A DNA stretch of 64,000 bases from Cymbomonas tetramitiformis (taxonomy: Eukaryota; Chlorophyta; Pyramimonadophyceae; Pyramimonadales; Pyramimonadaceae): positions 1 to 64,000 of the forward strand of contig LGRX02026029.1 of the NCBI GenBank assembly GCA_001247695.2. The letters run 5' to 3'. The position numbers were made by a program, and so were the translations under genes. Each line of letters begins with the position of its first letter. Positions within the stretch are counted from its first letter, which is position 1. Below are positions 1 through 64,000 of the stretch, piece after piece. Below the pieces are notes generated by a model. The model saw only the letters and a list, made by a program, of their open reading frames with translations. It did not search any database and was not told the DNA's origin.

Positions 1-2876
1 GCCATGTTCTCGCAGTAGTTGGCCACCTGGGCTTCTGGGCTTACTTCGGGACCAAGTGGTGGCTCCCTGGTTACTTCCAAGCAAATGATGTCTGCGAAAC
101 AGCGCGTTGGCCTCTCGGCACGCCCCGCTTCCCTGGCTCGGTCCCCTTCACGATCCAAACGGGCACCAGTCTCGTCTGCGGTGCTGGGCAGTGGGTACCT
201 GGATGGCACATCCGCGTTCTCATTCTTCGGACCTGGTCGGTACTGGACCGTGAACTCAAACTCCTGGAGGCTGATGGCCCAGCGTAGGTGTTGACCTTGT
301 AGGTCCCCCTTCTCCATGAGTGTTGTGAGCGGCGAATGGTCGGTGACCAGCGTGAAGTGGATCCCGTGCAGGTACTGTCGTAATGTGCGGATGGCCCACA
401 CCACCGCCAGCATCTCACCCTGGAAGCTCGCGTACTGTCTCTCGGTTTTCGACAGCGAGCGGCTGATGACCACACAGATGTGCTCTACGCCATTCTCGTC
501 CTTCTGTCCCAGCACTGCGCCAATGCCATGGTTGCTCCAGTCTGTGTAGAGGAAGATGGGCTTGCTGTAATCAATGGGCTTCAAACATCTCCCCGAACAC
601 AGGGCATCCTTCAATGCTTGCAATGCCTGGTCCTGATCCTTCCCCCAAGCTTCCTTGACATCCAACACTTCCTTTCTGAGCAAGTCGTTCAATGGTCGTG
701 CCATCTCTGAGTAGTTGGGTCCCATGGGTTCCCCCACCAGACCTTTGTAATAGTTCATGAGTCCAAGGATGGAGCGTACTCCAGTTTTATCCTCGGGCTT
801 GGGCAGCTCTTGGATGGCCTTGCACTTGATGTCCTGCGCGCCAATGGTGTTATAGCCGATGCGGTAGCCCAAGAAGTCCACCGTGGCTGACCCGAAGGTC
901 GACTTGCCCGAATGTAGACGTATCCCTGCATCCCCCAAAGTGCGAAGCACGGCTTCCACATCCTTGATGTGCTGCTCAGCGGTGTCTGAGTATATGCACA
1001 CGTCATCGACGTACGCCACCGTGCAGTGTTGCAGATGACGCAGCTCGTAGTCCATGATCCTGATGAAGGCTGCGGTTGCTCCAGCTGCTCCAAACGGCAT
1101 GGATGTGTAGCGATAAAGCTGGTTGCCCCACCAGAACGCTGTCTTGTCCCTGTCCTCCTCAGTGGTCATGGGAATCTGGTGGAACGCCTTGGTCGCGTCC
1201 AGGGTAGTCTTGAACTTGGCCTTGGCCACGCGCTGGTAGAGCTCTTCTGGACGATGTGGTAACGTGTTATCCTTCAGCGACAACCGGTTCGTAGACCGGA
1301 GGTCGACGCAGAATCTCGTCGAGGTCCACTGTCCAGTGTCGTGATCCTTCTTCCCCGCAACCACCACGTTGCTGGCGTGTCTGCAGTGCTGCGAAGCCGG
1401 CTCGATGAAGCCATATTCCAGCAGTTCCTTGCAGTGCAGGTCGATGATCTCCTGCTCTCCCGGGCTGTATTTCCTCGGTCGTTGGTAAGCTACCTTAGTC
1501 TCGTCCTTGAAAGGGATGGCGAAGGTCGCATGTGTCGCGCCCCCATGGTAGCCTTTGATGTCCTGCGGCTTGTTGGCGAAGCAGTAGCTGCACCACCTTA
1601 CCACGTTGCGCATCTCCTCCCAATTCTCCTCGGTGAACTCGGGATGTCCTCCAAAGGTGGCATTGAGCTCGGTGTCCAGCCACGCGGCCTCGTCCTTGGT
1701 GCCCCTGGTCGTGCCCCCTGGCTGTAACGTGTCCAGCACCGTGTGCGGAAGCACCTCGTCCCGCTCTGCCACCATAGCCTCCCATCCGGTGTCCCATTGG
1801 CGCGAAGACCTCTGGTCTTCCCAGGCGGTCCTGGCAGATCTGGTCGGCGAGCCCGAGCACGATCCCATCGTCAGCACGCCCTGAAACTCCCCAGGGGCCA
1901 CAGCGGCCACCCAAGCAGCCACCGCTAGCAGCAGCAAAAGTTTCAAAATTCTGCTGGTACCCACTGGTTTAACTGGAGGGTGAAGGGTCAGTATGCAAGT
2001 CAACATCATCCACCCCCCTTGCATACGGCCCAGGCCTCCTCCCGCAGACACGTAGGCCACCAGCGCCAAGACTGATATCACATAGACACAGCGCGCCACC
2101 TGGTAGCAAGCGGCTGTGAACTGCAGGCGCCGCAGTCGAGCGGCAAAGCGCGGCTTCTGCATGCGCCGCGGAACAGCGGCCAGCGTAGCCGGCCCTGCGG
2201 CCAAGATCCGCGGGGCGACCGCCAGCGCGCGACCCACCTGAGTCTTCAGCGCGGCGAATGTGCCACCATCTCGAATCGAGCCGGCGCATGGCAACCCATG
2301 GTGGACAATGTGGGCGCCAACTGTCAAGACGCACCCCAGAGTGCCGACCATGTGCGTGAAGTGCATGGCGAGCATGGCGAGGCAGAACCGTATCAATGGC
2401 ACGTACCACAGCCCACGCCGAGCGTGGTGGAGCCCTGCTACCTCAAGAGCACCCTTGGTCATCAGCAGTAGGTGCCTGGCCAGCTCCAACAGCACTCGCA
2501 GAGGCGCCTGTTGATGTGCCCATGGCTCGAGTGGCGTTGCGCGCACAGCCCACAATGCGCGCGCCATGGCTCTGCGGGGCGCTTCAGCGTGGAATGCCCA
2601 GCAGGCGACGACCTCACCAAGAAATCTGAATACCTCCATAGCCACCCATACTGCCATCACTGCAAAATGAGGCAGCTGCGGCCAATGCAAGCGCACGAAC
2701 ACCCCCATGAGCAGGAAGCACACCTGAGTGCGCTTCGCCCGCCTATCATTGGCGGGCTGCGTGCCCGGCTTTTCGCCGGGGCTGCTTCTCAGTGACGGGC
2801 GCGCCGGGCTGCAGCTGGCCCGGTGCCCCCTTGAAAAGGCCCCAGTGCGCTCTCCCTTCTCCTCTCCTCCCAGATC
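1..2876 (-). CDS. Ty3/gypsy reverse transcriptase-RNase H polyprotein (partial, runs off window)
   Basis: Stop-free minus-strand frame from about 2876 to the window edge, with no stop codon in view. The C-terminal half is a classic Ty3/gypsy RT: AYQRPRKYSPGEQ near 1490, RFCVDLRSTNRL near 1300, and the catalytic YVDD at about 1005-1016. RNase H follows: TDWSNHGIGAVLG near 540, SRSLSKTERQY near 450, TDHSPL near 335 and YRPGPKNENADVPSR near 220. Integrase would lie beyond the left edge. The N-terminal 280 or so residues (about 1930-2760) are strongly hydrophobic with several membrane-span-like stretches, which is not normal for this position. The frame is offset by -1 from the upstream protease ORF and overlaps it by 88 nt, so expression as a Gag-Pol-like fusion is possible. 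No ATG near the frame start is obviously used. Confidence 0.85.
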
Positions 2877-5800
2877 TCATCATAACTTTGGCGTCTCTGG
2901 GGAGCACGCGACGCGCCCATGCCGGCATGCCGACCGCGAGCCGCGTCCTGACGATGAGCGCCTTCCCTGGGGCTCGGAGATCTCCTCCCGCGCTGACCAG
3001 CCCGTGGTGAACGCTGCTGTGCGGCACTCTCAGTTGGACTCTGCGGGCGCGCTGCAGGATGGCCTGAAGGTCGAGTGTCGACATGCGCAACGAAGCCACT
3101 GGAACGCTCCGGGCTGCTGGGTGCTGTAGAGCTCGGGGTTGATGGCACGTACGAAACGGAGTCCTGCTCTTGTGCAGCTGGAGGCACGGCTTCAGTCTGC
3201 TGCGTGCAGACGGAATGTGCCGGGGATCTCAGAATGTCGTTGATTGACTGGTGCTCAGGTCTCTGTGCCATGTTGCACTCCAAGCCCATGGTCGATATCC
3301 CACCGAGAACTCGGCCAGAGTAGGGTGCCGGCGTGGGCGTGGCTCGCGTGCCATCACGACCATCAAGCCCCGGGCAGTCTGGCCCAAGCGTGCTCATCCT
3401 CGCAGTTGCGTGGGCAGCACGAGTTCGTTCTTCATATTCTCTGATGATCGCCTGACGTGCCTGTATCGATTCCGAGAGAGCCGCCATGGTGAGGTGGCTT
3501 GCTGCGACCTCGGCCTGCCCCTGCGCCAAACTGGCAGACAGCCCAACCAGTCTTTCACCGATGACCTCCACGCTGTCTTCATCCTCTGTCAGCGGCGACG
3601 GTGTTCTGGTGCGACCCGTGTGAGTGCTCACACCCTCAACAGCCGCGAGGTCGGAAGAGTATCCTGAGATGCTGCCATCTCCCTCCTCACTTCCTGCATC
3701 CCCTCCCTCGATTGGGTCCAGGCACCTCATGAAGTCGTTTCGAAGACGCGCCTGCACCTCTGCCCGACGTGCCTCAGCTAGCAACGCCGGGCCCACCGAG
3801 GATGTGAACGCAGTCAATGGTGCTCGGTGCATCACCGCCACCTTGTTCCAGGTCTCCCAGCTGCAGCAGTCGAACTTGCGCGTACCTGAGGAGAGGTACT
3901 CCAAGGTGAACGCCATGCTGCTGGGTCCCCGCTCACTGTAGTAGCGATTGTCCTCAAAGAGGTAATACACGGCCTTGGACCGGGCGTTGGCACGGGTCTT
4001 GAAAACCCGTAGGGTGCCCTGCCGTGGGCCATCGCTCAAATGGCCTCTGGCGATCTCCAAGAGCTGAGTGCGATCAACCAGATGCTCCATATGTTTCCGC
4101 AAGGTGCCGAGGAGTCCTCCCGTGCAGCCTTTCGACTGCCCACCCAGAGGCAGAAACTCTTCCCTTTGTCCCACTCCTGCGGAGGAAGCGTACTGGTGCA
4201 GGATCTGGCTGCTGAGTCGCTGCGTGTGCACCCCCTTTCCTCGCTCCGCGAAGGGCTTCCCGAGCTGGAACTCGATCTCGCCCATGAAGCAACGGTACTG
4301 GATGAGGAAGACCGTCTGTCCATGCAGCGCCATGAACTCCGAGATCCCTCCCAGATCCAGCCAGTTGGCTTCCCCAGCTGTGTTCTCGCTGCGAGTGGGC
4401 GACTCCGGCTCGTAGGTGCCCTGGAACACTGCAGCGTGGTACTCCAACATGGCAGGGTCGAAGACGCCGTTGGGCCAGGTTTGATGCCGTAAACGAAGCG
4501 GTGCTGAAGATGGTGGCGGTGCGGAGCCAGATGGCCCTGCCTCATCCCCCCTGACCGTCTTCGACGTCCCGAGAGTCTTGGATGTGCGCACTGGAGGGTT
4601 TCTTCTGGCCCCATAAGTGTCCAGCGCGTCCTGTGCTTGCTCCTCTGTCTTGCATGCTCCGAGCATCACTCTCGTGTTGTCCCCCAGATGCAGGTACTCC
4701 ACGGCGGCAGCGTTCGTGCTAAACACCTCGCCACTGCCTCCTTCCCCATCTGTCACCGGGTAGAACTTCCCCACCTTGTCCGCTGCGTCTGACAGCGTGA
4801 GCTGCGGGATCCCATTCACATTCACGCCCTCCACACCAGTCCCCTCCATGTCGTACCTCACCTTCAGACGAGCTCGAAGGTCAGCGATGTCCACTCGCTG
4901 TACATACTTTAGATGCTGGTACTGCCAGCGCTGGTCCTTCTCATAGTAAAAAGGCAGCTGGAACTCGCCAGTCATCTTGCCCATGGGGTTCATGATGGTG
5001 ACGCCTTCCATGGTGTGACGTACCATGCGCTCCATGAGATCCCATTGGGCGCGAGTGTGCTCGCTGAGTACGCAGAACTGGCGCGCCACCTTGTCCCACA
5101 TGAGCTTGCCCGTCACGACTCCTGGGTACGTCTGATGGGTGTTGAGGACCTCCTGAACACTCGCCATCGTGTACCTTCCAGCCTCCCGATGGGCACCACA
5201 GTCAGGGAGTGGGACCTGCTCGTTGTCCTTCCTGCCGCTCGCCCTTGTGGTCCAGGTCTCTGAGGGTATCTTTGTCTCCTTGTCAACCCTCTGGTCCACC
5301 AACGTAAAGTCGGGCCACAGTAGCTCCGTCTCTAGGATGGTCTTGTACTCTCCACAACGCGAGAACTTGACCCGCACAAATCCTGCGTCCACACCACCTC
5401 CATCGCCCTCTTCGCAGAGTGTGCACAGACGAGCATAGCCCGTGCGGTCGATGTACAGGCGCTGCTGAGCCCAGCTGCTCTCCTTGTCTTGGTGGTCCCA
5501 CGGGTTCACTGCCATGCCCCCCCATGGCTGTACGCTGGCCAGCTTGAAGGCAGCTTCGCTCTCGGCCTCCTGCGCCAGCGTGAGGTCTGGATAGCGAGGG
5601 TCTGACTGAGTTGTGGTCAGGCTGGCTGGCGTGCGGGACCCCCTCGCATCTGGCTCTTCAGCACTGGACCACTCACCTCTGGTCGCCACATTGGCTTCCC
5701 GCTGGCTGAGTGATGATGCTTGTAGCATGCCCAGCATCTGGTCTGTCAAGGACGTACCAGGCGGCGGAGGTTCGTACGTCGAGCCCTCGGTGTGTAAGCT

Positions 5801-7339
5801 GACTCGCCCAGTGAGCTCGACTTGCATCATCGAGCTGGGTCTCAGGAAGCCCGCCTCCACCATGGACTGGCAGCGCGCCTCGAGTCTCTCCTTCTCCTCC
5901 GAGTTGAACCTTCTCAGCCTCATCTCCTCTAGCCATGACGCCAGGCTGTCCATCAGCTCGGGGTGGTTTCGCGAGAATGCACAAGGTGCAGGCGCACACC
6001 TCTCCCCTGCGAGGGCCAGACGGTCTTCTCCCCTTGCGCCCAGGGACACTGCTTCACGTGGTGGTAGCTCGCAATCATCAAAAGCGGGGGCAAGAGTGCG
6101 CGCTGTCGTGGCATCAACGTCGAAGATCTCGGTCGCCAGGCACACTCTCGGGTCTTCATTCCGCTTGCTCCTTGCATCGACGGGCGGCGTCAACTCGATC
6201 AATGGCAACGTGACCTTCTCCTTCATACCCAGTGACACCGCGGCCTCAGAAGTAGCAATGCCTCTGTAGAGGTCGATGGTCAACTTGAGGGCGTTCTTCA
6301 GGGGTCCAGTGCCCACCAAGAAGTCCCACGTCGTGTCATTGGTGTAGGTGACGAAGGCGTGGAGCCGATGCAGAGTCATGTACGGCGTGCCCGCGGCGAG
6401 AACCACATCCACGTAGCAGTACTTCGTGAATTCCGCAGGGCTGCCATCACATCTCGCCACCCTGGCCCCTGTCTCTGCATCAAAGATGGTCAAGCCCAAC
6501 CTGTTGGCTGTCCTGATTGGGATAATGTTGCAGTTGGCCCCCGTGTCCAGGAGAAGCGCTTTGTACAACATAAGCAAGCCTCCAGAGGCCATCAGCGCCA
6601 TCCCTTGTGCCAGAGACTCGTTCAGGAGCTTGCATACAGGCTGGACCTGCGCCATGGCAGTGAGCTGTTCCTCTGTAAGACCACTGAGCATCTTCTTCTT
6701 CAATAGCTCGTACGCCTTGGTCTCCATGGTCCCTGCGTGCAGCTCACCCCTCTCGCTGAAGTCTCTCACCCCGTAGCTCTCCTGGACGGTGGCCGCTGCA
6801 GCTGTTACATGCACCGTCGTCCTCCCCTTCCTGGGCTGCTCCACCATGTCCTCCGGCATCTCATCCAGAGGAACCTCTTCTTCGTCACTGTCGTCGCCCG
6901 ACTCCATGCCCGGGCAATCGTCATCATCGTCACTGTCGTCACCCGACTCCATGCCCGGGCAGTCATCATCCTCATCGCTGATGTCCTGGCAGTCTGCTGC
7001 TGAGGCTGTCGGCACGGGGAGCTGGTTGTTCTCAGCCAGTTCCACCAAGGTCTCCACACCCCTTGGAGCTGTTATGCGACCTTCTGCTACGAGTCCAGCA
7101 GCTAGCTTGCGGAAAGCTGCTCCCAGGCTCTTGATCACGGAGGCCATGAGCTGCACCTTCCTCTGCATCTCGTCCGCCGCAGGCGCCATGGGCACCTGTG
7201 CGTCTGCCTCGTACTCCTCGGGTGTCTTCACTGGGAAGCCCCTCATGCGCTGGGTACTTCCCAGGGCTACTGCTGGAGCCGCCGTGAGTTCAGACTCCGC
7301 ACTCTTGCACAGCGTCTCGGGGAGTGCCCCCAGACCCAA
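2789..7339 (-). CDS. Retroelement protease polyprotein, about 1516 residues
   Basis: One uninterrupted minus-strand frame. An acidic segment with two copies of DDDCPGMESGDDSD lies near residues 125-155. A retropepsin-type aspartic protease follows, with LLDTGANCNIIP at about residue 265 and a flap/C-terminal part ending in WDFLVGTGPLKNAL. The 1,150 residues after the protease match no retroviral domain I recognise. They include a charged Cys-containing stretch (RLCTLCEEGD) and a Ser/Pro/Arg-rich C-terminus. That is very long for a segment between protease and RT. The 5' end overlaps the second Gag frame and the 3' end overlaps the RT frame, both in a -1 relation. The listed start is not an ATG, so the N-terminus may come from frameshifting out of Gag. 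Confidence 0.75.
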   Translation of the reverse strand: MGLGALPETLCKSAESELTAAPAVALGSTQRMRGFPVKTPEEYEADAQVPMAPAADEMQRKVQLMASVIKSLGAAFRKLAAGLVAEGRITAPRGVETLVELAENNQLPVPTASAADCQDISDEDDDCPGMESGDDSDDDDDCPGMESGDDSDEEEVPLDEMPEDMVEQPRKGRTTVHVTAAAATVQESYGVRDFSERGELHAGTMETKAYELLKKKMLSGLTEEQLTAMAQVQPVCKLLNESLAQGMALMASGGLLMLYKALLLDTGANCNIIPIRTANRLGLTIFDAETGARVARCDGSPAEFTKYCYVDVVLAAGTPYMTLHRLHAFVTYTNDTTWDFLVGTGPLKNALKLTIDLYRGIATSEAAVSLGMKEKVTLPLIELTPPVDARSKRNEDPRVCLATEIFDVDATTARTLAPAFDDCELPPREAVSLGARGEDRLALAGERCAPAPCAFSRNHPELMDSLASWLEEMRLRRFNSEEKERLEARCQSMVEAGFLRPSSMMQVELTGRVSLHTEGSTYEPPPPGTSLTDQMLGMLQASSLSQREANVATRGEWSSAEEPDARGSRTPASLTTTQSDPRYPDLTLAQEAESEAAFKLASVQPWGGMAVNPWDHQDKESSWAQQRLYIDRTGYARLCTLCEEGDGGGVDAGFVRVKFSRCGEYKTILETELLWPDFTLVDQRVDKETKIPSETWTTRASGRKDNEQVPLPDCGAHREAGRYTMASVQEVLNTHQTYPGVVTGKLMWDKVARQFCVLSEHTRAQWDLMERMVRHTMEGVTIMNPMGKMTGEFQLPFYYEKDQRWQYQHLKYVQRVDIADLRARLKVRYDMEGTGVEGVNVNGIPQLTLSDAADKVGKFYPVTDGEGGSGEVFSTNAAAVEYLHLGDNTRVMLGACKTEEQAQDALDTYGARRNPPVRTSKTLGTSKTVRGDEAGPSGSAPPPSSAPLRLRHQTWPNGVFDPAMLEYHAAVFQGTYEPESPTRSENTAGEANWLDLGGISEFMALHGQTVFLIQYRCFMGEIEFQLGKPFAERGKGVHTQRLSSQILHQYASSAGVGQREEFLPLGGQSKGCTGGLLGTLRKHMEHLVDRTQLLEIARGHLSDGPRQGTLRVFKTRANARSKAVYYLFEDNRYYSERGPSSMAFTLEYLSSGTRKFDCCSWETWNKVAVMHRAPLTAFTSSVGPALLAEARRAEVQARLRNDFMRCLDPIEGGDAGSEEGDGSISGYSSDLAAVEGVSTHTGRTRTPSPLTEDEDSVEVIGERLVGLSASLAQGQAEVAASHLTMAALSESIQARQAIIREYEERTRAAHATARMSTLGPDCPGLDGRDGTRATPTPAPYSGRVLGGISTMGLECNMAQRPEHQSINDILRSPAHSVCTQQTEAVPPAAQEQDSVSYVPSTPSSTAPSSPERSSGFVAHVDTRPSGHPAARPQSPTESAAQQRSPRAGQRGRRSPSPREGAHRQDAARGRHAGMGASRAPQRRQSYDEIWEERRRESALGPFQGGTGPAAARRARH

Positions 7340-8601
7340 GGTGTGAGGGCGCTCGAGAGCTCCTCTTCGCCCATCTCCTCGGCCATGGCTGTGAGTAACT
7401 CGGTTGGAGGGCCAGACGACACTCCTACCCCTGCGCTGCCATGGTGGTGCGCGCGTGCATCGACGGTGTGAGTCTCCCTCTCCGCGACGTGCGCTGCGAC
7501 TGGTTCCTCGTCGGAGCCCTCATCCTCGGACAGCACCTGCGACTTCACGCTGCCCGCACGACTGGCAGTCTTCCTAGCAGCCACCATGCCCTGGTACTCT
7601 GCTTTCAACGCCTCGGGATTGCCAGTGGTGCTCTTCTGCTTGTCCTCCGGTGACTGTTTGGCTCTGTACTTGTCCTTCTCGTCGTTGGACAGCTGCTGCC
7701 AGTCCGTCACCAGGATGCCCCAGTCAGAGTTCTTGAAGCGGTTCTTCAGATTATACATGCGCAGAGCGGCGTTCTCCGCGTCCCACCATTTGCTGGAACC
7801 AAGCCTGCTTTCGTGGAATCCAGCAGGCATCTTGACGTGTTTATAACCACTCCTGCACTGCTCGGGATCGGACTCATGCCAGCCCCCTCCAAAGCAGCGC
7901 AAGCACTTGGGCTTGTCGTTCGTACGCACGCCCTCTGCTGGCGGTGGCGTCTTGTTGTAGGAGGCCTTCTTAGCTCTTTCGGCCACATTCACCTCCTTCT
8001 TCATCTTCTTAGAAGGTGGTGTATCTACCTTCTTGCTGTTCTCCGGTTCGCCTGACTGCGCCACCTCAGAGGACTCAATCTTCTTGATCGAGTTCTTTAT
8101 GGCCTTGAGGTCAAGGCCATGCTGTCGCGCCTCCCAGGTGGAGTACTGGCAGCCACATCGTCTGGTGATCTCCTGGAGGAAGGTGAGGATCCAAGACTCT
8201 GCATCGCCCTTGAGCTTGTCTTGAACCTCGACGATGGCCTCCAGGTCCTTCCAGGTCACCCGATTGGGTGGCGGGAACTGTGCCCTCAGTTGCTCCTTCA
8301 CCCGCGTCTGGAAGACCTTGATGCGCAGGTTGTCCACGCAGTCCTCGATGAAGGTACGCAGCTCTTCATCGCTCAACACCTTCCCAGTGTTGAGCTGCAT
8401 TTCCCTGCGTTGGCACATCTTCATGTAGGTCAGCCCATCCTGCCCCACCTCCTGTGGCTTCTGTGTCAACAGATCCACTTTCTCTTGAGTCCCTTTCATC
8501 ATGAACTTCTTGTCAAGGGCAGCGATGAAGCCCCTGAGCGCGTAGAAGTACTGGGTATCACGGGTGCCATCACGTCCCGTCAAGCCTTTCAGGAGGTTCC
8601 A
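7267..8601 (-). CDS. Retroelement Gag, C-terminal part
   Basis: Minus-strand frame with Gag-like composition: helical and charged, with a retrotransposon-gag pattern (ALDKKFMMKGTQEKVDLL, then VTWKDLEAIVEVQDKLKG). A Lys-rich linker precedes a cysteine cluster, PKCLRCFGGGWHESDPEQC. Its spacing C-x2-C-x5-H-x5-C is one residue longer in two gaps than a standard zinc knuckle, so it is a knuckle variant at best. The frame opens only about 12 nt before the stop of the N-terminal Gag frame and in a -1 relation to it. An intact ancestor probably encoded one Gag, and a frameshift here is the simplest reading. The C-terminus overlaps the protease frame by at least 73 nt. Confidence 0.7.
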   Translation of the reverse strand, partial: WNLLKGLTGRDGTRDTQYFYALRGFIAALDKKFMMKGTQEKVDLLTQKPQEVGQDGLTYMKMCQRREMQLNTGKVLSDEELRTFIEDCVDNLRIKVFQTRVKEQLRAQFPPPNRVTWKDLEAIVEVQDKLKGDAESWILTFLQEITRRCGCQYSTWEARQHGLDLKAIKNSIKKIESSEVAQSGEPENSKKVDTPPSKKMKKEVNVAERAKKASYNKTPPPAEGVRTNDKPKCLRCFGGGWHESDPEQCRSGYKHVKMPAGFHESRLGSSKWWDAENAALRMYNLKNRFKNSDWGILVTDWQQLSNDEKDKYRAKQSPEDKQKSTTGNPEALKAEYQGMVAARKTASRAGSVKSQVLSEDEGSDEEPVAAHVAERETHTVDARAHHHGSAGVGVSSGPPTELLTAMAEEMGEEELSSALTPWVWGHSPRRCARVRSLNSRRLQQ

Positions 8602-9351
8602 TCAGTCAGATATTCGTCGGAAACCTCCCCTTGGGTGTCTTGGTCCGTCACCGGCCTCGCTATCACCCACGTGGTGCCAGTGTTCATCTCATTGAAAGGG
8701 GGCCTAGCGCATGGGATGGTACCCTCGAGTGGGCCATGCTCGCTAGTGTCCTTCAGGACTCGGTCCATGTTGGAGGCCACTACCCCCCCTCTTTCATAGT
8801 TCTCGCGCCACCAGCTGAGAGCTTGTGAGTTCTCTCCAGCCAGACACGCAGGGACGATGTCCCACAGATATTCAAAGTCAGGGGGAGTCTCTCTCAGGGT
8901 CTTCATCTGAGCTTCGGTGAGAGTGCCAGCCCCGGACCTGAGCCTCTTCCTGACGTTGGCGTTGTGCTGCCGTACGAAATTCTCGCACATGTCGGCGAAC
9001 TCCCTCAGGAACTTGGGCCGATCTTCTTCCTTGGCGCCCGTGTAGTTGGGCAGCGTACCAAGGTTGACACGAGCGTAGTCAGTGTACTCCATGTCTTCTT
9101 CAAAGATTATTAACGGCTCCTGGGCCTGGGCTTGCAGTTGTGCTGGTGCTTGTGCCTCAGGCTGTACTAGTGCTTGGGCCTCAGGCTGGCCACCGGCAGC
9201 CCCTTCCTCTCCTTCCAGCTCTGTGAAGTGCTGGCTCACTCGTATCGCTCTCTGGGCACGCCTCTCTGCCCTTTGCTGATCCTGACGGTCAGTCTTGGAT
9301 TCCGTTGCTACCTTTCTGGTGGAGAAGAGATACTGGTGTGAAGGCTCTTTT
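8589..9351 (-). CDS. Retroelement Gag, N-terminal part
   Basis: Minus-strand frame open from about 9351 to a TGA at 8589. It begins with a Gln/Arg/Ala-rich stretch, then a low-complexity QPEAQALVQPEAQAP segment, then a globular part (YTGAKEEDRPKFLREFADMC) resembling the start of a retrotransposon Gag capsid domain. No ATG lies in the open part before the conserved region. A CCACCAG acceptor-like sequence near 9318 could mark a spliced leader, or translation may start at a near-cognate codon. It continues into the next Gag frame only through a -1 shift. Confidence 0.65.
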
Positions 9352-9371
9352 CACTCCACACTTCCCAGCTT

Positions 9372-9895
9372 ACCAGTACGGATGAATCCGTCCCTGGCCT
9401 CACCTTTCAGTGCTTTGCTCTAAGTAGCAATCACTGCCAGGATAATCTCGTCCACGACTGGTGAGCAAGGTTCCATCTGTGACCCGGTCTTATATTGGCT
9501 CTCCCAGATGTCCAGCAAGGTTGCCTCTGCCCTTAGTGTCTCTGGTCCACGCAGTAAGTCAGCAGAACGCCAGCATGAGTCAAGTGACCACAAAGAATGC
9601 TGTCGTGATGGTGCCCACTGACAGTCCTGTTTCGCTCCACGCCTTCAGGCGTACCAGTACGGATGAATCCGTCCCTGGCTTTACCGTCTGGTGCTTTGCT
9701 CCAGCAGGATGTCACTTCCCGAAATAGCCCAGTACATAATTCTCAACGCTGCAATCATGTTCGCAAAATTAGCAACTGGTTCTGCTGTGACCGCTGTCGC
9801 TGTACTTCGCAAGACTGGTGAACTTCGAGTGTCGCAACAGCCTGCTTCACTCAACCTCTTCCAAGGCTTACCAGTACGGATAAATCCGTCCCTGG
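9372..9895. repeat. Three copies of a palindromic box in the retroelement leader
   Basis: A roughly 26-bp imperfect palindrome (core ACGGATGAATCCGT, flanked by CCAG and CTGG) occurs near 9373, 9651 and 9870, spaced about 277 and 220 bp. It lies upstream of the Gag start, where the 5' LTR or leader of the minus-strand element should be. It may be a repeated cis element of that LTR. Apart from these boxes I see no gene between about 9352 and 10379, and no clear tRNA primer-binding site. Confidence 0.6.
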
Positions 9896-10379
9896 CATCA
9901 CCATTCAGAGGTCTCGTTCTTCAGGACTGCTGTTGAACTCTCAGCATTACAGACGACATGTCTGTAATAAGGCACATTTTTGTTTTGAAAAAGACTGTTA
10001 ATTACAGTTCTGACGCAGTCGCACAAGGACAAGTCCACAAATGTATATCTTTACAAGCAAAAGAATACTGTATCTTACTAATTATCTCATAACACTGCTG
10101 TTTTCGCGGTCTTAAGCGAGTCCTGGCTATTCTCGGAATCACTGTTACGAAGGCAAAACAAAAATGAGCGTCTGGCTCACCCCACTCCGCCGCCCTACTT
10201 ATTCTCGCTATCTCCAAACAAGTGTAACACCCATCCGTATTTCCGTATCTCGTCACTGTCATAACTCCTCGCGCGTATCGTACTGCGCGTGTCATACGTT
10301 CGTCACAGAAACTGCTACAGCAAGTGTCACAACCTGGCTGAGGTACACGATAAGCCGTGGTTTGTGACAGGCGGTCGAA

Positions 10380-10703
10380 ATGAGGGAATCTGAAAAGGCC
10401 GGCAAGCAGCAGGAGGCCGAGGCCGCCAAGGCCGGCAAGCAGCAGGAGGCCGAGGCCGCCAAGGCCGCCAAGTAGCAGGAGGTCGAGGCCGCCGAGGCCA
10501 CCAAGGCCGCCAAGCAGCAGGAGGCCGAGGCCGCCAAGGCCGCCAAGAAACAGGAGGCCGAGGCCGCCAAGGCCGCCAAGAAACAGGAGGCCGAGGCCGC
10601 CAAGGCCGCCAAAGCTGCCGCGGCGGGGCCTATGCCCAGCATACCTAAGCGGAAAGCGCCGGGCGGAAAGTCGGAATCCGATCAGAACAAGAAACGTCGC
10701 TAG
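10380..10703 (+). pseudogene. Lys/Glu/Ala repeat protein with an internal stop
   Basis: An ATG at 10380 opens a frame of 11-residue repeats (K-Q-Q-E-A-E-A-A-K-A-A) that would form a charged helix. It ends in a basic, nuclear-localisation-like tail (PKRKAPGGK...KKRR) at a TAG at 10701. Codon 32 (10473-10475) is TAG where the repeat has CAG, so the frame is broken by one C-to-T change. AATAAA follows near 10838, next to TGTAA, both plausible polyadenylation signals. The upstream sequence TGTGACAG could be a splice acceptor, so this may be the last exon of a larger gene. The opposite strand also reads open through the repeat, but only as an Ala/Ser/Cys shadow. Confidence 0.5.
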
Positions 10704-11105
10704 GCAATGATGATTTCCCTGCTAGGACACAGTGCCAGCACCTAGGTCAATATTTGTTGATAGTCTTAATAACCTATTATCTCAGTGCAGAGTACGCTGA
10801 TGAAACACGTATGGTATATCTTGATATGACAGTTGTAAATAAAGTATATTCTGCAAAAGTATGGGCGACATGCTATACATAATTTATGTTGTTGTGGAAC
10901 CGATGTCATTTATGGGGCGGGTGACATGCCTCCGCTTTCATTGTGATTGCCTGATTCTATTGGTTAGATGAAGTTGAGCGGTGCCACGACGACTAGTGCA
11001 CCATTGAGGTATGCAACCCATTCCCCGCTCTTCCAAATTCATTTTCCCGCTCGACACTTCATCGACGCACCTTTATTCACATCCATCGCAGTTCAATCAA
11101 TTCCA

Positions 11106-11987
11106 ATGACAATACTTGCTACTTTGCGGAAGAAAAATCCAGATGAAAACGTTTGGTTACTGTGGTTCCCTGAAGAGTCCTCGCCCTCAGAATTAGCGCT
11201 CAAGAAATCGATGGAAGAGGACCATAAGATACAATTTCAAATGTAAGCGTGCATGATAATCTGCCTTTACGGATGAAATGTTTTGTACCCAGTTTGCCTG
11301 CACTGCGGGCTTCAAGATCGATCACAACTTGCAACGTGTACCGGCTGCTATCTTGCGAATTACTGCAAAGCCCCCCAAACTTGTCAGAAAGCTGATTACG
11401 CACGGCATAAGTTTTTCTGTCGTTGTGTAAGGGGTCATATGTTAGGACAGCCATATGCAAGATGCCGACCTTTGTTTAAGTACCCGGGGGATACGCGACA
11501 TCCAGCAGAACGGAATTCAATGAGTGCTTGGTCCTATGGGGAATGCCTGCAGTTTCTATACTTTTGGGAAATCCAATGCGTCGCATGTTTTGCAGGAATT
11601 TCAAAGGGTCGCCCCATCGTGAGACAGCAGATATCTGGCGGGCAAATCGTTACCTCGGTACGCATTGAAATGCGGGACGCCACAATTTTCAAAACCCCTC
11701 ACTTTCAGAAGTATACAGCAAGGATGGAGTTTGTATACTCCAAAATATGGAACCCTTGGGGATGCGGATATTCTTATCCATTTTACCGTCTCATTCCGTT
11801 TGGTCGGTTGATGATTTGCATCTGCAAGAAAGGTGCCCGAAAATCATACTTCAGAGGTTGCTTTCATAGTATGATTGACAATGCAGACAAGATAAGTATC
11901 TTCGCAGTCACACCTTCGTTGCAAAGTAATAGTATATATGTATGTGTAGGTACCTTCGATCCGAGCGGACTAGTACCGGGTATCTGA
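11106..11987 (+). CDS. MYND zinc-finger protein, probably two exons
   Basis: Exon 1 (ATG at 11106; an in-frame ATG also exists at 10968) encodes an acidic segment ending near a GTAAGC donor at 11243. Exon 2 starts after CCCAG at 11292 and runs to a TGA at 11985. Exon 2 opens with a MYND-type zinc finger: CLHC, CTGC, then a Cys pair separated by five residues (three is usual), then H-x3-C (HKFFC). MYND fingers bind proline-rich peptides and often sit in transcriptional co-repressors. The remaining 190 residues are not recognised. As read, the splice leaves the reading frame one base off, so either the boundary is different or there is a one-base lesion. Confidence 0.6.
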
Positions 11988-12292
11988 TAGGCTAATAATT
12001 CGGCAGGTCCAAGACTTTCCAAGATCATAAGCTCTATTTCTTGCCTAAAATACTCATTTGCGACAACATAGAGCGACAACATATAGCTTTGTCATTGAGC
12101 AAATTGACTTATCGTTGGAACACCGTTGAATATGATTGTATTCGAACATATTTTGAATGAAATTATTATCGACGTTTCACATTTCCAATGTTGTGACATG
12201 CTATGTTTGTGACATACGGGCCTTCGATCCGACCCACCTGAAAGAGGTCATTTGATAGGCCAACTGAAATCACGACGGCCACACTACTGAGG

Positions 12293-12300
12293 TATTTAAG
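12293..12300 (+). promoter_or_regulatory. TATA-like box (TATTTAAG)
   Basis: GGTATTTAAGC lies 73 bp before the ATG of the 84-codon ORF at 12373. Closely similar words occur before the 13280 ORF (GGTATAAAAGC at 13248) and near 13025 (GGTACAAAAGC), suggesting a shared core promoter in this small cluster. Confidence 0.4.
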
Positions 12301-12372
12301 CACCTACCTTGTCCTCACAGCTCACTTTTCAGGTTGACACTTTACTTTCTTTACCTGCCACCTCATCCAACC

Positions 12373-12627
12373 ATGCCATCCAAGCGAGAATGTATTGTTG
12401 CCTATGTTCTTGGAATGTATGCAACATGCCCTACTGCCCCCAGAATGAGAATGAGGAATTTTGACTATCTTCCTCATGGTATGACTGTTCGAATGTTGTG
12501 GAGGAACTACAATGAATGTTATATGTGCAGGAATGCGGAAGGCAATAAATGCACGTTGGGGTATTTTCGATGTGTGTTTCGAAACGACCTTGCCTTTCGG
12601 TTCAAATTCCGACAGGTTCAGCCGTAA
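12373..12627 (+). CDS. Small cysteine-containing protein, 84 residues
   Basis: ATG at 12373, chosen because it follows the TATA-like box and begins MPS, as does the neighbouring 13280 ORF. The product is basic, with CYMC and two further Cys in the C-terminal half, perhaps a small metal site. It matches no family I know. It is followed at once by two CGTCAACGTTACC-like words and GCAATTGAAACC, which recur after the 13280 ORF. The two genes therefore probably belong to one family or one repeated unit, with the MYND gene upstream sharing the flanking words TTCGATCCGA and TGATAGGC. Confidence 0.4.
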   Translation: MPSKRECIVAYVLGMYATCPTAPRMRMRNFDYLPHGMTVRMLWRNYNECYMCRNAEGNKCTLGYFRCVFRNDLAFRFKFRQVQP

Positions 12628-13249
12628 CGTTACCGTCAACGTTACCGTCAACGTTACCTGTCGCGGCAATTGAAACCACGGCGACTACGAGAATGTTATC
12701 TTGATTCCACTTTGATTTCGAGTACTTAGGATTGCAACCTCCCGAGGGTTAGATTTTCGACTACTTTTCGATAAGAATAGTATACTTAAACATATGTTAA
12801 CAATGTGGTAGAAGTGTATAATGTAATCGCATGTTCATTCGCCAATGGCTTGTGCTTCTTGCCGATATGCTGATGTGCCTGTGTATGGGGTTTTCTGCCT
12901 TGGTTGCGTTTTTATCTTTGATTAAAAAATCGGCGACTAAGTGATTCCGCATGTGCGAGATATACGAATTTGATTGGACCAAAAGTACACTACTCTTGCA
13001 CGGCCCGCGGTCCACTCACGACCAGGTACAAAAGCTCTTGCCCGACCCTTGAAGATTTATTTCCCCTTGTTTCTTCTGACATACGCACCTTCAACCATAC
13101 CTTCAAACATCTGCTATTTACCTTGCAAGCATTGCCATCTGCAGGTATTATAGCTCCACATTTATCCTCACAATATATATATTCGACTTTTGCTATGGGC
13201 GACGCTCGCTTCAACTGCTAATCACCTTGCAAGCATTGTTATCTACAGG

Positions 13250-13257
13250 TATAAAAG
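13250..13257 (+). promoter_or_regulatory. TATA box (TATAAAAG)
   Basis: A canonical TATAAAAG sits 23 bp before the ATG at 13280, implying a very short 5' leader or use of a later start. The 35 bp around it (CCTTGCAAGCATTG, then CTACAGGTAT) duplicate a segment at about 13120-13155. Confidence 0.5.
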
Positions 13258-13279
13258 CCTGTAATATCGTGGCCACGTC

Positions 13280-13684
13280 ATGCCTTCAATTCTACGATTC
13301 GGAGTTTATGGGACACGCGATCTTGATGAAGCCAGTGCAGACGCTATCAATACACATGGAATGGTCCACCAGCGATGTCCTCAATGCAATGTAGACAGCT
13401 GGATGATATGTAAGTTCTTAAACATCCCCTACGAGGACAGACATGTCCGGCAGGACTTGCCGATCGTTTGGTGGCGCTACACCTGGAGAATTCGGAAATA
13501 CATGTTTTTTGACCTTATTGAACCGGAACGTTATCCCGACCAGACCCCAATAGGGAACGAATGGGTCACCCCAAGGACACTGGTCATTCCAGTCGACGTC
13601 ACTTGGGCGCTTATTATCCCGCGGGATCAACGAGAAGAGGCAATCGACCTATATTGCGTGCGATGCAATTGCCTTGACCAATAA
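13280..13684 (+). CDS. Unrecognised 134-residue protein with paired cysteines
   Basis: ATG at 13280 to a TAA at 13682; the stop overlaps an AATAAA. The sequence has CPQC near residue 34 and CVRCNC at the C-terminus, two possible halves of one zinc site, with a Trp/Arg-rich centre (WWRYTWRIRKY). Codon use and residue order look like a real protein rather than a shadow frame. I do not recognise the family. The 3' flank repeats the CGTCAACGTTACC motif found after the 12373 ORF. Confidence 0.5.
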   Translation: MPSILRFGVYGTRDLDEASADAINTHGMVHQRCPQCNVDSWMICKFLNIPYEDRHVRQDLPIVWWRYTWRIRKYMFFDLIEPERYPDQTPIGNEWVTPRTLVIPVDVTWALIIPRDQREEAIDLYCVRCNCLDQ

Positions 13685-13765
13685 AGCTCTGCCATTTAAG
13701 TTCTCCGATAGAGCGTCAACATTGCCGTCAACGTTACCTCGCTATCGAGGGAATTGAAACCTACA

Positions 13766-15282
13766 AGTGCTGCGGTTTCTACAAGTGCCGCAAATAATTA
13801 TGGATTGCCGAATTAGATTCCAATGTATCAGCAATCGAGTAGCCTTAGCACTGTGAAATGAATCGAAATCTCTTGCCTAGAAGACATCATAGACAAATAT
13901 TTGGTGTATATTGATTAAAATTGTATGATGATATAGATTTGTGTATCATATGCTAGTACCCATCTCAGTTGCAACTTGTTTTCTGGGAATTGACGCATCT
14001 GAATATGCACATCCATAAACGTGTACCGTGCATGCCGTCCAAAACTGCACATGGATGTAGCCATATTTGCATACTTGTACATGATATGCATGCATATGAA
14101 CAAAAATGTAACAAAAAAATCTACCGGGACTCGCCGGGTACGAAAGCATCATGCACAAATAAATAATTTGAGTAATATTTTGTAATAAAACTTGCGGGAC
14201 GACTTACGTGTCGCTTACGTGTCGCTTACGTGGCACATTTCAGATGACGTGGCAATAATTTTTAGACGACGAAAATTGTGTCAAAATGAAGGTTTTTAGA
14301 CGATGATCGAGATTCATTTATTCCCAATAGTCTGTTAGTATCGGACCTGCCCCTCCGGTCTGTTGTATAGTGGTACCCGTCAACACCTCGGGAATAGCCG
14401 AAGGTGCCGAACACTCCAATTTCAACACATAGCAAAACGCCAAATTGGCCGAAAGTTGCAAAATTGTGGTCACCTACTCGCGTTGCACTCACGCGCCGCA
14501 TCGGGCTCTCGCTTCGCTCGTCACGCGTAAGATAAACCTTCAGGTTATGGACTACTTTGCCCCCGAAAAACTTATTGTGGAGGGGGGCACTGCCCCCTGT
14601 CGCCAGCGGCGCGCTCCACAATCAAAGGGTGTTTGCCGAGTCCAAAATTGCGACGATCCTGTGGGAGGTGGGGTAACGAAATTAAATGATGTTGCCCCCT
14701 CCTCATCGCCTCAGGTTTGATGTACTGGCCCATCAGGCCTGGTGGGTGTCATTGATACCATTCCTCCGCATTCCTATTGGCTTCCAATGAGTCGTAGGGG
14801 CCCCCATGTGATGGTCAAGGGCATGGGCAGTCCACATCCCAAAAGTTACTCAATAGCGCGTGCACAAGGTGTCTAACTCGTCTGAATCTGCATAGGTGTA
14901 TGCTGCCACGAATACCATCCCTAACCCGATGATTGAGACAAACTAGCTATATGCCAAATCGATAACCTTAGCGCCCACAATGGTCGCCATCCCCTGCTCC
15001 CAACGCACCTCCCAGCAATCACCTCCCCGCTCCCCACCCCTCAAACCCAGCAAAGCGTCCGGCGCAAACGAACGCGGCAATACCAGAGCTAATGGGTGCA
15101 CTCTGGACTCTGAACTTTGACTGTTGACATGCCAACTCGAATTGTAACATTGCATCACACTCCGACACGGAGGCTCGACCGCCCACAATCGCACAGTAAG
15201 AAAAAAGGGAAAATGCGACTCTTCCTAATGGAAACGTGATATCGGGTGCTCAGCATTTACGCATGCCCCCAAAACAGCAATT
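13766..15282. other. No supported gene
   Basis: AT-rich spacer without a convincing gene. It contains three CTTACGTG(T/G)CG-type words near 14205-14230 and a minus-strand frame of 119 codons (14262-14621) that resembles no family. It ends at the inverted repeat that starts near 15283. Confidence 0.5.
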
Positions 15283-15295
15283 AAGGGCCCATATA

Positions 15296-15535
15296 GGGAC
15301 ATGTCCCTATATGTGTCGGACACATATAGGGACACTTCGACCCATAATTATAGGGACACTTCGACCCATAATTTATAGGGACACTTCGACCCATAATTTA
15401 TAGGGACACTTCGACCATATAGGGACACTTCGACCCATATAGGGACACTTTGACACATATAGGGAACCTTTGACACATATAGGGACGGTGGGGACACAAA
15501 TATTTAGGGACACTTCGACCCATATAGGGACAACG
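15296..15535. repeat. Subterminal minisatellite of the outer element
   Basis: About ten copies of an 18-22 bp unit reading ATAGGGACACTTCGACCC. Inverted counterparts lie at 17665-17775 at the other end of the element. Confidence 0.75.
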
Positions 15536-15837
15536 CGGCATACAAGCACGCCGCGGAAGGAATATGCATGAGCTGGATGACTGATCGGCACCTTCTTAGG
15601 CTCGGAGATCGCATATATGCACGTGGCATCCTCAGCATATCTTTTTAAATCGAGTGTCGCCTATAGAATACTAAAATAAAAATCGAATTTTCAAACCAAC
15701 TTAGGCAGGAAAGGGGGTCTTCTCATGATTTTAATTTCCGAGGATATGGATGACCCCACCCCACCCCTCCCCTGGGGGGCTTTTTACATCCATACCCCGG
15801 AAATCAAACTCGTGGGAGGAATCCCCCCACCCCACCC

Positions 15838-15955
15838 TCTCTCTCGCCCCTACCCATCCCCCACCCTCCCCCATCCCCACTCTTCCCCTCTTCCCCTCTT
15901 CCCCTCTTCCTCTTCCCGCCCCCACCCCCGCCCCGCCCCCGCGCCCGCCCTATCC
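15838..15955. repeat. Polypyrimidine C-rich tract
   Basis: About 120 bp made almost only of C and T on the plus strand, with many C runs of 4-6. The complementary strand is G-rich and could form quadruplex or triplex structures. Confidence 0.7.
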
Positions 15956-15980
15956 ACCGAAATTTCTTCTTTTTTGAGGG

Positions 15981-16898
15981 GGGATACGTCTACATCGGGG
16001 GCCGACATTTGATTTTTAATCCACATCGGGGACCGACATTTGATTTAATCCACATCGGGGGCCGACATTCATCCACACATCGGGGCCGACATCTCATTTA
16101 ATCCACATCGGGGGCAGACACTTCATTTTAATCCACATCGGGGGTAGACATCGCATTTTAATCCACATCGAGGGTCGACATTTGATTTTAATCTAAATTG
16201 GGGGCAGACATGCCTAAACACTGCACATCGGGTGTAGACACCTCCTTTCAATCCACATCGGGGGTACACATTTCATAGCATGCGTAGACACGCGCACTGG
16301 TATAATCAATAATGTTACCGAAACACAATTACGCAAATCCAACCGGTAGATATGTAACTAATATTACGACGACCATATCTACCGGTTGGATTTGCGAAAT
16401 AAAATGTGTGTGTGTCAAACGATGAAAGACTGTCTTGTTTGGCGGAATAAAACAGTTTTTCACTGCTGGACGCTAAAAAAATGTAAAATAAAATCGCAAA
16501 TCCAACCGGTAGATATGTTCATCGCAATATGATTTACATATCTACCGGTTGGATTTGGATAATTATGTTTCGTTTACATTATATCCTTACGTTGAATGGA
16601 AATGCATACCCCCGATGTGGATTATAAATGAGATGTCTACACCCGACGATGTAGATTAAAATGCCATGTCGCCCCCCGATGTAGATTAAACAGACATGTC
16701 GACACCTCGTGTAGATTAAAATGAAGTGCCTGCCCCCGATGTAGATTAAAATGAAGTATACCCCGATGTAGATTAAAATGAAGTGTCTGCCCCGATGTAG
16801 ATTAAAATGAGACATCGGCCCCGATGTGGATTAAAATCAAATGTCGGCCCCCGATGTGGATCAAAATCAAATGTCGGCCCCCGATGTAGACCTATCCC
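15981..16898. mobile_element. Nested element whose ends are inverted tandem arrays
   Basis: The left end GGGATACGTCTACATCGGGG and the right end (reverse complement GGGATAGGTCTACATCGGGG) match for about 50 bp. Each end continues as eight to nine tandem copies of a 29-bp unit (ACATCGGGGGCCGACATTTG...) in inverted orientation, so the terminal repeats are themselves minisatellites. No coding capacity; a target duplication was not found. Confidence 0.65.
16327..16560. repeat. Two copies of a 22-bp-arm hairpin
   Basis: GCAAATCCAACCGGTAGATA and its reverse complement flank a loop of about 25 bp at 16327-16400, and again at 16496-16560. Each copy is a perfect or near-perfect cruciform-forming unit in the centre of the nested element. 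Confidence 0.8.
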
Positions 16899-17010
16899 AT
16901 TTTAAAAAAATTGGCTTGTATATTTTCCCCCTAGCATTTTCCCCCGCCGAAGCACATTTCTAAATGCCTAGGGAAACCCGAGCTGTCGAAGATTGCGCCA
17001 TGCCTTTGTA

Positions 17011-17531
17011 CACCCCTGGCATTGTTGTTTTGGTAACTAATTAAATCGAGGGGTGTATTGTCGTTAAAACAACAGAAGCAAAGCACAAAGCTAATTAACT
17101 AATGTTGTCGGCAACATTTTTACAAACAAAGAATAGTTAATGAATGGATTCCAGAGTGTCTCACTCCGAGCTAGCACAAACAAACAAAGCTTAATAGATT
17201 AAATATCATTCCAATATGTTCGAGCATGGCAAACACAAACAATCCAGAATGAATTGAAATTTCTTGGCAAATATTCCTTCCTATTTAGAGCTCGCGAATC
17301 ATCATACCCGAGTGGCACAGTCATGCGTCTAGTTATCATTCTGCGCACGGCCTGCTCCGAATCTACGTGCTGTGGGTTGCTACAGCATATGCGCGGTGAA
17401 GGAGTTCACCACGTGTACCTGCGCGAACAGCTTTATATATTAAATTAAGTCAACCCCTCGATCGTTTGCTATACCCCTAATGCTGTATGACTACCCGAAA
17501 ACCGACTAACAAAACAACAATGCCAGGGGTG
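17011..17531. mobile_element. 521-bp MITE with TA target duplication
   Basis: A perfect 22-bp terminal inverted repeat begins CACCCCTGGCATTGTTGTTT and is flanked on both sides by TA (17009-17010 and 17532-17533). TA duplication is the signature of Tc1/mariner-type or PIF-like insertion. There is no ORF of note inside. It sits within the outer 15.28-17.81 kb element. Confidence 0.75.
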
Positions 17532-17815
17532 TATTTTGGTTCCCGCCGTTCGCATTTTATGTCGGATGAATACCAATTTTAATACACTCTCTGTAAAATT
17601 TAATGCCACGTAGACAATATTCTCACGTGGAACAGTCTAGTCATGTTTTGGAACGATCGAGGCACACATAGGGACAGTGGGGATACATATAGGGAGAGTG
17701 GGGACACATATAGGGACACTTTGACACAATCATGTAGGGACATGGGACACATATAGGGACATGTCCCTATATGTGTCCGACACATCTATGAACATGGCCC
17801 TATATGGGCCCTTTT

Positions 17816-18470
17816 GCCCCAATACACAGTACACTCTACATTGTACATTGTACAGCAGTGCGACGAAGTCTAGTACGGTAAGGGCTAACAGCGTACCGCA
17901 CCAGGCTTCCAGTGGGAGTTACATCTCGCTGCAATTGAAAAGCAACATAGGGAGGAAGAAGCGAAGGCGGACGCTGCTGTTATGAAGGCGAGAGGCTGAC
18001 GTTTTATGTTCGTAAATGGTGTGAGATGTTCGTTGAAACAAATCAGATATCACCAGCGGGGTGGGAATACCATATAAGAAAGACGATCGTCATATGCAGT
18101 CGCATTTCACGGCTTATTCTGTTTGAGCTGGAATGCTTGGATGTAGACGAGGCGGTTTGCCACCTAAGTCATTCGTATTGTTTTGCGATTACGTTTATTT
18201 CTAGCTAGAGAGGCGCGCATCATGTTCTCGACGAGGAACCTATTTCCCCCCCCACCTGCGGAGAAAACCATCAGTCATGGGTTAGCTTGTGTAGAATCGC
18301 GTAGAGGCGCCATAACTCCGCCGTAAGGTTGGGGGATATCGCGGGAAATTCCGTTATTCAGCACTCTTCAGCGTCCTACGTCACGCAGTCGGGAGATCAG
18401 TAGAGATACCGGTTTCGGCATGTCGCTAAAACCATACGACCTTCACCAACACTGCCAATCGTCACCAAAG
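17816..18470. other. No supported gene
   Basis: Spacer between the outer transposon and the tRNA-like sequence. A short frame at 18026-18208 has no recognisable features. Confidence 0.4.
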
Positions 18471-18542
18471 GCCGATGTAGCTCAGTGGATATAGCGCACG
18501 ACTAGTGACAGTGAGGTCCTGGGCTCGATGCCCGGTCTTGGT
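18471..18542 (+). tRNA. tRNA-Thr(AGT)-like sequence, probable pseudogene or SINE head
   Basis: The A-box is TAGCTCAGTGGAT and the B-box is GGCTCGATGCC. The T arm pairs five bases (CTGGG/CCCGG) around a seven-base loop. The acceptor stem pairs mostly through G-U, the D stem has three pairs, and the anticodon stem has two mismatches; the loop would place AGT at the anticodon. RNA polymerase III promoter boxes are intact but the fold is poor, so a tRNA-derived SINE or a decayed tRNA is more likely than a working gene. Confidence 0.35.
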
Positions 18543-19535
18543 AGTTTTACCTGGAGTCGACCATTTCTGATTTCCCGCATATGAGCGGCTGACATGCCTC
18601 ACTAGCTAGGGTGTTGTGCGTCGGTCACTTGTCTGGTGCATATATCCTCTTTTTCTCGCACGATACTGGTGTCCATGACTTATAAAGTCCTCTAGGCGGC
18701 AGTTGAGTTCGTAGACGCATTCCCGGTTGGTAGGCCCTTGTGACGGTAAGATGGTTCAATGTGCTGAATCCTTTGATCCCCAGTGTGGGTGCATAGTGCA
18801 GCCGATCTGCTGTGGCTACATGGTACCAAAAGGAATCCGTCCAAGGATAAGCCACGCACGCACATGTACGCCATACACATACAATAAGTAGCATACTAAA
18901 GCTATTTCCTGACCTAATCCATCATTGCCCTACTTGCTTGAAAGCCAGGTTTGCACGTTGGTGTCTCATGTCATGCCTGAATTGCACAATCGTGGCATGC
19001 CTTGGACAACTCGTCCTCCATGTCCGATCCCAATAGATCACCAATGCAGTTTGCATGCAGTATATCTGCTTACATCAGCATATATGTAACACAAAGAATG
19101 GCATCCGATACGTACATCGGCACATCACCAAAAACATATGCCAGATTATTATCCCCTATCTTGCCTACATTGAAGCTCCTGTCGATGAAGGGGTACCCAA
19201 ACTTTGGGAAATTTTGTTTTAAAATATTTTGGGAACGGGAATATTTCATGGCTAAATGAAACCATTGCCAGCGTATATTGTCCCCATGCGCACAGACACT
19301 CGCGCCATGATTGCACATCCAGTGATATTCAAATCACAAATCTTGTATATCTATCAAACATTCATGCATGTCCATGATGCCTTAAGTCCTATCCTGACCG
19401 GAGGTCTGCCACGACAACACAGATGAATTCATGTTGACTGCTGTGAAGTCACATGTACACGACGGCAGTGCAGCAACGCAATCCCCATGCTATGCCGCCG
19501 CCGCCGCCGCCGCTGTAACCAGGTCTTTGCCATGC
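18543..19535. other. No supported gene
   Basis: No convincing ORF. It contains a short (GCC)n run near 19497-19515. The stop of the octapeptide-repeat gene follows at 19536. Confidence 0.4.
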
Positions 19536-22500
19536 TCACTTTTTAAGAGCAGTGATCATCGCAATCTTGCTCTTCACACGTGACAAGCGCTTCTTAAGCT
19601 CAGAGTTCTTCTTGGACAATTTTTGCTTGTCTTCCAAAGACTTTGCCTCTGCCTCTTCCGCCAGTCGCTTCTTCGCAGCAATTTGCTCAGGGCTCAAGTG
19701 GGTATCTGGCCCCGTGCAGTTGCACACACCTCCTCAGATCATATTCCAAGCACAGCACCTCGAGTCAGTGTGATAGGAAATGAGTCTCTCACCACAGAAA
19801 ACTGGGTACATTACTAAGGGTGCACACAGTGAAGGGTCCAGTTTTACACTCGACGTCCTCTGACCGAATGTGACATGCCACGTCGTCTTCGCAGCGCTTC
19901 CTCCAATGGTAGGAATGCTCAAGACAGCCGGTGGCAGAAATTCAGCCAATTGTGGAGGATTGCAATTTGAGCAAAGGGGGTCCATGCAAAGGGGGTCCAT
20001 GCAGGAGTCAGTTGGACGCTGAGTACGGCTCGCATCCAATGATGGGACGCCCTCTAACTCACGCAGAGCACAGGCGGACCTTCGAGCTTTGAGGTGGCAT
20101 CCATGACGCTCTTTCGGTGAGCCGCAATCTTCTTTGCATTCTCACGCTGCATTGCCAACTTCTCCTCCTCCGCCGCCTATCGACACGCCCTCCCAAGACC
20201 GCGAGGGGGGTTACCACGGGGGGGGGCGGGGCGGGATATGCGCGCTCCGACGCTTTAGGCATGCGAGTGTTACAATCATGTCTCCCAGTTCCCCCAGGTC
20301 CCCTAGGAGGGCGCCACGCCACATTGAGGGCATACGTGCACTATGGCGCTAGAGGCGTGAGAGTGTCGCGTGTCCAGCACGCACCGATTTCATGGCATCG
20401 AACTTCGCCTTGAGAGCGCCACCAGCGCTGCTCGCAGTCTCGGCTGACAGCGCCTCGACTTGTGCTGGAGCCAGCGCAGCCACCTGCACATCGGGAAGGG
20501 GACAAAGGCCCGGTGGTGAGCAAGAGGGTCCGCGTGTGTTGCGTGGCAAGGCTAGGCCGGGGAAGCAGGGGGGACCCTTCCGTTGCTTGGGATGTGGCAT
20601 GGCTCAGCCAATACCTTGTCACTCGAGATGGCCGCCAGCTGCTGCACGGACATCGACCCCATGTGCTCTGTTCCGCGCCGCTCGCGCCCCTCCGTCACCC
20701 CTCCGTCATCCCTCAAATGGTTGAGCACATTCCGTCTGCTGGTGGTGTTAAACAGCAACTCGGTTCAAGACGTGTAGGCTGGCTCGGTCAGGCTCCGCGC
20801 AGAGGCGTCTTCCACACGTGCGTCATCGCTTCACCATCGCACGGGCATGCTGGCATACGGGCGAAGCCGAGAGTGGAATGGGTGATGGGGCAAGACAGAC
20901 CCACGGTTAGCGGCTGCATGGTAGAATGCCGACAGCAGGGCAGGGAGGCTTGTGAGAGTTGAATTAGAGCAGGTCGTACCAACTGGCAAGGCTTGGAGCT
21001 GCCCCGTGGCCATGGCGGCAATCTGCTCAGGGGTGAGCGCTGCCACATGCGCCTCCGTCATTGCCGCCACGAAATCCGTGTTGAGAGCTTGGACCTGCCA
21101 CGGCATCCACCAGTCCGGACGATCCGAAGAATTCAGCATAATCCAAGTATGAACCTCATCGCCAGGGCGGCCGCTCTCAAGCGGAGAGAGTCCTTGAGAG
21201 CAAGATCTTAGATGTGGGCCGTGTGTGGCAATGACGTGTACATTCGCATGGTGGCTTGGAAGGCTCTTAGATGCGGGCCGTAACGCGGCCTGTTCATCTG
21301 TTGCAAAGGATAAAAGTTGAGCACGGGCGTCTCACGTCCAACGTCTAGGGCCCGGGGAGGGGAGGGGAGGGGGAGCACCTGAGAGGCGCTCATGCAAGCG
21401 ATCGAGGCCGGCGTGAGGGATGCAACGTGCGAGGCGGACAAGCTGGCCATGTAGGCCGCCGGCAGCGCCCGCACCTGCACATCCGCCCCTTCTCCCTCGT
21501 CAAGGGGGCAGGTGCGTTTTTGCAGAAGGTAGGGGGGGCTGCGAGGGACCAGCTTACCCGACTGCTGGGTGCACAGTGGCGAAGCACGATTCAGCCTTTA
21601 TCGAACGGACCAGATTCTCCCCCTACTGTGTGCACATCGATTGACTACAATCCAGTTGACAACGTACGGACAAGATTACCCTGCTGCTTGATGCACAATA
21701 GCGGAAAGCAGTTCAACCGCGATCGCAGGGACCAGGCTCCCACCAGTCGAGAGCAATTCAACTGTGCACACACCGACGAATCTACGCTCCCGTGCTCCGC
21801 TCGCATCATACATGCTGGATGATCCACAGAGTGCGGATGGACGACCGAGCCTGGATTGCCATCTTCGGTCCGATGATGTTCCAGTATTATAAATGTCCCA
21901 GTATTATAAATGTCCCAGTATTATAAATGTCCCAGTATTATAAATGTCCCAGTAATATAAATGTCCCAGTATTATAAATATTCCAGTATTATAAATGTCC
22001 CAGTATTATAAATGTCCCAGTAATATAAATATTCCAGTATTATAAATGTCCCAGTAATCATCCGTCCCAGTACACACCGAGCAGAGCTTGAGCGCAGGGC
22101 CGGGGGCACAAAAGGGGGCGCGCCTGTTCGGGGGTGAGATATGCAAGCTGGTCGGGGGTGAGGGCCGCCAGCTGTTCCATGGAGAGCGCTGCAATCAGCT
22201 CTGCTGGGAGGGCTTGCACCTGGAGAACCACCCTCCTGGCATGCCCTCACTCCCCGACCCTCCGTGGCCTTCCCTCCATTTCGGTCCCCATGCACCTGCA
22301 CGCTTGGCCACGCTGGACACCAGTCACTCCACCCAGCCCTCCAGGGACCTGTGTGAATGCACTCGGCAGTGCGCGCCCACCCCCTGTCTCGCCACCTTCC
22401 CCCTGTCTCGCCACCTTCCCTCTGTCCAGAGCGTTCCTCGCCTGCCTCCCCACGAGCCATAAGGCAAACAGGAATAGCAGCTCCCCCTCAACGGCCTCCG

Positions 22501-25500
22501 CAGCGTAATTCACTGCAGACCGGCGCCCTCTCCCATCCCGAATGAATGACTTACGTATACCCTGTCACCACCCGCTTTGTCCCAACTTGTTGCTGACAGT
22601 ACCAATCCATCATTCGCACCTGGCAGGGGTCGAGGGAAGCGATCTGTTCAGGGGTTAGGGACTGGATCTGTGCCACAGTGAGTTTTGCCATCTGCTCCTC
22701 CGACAGCAGGCGCAGATTGGACAGGAGATCCGCCTCCACCTCTGCGGTTGACATCTGTCCATCACGTGGTTCCCAGCACCACCTCCGCAATTCACACTCC
22801 GCCCAACATAGGGGCATCCCTCGTGCAGCGCCCAAAGAGCGTCTGCAATTCCGCAACACGCCAGGAACTCCCACGCGTCCACCTGTAGGGCGTAGACGCC
22901 GCAGCTTGGCGCCGCCGTAGTGCTGGGAGGGTGGAGCCGTCGGCTTGGCAACAAGGAAGAGCGCCCGCTCCCAAAGGTGGAGCTCCAATGCCTGTGAGGC
23001 ACCCGAGGCGCCAGGGCATACAGTTTTGGTGCGGCCCAAAGGCAGGGGGGCCAAAGGGGGTGGCGCGTGCACCTTAGACACCTCCTCTTTCTTCTTCAGG
23101 TCATCGCGCACAGCTTGAACAATGGCGGCAGCATCAGGCGACAGGCCGGCCACGATGGCGTCCGGCAGGGCACCGAGGATCTCCGGGGAGAGCGCCATCA
23201 TGATCCCGGCCGGCAGCGCCTGGATCTGCTCCGCGGAGAGTTGGGCAAATGTCGCCGCGGTGATGGCCGCGAGCTGCTCCTCTGACAGCACTGACAGGTG
23301 ACCCACCGGCAGAGCCGCCAGCTGCGGTGCTCCCCTCCCCATCCACACCCCACCTCAGGTGGCTAGCCCTCCATTCTTGGCTCCCCACCTTTGCCTTTTG
23401 ATAATCCCTGAAGGTCCACCGGTAGCGCCCACTGAGGAGGAGACCCCGCGTCCCTCAACCCTAACCCATTGGCAGGGGAGAAGACAGCAGACTGAGGGCC
23501 GTGTTCTGCATAGGCTGGAGATGATGAAGCGACAGGTCGCCAGCAGTGAGGGGGGAGGGGGCGGCACACAGGCGGGCCAAGGGAATGTGCGCTCATCGGA
23601 GGCGGGCCAGGGCACGAGGCAGAGAGGGAGAGCCGTCGCAGTGTTTGGTGCTCGCCGGACCTGGGCAGGAGTGAGGCTGGCGATCTGCTCCGGCGTCAGG
23701 TTGGACAGCTGTTGCCGCGTCATGCTCTCCAGGACGCTCAGGGGCCAGCTGGCCACTGCGGTGCTGTCGCATGTTTTCACTACGATGGCTGCCTGCTCGC
23801 AGCGCCCCAGCACTCCCGCCCCGGCGCTCCCGGGTCACGCAGACCTCCCCTCCCCGCTGGGCGGGGCCTATGAAAAGCGCCCCGGGAGCGGAGCGGGGGT
23901 GCTCTCAGGAGCAGCTCCCAATGAGAAGGCTGTGCGGCGAAGAAGGAGCACCTTGAAGTTGGCCTGAATGTCCGCCGGCAGTGCGGCGATCACCTCCGGC
24001 TTGAGCGCTGCGAGCTGGGCAGCGCTGAGCATCTCCGTTGGGGCCGCCAGGTTGGCAATGTGCGAGGCCGGCAGGCTCGCCAGGATTTCCGGAGAGATCT
24101 TGGCAATTTGCGCAGCTGTGAGCGCTGCCATCACCTCTGTACATGAGAAGGGGGGAAGGGTGCACCCAATGTACCTCCTGATCAATGCCTTGTCGGCACC
24201 TCTGGCATGTGCACCCCAGGCGGTGATCTGAGGCCCCATCGATATTGGACGGACGAGATTGCAGCAGGAGCTTGTTCAGCCGCACTCAGGGCAACCCGTC
24301 TGTGTGACTCAATGAGGTGACCAGGGAAGACGGGGCTTCGACCAGGGGGGGAACACACCTGGCGCGAGTGCCTGCAGCTGCTCTGCAGTGAAAGAGGCAA
24401 TCTGCGCCGGCGTGAGCACTTGCACCTGCTCGATGCTGAGCATGGCGATGTGCTTCGGGTCCCAGGAGGCGATGTCTGCCGGGGCCGCGAGCTTCACGGT
24501 GCGTGCCGCCTCCAGTGCCGCCCGCTTGTCCGGCGGGAGTGACGCAATCAGCTCCGGGGAGATGAAGGCGAGCTGCGCGGCCGTGAGCGCAGCCAAAGCC
24601 TCCGTCGACATTGCGCCTGCCCTCACCGCCCGCCCAAGTCCCCGCAGAGCGCCCCTCTCTCACTTGCACGCAAATCCCATCCTGCCAACGTGGCGCCATC
24701 AGCGGACGGCTGTGAGGCTCAGTTCCGCGGGCAGGCCTCGCATGAGCCGCGTCAAAGACGCGCCGCCTGCGGAGCCACTCTGTGACCGGGGTGCACAGCA
24801 GCCGAGCCATCGACCACCTGTGCCACTTGCTGCGGCTCTGTCCCACAGCCATCGCAACTCCCGAGCGCTTCGGCAGCGCTCAGGAAAGGCTGCTGGGCGG
24901 TCCTTGCCAGCGCAGGATGCGCGCCCGCTGCTGCAATGGTGGATGCGTGTTCTGGGATCGTGGCAGGGGAACGCCAGTGGTCAAGGGCGGCGTTACCGAG
25001 CTGTGCTGCGCTGAGGTTGCCGACCACCTGCGGTGAGAGCTCCTTGACCTGCCAAGAGTCCACTCAAACCCCATATCAGCCCCCCTTGACCGCCGGCGAG
25101 ACGCTGCAGGCCAGCGCCGGATGACTGCGTCCCAGCAGCCCTCACGATTCACCACAGCCTGCTTAGCGTGGCGCAGCCAGGCAAAGCTGGGTAAAGAGCG
25201 GTGTCCCAGACCATGGCAGCGCCGTCTTCGATTGGCCTCCGTCCCCACGAAGGTACCTAAAGGTGAATGAAGGGGGGCGAGGCAGGCATGCCAGCAGGGG
25301 GTGGAGGGAGGCGGTTGTTGTGACGAGGGGATCAGACGGATGTGGCAGGGATATGGTGATGCAGATGTGCCCGCAAGGGGTGTGGCAGGCACTGCAGCAG
25401 GTACGGTAGGGTGGCCCCGGGGCAAGGGGATTAAGACAGGTGCGGCAAACAGGGGGCAAGGCGAGAAATGAGGCAGAGCGAGGGGAGGGGGCAGAGCGAG

Positions 25501-28500
25501 GAGCTGGGGGGAGCAGAGAGTGGCACCTGATCAGCGGAGAGCGCGGCGATGCGATCCGGCCCGAGCACAGCCACCTGGGCAGGGGTGAGCTCGGCAAGCT
25601 GCTGCGGCGCCAGGGAGGCCACTTGCAGGGAGGTGAGGTTGGCCACCTTGGAGGTGTCCATGGCGCCAATGTGGTCCGGCATGGTCATGACCACCTTCTT
25701 CACAGCGTTGAAGTACGCCTTCGCCTCCGGGCTCCAGGAGGCCGTCTGATCCCCGGTGACCGCCGCGATCTGCTCCGCCTCCATGGACTGTCCGGCCAAC
25801 CCGCAGCCGACCCATCAAACATTTATGACCAGGCCACACGTGCTCTTGAGCGTCGGCTTCTCCAGGACTCTTACTCCGATCGCGTAGGGCAGACAAGGGG
25901 AGACAGGCCCGCCGCAGCTGCCCGGCGAGGTGGCATCTGTCTCCGCGCTACTACGAGCGTGCGACCTGCAGAAGCTTCTGCCCGGCTTCGGGGCTGTTGC
26001 CAACCTAAATGTGTGCCTGAAACTGAAAAGCTGAGAAAGGGCTTTGCGGTGACCGGCGGGAAGTGAGCCGCCCGGTGCAAGGCCGCGGGGCTCGTGAACC
26101 GGCCCACGTTGCGAGATCCGTGATGCTTTGATCGGAATCGACGAGTTTCGGGGCGAGGCGCGCCGGGATGTTGAGAGACTAACCAAGTGCGAACTCAGGA
26201 TGGGACCTCGGGTTCTGTCTGAATTAATGAACTCGATCGTGCGAAAACAGGTACTGTCCCTGAGTTGTTCAAGATCTTTACGTTCGTCGTCATTATAAAA
26301 GGTGCAGTGAAATGTTACAACCGAAAGCGAAAGCGAAACTGCGCTAAAGAGATTTGATCCTCCAGGCCGCCATCCACGAAGCCAATTGCTGATTTTTACG
26401 GGTGCGAAAAAGGGGGGTGTGGCAGGGAGGACCTTCAGATTCTCGGGGTTGCAGAGCGCCTGGGCCTGCTCGGCGGTGAGGCCGGCGATCTGCTCCGCGG
26501 AGAGCGCCATGATCTGCTCTGGCAGCAGCCCGTGGAAGAAGTCCACGGGCAGAGCTCGCAGCTGCTCCACCGACAGCCCGGCAAGCTGTTCCGCCTCCAG
26601 CGCCTGATGGAAAGCTCACATTGACGATCAATTAGTTATTCGGTCAGTTCGTGAGTCCGCCGGTCCGTTTGTCAGGCAGAACGGCACGCTAGTAGGCAGG
26701 CAGTCCGGCAAGGCAGGCGGATGGGCATGCAGGCGAGTCCGTGCGCCGCCGGCGGGCAAGCCGCAAGTCATTCCAGCGATTCACAACGAGCTGCCAAAAC
26801 CTCAGAGAACAGCACAGTGAGTACACTCGCCCGCCGCGATGTGAACAGTGAGTACACTTGCCCACCGCGATGTGAACAGTGAGTACACTCGCCCACCGCG
26901 ATGTGAACAGTGAGTACACACCCGCTGTGATGTGAACAGTGAATACACTCACCCACCGCAATGTGAACAGCGAGTACACACCCGCCGTGATGTGAACAGT
27001 GAGTACACTCACCCACCGTGATGTGAACAGTGAGAACACTTGCCCACAGCAATGTGAACAGTGAGTACACTCACTCGCCGTGATGCAACAGTGAGTACAC
27101 TCACCCGCCCGTGAACAGTGAGTGCACTCACCCGCCGTGACGTGAACAGTGAGTACACTCACCCACCGCAATGTGAACAGTGAGTACATTCGCCCACCGC
27201 GATGTGAACAGTGAGTACACCCGCCCACCGCGATGTGAACAGTGAGTACACTCACCCACCGTGATGTGAATAGTGAGAACACTCAGGCCCGTGCTTAAAT
27301 CTGGTTTTGTGATTTTGTGATTACGCGATGCGACCTACTCCGTCGCGCGTCGCGTAGCACCTGACCAGATTTAAGGATGAATAATTCGGCTGTCTGCGAC
27401 TGTCTGCACGACGTTCCCTGCATACGTGGTGTCCGACGTGGTTACGTTTCATTATATCTGGAATGTGTATAATAGGGCGGTATAAAAATAAACACACAAG
27501 TTTCTGAAACTAAAAGGGGCTGGGTCAGAAAAAGGGGGAGAAAGGGGGAAAGGGGGAAATGTGGGGAGTGGTAAGGAGGGGGTGAGGGGGTGGGGGGGAG
27601 GTAAGGGGGAAATGTGGGGGGATGGACTGATGAAATGGGGTTGAGAAATGGGGAGGGATTGGGTAGGGGGAGGGCACACAAAGTGGAGGGGTGGGGGTAA
27701 GGGGGAAAGGGGGGATGCGGGACGGATGAAATGGGGAGAAATGGGAGGAATTGGGTAGGGAGGGGGAGGTACATGGTTGGGGGGGGAAAAAAGGGGGGTT
27801 GACGGGGAGACAAAAAAAGGAGAACCAAAAGGTGGGGGTGGAGAGATCTGTATTTTATACATAAATTTTTAAATATTCTTATCCAAAGATCTCTGATCTG
27901 TCGAAGGCGTCGCACCTGCCTACGTGGAGCGTAAACATGCGTCGCATATCCAAGGAGCGTCCATTTATTTTATCCACGACTTGATCTGACGAAAAGCTTT
28001 CAAAATTTGCCTACGTGGAACCTAAAAACGCGATGCAAGGGCGTAGCGTCGCGGAGATGTTGGCCAAAACATCTCTGCGTAGCGGGTTACGCAAAACATG
28101 TTTGTCCAAACATCTCCGCGACGCGACGGTTTTGTCGCACCTGTGCATAGCGTTTTACAGTTTTCCAACCAATCAAATCGCTGTGATCAAAAGTTACGCG
28201 ACGCGACGAAATGGCATTTTCCCCAAACCAGATTTAAGGACGGGACTCGCCCACCGCGATGTGAATAGTGAGTACACTCGCCCGCCATGATGTGAACAGT
28301 GAGTACACTCGCCCGCCGTGATGTGAACAGTGAGTACATTCACCCACCGTGATGTGAACAGTGAGAACACTCACCCGCCGTGATGTGAACAGTGAGAACA
28401 CTCGCTCGCCGTGACGTGAACAGCGAGTACTTTCACCCGCCATGATGTGAACAGTGAGTACACTCACCCACCGAGATGTGAACAGCAAGTACACTCACTG

Positions 28501-31500
28501 ACCGTGATCTGAACAGTGAGTACACTCGCTCGCCGTGACGTGAACAGCGAGTACTTTCGCCCGCCGTGATGTGAACAGTGAGTACACTCACCCACCGAGA
28601 TGTGAACAGCGAGTACACCACCACCGTGATGTGAACAGTGAGTACACTCTCCGTGAGTGTCATGAACAGTGTCCACTCACCGTGATGAGTGACCACTCGC
28701 CACGTGACGTTCACCCACCGTGCGATGTGAACACCGCGTGAGTACACTCGCCAGCCGTGATGTGAACAGTGAGTATACTCGCCCGCCGTGACGTGAACAG
28801 CTAGTACACTCACTCACCGTGATGTGAACAGTGAGTACACTCGCCCGCCCACATTGGTCCCATGGAATCTACCCGACCCGGGGGGCGTTTTGTGCCTCGC
28901 TCGCACGGGCCGCATAGGGAATATTAATCGAGAGCATCGTATCAGAAGGGGTAGAGAGCCATGGGAGAGACTGGTGGGAGAAGAGGGGGTAAATGCGAAG
29001 AGAACGGGAGAGAGCAAAGGAGAGTTACTATACCGCAAGATACCTGGATATGACACAGCTTGGATGTGAGAAGCAAATCAGGAGCAGGGCGGGGCCGTGA
29101 CAAGATACCACCAACTCATACATATTCTTAACCCAGATGCAAGGCAGCTGATATGATGTGACCGAACATCGCCCAACAATAGTTGGTCCCAGGGATACGA
29201 AGTAAGCGGACCCTGCTGGCATGCTCCCCAATGGCTCCCGGTCGATGGATGGGACCCACTGGTCCATGGTTATGTCATGAATGCAGTCTCACCACACGGC
29301 ATGGACACCCTATGGCAAAAAACTAATCAGTAAGATGCCACCGACACACTGAACGGCATGAGATCAGCCGACAAAAGCCAGCCCACCATCATCCCAGTGG
29401 ATGTGAGAAGCAAATCAGGAGCAGGGCGGGGCCGTGACAAGATACCACCAACTCATACATATTCTCAACCCAGATGCAAAGCCGCATGGAAAGATGATAC
29501 GATGTGACCGACCATCGCCCAACAATCGTTGGTTCCTGGGTTACGGAGTAAGCGGACCCTGCTGGCATGCCCCCCAGTGGCTCACGGTCGATGGATGGGA
29601 CCCGTTGGTCCATGATTATGCCACGAATGCAGTCACACCACACAGCATGGACACCCCATGTCAAAAAAGGAAACATGCGGGCACCTAAGTGCTCCCCACA
29701 AAAATCAAGGGAAAATACAGAACGTGGACTTCACCACCCTCTGCCCCTCCTTGCAGCAAAGGCAGACGAATCCACCGAGCTCTCCAAGAGGCAGCGCCCG
29801 CCAAAATGGCACCACGGGGGCAACCGCCTCCCAAAACCAACTTTCACCCAGCGGCTGTCCCCGTTCACAGCGACGCGCCAGTACCTCAGATCCGGTCTTG
29901 GAACAGGAGTCCCCCGGCACGTGGAATAACCATAAAGCACTGGACACAGAGAGGGAGTAAGCGTCAGACGAATCCAAGACACTCCCAAAGAGCGAGCCGC
30001 AGAAGAATCCCCGACGCCCTCAAAGAGGCAGTACCCGCCAGAAAGGTACCACAGGGACAGCTACAAGACACACTGAACGGCATGAGATCGGCCAACAAAA
30101 GCCAGCCAACCATCATCCCAGTGGATGTGAGAAGCAAATCAAGAGCAGGGCGGGGCCGTGACAAGTTACCACCAACTCATGCATATTCCCAACCCAGATG
30201 CAAAGCAGCATGGAAAGATGATACGATGTGACCGATCGTCGCCACTGTTGGTCTCTGGGTTACGGAGTAAGCGGACCCTGCTGGCATGCCCCCCAGTGGC
30301 TCACGGTCGATGGATGGGACCCGTTGGGCAAAACCACACACACACACACACACACACACTGAACCAAAAGCAGACAGGCCCATAGATGTCCCGAGATGCA
30401 GATCGCACTCTCATCTTTGACAAAACTCGCGAGGGTCGGAACATCTGGCACACTGCGTGATATGCGAGGGGAATAGTCTGGCTAAGCAAGAACAAGCATA
30501 GTCCTTGAGTCCGTGACGAAACCCAGAAAAAACCTGCCCAAGATCCGCTTTTAACCGTGGCAACGTGAGCAATGGCAATACAAAGCAAGGAGAAAATACA
30601 GAAACCAGCAAGACAACGTTTGCGAGACTTCGAAAGACGATGTATAAGGCATGCTTCCCATTTCCCACAGCGGAGGGGGGAAGGATGCTCAAGATTGTTC
30701 TGTGAGACGAGAGAAAAATGCGCACCACCAACGGTCCAGGCGGAACGTGTTTCTCACGGGAGGGAGATGAGGCACTGACGATTGGATCTGCCGAGATCGG
30801 CGAGCCAGACTGGCTGAGATGTCGTCAAGAGATGTGAGGGGTGTGCTCGACAGAACCAAACGCAGAGCACGGCATGCGCTTGCAGGTGCTGGCAACAAGC
30901 GCGACACCCGGAAGCACCTTGAGGGTGACTGCGGACATGCCGGCAACCGGGAAGCACCTTGAGGGTGACTGCGGACATGCCGGAAACCGGGAAGCACCTT
31001 GAGGGTGACTGCGGACATGCCGGCAATCTTCTCGGGCGCCCATGAACACACTGCCACGGAAGATCCCTGCGGAGAGTTTGGCGCCCTCTAAGTATCAGAC
31101 GGCGAAAGAAGCAGAGCTACTTTGCGCCAGGTGGCTCAGCTTAGGCTGCCAAGCTGTTCTGAGCCGCCTCCGTGATGCGCTCGTGTGTGTTGAAGCGAGC
31201 AGCGAGCGCTTCTACTCAACGTCGACATAACAAGGAGTCAAGGAATACACGATGCTTCGATGGCTGCCCGAAATGAGTTGCTGCCCAGGAACTGCGGCAG
31301 CGCAGACCCACCTTAATATCTTCGCATGTCTGCCAATTTTGGGCTTCAGCAGGAGATAGCTTAATCTTCTGAGGCTGCGTGACCGCTGTGATCTGTTTGT
31401 AAGTCAACGCCGCTACCTGGTCCGGCTTAAGCGCCTTGACCTGCGCCCACAACGCATCGTTTCTAGACCTCAGAAAGTAAGGGTATGATCGCGACCTGTG

Positions 31501-32699
31501 AAATCCAGAAAAAAGCCACGTGCCCGCGTGTTGCACAAAAAAGCTGGCCGCGTGTTGCACAACGCGACTTGCGACCGCCGCGTGTTGCACAACGCGACTT
31601 GCGACCGAAGTATGGAGTCCCTATTTCTAGCAACTGTGGGTATACTGATGTGACTTGATACACCCTCCAGGGGAATCGCCTGGGCGAAAGCTAAGAAACA
31701 CAAGGACGCCAGTTGTGTCACAAAACGACAAGGTGATCATTCTGTGACGAATAAAAGAGAGATGGAACGATTTTAGAGCAGTTCTAACGCATCCATCAAC
31801 TGCAAAGGTGCCCCATAAATACTCAAATAGGTTGTAGCAGCAACGGCTGCTTGAGGGTGACAGCGTCAGTTGACGTTTGCAAGTGGCGCACCTGGTCGGG
31901 AGTGAGAGAGGCCATTCTTTCCGCGGGCACAGCGCGCAGCTTGGGACGAAGGATAGAGGACAAGTCCTCGGGTTTGACGATGCCAACGAGGGAAGGCATG
32001 AGTAGAAGCTGACCAACGCTCCATTGCTTCTTGGCCACGACAGGATCGGCGGAAGGATGCACCCCGCCAGGAAGCACCATCTCGTACACCTTTTCGTCCT
32101 CTGAGGCCCGCGCCAATAGCAAAGAGGCCATTAGAAAATGGGACTAATCTAGGAACTTTGATTGTAAAATCTTTTGTGAACCTTGTGAGTGATCCTTGGG
32201 GGAAGTTGGGCTCCCCGTGTGCAACCTCTACATATTGCACTGGCAGCAGTTCACAATCGAGCGCCATCACTGGCGTCGGCCAAAAAGTGGGGAAGGGAAC
32301 CCGAGTCCAAGGCAACGTGGCACCAGTCATCTGTACGCCCGTATTTTTGTTTCCCCTGGTTCCACTTTAAACGTTCCAAAGGAGTGGAGGAAATATATAC
32401 ACAAAAAACTCCTCAAAGAAGTGAGGGAAATATATACAAAAAAAAGTGAGTTTACAAAAAGGTGCAAGACAGCGATCAAAGATCGGCATCTTCACATAGC
32501 TGCGAGGAAATCCCAAAATGAAGCGACAAATAAAGTCAGAGTAGAGCACGCTTTTCGGCAAAGATCGTGTAAGGAGACAACAAGAATGCGAACAGGCGCC
32601 ACCTGCTTGATACATGTTGATCATTTTGGGACGGAAACCCATAGCTGGAGCCCTTGGAATCTCATCCTCATCGATATCCTCGACCATCATGTCTCCCAT
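19536..32699 (-). CDS. Octapeptide-repeat protein, 18 exons, about 867 residues
   Basis: Exons, 5' to 3' on the minus strand: 32699-32603, 32100-31892, 31440-31312, 26603-26433, 25787-25527, 25048-24997, 24616-24359, 24136-23952, 23792-23661, 23321-23073, 22754-22620, 22219-22124 (GC donor), 21474-21379, 21094-20980, 20667-20615, 20483-20385, 20176-20080, 19705-19536. The lengths sum to 2604 nt and every junction keeps frame. After an acidic N-terminus (MGDMMVEDIDEDE), exons 2-16 are dominated by an 8-residue repeat, [LIM]-[ST]-[PA]-x-Q-[IVL]-A-x, as in LTPEQIAALTPAQ. The last two exons form a Lys/Glu coiled coil. No membrane segment or signal peptide is seen. The repeat recalls octapeptide repeats in large bacterial surface proteins, and the fold is probably an all-helical scaffold; function is unknown. 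ATG at 32699 is preceded by open frame to an acceptor at 32734, so an upstream exon is possible. Confidence 0.8.
21876..22070. repeat. 17-18 bp minisatellite in an intron
   Basis: About ten copies of a unit reading TGTCCCAGTATTATAAA in the intron between exons 12 and 13 of the octapeptide-repeat gene. Confidence 0.85.
26815..27284. repeat. 31-bp satellite, first block
   Basis: About 15 copies of a unit reading GTGAACAGTGAGTACACTCG then CCCACCGCGAT, in the 4.7-kb third intron of the octapeptide-repeat gene. It is continuous with the block at 28245-28855 apart from one inserted transposon. Confidence 0.9.
27285..28244. mobile_element. 960-bp DNA transposon inserted in the 31-bp satellite
   Basis: The ends read CCCGTGCTTAAATCTGG and, inverted, CCCGTCCTTAAATCTGG. 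The satellite word ACTC is repeated on both sides (27281-27284 and 28245-28248), and the satellite resumes exactly where it stopped, which defines the insertion and suggests a 4-bp target duplication. No transposase is present. The interior holds a long G-rich purine tract and inverted copies of CGGAGATGTT-type words around 28055-28120. Confidence 0.75.
27520..27840. repeat. Polypurine G-rich tract
   Basis: About 320 bp with almost only A and G on the plus strand and dozens of G runs of 3-7. It is a strong candidate for quadruplex or triplex formation inside the 960-bp transposon. Confidence 0.8.
28245..28855. repeat. 31-bp satellite, second block
   Basis: Continuation of the satellite at 26815-27284, about 18 more divergent copies with several length variants around 28640-28740. 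Confidence 0.9.
29063..30340. repeat. Three tandem copies of a dispersed repeat
   Basis: Copies begin near 29063, 29399 and 30122 with GTGAGAAGCAAATCAGGAGC and run through conserved words such as GGACCCTGCTGGCATGC and GGTCGATGGATGGGACC. The middle copy is longest (about 720 bp) and contains a 180-codon frame rich in Lys, Pro and Arg. A fourth copy lies at 62885-63335. No terminal repeats or known protein domain were found, so the class is unknown. Confidence 0.7.
30337..30358. repeat. (CA)n microsatellite
   Basis: Eleven CA units at the end of the third copy of the dispersed repeat. A shorter (CA)n run sits at the same place in the 62.9-kb copy (63321). Confidence 0.95.
30893..31025. repeat. 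44-bp minisatellite, three copies
   Basis: Three copies of a unit containing GGAAGCACCTTGAGGGTGAC then TGCGGACATGCCGG, in intron 3 of the octapeptide-repeat gene. Confidence 0.9.
31509..31606. repeat. Short tandem repeat with GCGTGTTGCACAA
   Basis: Four GTGTTGCACAA words, the last two in 32-bp units reading CGCGTGTTGCACAACGCGAC, in intron 2 of the octapeptide-repeat gene, just upstream of exon 3. Confidence 0.7.
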
Positions 32700-32739
32700 T
32701 GTGAATATTTTACCGATCAGACTTCTCAGCAATCTGGGT

Positions 32740-35285
32740 ATGAACCTTTCCTCGGTCGGGTGGGTAGGTGGAGCCGCGGTCGAAGTGGTTTTCCTTTACT
32801 AATTACTTGTGCCACAACCCACAAGACAACCGACTGGCTTCAGCGTCATCGTCACACTGACAGGACTTCCCACATGTTGATTTTGTATAATTATAGAGAT
32901 GCGCCCACTTCCCACATGTTGAGATGTTCAGGTCGAGGTGACACAAACAAGTTTTTCCACCTCGAGCTCGACCTGCCGATGTCGTGCGCAGCGCAGGTCG
33001 CTCAGGTGTACTGTTGATCTGTAGATCGAGTGGAAGAACATGAACATGTCGATGTGTCACAGTTGAATACAGTGTCACTTGGTCTTAGAAGCTTGGTTTT
33101 CAGCAGTCGAGAGCTTCAAGCCAATCCGGACAGCCCGATCAATCCAAAATCGATCCTGACCTGCCGATTGCCAAAATCTCGTTTCGTTCACCCCCCATTT
33201 TAGACCGGAAACCTCCTCCCGTTTTCAGCTTTCCCGTTTTCGGTTTCCACCAATCAGATTCCATCAGCGAAACGAGGCGGAAAGATGGAAACGAGGAAGC
33301 GAGAGTTTACGGGTCGAGAAACCGCATCCGCACAAGGCGCTTTGAGAAATTTTCATGCGCATGTGTGACTTATTGAATATTCAATCGCAAGTTAACGCGG
33401 AACGCTTTCTCCCACGCAGCGTACCTTGCCCCGGCATCGAAAGATTGTCAAGATTATGATTGTATTACCCGTGAAGCAAATTGTTCCTTGTACCGCCGAC
33501 AATACGTATACGTTATCACACATGGCAGATATATTAGTCGAACGAATAGACGTAATATCTTCCTCAAGGCAGTTTTCTGTTTTTCTCATAATGAATTAAC
33601 GAAGTTAAGATGATTTGCCCGTGGCAATACGGGTTTCGTGGCCACTGCCCGGAAGTCCTTGTGGTCAGGACCAGAAACGCGCCTAGTCCTATGACAAAGA
33701 CCACCGCGTTTCACGATTTTTGGGGGCCGTCACGACGATATGGCCTCTAGAGGTCGTATCCCATGAACTCGTGACTATTTGGCACCTATATATTGGTTGG
33801 GTGGGGTGGTAAAGTCAGAAATCGCTATCGTCGTATATGTCGCGTTTGAATGCGGCAAAGTCAGGCACCCCGCTATGAAAATCTTGGTAGTTTTTTCAAA
33901 TTCTCAAAAAGGTGCTTAAAATGGTACCCTTACTTCATGTTTTTGTACCGATAGCATTCGGACTAAGAGCCACCTTGACCGCCGCATTCGTATCGCAACT
34001 ATAACTATATACTAATGATAAATGGGCCTTGATACGAGGTGGAGTTATTATATATACCCTCAAAATGGCTTCATCGTTACCCTGAACCCGGAAAAACATT
34101 TTTGATCCAAGCGGTAGAAAATGTTTTTTTTGTGTTTCTACATGATATGAATAGCCTGGCAATCGGTGATATGATTGTGTTATCCGGAATGGGCCCAAGT
34201 GATATTATCTTTTACTTGACACATAAATCGATTTGTGAAAAGCTCAATGTTGACCATACGAAGCATATCATGATAGTTATGCACCATTTTAAATGGGTTA
34301 CCCTGACTTTTTAGGAGTGGAAAATGCAGTTTTCCTAGGAAAGCCTTACTCGTGCATCCGTGTGTGCGTTGAGGTGTTGTGCGCATGCCCCCATTGATAA
34401 TCCACATGACGATGGCATTAAACTTTCGTTTTGGCCGTAAACTTGCACGATATAACTTCCTAGCCCCATCAGATTTGATCTAGAAGGTGGCACATGCCTC
34501 GGACACGATGGTCCTTGTGGTAAGACCACCGACTTGTTGATAATTTCAGCAAAACCATCCTCCTACATGCACACGATTAAAAGCGTCCAACTAAACGCGA
34601 CGACACCTACCCTATCATTTAGGAAATTGATTTGACACATAAAATTCATAAATAACATATGAAAACAGTAGGTTGACCACTTTGAGCATACCATGGGTTC
34701 ATAATACGCGTGGTACGGTGGTCCTTGTGGTAGGACTATGAATTTGGGTAATGGTCACTAGGGTTCGGGACCGACGACGGTCATACGCACTACTATAGGA
34801 AGTGATAGGTGACATATATGTGTGTCACGGTGCTACTTCTAGCACACCACCTAGAGACCTAGTGTGGTGACCGCCCAATCGGATCTGAACCAACGAACAA
34901 ACACCTACTCGGCTTCGGTGGAAACATAATGTTCAGGGGAAGGCATGACCATAAGTGGCAGGGCGGTTCCCGAAACACGGACAACGCATCAGCCACGGCC
35001 ACTATTGTCTACTGTAGAGTTTTCTGATACATTGCTAAAACCCTAAGCTAGCCCATCTTGGGGTCCCTGTGCACATACAGCAAAACATATATTCAATGTA
35101 CAGTAGGACCGGCATGATTAACTTCCTAGCCACTCGGAGGTTGCGGCACGGCAGTGCCTGCCCGCAGAAGTGTCACCGGGCCTGCCAAGCACAAGCCGCG
35201 GTGTTATCGCGGAATCAATCGTGGAACACATCGAGGAATCTCCGTTGCCAAGATCGCCACCCGAAGCCTCCGTAAAACTATTATT
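32740..35285. other. No supported gene; scattered short repeats
   Basis: Apart from the hairpin motif copies listed separately I see only short open frames and low-complexity sequence. A CTTCCCACATGTTGA word is duplicated near 32865 and 32909. A 273-codon plus-strand frame (32196-33017) ends here but overlaps exon 1 of the minus-strand gene and has a shadow-like composition. Confidence 0.4.
33655..34740. repeat. Hairpin motif GGTCCTTGTGGTAGGACC, three copies
   Basis: Near-palindromic copies at about 33657, 34509 and 34712. An inverted copy with nine-base arms lies at 48247-48270, where the RING/ParB gene is cut off. The recurrence at an apparent breakpoint suggests the motif marks the end of a mobile element family. 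Confidence 0.5.
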
Positions 35286-35835
35286 CGGGAATCGTTTAAC
35301 CCAAAATGGGGAATAGAAAAAAATGATGTTTTTCGGGAATAGAATATATAATAGAATATATGGCACGTGCATGAGACACATCCAATATCGCGTTCAAATA
35401 TGGCCGTCTATGACCAGTCGCTTTTATTTTTTTGCAAACATGAGAAAGCCTCCAAAACACTACACAAAAATTCATCTTGCTTGCGATAAAGGTGGGCGCG
35501 TTTATATAGAACACACTGATGGCATGCCTTTTATTGTCCTCTATTCAAGAAAGAGGACACGGTAAAAGATTCTCCATCAAAGATGAAAGGTGAGTTGCCC
35601 TTGCTTTCCGCTCCCTTGTGCAGTTGTGTGTGAAACTCTTGCGCTTTTTTCGATATCAAATCGTTCGCTTCTTCAGAGTTGAAAAAAACGTACCACGCTT
35701 CCACGTCTCATAAGCTACGGTCAAAACCGGGGTATTTATCATATTTATCACACGGGGCATTAACACAACATAACTTTCCATATACATTCTACGTAATAAG
35801 TGTTAGGAACAACTTCTTTTGCGCAAGCAAGATTA

Positions 35836-35975
35836 CGGGGCTTTCATTGAACCAGATATGGGGCTTTCGTTGAACCAGATACGGGGCTTTCGTTGAACTA
35901 GATACAGGGCTTTCGTTGAACCAGATACGCGGCTATCGTTGAACCAGGTACGGGGCTTTCATTGAACAAGATACG
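35836..35975. repeat. 24-bp minisatellite, six copies
   Basis: Tandem units reading GGGGCTTTCGTTGAACCAGA plus ATAC, with a few substitutions per copy, inside the 2.7-kb element. Confidence 0.9.
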
Positions 35976-36680
35976 TAATTCTACGAGTTCCTGACCACGA
36001 TACCGAGTGTGCAGGCAATTCTGCTTAAATTAGAACGGGTTGGAAGCAAGATCCGTTCGGAGTCTAGGATGCTGGACGGTTCTTGTGAGGGTGGGTAATG
36101 GGCGTGATTCGAGCCAGCCAACTCGGCTCACGCCCAACAAGGACGCATCCTGCACAACATGAACATATCACGCATACGCATATAAGTATAATACACACAT
36201 ACTGACCGTTTGGCAGTGCAATTTCACCTCTAGCGGAAACGCAGATGTCAAGCGCGTCCACGTTTCCGCTAGGCGTTTCTTCCCTCATTCGCGCGCTCGT
36301 TTGCAAGAGGGCCTGGGCAACGGATGAGGGAAGCGTTAGAAAAAATAGTGTTTCGTATGCGTTGTTTTCCCTAAGCAAATTGCACAGACTGAACGGTCAA
36401 CCAAACATCTCGTTGTGGGCTGACGCGTTTATTTGGCGGAAGCGCGGGTGGAATTTAAGGAATTCGAAACCCGCAATAGTTGCGCTATGGGTTTTCATTC
36501 TTTGCGAAACGGGTACCCACATACTAAGTAGGAATATGTGATAATATTTTGAAGCAAAAGATTACTCAGATTAGTATACAATCTTAGGGAGATCTTTATT
36601 TCGCTGGACAGGGGCACACTCCCGGAGAGAAAGCCTTCCGCCTTTAGTTAAAATTGCATATTTAACAAATCAGACAGTAA

Positions 36681-36890
36681 GTATTTCCCTAAGTATTTTC
36701 AGACGTGTTCTAGTTCTCTAAGTATTTTCAGACTGTAATACTTACAACTTAGTGTTGTCTCGCGTGTTGTCAGCTTGTCACCAAGCCTAAACTCACGATC
36801 TCACTCCCAAAGTGACCAAAAACCGTTCGATCGCCGATCGTTCGGTTTTTTGTCACTTTGGGAACGTCTGAAAATACTTAGAGAAAATAC
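36681..36890. mobile_element. 210-bp MITE with a second internal hairpin
   Basis: Ends of about 26 bp are inverted (CTAAGTATTTTCAGACGT on the left and its complement on the right). Inside, CCCAAAGTGACCAAAAACCG and its complement form another hairpin at 36806-36863 with the centre GATCGCCGATC. A partial extra copy of the end lies at 36712-36733. Confidence 0.65.
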
Positions 36891-37134
36891 CAGACAGGTC
36901 TTTGCAACCAAGCCGACTTCAGTTCTCACATAAACGTACGGTTTACGCCCTCCCGAATCTGGAATTCACGGCCGTGAATATTAAATTCACGGCCGTGAAT
37001 ATTAAATTAAGGCTTCACTGCACGTCTACCCCACACTGTTTGCGAGTAAATTAGATTAGGAAAACATTTTTCCAACGTTCGCAACGCACATAGATATATC
37101 ATTTAGACTCCTAGGAAGTTTTTGAGCTCTTGAT

Positions 37135-37715
37135 TGAGCCGATCCGTGGCCGCATCAGCTCAGTTTGCAGTCGCGACTGCGAGCTAAGCTGATAGGCCCT
37201 TATAACTTTCATGCACATCGCATAAAAACTCAAACAGCGGAGGGGTTCTCGTGCGTTCTAGCGCACGATACTTGGCACCAATATTGCTAACAGCAATATT
37301 GGTGCACCCTCAAACGCACAACCTCGGATGTAAGCTATGCGCAAAACGCGTGCTACACATCATGGGTTTGGGTACATGCAAACCCAAACCCAACATCTTA
37401 TCAATATATTTTGCAAAGTTACGTGCGCTGGAACTCACGGGAAGCCCTTCGCTGTTTGGCATGTTTGGGTTTGGGTTTCAAACCCAAAAGGCATCATGCC
37501 AGCACGCGGCCATCTTTAATATACTCAACGGCTTGCCATATGCTCTTGAGGGTGCACTGATATTGCTATGAACAATATCACTGCCAAGTTTCGTGAGAAG
37601 ATTCTCACGAAAACCCCTATTATGCAAAGCCGCAAGTGGTTGAAACCATCTCACACCGCACCAACTTAGCTTGCAGTCGCGAAGGCTAAGCTGATGCGGT
37701 TGCGGATGGGGCCAA
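37135..37715. repeat. Foldback block with hairpins inside its inverted arms
   Basis: Arms of about 180 bp at 37135-37315 and 37546-37715 are inverted copies. Each arm contains its own smaller hairpins: CAATATTGC..GCAATATTG, TCGTGCG..CGCACGA, and a GCATCAGCT..AGCTGAT-type pair. Telomere-like but unrelated TTTGGGT words occur in the loop region. Confidence 0.6.
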
Positions 37716-38105
37716 TCGATAGCTCAAACGAAAGGTATTCACCTAATGAATACAAACGCTTTAGAATCGAATGGTGGAAAAAAGTATGCTTCATGCTACA
37801 TGCAATAAATTGTTTAGAAGAAGGGGGTGTGCCAGACGCAAAATATTGCACACGCTGAACCGCTTGTACCTCCGCGGTACCTAGTGATAGTTCATAGTTG
37901 ATAGTACAAACGATAGATGGCATGTGACATTTAATCTATTCCCGAATTACATCAATTATTTTTTCTATTCCCCATTTTGGGTTAATCTATTCCCGCATAA
38001 ATACCCTACCCTTATGATGGCGCAGTCCTCTTCTCTCATCGCCCGGAGTATCTCCCCTATTTCCATTACAGTAATCACCCACCTTTAAGAAAACAGGAGA
38101 TATGG

Positions 38106-38600
38106 GGCCAGCCAGCGATATTCACCAACTTGGGTACCCCCCTCCCCCGCCGCCAGCTGTCCTATGAAAACGCTATGAATAGTGCACCGCGATCTCTTCA
38201 CTCAGCCAGCGCATTTCTTAGCCATCCACATGGACACGCACCTAGCCCAGACATTTTCTTAAAATTTTCACTTTGTCACATATCACAGTAATGAGCGTAT
38301 GAACACCAGCTGTCCACACATATGTATCTGATGTGTTGTACTAGTTGTCCCTTATTATTTGAATTGTGGTTGTATATCGATGTACATTAAATATTGAGAG
38401 AAGTGATATATTGATGTCACATATCTATAATATCATATGTAATATTTGCAAATGCCAGCATTTTTTTCTTAGCTATAAGAAATTGGATAATCATATCTTA
38501 GGCCGGCCAGCCAGCACCAATATTTCTTATTTTGGTCCGTGCCATAACCTTCAAAAACCAGCCAGCGATATTCACCAAAGCGGGTACCACCCCCCATGAA
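38106..38600. repeat. Direct repeat CCAGCCAGCGATATTCACCA
   Basis: Nearly identical 35-bp segments at about 38108 and 38558, each running into GGGTACC and a C-rich run. The sequence between has no gene. Confidence 0.6.
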
Positions 38601-38883
38601 ACAGCGGGGGCCTCTTATCGTCGGGTTTTCTTAACGGTGAGTGATGTTCGCATGCCGACACCCTGCCCTTGCATTGTTGTCTCCACTCTTTCCTTTGTGC
38701 AGTCATGTGTCATTCTCCTCATGAATGCGCTCGCTGCTCCTCTCCGTTGAATCTGGTCTCCCTGTGTTTGCGGCTTTTTTCGCTTTCGTTTCACTTACCA
38801 CTTCCACCTCTCCTGTGCCCTCCTCGGTGTGTTGCATCTCTTCCTTCATAATGGCTGCCCTCACCTTTGGTCTGATTTTTTCT

Positions 38884-39224
38884 CTACATTTTTTGCGCTA
38901 TTTCCGCAGTGTGCAGCACGACATTCCGGTTGGTTTGGACCGTTTTTTGTGTATGTTTGCTGTACTGTATCCACGGTCCGTTCTGTTCCCGCAGCCATTG
39001 TTGCCACAGTTCCGTCATGTATATTACCCATATCCCGCAGTTGTACGCGTCGTACTGGTGTTTGTCGTACATTACCGTGGCCCGGGACTCTCGGCACTCC
39101 ATCGCCCCTTCGTTATCCCTTACCCATCTGCCAATTGCTGTTTGTAGTTCCCCCAACATTCCTTTTTGGCTGGGGGCGCCTTTGTTGCGAGCCGACCTGA
39201 CGGCGCCCATCGAGTCATACACTG
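38884..39224 (-). pseudogene. Ulp1-like (C48) cysteine protease fragment
   Basis: Minus-strand exon after a TTTCAG acceptor at 39225. VYDSMG matches the strand around the catalytic Asp region of Ulp1/SENP proteases, and HQYDAYNCGIWVIYM carries the Gln and the catalytic Cys in the usual NCG context. These enzymes cleave SUMO-like modifiers and are often captured by DNA transposons. The His-Trp part should lie upstream; a weak candidate frame (SWKHFRACLVILPL) is readable around 39355-39410. Only the C-terminal third is clear, so it is scored as a fragment. It lies 330 bp downstream of the transposase on the same strand. Confidence 0.55.
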
Positions 39225-39555
39225 CTGAAATCTGTATAGAACATGCTATTCGATGAAATTGACATTAGGGTAGATAATTGACATTAGCTGTTTTTGGCGA
39301 TATTTAGAAAATATTTGTGCTGAAAATGTTAATGTTGAAAATATTTTTGCTCGCAGGCCTCCGCAACGGTAAAATTACAAGACACGCACGAAAATGTTTC
39401 CAAGACACGGTGAAGCATGCATTTTATTTTCTGTGCTGTAAATGGTAGCGAGCATGGCATACGAAAGAAATGAGCAATTGCCATATCAGATTTCTCTAAT
39501 AATCGTATTTACATTATGTACATCTATTTTGTGCGTCTAAGTCAGCTGATTCTAT

Positions 39556-42500
39556 TCACATTTCAACATCGCTACCGTCGTCTAGCTCATTTTCCTCGTT
39601 TTCGCTATTGTCTTCATTGCCTACTGTTTCTTCCATTTGCCCGTTATCAATTCGTCTTTTCTTGGCTCTTTGCGCAAGCAGTGCGACTATAAGTTGCCCA
39701 TACTGCTCATATGGGATACAACCTTTTGCTTCGTTAGCTGCGATGTTCCACGCTAGCAATATCTCTGCACTTTTGAAGGGCTCAGTTGACGGCGTATCGG
39801 ATGCGTTCTCCCAGAAGGCTCCCGCTTTCGCTGCCAAAACCTTTCCGAGTCTTCGCTCCTTAGTGTCCGTGTACGTCTTCACTTTCAGGTACTTGTACTT
39901 CAACTCCTTCGCGTGGACAATCCGTGCATGCACTCGGACAAGCATCAGGGGGTCCGACCATTCTTTGCTGTTGAGCTTGGCACGGAATTGGCATACATCG
40001 TTGGCCTTCACGCCCGTGATTTCTCCGAAGCAAACGGCGTAGCTGTTTACGGTCATCTGATCGAACGAAACCTCCCATACCGGGTTGGCCACGTACGCTT
40101 CGGCTTTTCTAGCAGCCCGATTCACCGCCTTACGTTTGCCCGTGTACACGGCAATCGGTGCACGTTCTACGCGTTCTTAAATTCGGGCTGGAATTTCGGC
40201 GGCTGCTGGCATCTGAGCTTCGGCGAGTCTGAGGGGAGCTTCCAGGGCATGCACCAACGGGGCATTCAAACGTGCGTGCAATTTGCTCGGCAAAACGAAC
40301 GGGACATTGGGCTCCTCGAAAATGCCCTCCTCGGTCAGCTTTCGTTGCTTCCTCAACAGCTCCGCCCACCACGCCTCGTGGGTAGGTGTAAACGTCGTAC
40401 TCAAAATGGTCCGTAACCCTTGCACCAGATCCTCGAGCTTCGCAAGCCCTTCGTCGGAGAAGGCTTTCGGTTTGACAAAATCAGGCAGGTTCTCAGGCAT
40501 AGAATTCGACACCTTGAGGCCCTCCTCCGGTAGCCACTTCTTGTCGGTGGAATACATCTTGTATTGCACAACCACTTCGCCGGCCTCGTTCTTGTACGCT
40601 TTGAAGGTCTGCTGTGTGGAGATGCCACAGACGTTCTCGTAGCGACCACCGAACCAGGTCTTCAAATCGTGCACTTTCCCCACCGCGGTCGTGAAGATGC
40701 CATCCGAGAAACACTCCTTTGCGATTTCCATCATTTCGTCAAGGGTCATCGCAAGCTTGCGTTTTAAGCGCACAGAAAAACGCGAGAACATCTGGTCGAT
40801 GTTCTCGTGGGTGTTGCCGACGACCAGGAAGTTCACCTTCACCTTCTTGAACGCGCCAGACATAACCAACCAAGAGATATACGCCAAAAGCATATATAAC
40901 GCTCTTGTTGGTGCCCGCGTTGTCGAGCTGGACGTATAACACTTCCGGCATCGGGTACGGTTCCTCGCCATCCCCTTTACGACGGTGCTCTTGAATTCGA
41001 GTGACGTCACGATGCAGCACGTTCAGCAAGAAGTTGGCGTCGTCGCCGTAATTCGCGTAGTTGAAGTCCATAAAAAACCGGCCAACGTTTTCGATGATGC
41101 TACCCTTGTTGTGCACGTCCAAGAAGTCCTTCCGGTCCAGATATGATGGCATGCGCCTGAAATGCGGCAGGCGCGTCGTCCATTGGGTCATCCCGTCAAT
41201 GATGACAGAGGAATATTTCCACCACGTCTTGTTTTCCTTGATGCTCTTAGTCCGATGTTGGATTTTCGGCCGTGTTTGTAGAATTTCTCACGCTCGGCAC
41301 GCGCTTGGTTAAGGTGCACCTCTCGCATTTTGGCGTATGGACCTGGAATAAAAAACGTTTTAGAATACAAACTTCTAAAACAACGTAGAACAAATGCAAA
41401 TACTATCTTTTTAAGAATTTAGCTTACCGTGCTGGGATTTGGGTGTGCCCTCCTTCAAGAGTTTGATCGAAGCACATACACTGCACTGCGAAAAACGCTT
41501 GCACTTCGGAACTTTGAGCCAAGATTTGAACTTGTCTTTCCAGATGTCGTAGAAGTACGGCAAGGAGACTTCCTTGGAATTGCGGTCGTGAATAGATAAA
41601 GAATCGAGATATTCATCCCAAATCTCTTCTCTTGTCACCCCGCCCGACGGGAGATGCGTCTCAGGCTTATAGGGCTGAGGTTCGCCCTGTTCAGCCGCAT
41701 ATTTATTCACGAAGGCAATGACATTCGATTTTTTGCTGGACAAACGCCGATTTGCCTCGCTGCCCGTCAGCCCGTGAATGAAATTTGTTCTTCCAGAGAG
41801 AACGCGCTCGCGTACGTCGCAGAAATAGCCTTGGCTTATTTTGTAAACCTTCTGGTAGAAGGCCGAGCACACCTGTAAATATACAAGCAAAGTGAAGTTT
41901 TTCAAAAAGAGTCAAACTGCTCATTAAGCTAATGAGCAGTTTGGACAAACTTTCAGGAATATGAACAAAGATTTATACTTCAAGGGAATGCTATAAAAAA
42001 AGGAGGAAAACTGCTCATTAGCTTAATGAGCAGTTGGGGCAAAATTTCAGTAATATGCACAAACATTTATACTTCAAGGGAATTCTATAAAAAAGAAGAA
42101 AACCTGCTCATTAGCTTAATGAGCAGTTGAGGCAAAATTTCAGTAATATGCACAAACATTTATACTTCAAGGGAATTCTATAAAAAGAAAGGAAACTGCT
42201 CATTAAGCTAATGAGCAGTTTAGACAAACTTTCAGGAATATGAACAAAAAAATATTCTTCAAGGGGATTCTATAAAAAAGAAGGAAAACCGCTCATTAAG
42301 CTAATGAGCAGTTTTGGCAAACTTTCAGGAATATGAACAAACAGTTATACTTCAAGGGGATTCTATTAAAAAGAAGAAAAACCGCTCATTAAGCTAATGA
42401 GCTGTTTTGGCAAACTTACCGGTCTGTCACATATGAAGAACTTAAATATGAATCTTGAGTCACAAGTTCTGGTTCCGCTCTTCATAAGATCTGTTACCAT

Positions 42501-43172
42501 CCATTCTTTACGATCCTTTTGAGACAAGTCCCAAAACATTTTGCGTTGAGCTGCTAAAGCTGAAGTGTGAAACATTAACGAGCAAAACGATTTGCACTTG
42601 CACCGATAAACCGCAATACTTTCTATGTCAGACTGTGAAAGGTTTCGTTCTTTGATTGATATTTGACTCTTTTCTTTGGGTTTTCTTTTTGCTGATGTGT
42701 AAACTGCTCGCTCTTTACCGACCTTAGTTGTTTTCCCATTCAGCACACTTTCACTCTTTTCGTCACCCACGGAGTGCGAACTAAAGCTTGCTTCAAGGCT
42801 TTGCGTTATCTCATTGAAGTCAACACTTGTGATCTTTCGCGAACTAGACCCTTGCGTGTTTATTGTGTGATCAGAGTCCGATGAGCGCTGAGTCGCGCGA
42901 GAGTCGCTAGTCTTTTGCAAGTTTGCAGTCATTGGAGTTTCTGCGCTTTTCGAGTGCATTGGCGTTTCAACGCACGGAAAGCATAATATCTCATCGTCGC
43001 AAACTGTTTTGTATAGCGATGAGCGAGGAGCGTTAACTGGCGATGAGCGAAAAACGTCTGTTTCTATTTCTATGATATCGTCTTCCTTCTGGGTGTAGTA
43101 TACTGCAGGCTGGGAAAGGTCAATAACTTCGTCGATAGCTTCGTCAGCTATTCGCCAGAACGGCCCCATCAT
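39556..43172 (-). pseudogene. DUF7869-like DDE transposase, broken
   Basis: Exon 1 (43172-42420, ATG start) has a Ser-rich region and then a Cys cluster (YRCKCKSFC) typical of the N-terminus of this family. Exon 2 is 41872-41428. From 41347 the frame carries SSVIIDGMTQ (first catalytic Asp), VQLDNAGTNKS (second Asp) and FLVVGNTHENIDQMFS (a conserved HE..D block). The C-terminus is basic, then acidic (DDGSDVEM). Three lesions interrupt it: a frameshift near 41250, a GGTT duplication near 40890 that shifts frame between the second Asp and the GNTHE block, and an in-frame TAA at about 40174. Family membership is from memory of the DUF7869 signature; the protein should cut and move a DNA transposon. 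Confidence 0.6.
41873..42419 (-). repeat. Six palindromic repeats filling transposase intron 1
   Basis: On the minus strand the exon ends at a perfect GTAAGTTTGCC donor, then CTCATTAGCTTAATGAG, a pyrimidine tract and TATAG. This module is repeated every 91 bp or so, six times, but in later copies the donor reads GAAAGTTTGCC or GAAATTTTGCC. The true acceptor is TATTTACAG at 41873. Palindrome centres lie near 42388, 42293, 42203, 42111, 42019 and 41925. Confidence 0.85.
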
Positions 43173-43601
43173 AAAAAAAGTTCAAAAAACTTATGAAGCC
43201 GATTTCCGTGAAATGAAAACGACGAGAGTTCATTCCGAGTTTCGTCAGGGGCGACAGCCGATGACTTTGAATTTGAATATTACGGTCGGTCATATTAAAT
43301 TCGTCGGATCGATAGACCAAACTTTGTCCAATAACATCACTCTGTACTCAAGTTCCCGGATCGAGTGCAGATGTCATCAATCGAAATCGAGAACTTAAAT
43401 GCAGATTCGAGTTCTTTGTCGCGTTCGGCCCGTCCAATAAAATATTTCGATTCGCAATTCTCGGATTTTGATGACGAGAGCACGGAACTTATTGAAACTT
43501 CATAAACTCGACCAGTCTTCCTCACAATTCAAAACCTACTTTGCATAACACCGCTTACAGCTCATCGCCTTTTTTCTTTTACTTTTTCGTGAATCAAAAT
43601 A
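43173..43601. promoter_or_regulatory. Intergenic region between divergent genes
   Basis: A 429-bp gap between the start codons of the transposase (minus) and the plus-strand accessory gene, so probably a shared bidirectional promoter. No clear TATA box in either direction. A short AT-rich frame on the minus strand (43337-43525) is not supported. Confidence 0.35.
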
Positions 43602-44152
43602 ATGGCAACTGCGGATCAATTTCGCGCGTTGTTGAGCGGAGGAAACATACTACAGCTACCCGACAAGCAGTGGTCAGTTGAGCGCGTATCTAGTTTACAG
43701 GGCCATTGGCTGCGAGTATCTGTTTTTCTCGCAACAGCCGATGGCGGTACAGTTCAGAAAAACCTGCCGCTTTTGCCAGCAAACGCCGATGAGAACTTGC
43801 GTATCTCCTTCGCTGGCGCTGCGCCAGCCGGCGGCGGCAATACGCCGGTGTACGTGCTGACAACGGGCGAACGCGCGCATGAGCATATGGCTGTCCGTCT
43901 TGACGCTGAAAATATGCTGATTAGCAGCGTGGCGCCACCTTACACAGCGCGCAAGAACAGACTCGATGAGCTGGTTAGACGAGCAGGGACCAGAGTTGCT
44001 GCTGCTGCTTACAGTTCTTTTTTAATGAAATGTGGCGAAATTCCGAGAACGAAGACTTCTGGAAGTGTCCTGAGAAGTCTGGAGAAGAGTTCAGTCTCTT
44101 GGACGAATCGATCGATACGGAGATGGGTGGCACTGGAGTACTTCCAACCGCG

Positions 44153-45316
44153 GTAAGTTCAAACTTTTTTGAAATTCTGTAATATATATAAAAATTTTTT
44201 GTCATTTTTACAATTATTTCTGTGTCTTAAAAAGCTTGAACAAAAAGCCTCATTAGCTTAATGAGCAGTTCTACAAAGTTTCTGAACTTTCCGTGTTTAT
44301 TACAGTTTGCATGATACCTTCTGTCATTATATGACATGTGTGACTGTTTTACCCGATAAATTCGATGACTGACCAAAAGCTTATACAAAAAGCCTCATTA
44401 GCTTAATGAGCAGTTTTGCAAAGTTTCTGACCTTTATGTTTTTCTTTACAGTTTGCATGATACCTTCTGTCATTATATGACATGTGTGACTGTTTTACCC
44501 GATAAATTCGATGACTGACCAGAACTTGAACAAAAAGCCTCATTAGCTTAATGAGCAGTTTTGCAAAGTTTCTGACCTTTATGTTTTTCTTTACAGTTTG
44601 CATGAAACCTTCTGTCATTATATGACATGACATGTGTGACTGTTTTACCCGATAAATTCGATGACTGACCAAAACTTGAACAAAAAGCCTCATTAGCTTA
44701 ATGAGCAGTTTTGCAAAGTTTCTGACCTTTATGTTTTTTCTTTACAGTCTGTATGATACCTTCTGTCATTATATGACATGTGTGACTGTTTTACACGATA
44801 AATTCGATCACTGACCAGAGCTTAAACAAAAAGCCTCATTAGCTTAATGAGCAGTTTTGCAAAGTTTCTGACCTTTATGTTTTTCTTTACAGTTTGCATG
44901 ATACCTTCTGTCATTATATGACATGTGTGACTGTTTTACCCGATAAATTCGATGACTGACCAAACTTGAACAAAAAGCCTCATTAGCTTAATGAGCAGTT
45001 TTGCAAAGTTTCTGACCTTTATGTTTTTTTCTTTACAGTCTGTATGATACCTTCTGTCATTATATGACATGTGTGACTGTTTTACCCGATAAATTCGATG
45101 ACTGACCAAAGCTTAACAAAAAGCCTCATTAGCTTAATGAGCAGTTTTGCAAAGTTTCTGACCTTTATGTTTTTCTTTACAGTTTGCATGATACCTTCTG
45201 TCATTATATGACATGTGTGACTGTTTTACCCGATAAATTCGATGACTGACCAAAGCTTGAACAAAAAGCCTCATTAGCTTAATGAGCAGTTTTTCATTTT
45301 TTGCCCTTTACTGCAG
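44153..45316 (+). repeat. Eight palindromic repeats filling the accessory-gene intron
   Basis: Eight copies, about 146 bp apart, of a unit with GCCTCATTAGCTTAATGAGC, then about 35 bp later TTTTTCTTTACAG, then a second small palindrome GTCATTATATGAC. Palindromes start near 44251, 44396, 44541, 44691, 44837, 44981, 45127 and 45271. The palindrome is the same as in the transposase intron although the rest of the unit is different. Confidence 0.85.
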
Positions 45317-45524
45317 GATTCTGGACCAAGTATTGACAAAAAGCACATATTATTTACATATATATATTCTTCCTTTCATTCGAGCCAGATTCAATTTTCG
45401 TATGGATACAATAGGCGACCCATATCCACATGGTGATGCTTTGACGAGGGAACATCTCAACAATCCTGCCTTAAGGGAATTAATTCTTGCAGAAATACGT
45501 AGACGGAGTCGTAATTATGATTGA
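45317..45524 (+). other. Possible alternative terminal exon
   Basis: After a CTGCAG acceptor, a frame runs to a TGA at 45522 and encodes MDTIGDPYPHGDALTREHL plus a charged helix. AATAAA follows at 45548. Its phase fits exon A only in the unshifted frame, so it may be an alternative 3' end of the accessory gene, or a separate small protein starting at the ATG at 45402. Confidence 0.35.
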
Positions 45525-46221
45525 CCACCTATGTTTTTGTATATGGCAATAAATTTATTTGTTCGAAAATGCAATTAATTTACAATTAGAAAAACTTCTC
45601 ATTAGGCTAATGAGCTTCCTTTGGTTCTTTTGTTGCATTCTGTATTTTGCAGACCACTTGGGAGCCGAAGGAATGCTTTATCTGCCTAAAGGTAATAGAT
45701 GATGTCGACGAGGCTCATTTTAAAACTGGGATTCCGATACAATGTAGTGATTTCGAATGTCAGTGTATTGACAAATTCATGCACAAGGCATGCTTCTGCA
45801 AGTATGAGATGCAAAACTATGAAATAGAGTTTGCAACACCAGTTCACTGCCCATGCTGTAGACAACACTGGTTTGACCATCATACTCCAAATGTATAAAC
45901 GGTTTTATCACCATCTTTGTATATGTAAATAATATGTTTTTATAATGAATATAAGTATTGTTTCGAATTGCTCATTGTCCTAATGAGCTGTTTCCAGTTA
46001 GTGACTAACTTTGTACTTTTATATTACAATATATGTTTATAGGTACCAATGACACCTGCAGCAGAAAGCGATCTGGCTGCTAATCGTGGTCCGGGCGGCT
46101 CATTGTTGGCTTACGGGCCTGGAGAGACAGCGAAGGCGGCAAAAGAACAGAATGCTCAGCAACAGTGTCGACATCGGATCCTGTCCGACCTTGCCAAGTT
46201 AGCTTGGCATCGTTGCCTTGT

Positions 46222-46470
46222 AGTCGGTGTCGGGGTCGGTGCAGGCCGTCGGCCTGTACTTGTAGTCGGTGTCGGGGTCGGTGCGGGCCTTCGGCCGCAC
46301 TTGTAATCGGTGTCGGGGTCGGTGCAGGCCTTCGGTCTGTACTTGTATTCGGTGTCGGGGTCGGTGCAGGCCTTCGGCCTGCACTTGTAATCGGTGTCGG
46401 GGTCGGTGCAGGCCTTCGGCCTGCACTTGTAATCGGTGTCGGGCCGGTGCAGGCCTTCGGCAACATATTG
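46222..46470. repeat. 42-bp minisatellite in the hAT element
   Basis: Six copies of a unit reading CGGTGTCGGGGTCGGTGCAG then GCCTTCGGCCTGCACTTGTA; each contains a GC-rich palindrome. The CGGTGTCGG words extend the terminal repeat and recur, degenerate, near the right end (47060-47330). Confidence 0.9.
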
Positions 46471-46577
46471 GCATATCGCACGCACGATTCCGGTCACGTT
46501 TCATCCGAAACTGAAATTATTTTCTGGTGCGCCCGCGATACCGATAGGGTTATCAATTGGGGACTAGCGTTTGAATG

Positions 46578-46922
46578 TTAAGTTAAATGCCGAAAACGGT
46601 TCCATGAAGAAAGCTGTATCCAGTAGCCAGGGTGAGAGGGGTCGTCGCGAGCGTCCTCGCAGACTTGGAAACGAATAGCTGGGGATCTTGTAGCACGTTG
46701 TCCACTGCCAAACCTTTTAACGTCGCAATACTCAACTGCCTCCGCGCGGAATTGCTTATTTTTCTCACTGTCGGGAGCATTATCGAACCAGTGCCCCGGG
46801 ACGTTCACTACTACTTTCAAAGCTACCTGCTCCTCTCCAGGGTATTGCTTAATTAAGAGGTTGGCGTCGATAGCAGGCTGACTAAAAACTTTCTGCTTGG
46901 CCTTACTCATCTCATTCGGCAT
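46578..46922 (-). CDS. Unrecognised ORF carried in the hAT element
   Basis: A 114-codon frame from the ATG at 46922 (an open frame continues upstream to 47144). It starts MPNEMSKAKQKVF and has a mixed, protein-like composition (VALKVVVNVPGHWFDNAPDS). No known domain. It lies wholly inside the non-autonomous element, so it may be a captured host gene fragment or an element-specific protein. Confidence 0.35.
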   Translation of the reverse strand: MPNEMSKAKQKVFSQPAIDANLLIKQYPGEEQVALKVVVNVPGHWFDNAPDSEKNKQFRAEAVEYCDVKRFGSGQRATRSPAIRFQVCEDARDDPSHPGYWIQLSSWNRFRHLT

Positions 46923-48308
46923 GACGGCATGAAGGCGTTGGCGTGTAGCGGGAGGGAGGGACGACCTAGTTCTTGGAACGAGCGGAGGGAGGTCGGCAAA
47001 AAACTGGCCTAGATGGGCGTGGTTGTCGGGCGAAGTGGACGGGGTCCGATCGAACCGCCAGTGTCGGTCAGATGCAGTGCAGCTCGATTTTTTAACGGTG
47101 CAGAACCTGCCAGTGTCGGCGTAGGGCTCCCCACCCAACCGCACGATCGGTGTCGGATCGGCGCAGCTCTATTTCTTTACGGTGTAAATCCTGTCAGTGT
47201 CGGTGTAGAGCTCTTTTTGGAACCGATGACGGGTTCGGGATCGGATCAGGCACCTTCCCTCGATCCGAAGTAACGGATACTCGCGGTGCAGCTGAAAATT
47301 TAACGGTGTCGGATCATTTACGGATATGATCCGACACCGATGTCGACACTGCTCAGCAAGCAGCGCAGGACTGGCAGTCCTTGCTCACTTTGCCGAAACA
47401 GCGGCGTTCAATATCTCATTCTAATACGATTCGGTATCAGATTGAGTATAACCACCGGTACCCCAGAGTCGTTAACGCCAAAGACGTCAAGGGGTGTACC
47501 TTCAACATACCTATCCAGTACATTATACAGGCTGAGGACTACGAGCGCATCAGGGATGAGGACCGTGCGCAAGTCGTGAACTTGAAAGAGAGCATGGCTT
47601 GGAACCCACACTCTTTTCAGAACACCTCCCTAGTGTACGTTATATGGGCGGACTCTGGGGAGCACCTCACAAGCGCGGAGGAGTTTGACCCCAGTAAGGT
47701 GTACGACGGCGTATATCGTTTCGTGTGCTTCGGGCACCAACATAGCCTCACCGCTCGGCGGGAGCTTCACCAAGAACAACCAGATAACGAAGCTTTTCAG
47801 CAGATCGAGTGCAAATTGTATTTTAATCTACAGTCCGACATGGTCCGATTTTTGGCTGACGAGCAGAACAGCGTCGACCAGAACGTGAAGGGCAAGTCGC
47901 ACCAGCAAATCATAAAATCCATGCGAGTTGGCATGCAGGTGATTTCTGAGAAAATAATGTAACTTATCCATCTTTGTCACTTAAAGCTCTTACTTACTTG
48001 AAGCAAAAGAATGTTACTGACCGTAATTTCTCAGCAAACCATGCAGGCATCGAAGGGCCCTCTCCACAAACTCTATTGGCATTGTGGCATCACCGACTGG
48101 GACGTTCAGCTCCAAGACTGGACGGAGGACGGCCTGGTGAAGCAGTTGGAAAAGCACGATCCCAGGACTTTCAGGCTTCCAAGGAGGCCGGAAGTTAGGA
48201 AGCAGGTCTACGAGGGGTGTAATTTCACCAAAAGCTTGAAGAAAATGGTGGTCCTACCACAAGGACCACCGTTATTTTGAGTATTAGGAGTCACATGAGG
48301 GGCTCACG

Positions 48309-49952
48309 GTGATGCTCATGAGCCCGTTAAGCCCCCAGCCAGAAGGTAGCTCCCACCACGACCAGGTCGTGGATCGCCAGGACTGGAAGCTGATCAGGGA
48401 GCGCTTTGAGGAGATAGCGGCCCAGTACGGGATGTTTGACGTTGACGCGTGTTGCGACTCCATGGGCGTTAACCGGCAGGTTGACACCTATTGGACCGAC
48501 TGCTTGAAGGAAAAGTGGCGCGGGAAACACGTTTGGTGTAACCCCCCTTACACGAAGGATTCGGACTTGATAGAAAGAATTCTTCGGCATTTCCTTGCTG
48601 AGTGGCGCGCCGATCCGGAAAACACCTCGGCAATGTTCCTTCTACCAGACTATGACGCTCCCTGGAGGCGGTTGATTCACCCCAAATATGGGCTTCATCC
48701 GGTCAAAGTCTTTGATATGAAGGACGAAAAAGGTCGTCCCAACCACCTCTTCGAGTCTCCCGATGGAGGTCGGCCCCCGCTGCGCTGGCCGGTCCTTCTG
48801 GTTTGGGCCCCAGCAGCCAGTAGGGCAAAGCCCCGAGCGCCACCTGCGCGAAAGGACAGTGAGACGGAACCCGACGAGCCTTTAGTCACTACAGGGGTTG
48901 CAGCGAAGGTCAGAGCAGCGTCGGGACCACTGAAGGCTGATGAGTTCGTCCGCGCCTTGCAAGCGGAATACGAACGCAGCCCGTACCTCAGTTCGTTGAG
49001 AGAAGAACTGATCGCAGCCCCACATCAGAGAACAGACACGTTTCGCATGGTAGACGACATGATTTGGCGAGTGGCAGAAGGGCGGTATCAGCTGGTGCTA
49101 GCTCAGGATTCCCCCCTCAGAGAGTTGGTGATGCGCGAGGCACACGAGTCCCCGGCAGCAGGGCACACAGGAAGGGATAAGACACTGGACAGGGTATCCC
49201 GTCGTTTTTGGTGGCCACGCATGAGCAAGGATGTCACCGACTGGTGCAAATCCTGCGTCGTGTGCCAGCAGACCCGGCCGCGCAACGGGTATCCAGACGG
49301 TCAGCTTAACCCCCTGCAAGTCCCAGTAAGACTGTGGCAAGTGGCTAGTATCGACTTCGTCACTGGGCTGCCTCGCACAGAGCGAGGGTACGACGCGTTT
49401 GCTACCTTCACGGACAAGCTTTCCAAGATGGTGCACGTAGTCCCCATGCTTTACGCTGACAGCTCGGCTGCTCAGATCGCGCGCATGTATTTCGACCAAG
49501 TGTGGCGTTTGCACGGCGCTCCCATGAAGATCGTCTGTGATCGGGACTCCCGCTTCAGAGATGAAATGCATCTCGAGCTACACCGGTTGATGGGAGTCCA
49601 GGTTGCCTCTACCACGCCGTACCACCCACAAGGTGATGGGCAGGCAGAGCACACAAACCACACGGTCGAACGTATGTTACGCGCGTATGTCGACGCCAAC
49701 CAGCACGATTATTGGGACTTGTGGTGTACCCCGGTCGAGTACGCCATCAATGACTCTCGTTCCGCCGTCACGGGCTTCACCCCTTTTGAACTGACGTACG
49801 GTCACGCTCCGGCCTCTCAGCTAGACTTCTTCGTGGAGGCAGCACTTGCATCACGGAGAGGCCGAGCTAAGGGGGGGGAGGGGCGCAGCAGTAAAAAAGG
49901 GTACAGCCCACGAGACAGCCCGCCAATTTGTTCGCCAGTTGCAGCTCGCTAG
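48309..49952 (+). CDS. Chromovirus Dam-like methyltransferase domain plus integrase
   Basis: Residues 24-170 resemble the bacteriophage/DIRS-type N6-adenine methyltransferase (Dam) fold: FDVDACCDS at 43-51, W-x5-W with CNPPY at 77-81 (the NPPY catalytic motif of N6-adenine methylases), and a MFLLPDYDAPWRR strand. A linker leads to an integrase with an HHCC zinc region (EAHESPAAGH, CKSCVVC; residues 278-319) and a catalytic core with D349, D411 and E447, exactly DD35E. Gag, protease, RT and RNase H are missing upstream: the element begins just after a broken host exon, so it is 5'-truncated or this part is a derivative. The frame runs into a stop after a run of eight G at 49870-49877, where the true frame shifts. 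Confidence 0.8.
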   Translation: MMLMSPLSPQPEGSSHHDQVVDRQDWKLIRERFEEIAAQYGMFDVDACCDSMGVNRQVDTYWTDCLKEKWRGKHVWCNPPYTKDSDLIERILRHFLAEWRADPENTSAMFLLPDYDAPWRRLIHPKYGLHPVKVFDMKDEKGRPNHLFESPDGGRPPLRWPVLLVWAPAASRAKPRAPPARKDSETEPDEPLVTTGVAAKVRAASGPLKADEFVRALQAEYERSPYLSSLREELIAAPHQRTDTFRMVDDMIWRVAEGRYQLVLAQDSPLRELVMREAHESPAAGHTGRDKTLDRVSRRFWWPRMSKDVTDWCKSCVVCQQTRPRNGYPDGQLNPLQVPVRLWQVASIDFVTGLPRTERGYDAFATFTDKLSKMVHVVPMLYADSSAAQIARMYFDQVWRLHGAPMKIVCDRDSRFRDEMHLELHRLMGVQVASTTPYHPQGDGQAEHTNHTVERMLRAYVDANQHDYWDLWCTPVEYAINDSRSAVTGFTPFELTYGHAPASQLDFFVEAALASRRGRAKGGEGRSSKKGYSPRDSPPICSPVAAR

Positions 49953-51303
49953 GGAAAAGCTGCTCTTGGCTCAGCAGCAGCAGATCGCCCAGTACGACGC
50001 GCGTCACAAGTCCAGGAGTTACGCAGTAGGTGATGAGGTTTGGGTAGACGCCACGTACCTCACCCAGCCGGGCGACCGCGGGTTGCACAAGAAGTTGCTT
50101 AAAAAGCGCCTCGGACCCCTTCGGGTGCTGGAAGTCTTTCACAGCGACAGGCAGATGGCCCTTCCCGCGAGCGATAGGGGCGCACCGTCGGCCTATAGGT
50201 TGCAGACGCCTAAGCAGTGGAAAGTGCACGATGTGTTCACCGTGGACCGGCTTTCGCCGGTGGAGTCGAGTAGCCGCTTTGTCGAGAGAGCTAAGGAGAT
50301 CCCCCCTCCTCCGTTGGACGTCAGTGGGCGCAAGGAAACCCACGTCGAGAGGGTGGAGCGTTCGCGTACGCGCCAGCGTCAGGGCAGGAGGTGGACGGAG
50401 TACCTAGTCAAGTGGACAGGGATGCCCCGCAGTGAGAACGAGTGGAAGACCCGAGAGGATCTGGAGTGGGACGGAGCCGGCAGGCCCGGCGTTCCCAACC
50501 GGGCGTTGTTGGAGTTTGAGAGGATCGAGGCTAAGAGAGTGGAGCGAGAGAAGCTTAGGGTCCGTAAGAGGCGCGACGAATCCGCAGGAGCAATGTGGAC
50601 CACACTTTCGGAGGAGCTCAAGGTAGACGGCGCAATGCCATGGGTGCCAGAGGAGAGGTTTGATGAGGAAGTAGGAACTTTCGCGAGAGTATCTGCTCAG
50701 GGCACCCTGCCGCCAGTCAACGGAGCCGCAGCACTTGAGAAAGAGCCAGTCGGCCAGTCTAAAATTCTCGTATTGTTCAGTGGGACCGGGTCAGTCGAGA
50801 GGCAATTTACTAAGCAGTTTCCCAACAGCGAAGTAGTTGCCGTAGACATTCAGCCCAAGTGGGGCCCCACACATTGCGAGGATATCATGCGATGGGACTA
50901 CCGACAGTTCAGACCAGGACACTTCGACGTAGTCTGGGCTAGCCCACCTTGTACAGAGTACAGCCAGGCGAAGACGGTAGGCATCCGAGATTTGCGCGCT
51001 GCGGCCAGGCGAGTTCGTAGGACATTGGAGATCATCCGGTACTTGAGGCCCGAAGCATACTTCATTGAGAACCCGAAGGGAAGAGAGCCCCACGGTCTGC
51101 ACACGCGTCGATGCATGGGCAATCTACCAGCTCCGCACCTCGTCACATACTGTAAATACGGGACCGCATACAGAAGCCCACGCACATCTGGACCAACGTT
51201 CCGTTGCACACACCCCTGCGAGTGTGCGATGCCGACACGCCTTGCGAGTTCTTCCGGCAACACGGTAGGCACGAGAAGGTCGCGCAGGGAGGGCGCGCGA
51301 TGA
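49846..51303 (+). CDS. Chromovirus integrase tail, chromodomain and C5-cytosine methyltransferase
   Basis: Continues the integrase ORF in another frame; the G8 run is the likely shift point. It contains the integrase C-terminal barrel (YAVGDEVWVDATYL), a chromodomain at about residues 165-230 (EYLVKWTGMP), then a C5-cytosine methyltransferase: motif I LVLFSGTGSVE (307-317), VVAVDI, motif IV ASPPCTEYS with the catalytic PPC (367-369), motif VI FIENP (406-410) and VTYCKYGTAYR (433-443). After YR, at about 51171, a single-base change moves the true frame to the next ORF. Chromodomains direct integration to marked chromatin; a linked methylase could mark the copies. Such fusions are known from Klebsormidium and dinoflagellate retroelements. 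Confidence 0.85.
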   Translation: MHHGEAELRGGRGAAVKKGTAHETARQFVRQLQLAREKLLLAQQQQIAQYDARHKSRSYAVGDEVWVDATYLTQPGDRGLHKKLLKKRLGPLRVLEVFHSDRQMALPASDRGAPSAYRLQTPKQWKVHDVFTVDRLSPVESSSRFVERAKEIPPPPLDVSGRKETHVERVERSRTRQRQGRRWTEYLVKWTGMPRSENEWKTREDLEWDGAGRPGVPNRALLEFERIEAKRVEREKLRVRKRRDESAGAMWTTLSEELKVDGAMPWVPEERFDEEVGTFARVSAQGTLPPVNGAAALEKEPVGQSKILVLFSGTGSVERQFTKQFPNSEVVAVDIQPKWGPTHCEDIMRWDYRQFRPGHFDVVWASPPCTEYSQAKTVGIRDLRAAARRVRRTLEIIRYLRPEAYFIENPKGREPHGLHTRRCMGNLPAPHLVTYCKYGTAYRSPRTSGPTFRCTHPCECAMPTRLASSSGNTVGTRRSRREGAR

Positions 51304-51605
51304 GAGCCGGAGGTGTGTTTGCGAAGGGCATGGGAGCGCGAGAGAATTTGTATGGGATTCCTTCAGCACTGTTAAAACAGCTTTTCCACAACCTGACCTT
51401 ACATGAAGAGGTGCATGCGTTCCTGTCTGAACTGCTTGTCAGGGAAGATCTAAGCGAGATGAGCGGTTTAGTCCAGTCAGCTGTTGTTGAGAGCGACCTG
51501 CCCGAGTTTGAACCGGAACCGATAGCGTTAGCGGGAGTACGAGCCGAAGTGACGATCATACCCGAGGGCGGATGGGAATCTGGCGCGAGTGGTCTTAGCG
51601 ATTGA
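51204..51605 (+). CDS. C5-methyltransferase C-terminal part
   Basis: In the frame that continues the methylase after the shift near 51171, the protein reads THIWTNVPLHTP, then a Cys-containing linker, then KGMGARENLYGIPSALLKQL, which fits the end of the family (R-x-x-LY-x-IP-x-L). About 90 more residues, acidic at the end, are unrecognised. Joining the two parts needs one added base, so the copy is either dead or carries an assembly error. Confidence 0.65.
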   Translation: MHTPLRVCDADTPCEFFRQHGRHEKVAQGGRAMRAGGVFAKGMGARENLYGIPSALLKQLFHNLTLHEEVHAFLSELLVREDLSEMSGLVQSAVVESDLPEFEPEPIALAGVRAEVTIIPEGGWESGASGLSD

Positions 51606-51631
51606 GAGCGTTGGAGAGTTTCGAGAAGAGC

Positions 51632-51975
51632 GGTGGCTCCAGCCTTGGCGAGACCAGGCGGCAGGTGAGAACCTGGGTAATCCATCCAACAGAGCAGTGG
51701 CTCTAGCCTTGGCACAGCCAGGCAACAGGTGGAAGTCTGTATAATCCATTTGACCCCAGCCTCGGTATGACCAGGCGGTAGGTGAGAACCTGGATAATCT
51801 ATCCAACCGAGCAGTGGCTCTAGCCTCGGTATGACCAGGCGGCAGGTGAGAACCTGGATAATCTATCCAACCGAGCAGTGGCTCTAGCCTCGGTACGACC
51901 AGGCAACAGGTGGAAATCTGTATAATCCATTTCATGAGAGCATTGGCTCTGGGTCTGGCACGACCGGGCAGCAGT
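51632..51975. repeat. 62-bp tandem repeat between pol and the 3' LTR
   Basis: Six units of 55-65 bp with GTGGCTCTAGCCTCGG, GACCAGGC and CTGGATAATC words. It lies in the untranslated 3' region of the chromovirus, upstream of the polypurine tract. Confidence 0.8.
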
Positions 51976-52377
51976 TGGAGATCTGGGTAAAAGCTCTACG
52001 CATTCCGAGGAGGCGGTAAGGGTTTAAAACCTTTCCTCCGGGCCGGCATCCCGAGAACTGTCAGGTAATTGGCAAACCTATTGTCATCACCTGTAAGTGT
52101 ACCGTGTTGGAAGGTTTGAAACCTTGAGCGTGGTAATGGATGTGAGAGCTCGAGCCTTGGGGGAGCCTGGTAGTGCAGATGGCAGACCGGTGAGAGGCCG
52201 ACCCTTGTGCTTAAGAGGTTGATCTCCTTACTGCGGTGTGTCATGGGAAGTGTAATGTCATCCCAGACAAGAGACAACAGGCGGCTGAGACCTGTATAAT
52301 CATCCTGAGCAACAGTAGAAGATCTGTATAAAAACTTTACTGGTCCGACGTGGTCAGCGTGGACGTGACCTTCCCTA

Positions 52378-52656
52378 AGGGGGGGGAGTTGTGCTAGGAA
52401 GCAAGCACAAGAGCAAGAAAAATGGCTAAGTACAAAACGCAAGAGTACTCAGTACGGAGTACAATAGGACCGATCAGAATGATGTTGATGTGAGGTGCCT
52501 AGCCTGTTGTACGGAGTACTCAGTACAGTTGAGTTATGGAAAGAGTTCATGAATGTATAAGAACTCGAAGTGTAACCAGTTTCGGAGATGAGAACTGAAC
52601 TGAAAAGTGTAACATAAAAGTAAGAAACTGTAACCGCTGTATATTGTGTAATTGCA
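52378..52656 (+). repeat. Polypurine tract and 3' LTR of the chromovirus
   Basis: The purine run AAGGGGGGGGAG at 52377-52388 is followed at 52390 by TGTGCTAGGAAGC, a TG-starting LTR end. The LTR runs on in AT-rich sequence until it is interrupted at 52659 by a DNA transposon and appears to resume after 54396. The CA end was not located, and no 5' LTR is in the window. Confidence 0.55.
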
Positions 52657-52771
52657 TATTCTCCCGGGGGTGGGTTAACCCACCGTAAGAGGGGTTTACG
52701 GTGGGTTACCCAACCCTAAGCATTCCACATTTCCCGCGTACTCCGCGCGATAACAGGTGGTTAGCCCCGTG

Positions 52772-53447
52772 AAAAATGTCTCTTACCCATCTGTTGGCTA
52801 TAGCCAACATTAGGGCCCCTTATGTTGGCTGGAGCCAACATAAGCCTTGCTGACAATGCCGGGAGCTGTCGATATCGGATTGTACATTTTATTAGCTCAA
52901 AATGACGGCGGGGATGTTCTCTATCACACATGCGTTAACACCATTGGGACGCTCGAAATCATCGGCGAGAATTTGGGTTACTATTCAAGAGAATGTGAAA
53001 TTTTGTGAAATTTCCAAGGAAGTTTGGGTGTTTACACACCCATGGTACTTCGATCGATATTTTGAGGGTCAAGATGAACTCGGATGAAAGTTTTGACAAG
53101 ACACTCCAGAAAGAGCAGCTCGAGATCTTGACAACACACAAGTGTCCGATTTTTCAATGCCCTTCTCATGCCGCTCACATTGCACAATTTTCTTATGTTG
53201 GCTGCAGCCAACATAATGGGCATTTTGCATTTTCGCGATCATACCCCAAATCTAGGGCACAAGTATGCAAGCCCCCATGGGTGTAAGAAGGTATACCACG
53301 TATTGACATTTTTCTAAAGGTCTACTAGCCCTTCAAACAACATTACTTTGGAGCAATATGTACCATTAACCATGAGTAATATGCTTCGGAACTTCGGGTT
53401 TAATGTTGGCTGCAGCCAACATAAAGATGGGTAAGAGACAAAAATAA
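52772..53447. mobile_element. 675-bp nested MITE rich in the GTTGGCTGCAGCCAAC palindrome
   Basis: The ends read GTCTCTTACCCATCT, then ATGTTGGCTGCAGCCAACAT, in inverted orientation (52780 and 53440). The palindrome appears four times, at about 52790, 52822, 53195 and 53404. No coding capacity. Confidence 0.7.
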
Positions 53448-53587
53448 CAACTAGACGCCCATACGAAGCTGGCAAAATCACCAACAACCCAAGCAGGGCT
53501 CTGGAAACTCACAAAACTCATGCCGCCGTTAACCCAAACCAGAAATCCAGAAAAAATATGTTGGTCGTTTGCTTACCGTCCCGTCAG

Positions 53588-53937
53588 GTGCCTGTCTGTG
53601 GTCGGGATTCGTTGGGCCCTTCAAGAGTTCGCCGATAACTGTAGTGACCTCTTTGAATACCCTCTCGACGGACGCAGAGGTAGTAGGCTATGACCCAGGG
53701 AAGGCAGTGAGCAAGCTCTTCAATGTCAAATTCAAATACGATGGTGACGTGCACGACAAGGCTTTGAAGTTCGCGGAGGAATATCTGGTCGATGACCCAC
53801 CAGAGAACGAACGCGACGAAGAGGAGGCACCAACCGAGACAACCTTAGCTCTTGTTGTTCGCAGTGGCAACGGCTCTGACTCGGCCGACCCAGCAGCACC
53901 ACGTGTTCGCCCTAGGCCTCGCAGGAATTACCGTTAA
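53588..53937 (+). CDS. Probable captured exon, function unknown
   Basis: After a CCGTCAG acceptor-like site, an open frame of about 115 codons ends at a TAA at 53935. It contains GYDPGKAVSKLFNVKFKYDG, an acidic stretch and an Arg/Pro-rich end. Its composition is that of a real protein, but I do not recognise it. Its position inside a non-autonomous element suggests capture of a host gene piece, as in Pack-type transposons. Confidence 0.4.
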
Positions 53938-54396
53938 TATGCGCTTACCCCGAGTAATGTGAGTATTTCTTCTAAAATTTACATGATATTTTGCTGTATA
54001 CCCAAATATGGATTAGCGCGCGGGGGGTTGGCTATCTTGACTTTGGGCATGCATGTGATAAATCGTGATGCCTCAACACATTATCAAACCTTAAAAAGTC
54101 TTAACATGCCATCAGAGATGAGGTATATAGCCTAGGTGAACCTACCAATGCGTCCGGTTTTTGGTAACCCACCGTAAGCAATTGCCTCAACCCACCAGTC
54201 GACCCTATCGACTTGGCATATCATTTTCATGAAATAAATCAGTCGGAGTGCATTATATTAGGGTATCTACGGTCAAAAGGACTCATAATAGTTATCGCGA
54301 AGCATAGGTTCGATGCCTCAACTCGATTTGTGCATGAGTTATAGGCCATTCAAAATTGCTCTTACGGTGGGTTAACCCACCTTAACCCCGGGAGAA

Positions 54397-54790
54397 TAGG
54401 CATAATGAAAGCATACACTGAAAGCATACTTGAAAGAATTACGAAACCGAATTCCGGATAGTGGACCAACCGTAGTATCGAAACCATACCTCGTGCGGTC
54501 GTTTAATAGTAGATATAAGATAAGTCCGAAACCGTAAAGAAGAGGATAAGCAAGGGTGTAGACTCCCACACTGCAGAGGAGTGCGCCCCTGGCGACGGTC
54601 TAGCGCGGCAACGAGCCGTTGCTGCCCGAAGCCACAGCGCTGCAAGGCACGTTTGCGGCAGTGGTACGGCGCAACAACGCGTGGGCCCATACTGTAGAGA
54701 GCGACGCCGCTGTGACCACCATCGACAGCGCCGTCACTGTGGCCATCCGCCACCGTGGCCACCGTGGCCACCACCCCTACCAAATAGGGA
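54397..54790. repeat. First copy of a segment duplicated at 58.5 and 60.1 kb
   Basis: From about 54545 to 54740 the sequence GCAACGAGCCGTTGCTGCCC..CAGCGCTGCAAGGCACG matches segments at 58565-58730 and 60090-60250. The copies differ by small indels. Any reading frame through them is inconsistent, so they are treated as non-coding repeat. Confidence 0.6.
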
Positions 54791-55790
54791 CGGGTCCATG
54801 TGATTCACAAATCGCATGGACTCCATGTGGACCTCACGTGGACCCCCGTGGACTTGGAATGGACCTCGCATGCCCCAAATGGTCAGACATTTCTCCCTAG
54901 GGGTCCATATGGGGTCCATTGAAGGTTCATGTGGGGTCCATGCGGTTTTCAGTCACATGGACCTCACATGGACCCTCCCTACGGGTCCATGTGGGGTCCA
55001 TGTGATACCCCTCACTGTGTACGTAGCATGTGGACCCCACATGGACCGATGAGGACCACATGGGTCCGATGGTCAGACATTCCTACGGATCCATGCGACG
55101 CATGGACCCCACATGGACCCCGCATGGACCAATAGGTATAATCGCATGGACTTCACGGGGACCACTCGGTTATCATCACATGGACCCCACATGGACCGGT
55201 AAGGACCACATGGGTCCGATGGTCAGACATTCCTACGGGTCCATGCGACGCATGGACCTCGCATGGACCCGTATGGAATGCATCACATGGACCCAGCATG
55301 GACCCCGCCCGTTTGGGCGCTCGCTCGATGGGTCCATATGATTACTCAGCAGGTCCATGTGATTATTAAGCGGGTCCATATGATTGTCTTGCGGGTCCAT
55401 GTGATTATTTAGCGGGTCCATGTGGGCATTAAGCGGGTCCGCGTGATTCTTCAGCGGGTCCATGTGGGCATTAAGCAGGTCCGTGTGATTATTTAGCGGG
55501 TGCGTGTGATTATTAAGCGGGTCCAAGTGAGTACTCCGTTGGTCCATGTGATTATCAAGCGGGTCCATATGATTGTCTTGCGGGTCCATTTGATTATTTA
55601 GCGGGTCCATTTGAGTATTTATCGGGTCCATGTGGGTATTAAGCGGGTCCGCGTGATTCTTTAGCGGGTCCAACTATTAAGCGGGTCCACATGATTATTC
55701 CATGGGTCCATGTGACTATTCCACGAGTCCATTTGATAATCATGCAGGTCCACGCACGTGATTATTTAGCAGGTCTATGTACTCTCTTGT
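54784..55790. repeat. GGTCCATG satellite
   Basis: About 1 kb of GGTCCATGTG and ATGGACCC words, at first irregular and in both orientations, then (55330-55690) a tandem unit of about 30 bp reading AGCGGGTCCATGTGATTATT. The open frames here are repeat translations (MDPLNNH...), not genes. Confidence 0.85.
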
Positions 55791-57120
55791 GAGTCCGAAA
55801 ATGCTGCCGTTCGTGCTATCGCTGGGCATGAGATTCTCGCATGGCGCGGAGGAAGGCAAAGCATTGTTACAAAGGTTGTGCATGCTAACAAAGCAAGCAA
55901 GGGCACGTCATCTTTCAACAAACGATAACGACGGAACTGTTACACATACATGAACGTATTACATTCACGTATTATTTTCAGCCTATCCACCCTATCGTTA
56001 TAGAATTCACTACAGACCAGGTTGGCACGAAACCGTAACATCGACGAAAGGCACCATACATAAAATACTTGATGAACAAATAATACTTAAAGGTTAAATA
56101 TGACTAGTTACTCGCACAAAACTGCTAACATCCTACTAACTATTTTCCTATACCGTGAACGCGGAGATGCAACCGGCCGGTAAGCAGACCTGCAGCGATC
56201 AGCGCATCAGCAGACCTGCAGTCGGACAACGAGACAAGGAAATTAGTAAACGCATAATAAGAAAGAGACCGAATGCAACACAACTGCGAATTATAATAAA
56301 GAAATGGAAACCAAAAAGCGAACAATACAACCGACGATTTGAGTGTCGCGCACCAAACATCCGACTGTGCTGATGTTCGTGAGGGAGCTCAACTGGATAC
56401 ATCGTCCAGCAGATTTCTGCGGGCACAAGGACAATCCGGTCAGAATATTTCCAAAAAAACAAAATACGTATCGTCCGGTGGGGTGGGTTGGAATCAAACC
56501 ATCGAACTTGCTCCAGTCCGAAGAACTGGGGAGACGCATGTCTCTTCCACCCCAAATGGCACAAACAAGTAGCGAAAGATTGCGCAAAAAATACGCGTCA
56601 GCAAACCATAATGAAAATTCAACAAGGTCTACGTATGCATCAATATCACAGTATACAGAAAGCACACAGAGCAAGACTGCACGAGGGCTCTCTGAGACCG
56701 CCGACAAAACTGAGTGGAGGACTTTTGAGCTCCATCCTCCAAATGCTGAAAAGTCAATACCGAGGTTGACGTTGAGCTTGACACACGCCTATCGCCTTCA
56801 CCGTGTCCCTGCGCTGTCGATGTCGATGTCGATGTCGATGTCGTGTGATGACGATGACGATGACGATGACGATGAAAGGCTACTGTGTCACGTTTACCCC
56901 CCCCGACCCCCGCCCCTCTTTCGCCAACTGATTTCCGTTCTTCGATTTTTTCCCTTCAGTTCGATTTGAAAAAATCGCACGCACAAAAATGCCGATATCT
57001 CACGGGAAAAAAACATTTTTGCTTTTTTGTTTGGCAGGATATATTGCAATCAACCTGCCCCTTTTAGTGCCCAATTTTTGTTTTTTTCGATTTTTGGGTC
57101 GATTTTCGCCATCTCTCAAC
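55791..57120. other. Spacer with one uncertain 208-codon frame
   Basis: A plus-strand frame at 56343-56969 is open for 208 codons. Its tail is a (TCGATG)n/(GATGAC)n microsatellite translated as Ser-Met and poly-Asp, and no domain is recognisable. The antisense strand is also open for 138 codons. I do not call a gene here. Confidence 0.35.
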
Positions 57121-57164
57121 TAGGAACTTTTACACCGCTGCTTGCCTCGCCGACGTTCTTTAGA

Positions 57165-57650
57165 TAGGTCCACGTGAGGTCCATGTGACCAGAATCCCCC
57201 AAAATGTGAAACTGTGCGTCGGTCCCATAGGCTTCATCACGGGTCCATGCCGTCGGTCCGACAGTGGTCCGATGTATTATTTGGCAAGTCCACGCGAGGT
57301 CCATGCATGGTCAGACATTTTTGCACCACATGGACCCGGACCCACGCCTAGACCCAGTTGTTTTTTTGTAAATCTCGGGGACCCGCTGATTTTCATTGGG
57401 GCAGCGTGAGAGCGAGCCTTTAACACTGGTCGGTCCAAGTGAGGTCCATGTGTAACGCGTAACCCAAAAATGCATTTTTTGAGCAAAAAAGGCAAAAACA
57501 CCTGTGCGTCGGTCCCATAGGCTTCATTACGGGTCCATGCCGTCGGTCCGACAGTGGTTCAACGGGTTATTTGGCAAGTCCATGCGAGGTCCATGCATGG
57601 TCAGACATTTTTGGACCACATGGACCCGGAACCACGCCCTAGACCCAGTT
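57165..57650. repeat. 295-bp tandem duplication in GGTCCATG-rich sequence
   Basis: GTCGGTCCCATAGGCTTCAT..GTCAGACATTTTTG occurs at about 57217-57320 and again at 57508-57610. It is related to the 54.8-55.8 kb satellite, and GGTCCATG words continue to about 58220. Confidence 0.75.
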
Positions 57651-58221
57651 GTTTTTTACTTTACCCCATAGGGGCGGGCTGTGTTCCATCTGGGGGACCA
57701 TAGGGTTTATTAGGGTTGCGGCGTATTGCTGCGGCGGATTCCGGACGGGTCCGTGTGGGGTCCGTGTGGGGTCCAAGGCATGGTACCGACGGGTCCAGAG
57801 TGTGGGACCGGTTATGGACTAGGTGGTTCCCCATCGGTCCGAGCCCCCGCCCTCGTATTGTACTGCTCAATTTGAACACGTACTCGCCCGAGCGTGCTTC
57901 GTGTATGTATGAACTTTTGCAGGTGTTCTACGTGCACTACTATGCTGGATTGACGTTGGTTTATCACTCGTCTATGTGACGATAGATGGCGACTCCACAG
58001 GACATACAAGGGAGCCGCCCGGGACGGTACGTTTCAGAGTACGGCAGGGATTTTCGGACCAATCTAGTGGTAAAAACCCGAAGGCTTCATCGACGGGTCC
58101 ATGTGATCCAGTTTTCACGAGTCCATGTGGGGTCCATGTGGTCCCTACGGGTCCATATGGGGTCCATGCGGGGTTCCTATTGGTCCCGGGACCGCATGGA
58201 CCCGTCCTTATTTGGTAGGGC

Positions 58222-58867
58222 ACCGAGAGCGACGGCGTTGTGACGCCCTCTGCCGATAGCGTCGCCACCGTGGCCACCATCGACAGCGCCACTACCGTGG
58301 CCACCATCGACAGCGTCGCCACTGTGACCACTACCGCCGAGAGCGACGGTGCTGTGGCGTCCACTGCCAACAGCGTCGCCACCGAGGCCACTATCAACAG
58401 CACCGTCACCGTGGCCACCACCGAGACCCGTTGTGATGGCCGCGAAAACTGTGACAACACCGGCAGTGGTTTGTCATGGCAGCGAGACGCTGCAGCTTGC
58501 AGCCGCAGCGCAGCTAAGTGTGCTCCCAGCAGCGACCCAGTGCGGCGACGAGCCGCTGGCTCCCACACTGCAGAGGAGTGCACCCCTGGCGGCGGTCTAG
58601 CGCGACAACGAGCCGTTGCTGCCCGAAGCCACAGCACTGCAAGGCACGTTCGTGCGGCAGTGGTACGGCGCGACAACGCGTGGGCCCATCGAGACGCGAC
58701 GCCGCTGTGACCACCATCGACAGCGCCGTCACTGTGGCCAACGTGGCCACCGTGGCCACCACCGAGAGCGACGGCGTTGTGGCGCCCTTTGCCGATAGCG
58801 TCGCCACCGTGGCCACCATGCATCGACAGTGCCACTACCGTGACCACCATCGACATCGTCGCCACTG
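58222..58867. repeat. GCCACCGTGGCCACCATCGA low-complexity block
   Basis: A trinucleotide-biased repeat (GCCACC..GACAGC) that reads as Ala-Thr-Val-rich in one frame, then the second copy of the 54.5-kb segment at about 58565-58730. The block is continuous with 59948-60540 except for an inserted transposon. Confidence 0.75.
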
Positions 58868-59947
58868 TGTCCACTACCCGGTGGTACATGGGGATGTACC
58901 CAAGAGGGTCTGGGTACATAGGGATGTACCCAAGCTAAATCGACGGTATGGGGGCATAAATTTAACGGTTTGTCGTTACGAATCATCAATATAGCTAGCC
59001 AACATCGTCATGAACACGGGAATATGCCGTCACAAGCATCCTGGTAGGATATATATCATGTCAGGTGCATTCAAACCCATGCAAATCACAACTTGGCTCC
59101 CAAAAACATTTTTCTAATTGTTTTTTTACCACGGTTTGTTGCGACTCGCCTTTTTCACAGTCTCGCATATCTTAGGGGGGGGGATTCTTCACAAAGTGGA
59201 ATACTTTTTAAGGTTTGTTACACCACAATATCTTAATTAATTTATTCTCGTCATGTTCGGCGTACCCTAGATCCCCAAGCTTAACTGCTTACTTGCCGCA
59301 CGGCACGAGGTACCGTATCGGGTGTGGGGACGAGTCGGCGCGAGCGGTTGAAGGTGACCTGTGATATCGATTATTATTACCAAAAATATTTGTCAGCTCA
59401 TTCTTTGGCAATCGTATTTGCGATAACATGCATTGCACAGATAAATATGTCTTCGTTCAATAGATCGATGGGTGGGAGTCATCACATATGTCCGCGCGCA
59501 TTTTTTAGGCGAAATCTAAAATCTGACACTGTTTTATGATGAGAAGTCTTGGTGATGAAGTATGATAACTTGTGAGGTATGGTACCGCCCCATAATAAAA
59601 TAAGTGCTTTGAGGGGTCTATGTTAATGCCCTAATGAAACATCGACCAAATATGCAATTTTCATGTGCATAACCATGCATACAAATCGATGTACCCAAGC
59701 GATGTACCCAAGAATTTGGAACTTAAGAATTTCGCCTTTTCTGGGAAATCACCTAGGCAATCGCCCCCAAAAACCCATGTCTATGACATGAATACCGCCA
59801 ATCATATGGTTCATACCCAAGATTGGTGTGTTATTGACAACCTATATTGGCCATATGGACACTTGAAATGTTTCGAGCTCGCCATGGCGTGCGGAACAAA
59901 GAGTGGCTTGGGTACATCGTGATGTACCCAAGACCGGGTAGTGGACA
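58868..59947. mobile_element. 1,080-bp DNA transposon with 4-bp target duplication
   Basis: A perfect 14-bp inverted end TGTCCACTACCCGG is flanked by ACTG on both sides (58864-58867 and 59948-59951). Removing it restores the surrounding repeat (GCCACTGTGACCACTACCG). Next to each end lies a palindrome TGGGTACAT..ATGTACCCA, with extra copies at about 59690. No transposase. Confidence 0.85.
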
Positions 59948-60540
59948 ACTGTGACCACTACCGAGAGCGACGGTGCTGTGACGTCCACTGCCGACAGCGT
60001 CGCCACCGAGGCCACCATCGACAGCACCGCCACCGTGGTCACCACCGAGACCCGTTGTGATGGCCGCGAAAACTGCGACAACACCACAACGACAACGAGC
60101 CGTCGCTGCCCGACGCCACAGCGCTGCAAGGCACGCTTGCGGCCATGGTACGATGCGACAAAGAAACCGCTGAGACCCGCAACCACAAGGCTTGCTCTCG
60201 ACAGTGGTTCGGCGCGGCAGCGAGCCGCTGGTACCCGTGACCACGATGCAGAGTAGCGCATCGCCAGCGGCAGCTCAGCATGGTAACATACCGCCAGTGC
60301 TCACAAACAGCGCCGCCGCTGTGGCCACCATCGACAGCGTCGCCACCGTGGCCATCACCGAGAGCGCCGCCAGTGTGATCATTGCCGAGAGCGCCGACAC
60401 CGTGGGCCCGTCGAGAGCGACGCCGCTGTGACCACCATCGACAGCGTCGCCACCGTAGCCACCATCGACAGTGCCGCCACTGTGACCACCATTGTGGCCA
60501 CCACCAAGAGCGTCAACAACAAGAAAAAATAACCAGGGAA
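59948..60540. repeat. Second part of the GCCACC block, with a third segment copy
   Basis: The repeat resumes after the insertion. The segment first seen at 54.5 kb appears again at 60090-60250, with loss of part of its middle. Confidence 0.7.
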
Positions 60541-61904
60541 CCTAAGAACTGGAACTTAGATGGGTACTTTAGTGGAGTAATCCTAGGAGGTAGATCACTC
60601 CTAGGGGGAGGTCCGGAGGCATAGCGTACGCCGGTATACCTGAGTTGATGTGCGTCACCAAGGGTAATCAAGAATCGACAGGGTGACAGTGAAGTCGGGC
60701 TTGAGATTACGATAAGAATGAGTACTAGATGTCCGAGGGATGACAGTATGGCGCTATGACCGTATGCAACCATGACAGCACAGTAGTATGACAGTGCCGT
60801 ATGCCAGTCATGGTGACACTTGGTCAGATCATCGGACTACGGTCGAATTCGTGTTCAGATTGAAGAAACGATGAAAATAAGTATCAGATGTCTGGGGGTG
60901 GAAAGTGTGACCCGATGACGGTATGACAGTATGACAATATGGCAGTACTGTATGACCGTCACCGGGATAGTTCGTCAACGAGACGTCAAAATCGACGATA
61001 TTGCATCGAATCAGAAATGGAAAGACTTGAGATATGATCGGGTCAGAACCGAACGCGGTGCATCGTGATGTGACATCGGGTAGTCGTGTCGGTGGACCGA
61101 TCTGCCTGCGTTGCAAGCATAAGTAGAGCGCTTGAGAAGTGTACGGCCTTCAGAACTCAGATCGTAATTAACGTTTGCACCTAATTAATCTGGCCCTGCT
61201 CCAGTGATATAATACAAAAAGAATATTGTACCTTTACATGTTCAAACAAAAACAGCTTCTGAGTATATAGACTAGTACCCCGTTACAGAGTTTACTACCT
61301 TAGATAGTAGGGAAAAGCTACGCTGTGTTTCAGAGGTCGTTGATCGACTTTTGAAGGAGGATAGCAAATTGTCTTTCATGGATTAAACTAGTGGCACGAG
61401 TGGGTAAATTCATACTTATCTATTAGCACTTTGTGGTATGTTGTTGGTGCAAATGTGGATTATAATAACATTGAAACATTCGCCAATTTTATTTATTTCC
61501 CTGTGACTTCGTGGTAACGAGCGGGAGGGCCGAATGTTTGCATATGGATACCGTGGCTACTTTATTGATTCTTTTTATATGTAGTTAACGAAGTCACAAA
61601 TTCACCAATTCCCACCTCGCAGGCGTCCAAAAAACAAACAAATATAATTAAATAATGTGCCACGCACGTCACCACAACAAATTCAGACAACAAAGTGTTA
61701 ATTGAATAATTCTTGCCATTCCCCTGTGCTTGAAAACAAACAAACAGTAAAAGCATACTCGCTGAGGAGAACGGCATTCCCTCTGAGATGTTTGCTACAG
61801 TGGTGTCAAATGTAAAAGGAATTATGGCTTCGCGTGAGGGGTGCCGGTGCCCGCGCTAGTGCTCCTAGTGGATGTGAGTAGGCAGCGAGTTGCCGCACAA
61901 TAGC
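60541..61904. other. No supported gene
   Basis: Contains ATGACAGTATGACAGT-type short repeats at 60740-60960 and otherwise AT-rich sequence with only short open frames. Confidence 0.4.
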
Positions 61905-62690
61905 GTGAACAGTGCAATACCGTGCAACAGTGCAATAGGTACCGTACCGTGCAACCGTACAATACAATACGGTAGCATCAAGTGTGCAACGGTTTAAGTG
62001 CGCAATAGTTTAAGTGTGCAAGAATGCAAATTAAGTTACGTATGTGTTATCGATACCATTCAGCACTTGCTTACACGTACCGAATTGTAGGGACTTGCCT
62101 AGATACCACATGTAATTATACGTATGGTGCCACACTGCGAATTTCAGTTTTGCATGTCATACAATGATCATCGTCTGCGCGTCGAATAACCTTCTGTCTC
62201 GAGCTGGTGCCATTCAGAATAAGTGTCCATTGAGCACAAACCGGCACTGGGTATGACACCGATGTCGTAAGCATGTAAAACANNNNNNNNNNNNNNNNNN
62301 NNTGCAATACCGTGCAACAGTGCAATAGGTACCGCGTACCGTGCAACAGTAGACAACAATACCGCGGTGGCGTGCAACACGTCAAGTGTGCAACGACTGT
62401 TTAAGTGCGCAACAGTTTAAGTGTGCAAGAATGCAAATTGAGTTGTGCGTTATGGATACCATTCCTCACTTGCTTACAAGTACCGGATTGTAGGGACTTG
62501 CCTAGGGACTTATTCTACGTATGATGCCACACTGTGAATTTCAGGTTTGCATGTCATAAAACGAGCACCGGTTGCGCATGGAATAACCCTCTGCTGTCTC
62601 GAGCTCGCATGGAGTCATTCAGAAATCAGAATAAGTGTTCATTGAGCACAAAACGCCACTGGACATGTCACCGATATCGTAAGCATGCAG
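61905..62690. repeat. Duplicated block of about 390 bp around the assembly gap
   Basis: GCAATACCGTGCAACAGTGC and the following 350 bp occur on both sides of the N run, about 86-90 percent alike by eye. The gap may hide further copies, or the two may be allelic versions joined by the assembler. Confidence 0.75.
62283..62302. other. Assembly gap, 20 Ns
   Basis: A run of N of round length, so probably a placeholder rather than a measured distance. Confidence 1.
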
Positions 62691-62884
62691 AAACATGAGG
62701 GAAAAACAATCATTTGAATACATGAAACACACTGCTGCGAACAAACAAACAAAGACGATTAATTAAACAATTCCGCATCGATCTCGGCTTAAAACAAACA
62801 AAGTTAAAATCAATTAAATAATTACTCGGTCACAGCCTTCATTAAGTACTTTATTTATGCCTATTTAATTTTTATTATTTTATG

Positions 62885-63335
62885 TCTAAAGCAGGAGCAG
62901 GATGGCCCCGTGACAAGATACCACCAACTCATACATATTCCCCCCCAGATGGAAAGCAGCATGAAGAATGGTTGGTCTCTGGGTAACGGAGTAAGCGGAC
63001 CCTGCTGGCATGCCCCCCAGTGGCTCACGGTCGATGGATGGGACCTACTGCTGGTCCATCGATGGTTATGCCATGAATGCAGTCCCCCCACACGGTATGG
63101 ACACCCCATAGTGAAAAACTAAAAACATGCGGGGCATCTAAGTGCTCCCCGCTAACACCAAGGGAAAACCCCGAACACGGACTTCACCACTCTCTGCCTC
63201 TCCCCTTGCAACAAAGGCAGACGCATCTACCGAGCTCTCCAAGAGGCAGTGCCCGCCAGAATGGCACCACAGGGACGACCACTTCGCAAAACCCACTGCT
63301 TCCACCTGGCGACAAACGAACACACACACACACAC
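62885..63335. repeat. Fourth copy of the 29-30 kb dispersed repeat
   Basis: Matches the 29399 copy from AGCAGGAGCAGG..GATACCACCAACTCATACAT through the (CA)n end. It lacks the two middle segments present in the longest copy. Confidence 0.8.
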
Positions 63336-64000
63336 CACACCAAGCACAAATAGGGTCCCGAAATGTGTGCTGAATCTATCGATCTCCGATGGGTACATTG
63401 TGCATCCAACATTCTGTGGCTATTTGATGCCAATGAAAACGATCCATCGATAAGCGCACCCACAGACACACATACACCAAAATTGCATGTAGGGCACCGA
63501 AGCCGAAGCCAACCCATCACCACCTAAAATATATATAAACACTTACTATTGGAAACAATTGTGTACAAATTGCTTTTTTACAAACATTCGAGATAAGGGA
63601 CAAGTTTAAATCGTTGAATAAAAAATATGGTTGTGTAATTCGAAGATATGTTGACACAAGCCTGAGGAAGGTTAATATGCTCACACAAGTCTGAGGGACG
63701 TTAACATGCTGATATAAGTCTGAGAGGCGTTGATATGCTGATAACTCGCAGGCCAGGAATGCTCTCTTCTTACAAAACTGAAGTGAAGGAGCCTCAAACT
63801 GCAATTGCCCCACACAAGCGATCTGTCTGAAAGAAGTTACAGCAGTACCTCAGCATCCGCGACATCCTATCAAAGGTGCCGCCCAGGTGGCTCTTCCAGG
63901 CCTGCTACGAGGTCCCCTCAGCGAAGTGTTGTCCGGTTCTACCTTTCTCCAACGCTCTATGCGATGCTCCACAGTTCGCAGTGCTGGCACTTCCACTGGT
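63336..64000. other. No supported gene; short 34-bp repeat
   Basis: Three copies of a 34-bp unit with CAAGTCTGAGG and GTTAATATGCTGA lie at 63645-63742. The last 170 bp are GC-richer and could be part of an exon or LTR that continues outside the window. Confidence 0.4.

Follow-up and report, generated by a model that had tools for sequence, protein, structure and literature searches.

Dam-like and C5-cytosine methyltransferase domains in one chromodomain Ty3/Gypsy retrotransposon family of Cymbomonas tetramitiformis

Methyltransferases (MTases) encoded by transposons have previously been known singly, and their purpose is debated: they may mark cDNA, evade defence or steer silencing. Klebsormidium nitens has an LTR element of the Gypsy type, KnitGypsy-Dnmt3, whose Pol includes a C5 MTase that conserves its key residues and is under purifying selection, with a reported Ka/Ks under 0.2 (de Mendoza et al. 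2018, PMC5890265). The same source describes SymbioDIRS-Dnmt3 and SymbioLINE-Dnmt, retroelement C5 MTases of dinoflagellates that likewise conserve the key residues and for which self-marking of the cDNA has been proposed. DIRS retrotransposons carry a PF05869-type methyltransferase in Pol together with RT and RH, the tyrosine recombinase (YR) elements being described as devoid of protease and DDE integrase (PMC3783388). Among algal DNA transposons, ParB plus DNA-MTase proteins in Ectocarpus have been proposed to mark the element itself (PMC12477816). As for Cymbomonas, a cytosine MTase on high-copy repeats was already noted in 2015, and a chromodomain pol gene related to Chlamyvir has been reported in a paper whose main text contains no use of the word “methyltransferase” (PMC10675990).

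Here we analyse a stretch of 64,000 nucleotides of contig LGRX02026029.1 of C. tetramitiformis, a marine green alga of the prasinophytes (the window), in which the 3' part of a 5'-truncated chromodomain Ty3/Gypsy element unites two MTase domains. An earlier note on this DNA had pointed to C5 capture by Ty3-type elements and Dam-like domains in DIRS elements, precedents that the sources above bear out, and had taken the combination to be new; indeed, a Dam-like and a C5 MTase in one element are not described in the literature searched, where the 2015 report covers the cytosine MTase. The following anatomy is read with high confidence, all features lying on the forward (+) strand:

48319..54570, +, remnant of the dual-methylase element, running from Dam through the 3' LTR, with the nested insert 52657-54398 inside it
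48369..48821, +, Dam-like, predicted N6-adenine methyltransferase domain (FDVDACCD, NPPY), from PF05869, phrog_111, and an AlphaFold model with fold search
49110..49283, +, integrase H2C2 zinc-binding domain (PF17921, E 2.7e-24)
49338..49796, +, DD35E integrase catalytic core, from rve PF00665 and homology to the core of a sister element
49996..50277, +, SH3-like integrase C-terminal domain, from a match to the sister-element segment (SH3_Tf2-1, E 8e-6, below cut-off)
50341..50466, +, chromodomain (PF00385, E 7.7e-8; CHD1, LHP1 and HP1 chromodomains in PDB)
50761..51407, +, small, predicted C5-cytosine methyltransferase domain (FSGTGS, PPC, ENP), from PF00145 and two-frame tblastn, with a frame break dividing it near 51.17 kb
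51628..51990, +, imperfect tandem repeats of ~64 bp, lying after the C5 ORF and before the polypurine tract; sister copy L113 has them too
52377..52388, +, polypurine tract AAGGGGGGGGAG, read from the sequence, with the same layout in L113
52390..52656, +, first part of the 3' LTR, beginning TGTGCTAGG, its start inferred from the polypurine tract and TG, with L113 homology up to 52650
52657..54398, +, nested 1.74 kb transposon foreign to the element, with long terminal inverted repeats TATTCTCCCGGGG...CCCCGGGAGAATA, where L113 is uninterrupted
54399..54570, +, second part of the 3' LTR, with a putative end near CCCACA (L113 1117-1284 corresponds to 54403-54571, followed by divergence)

The left limit was placed at ~48319 by eye, blastn homology to L092, L095, L096, L108 and L109 starting at 48307-48311; at the right, homology to one sister copy, L113, stops at 54571. 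The window copy is without gag-PR-RT-RH, homology to its relatives starting only at 48307-48319. Its coding part is a chain of three overlapping ORFs, at 48288-49952 (Dam, H2C2, rve), 49825-51303 (Chromo, SH3_Tf2-1, DNA_methylase) and 51156-51605 (C5 continuation), which is broken in frame at ~49.88-49.90 kb and at 51.16-51.17 kb and contains no further in-frame stop. The order Dam-like (NPPY), DD35E integrase, chromodomain and C5 methylase (PPC, ENP), as read in the earlier note from the letters alone, agrees with the Pfam matches. Its description of the chain as decayed was an overstatement, given only two frame breaks and 0.4 % divergence from the family over Dam-integrase, and the element does not end with the C5 ORF chain at 51605, since the stretch from 52377 to ~54570 adds a polypurine tract and then a 3' LTR into which the nested transposon has inserted. 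A similar polypurine tract lies directly 5' of the 3' LTR in the sister family. A reading of the ORFs at 47330-48280 and 53533-53937 as two halves of a host gene into which the element had inserted was rejected because the latter ORF lies inside the nested transposon.

The integrase core is legible in the ORF by its DD35E spacing (the D of CDRD, 35 residues, the E of QAEH), the rve PF00665 match at 49338-49628 scoring E 6.2e-5, below its own cut-off. The upstream part of Pol is seen in a sister family with uninterrupted ORFs of up to ~3,000 aa in the order PR-RT-RH-Dam-INT-SH3-chromo-C5MT. L083, L084 and L085 each hold PR, RT, RH, Dam, H2C2, INT, SH3, CHR and C5 in a single ORF, as does L081 with a partial C5, all of these copies having been chosen for long frames. 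The Ty3/Gypsy order PR-RT-RH-(Dam)-H2C2-INT is found in L083, L084 and L085, the window copy showing H2C2-INT only, and the Dam-like domain sits between RNase H and integrase in the Gag-Pol polyprotein of the family. The sister-family LTR (TGTACC...GGTACA, 1385 bp, ~1.4 kb) is accompanied by a polypurine tract, and sister copy C3710 shows the LTR pair, the tract and a 5-bp target site duplication (TSD), TCGAC, on both flanks. Assignment to the chromoviruses is made here by Pol order, by the chromodomain C-terminal to the integrase, which the window copy displays, and by the LTR, polypurine tract and TSD of one sister copy. The window element is likely a young, truncated member of a Cymbomonas chromodomain Ty3/Gypsy family that has two MTases and a high copy number, and it probably belongs to the same broad group as the Chlamyvir-related chromoviruses of this alga.

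No LTR pair was seen for the window family, the window copy having the 3' side only. A DIRS-like repeat layout, considered while no LTR pair was apparent, was rejected after a 5' LTR was read in C2521, where it precedes the ORF by ~5 kb. In the sister family the LTRs are ordinary and direct instead of split or inverted terminal repeats, and the scanned ORFs gave no phage-integrase Pfam match of the kind expected for a DIRS tyrosine recombinase but do contain a DDE integrase. This family thus stands apart from DIRS elements by its DD35E integrase and protease, by LTRs with a 5-bp TSD, and by the C5 MTase. With KnitGypsy-Dnmt3 it shares the C5 MTase inside the Pol of an LTR Gypsy element; as described in PMC5890265, however, KnitGypsy-Dnmt3 has one MTase, classed as Dnmt3, and repeats of DIRS-like layout, whereas here the C5 of relatives is of a small phage type, a Dam-like domain separates RNase H from integrase, and the LTRs of the sister family are ordinary ones. 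SymbioDIRS-Dnmt3 and SymbioLINE-Dnmt belong, in the same account, to other element classes with one MTase each. The ParB-associated enzymes are also borne by algal transposons, but PMC12477816 presents these as DNA transposons with one MTase in a separate gene and not in a Pol polyprotein.

The Dam-like domain matches PF05869 in ORF 48288-49952 (E 5.3e-9, scoring 36.4 bits where the cut-off is 28.1) and phrog_111 (E 9.7e-14), and its AlphaFold model resembles N6-adenine MTases. It misses the TIGR01712 equivalog cut-off (29.5 vs 97.05), and when the Dam alignment was searched against PDB sequences, the four matches up to E 1 included no methylase. NPP[YF] occurs at the expected place in 32/35 own-genome Dam segments and anywhere in 33/35 (the window copy counted twice), as well as in 16/17 database proteins; Dam motifs are broken in P0121 and P0151, and L102 and L105 lack NPP[YFW]. 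By profile match and NPP[YFW] motif the domain is a member of the PF05869 phage Dam family, with predicted N6-adenine activity. The same Dam type stands beside an RT in Cymbomonas P0160, where Pfam shows only RVT_1 and Dam; we take this RT to be DIRS-like. In a tree with 17 phage Dams, the P0160 Dam groups with the chromovirus Dams (100/98).

The C5 domain is small, ~210 aa, and several copies score at or below the Pfam cut-off. In the window the PF00145 match within ORF 49825-51303 is marginal (E 8.5e-5, 22.6 bits against a cut-off of 22), and tblastn shows the domain running on into the next frame, ORF 51156-51605. PPC is present in 19/19 and ENP in 18/19 own-genome segments (the window copy counted twice), L084 being without ENP; among database proteins the figures are 28/30 and 29/30. 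An AlphaFold model of the C5 relative P0111 resembles C5-cytosine MTases, and the C5 domains of the relatives P0012, P0131 and P0128 fall into phrog_757 of PHROGs. With motif I, PPC, ENP and a modelled C5-MTase fold, the domain is of the PF00145 type, its activity being predicted. One could imagine that the two domains act on RNA or as binding modules, Dam placing an m6A-like mark on the RNA of the element inside the particle and C5 behaving like the RNA-directed DNMT2 type. We regard this as unlikely, since the sequence families concerned, phrog_111 and PF05869 for the window Dam and phrog_757 for the C5 of relatives, are phage DNA MTases. In addition, DNMT3A fills the top VIA rows for the C5 model, followed closely by M.HhaI, which speaks against an RNA-directed role, and for two nucleobase chemistries in one Pol, DNA marking would be the simpler fit.

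A first look at the genome with the Dam-INT piece gave 3257 candidates, the copy number being a lower bound. All 40 that were scored lie at 97-100 %; one is the window, which the other 39 match at 97-99 %. In the window and the 19 best-scoring other loci, both MTases are detectable in 18/20, the chromodomain in 19/20 and RH in 13/20, the loci reaching only 1.5 kb past the searched piece. The observation of the earlier note is confirmed and extends beyond what it claimed. The assembly is repeat-rich, some CYMTET gene models, such as P0058 and P0040, are patchwork, and the window itself contains a genuine nested insertion, so an assembly chimaera, one insertion nested in another or gene models wrongly joined might conceivably have brought the two methylases together. 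Yet uninterrupted ORFs with both domains occur on 10 of the 11 independent contigs fetched for long frames and in the window-family locus L092, and dual proteins also come from JGI and ENA sources (P0113, P0114, P0121 and P0128, of which P0113 and P0114 are near the Cymbomonas copies and possibly from the same alga). Identities of the domains moreover co-vary with those of INT (Mantel 0.892 for Dam and 0.868 for C5, with 0/2000 permutations as high in each case). With both domains found on independent contigs, an artefact is therefore scarcely credible.

Dual-MTase proteins make up 21/160 of the protein set, elements with C5 only and with Dam only also exist, and neither MTase is therefore essential to such elements. 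This would suit captured phage genes carried without use, as would the absence of catalytic motifs from some copies. Variants common to several window-family copies, the window counted once here as in the 20 loci, are nevertheless 10 synonymous to 0 nonsynonymous in Dam (p 1.9e-7) and 11 to 6 in C5 (p 3e-4), so both MTases look selected; INT and CHR stand at 12:0 and 7:0. C5 varies more freely than INT when shared variants are counted (N/S 0.164 vs 0) and also by dN/dS (0.31 and 0.16 vs 0.15 and 0.06, the window copy being twice in the set, as WIN and L091), but the order is reversed over all variants including singletons, where N/S is 0.301 for Dam, 0.243 for INT, 0.092 for CHR and 0.193 for C5, values above those of shared variants. 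Dam and C5 are more conserved than linkers in 3/4 INT-identity bins, the closest pairs (INT >=90 %) having linkers at 95 and 89 %, equal in conservation to Dam at 94 % and C5 at 87 %. Retention of catalytic motifs between families at ~50 % identity and co-inheritance with INT also count against passive passengers, which we consider very improbable. Overall, the sequence variation suggests that natural selection retains both MTase domains, and it is very likely that selection acts on the function of at least one.

Which DNA the two enzymes mark, and to what end, is a matter of inference. Both MTases would travel in the particle together with RT and integrase and would methylate, at A and C, the new double-stranded cDNA or the DNA beside the integration complex. 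Such marks could make the cDNA resemble host DNA, shield it against nucleases or set the chromatin state on arrival. Self-marking of the cDNA is a tentative explanation of the benefit of carrying MTases, and still more tentative is the full picture, in which a retrotransposon abundant in an algal genome puts both 6mA and 5mC on its cDNA or at the place where it lands, a single polyprotein uniting the two writers with a chromodomain reader and the integrase. A CpG-deamination footprint on the window family was rejected, CpG transitions showing no excess (17 over 246 CpG positions vs 52 over 654 other C/G, Fisher p 0.67), a result that tells against heavy CpG methylation maintained over time. 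With two predicted chemistries apparently under selection in one Pol and many young copies, the purpose of such enzymes becomes testable: each mark can be scored independently of the other on any one molecule, and nature supplies the comparison of dual elements with those that carry Dam or C5 alone. If the full picture is true, this would be a mobile self-marking epigenetic machine grown abundant in an algal genome, and a strong case of phage-type methylases captured repeatedly by eukaryotic retroelements. One of the relatives, P0128, also bears a PHD finger.

In C. tetramitiformis, a phage-type Dam-like N6-adenine methyltransferase domain (Dam, PF05869) and a small C5-cytosine methyltransferase domain (C5, PF00145) are combined with an integrase (INT) and a chromodomain (CHR) in one Ty3/Gypsy element. 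The earlier note had observed this pairing in the window, and it is confirmed. Single ORFs elsewhere show it too: a close copy of the window element (L092) has a 1220-aa ORF spanning Dam to C5, and three copies of a sister family, on contigs with long open frames (L083, L084 and L085), encode PR-RT-RH-Dam-H2C2-INT-SH3-CHR-C5 within one ORF. The note's reading of the anatomy is likewise supported.

Methylase-bearing retrotransposons as such are known. In the relevant parts of the respective papers, Dam alone is described in DIRS elements (PMC3783388) and C5 alone in Gypsy, DIRS and LINE elements (PMC5890265), and both facts are given side by side in another (PMC6338049). The retroelement cases are repeated in a recent broad DNMT phylogeny, the pertinent text of which has no match for Cymbomonas (PMC12344493). 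Burns et al. (2015; PMC5741210) reported chromodomain, RNase H and cytosine DNA methyltransferase on Cymbomonas scaffolds at >10,000x coverage; an adenine methyltransferase is not named in the relevant text. The earlier note took the combination of both in an integrase-chromodomain element to be probably undescribed, and the open-licence PMC literature searched yielded no description of both enzymes in one retroelement. Judged from sequence, the novelty would lie in the dual architecture, its high copy number and selection on both enzymes.

LTR elements account for 15.3% of 914 Mb in the published long-read assembly, according to the section concerned (PMC10675990). The genome searched here is the 851.7-Mb assembly containing the window contig. 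A 1554-nt Dam-INT piece gave 3257 first-look candidates, and the 40 of these that were scored, window included, were 97–100% identical. Among 20 loci (the window and the 19 best-scoring others), Dam and INT were present in 20, the chromodomain in 19, C5 in 18 and RNase H in 13; the loci extend 1.5 kb past the searched piece, so that absences at the edges mean little. A Dam search returned 7257 candidates, and all 150 that were scored exceeded the cut-off. Dam and C5 share one frame on 10 of 11 contigs taken from this search for their long open frames, a sample biased to intactness in which one of the ten (L081) has a partial C5. Other copies thus do carry both domains.

Among the 160 proteins obtained in three protein searches, Dam occurs in 67, C5 in 63 and both in 21; many are partial, so that possession of only one methyltransferase is often uninformative. 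Single-enzyme designs covering the relevant parts nevertheless exist: P0131, P0137 and P0138 carry C5 but lack a Dam in the stretch from RH to H2C2, the C5 of P0138 being N-terminal, and P0159 has an N-terminal Dam (Pfam 19.3 bits, under the cut-off) without C5. Since several Dam-less elements have C5, the latter may have been acquired first. In P0128 (1457 aa, ENA source) Dam is followed by a PHD finger and then the integrase, and C5 is also present, putatively uniting one reader and two writers within one Pol. A C5-like match N-terminal of a Copia-type reverse transcriptase (RVT_2) in P0144 would represent a further element class with such a domain. Some JGI- or ENA-source proteins are almost identical to Cymbomonas copies.

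Retroelement Dams separate from 17 phage Dams in the tree (100/98), chromovirus Dams not forming one clade among them (3 changes), and retroelement C5s separate from 29 of 30 viral-contig C5s (100/99); the C5 of L022 groups among the latter. Origin of either domain by capture from phages is plausible rather than proven, because some branches are long. Another Dam type (FSVDAC) also occurs in the genome, at L065, L067, L068 and L069, in ORFs where Dam is the only domain detected, and in P0160. In P0160, which falls among the retroelement Dams, it adjoins an RT that we take to be DIRS-like.

In the window family, variants that recur in at least two copies split into synonymous and non-synonymous changes as 10:0 for Dam, 12:0 for INT, 7:0 for CHR and 11:6 for C5. 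The equal-length copies compared number 15, 19, 15 and 7, out of the 16, 20, 16 and 10 (of 20) that are covered to 90% or more in a single frame. With singletons added, N/S is 0.301, 0.243, 0.092 and 0.193, respectively. Stops are absent from 12 of the 16 Dam and 8 of the 10 C5 segments. When all retrieved copies are compared, the two closest dS bins give median dN/dS values of 0.12 and 0.09 for Dam, 0.15 and 0.06 for INT, and 0.31 and 0.16 for C5. Into these bins fall 192 of the 595 Dam pairs, 283 of the 561 INT pairs and 79 of the 171 C5 pairs, the remainder being nearly all saturated or identical; the pairs are non-independent, with the window copy entered twice. Mean pairwise protein identity is 59% for Dam and 60% for C5 versus 29–50% for linkers, an advantage absent in the closest pairs, and in a set of 11–12 elements the identities of Dam, C5 and INT rise and fall together. 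The shared variants, dN/dS, conservation and co-variation point to domains in use rather than baggage, and to long shared descent with INT.

Pol proteins of LTR retrotransposons act in the cDNA-making particle and in the integration complex, and for this reason the most likely role of the putative enzymes would be to mark new cDNA or insertion-site DNA. The window family has no excess of CpG transitions (17 over 246 CpG positions versus 52 over 654 other C/G, p 0.67), which counts against a simple CpG-silencing reading; C5 may favour a different sequence context, work on cDNA for a short time only, or leave a mark that is soon taken off again. The window chromodomain keeps the core W (YLVKW) and aligns M with a W of CHD1, two positions that we take to belong to the methyl-lysine cage; the sister family has Y at the CHD1 W position (P0113). 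Given this M, it is uncertain whether the window chromodomain would bind methylated histones.

The sister family has a 1385-bp LTR (TGTACC...GGTACA), of which the 3' copy starts ~56 bp downstream of the ORF, immediately preceded by a polypurine tract, and its copy C3710 is flanked by a 5-bp target duplication (TCGAC). It is therefore an ordinary LTR retrotransposon as to its ends. Aligned over 1314 columns, the two LTRs of C3710 show 37 mismatches and 1 gap; the 5' LTR is clipped at the end of the retrieved stretch. Short-period repeats, GCATGCAACC and GGTTGCATGC, occur in the L073–L090 series inside the long ORF, in the RH-Dam linker, and also in the LTR.

The proteins closest to the window element are CYMTET gene models of C. 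tetramitiformis (P0001, 91% identity; P0003, 92%). By comparison with sister copies, its left end lies at ~48319 and gag-PR-RT-RH is missing. The ORF chain, previously called decayed, has only two frame breaks (~49.88–49.90 kb and ~51.16–51.17 kb) and no further stop. As it diverges from the family majority by just 0.4% over the Dam-INT piece, this is a young copy and no old ruin. Its 3' side comprises:

64-bp repeats
52377–52388, polypurine tract
52390 to ~54570, 3' LTR, limits inferred from one sister copy
52657–54398, nested TIR transposon of 1.74 kb inside the 3' LTR, with long terminal inverted repeats (TATTCTCCCGGGG...)

The ORF at 53533–53937 within the nested transposon has no Pfam match, and neither do ORFs of 210 and 92 aa at 47330–48280, immediately 5' of the window element. 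A second Ty3-like element (3–9350, minus strand) extends past the left edge of the window, with RVT_1 and RNase H in ORF 3–2876 and a weak protease match in ORF 2789–7519; the part inside the window shows no integrase or methyltransferase. A minus-strand ORF at 40177–41022 matches DUF7869 (E 8.2e-30), and tandem arrays lie at 44213–45360 (~145-bp period) and 55288–55713 (21-bp period).
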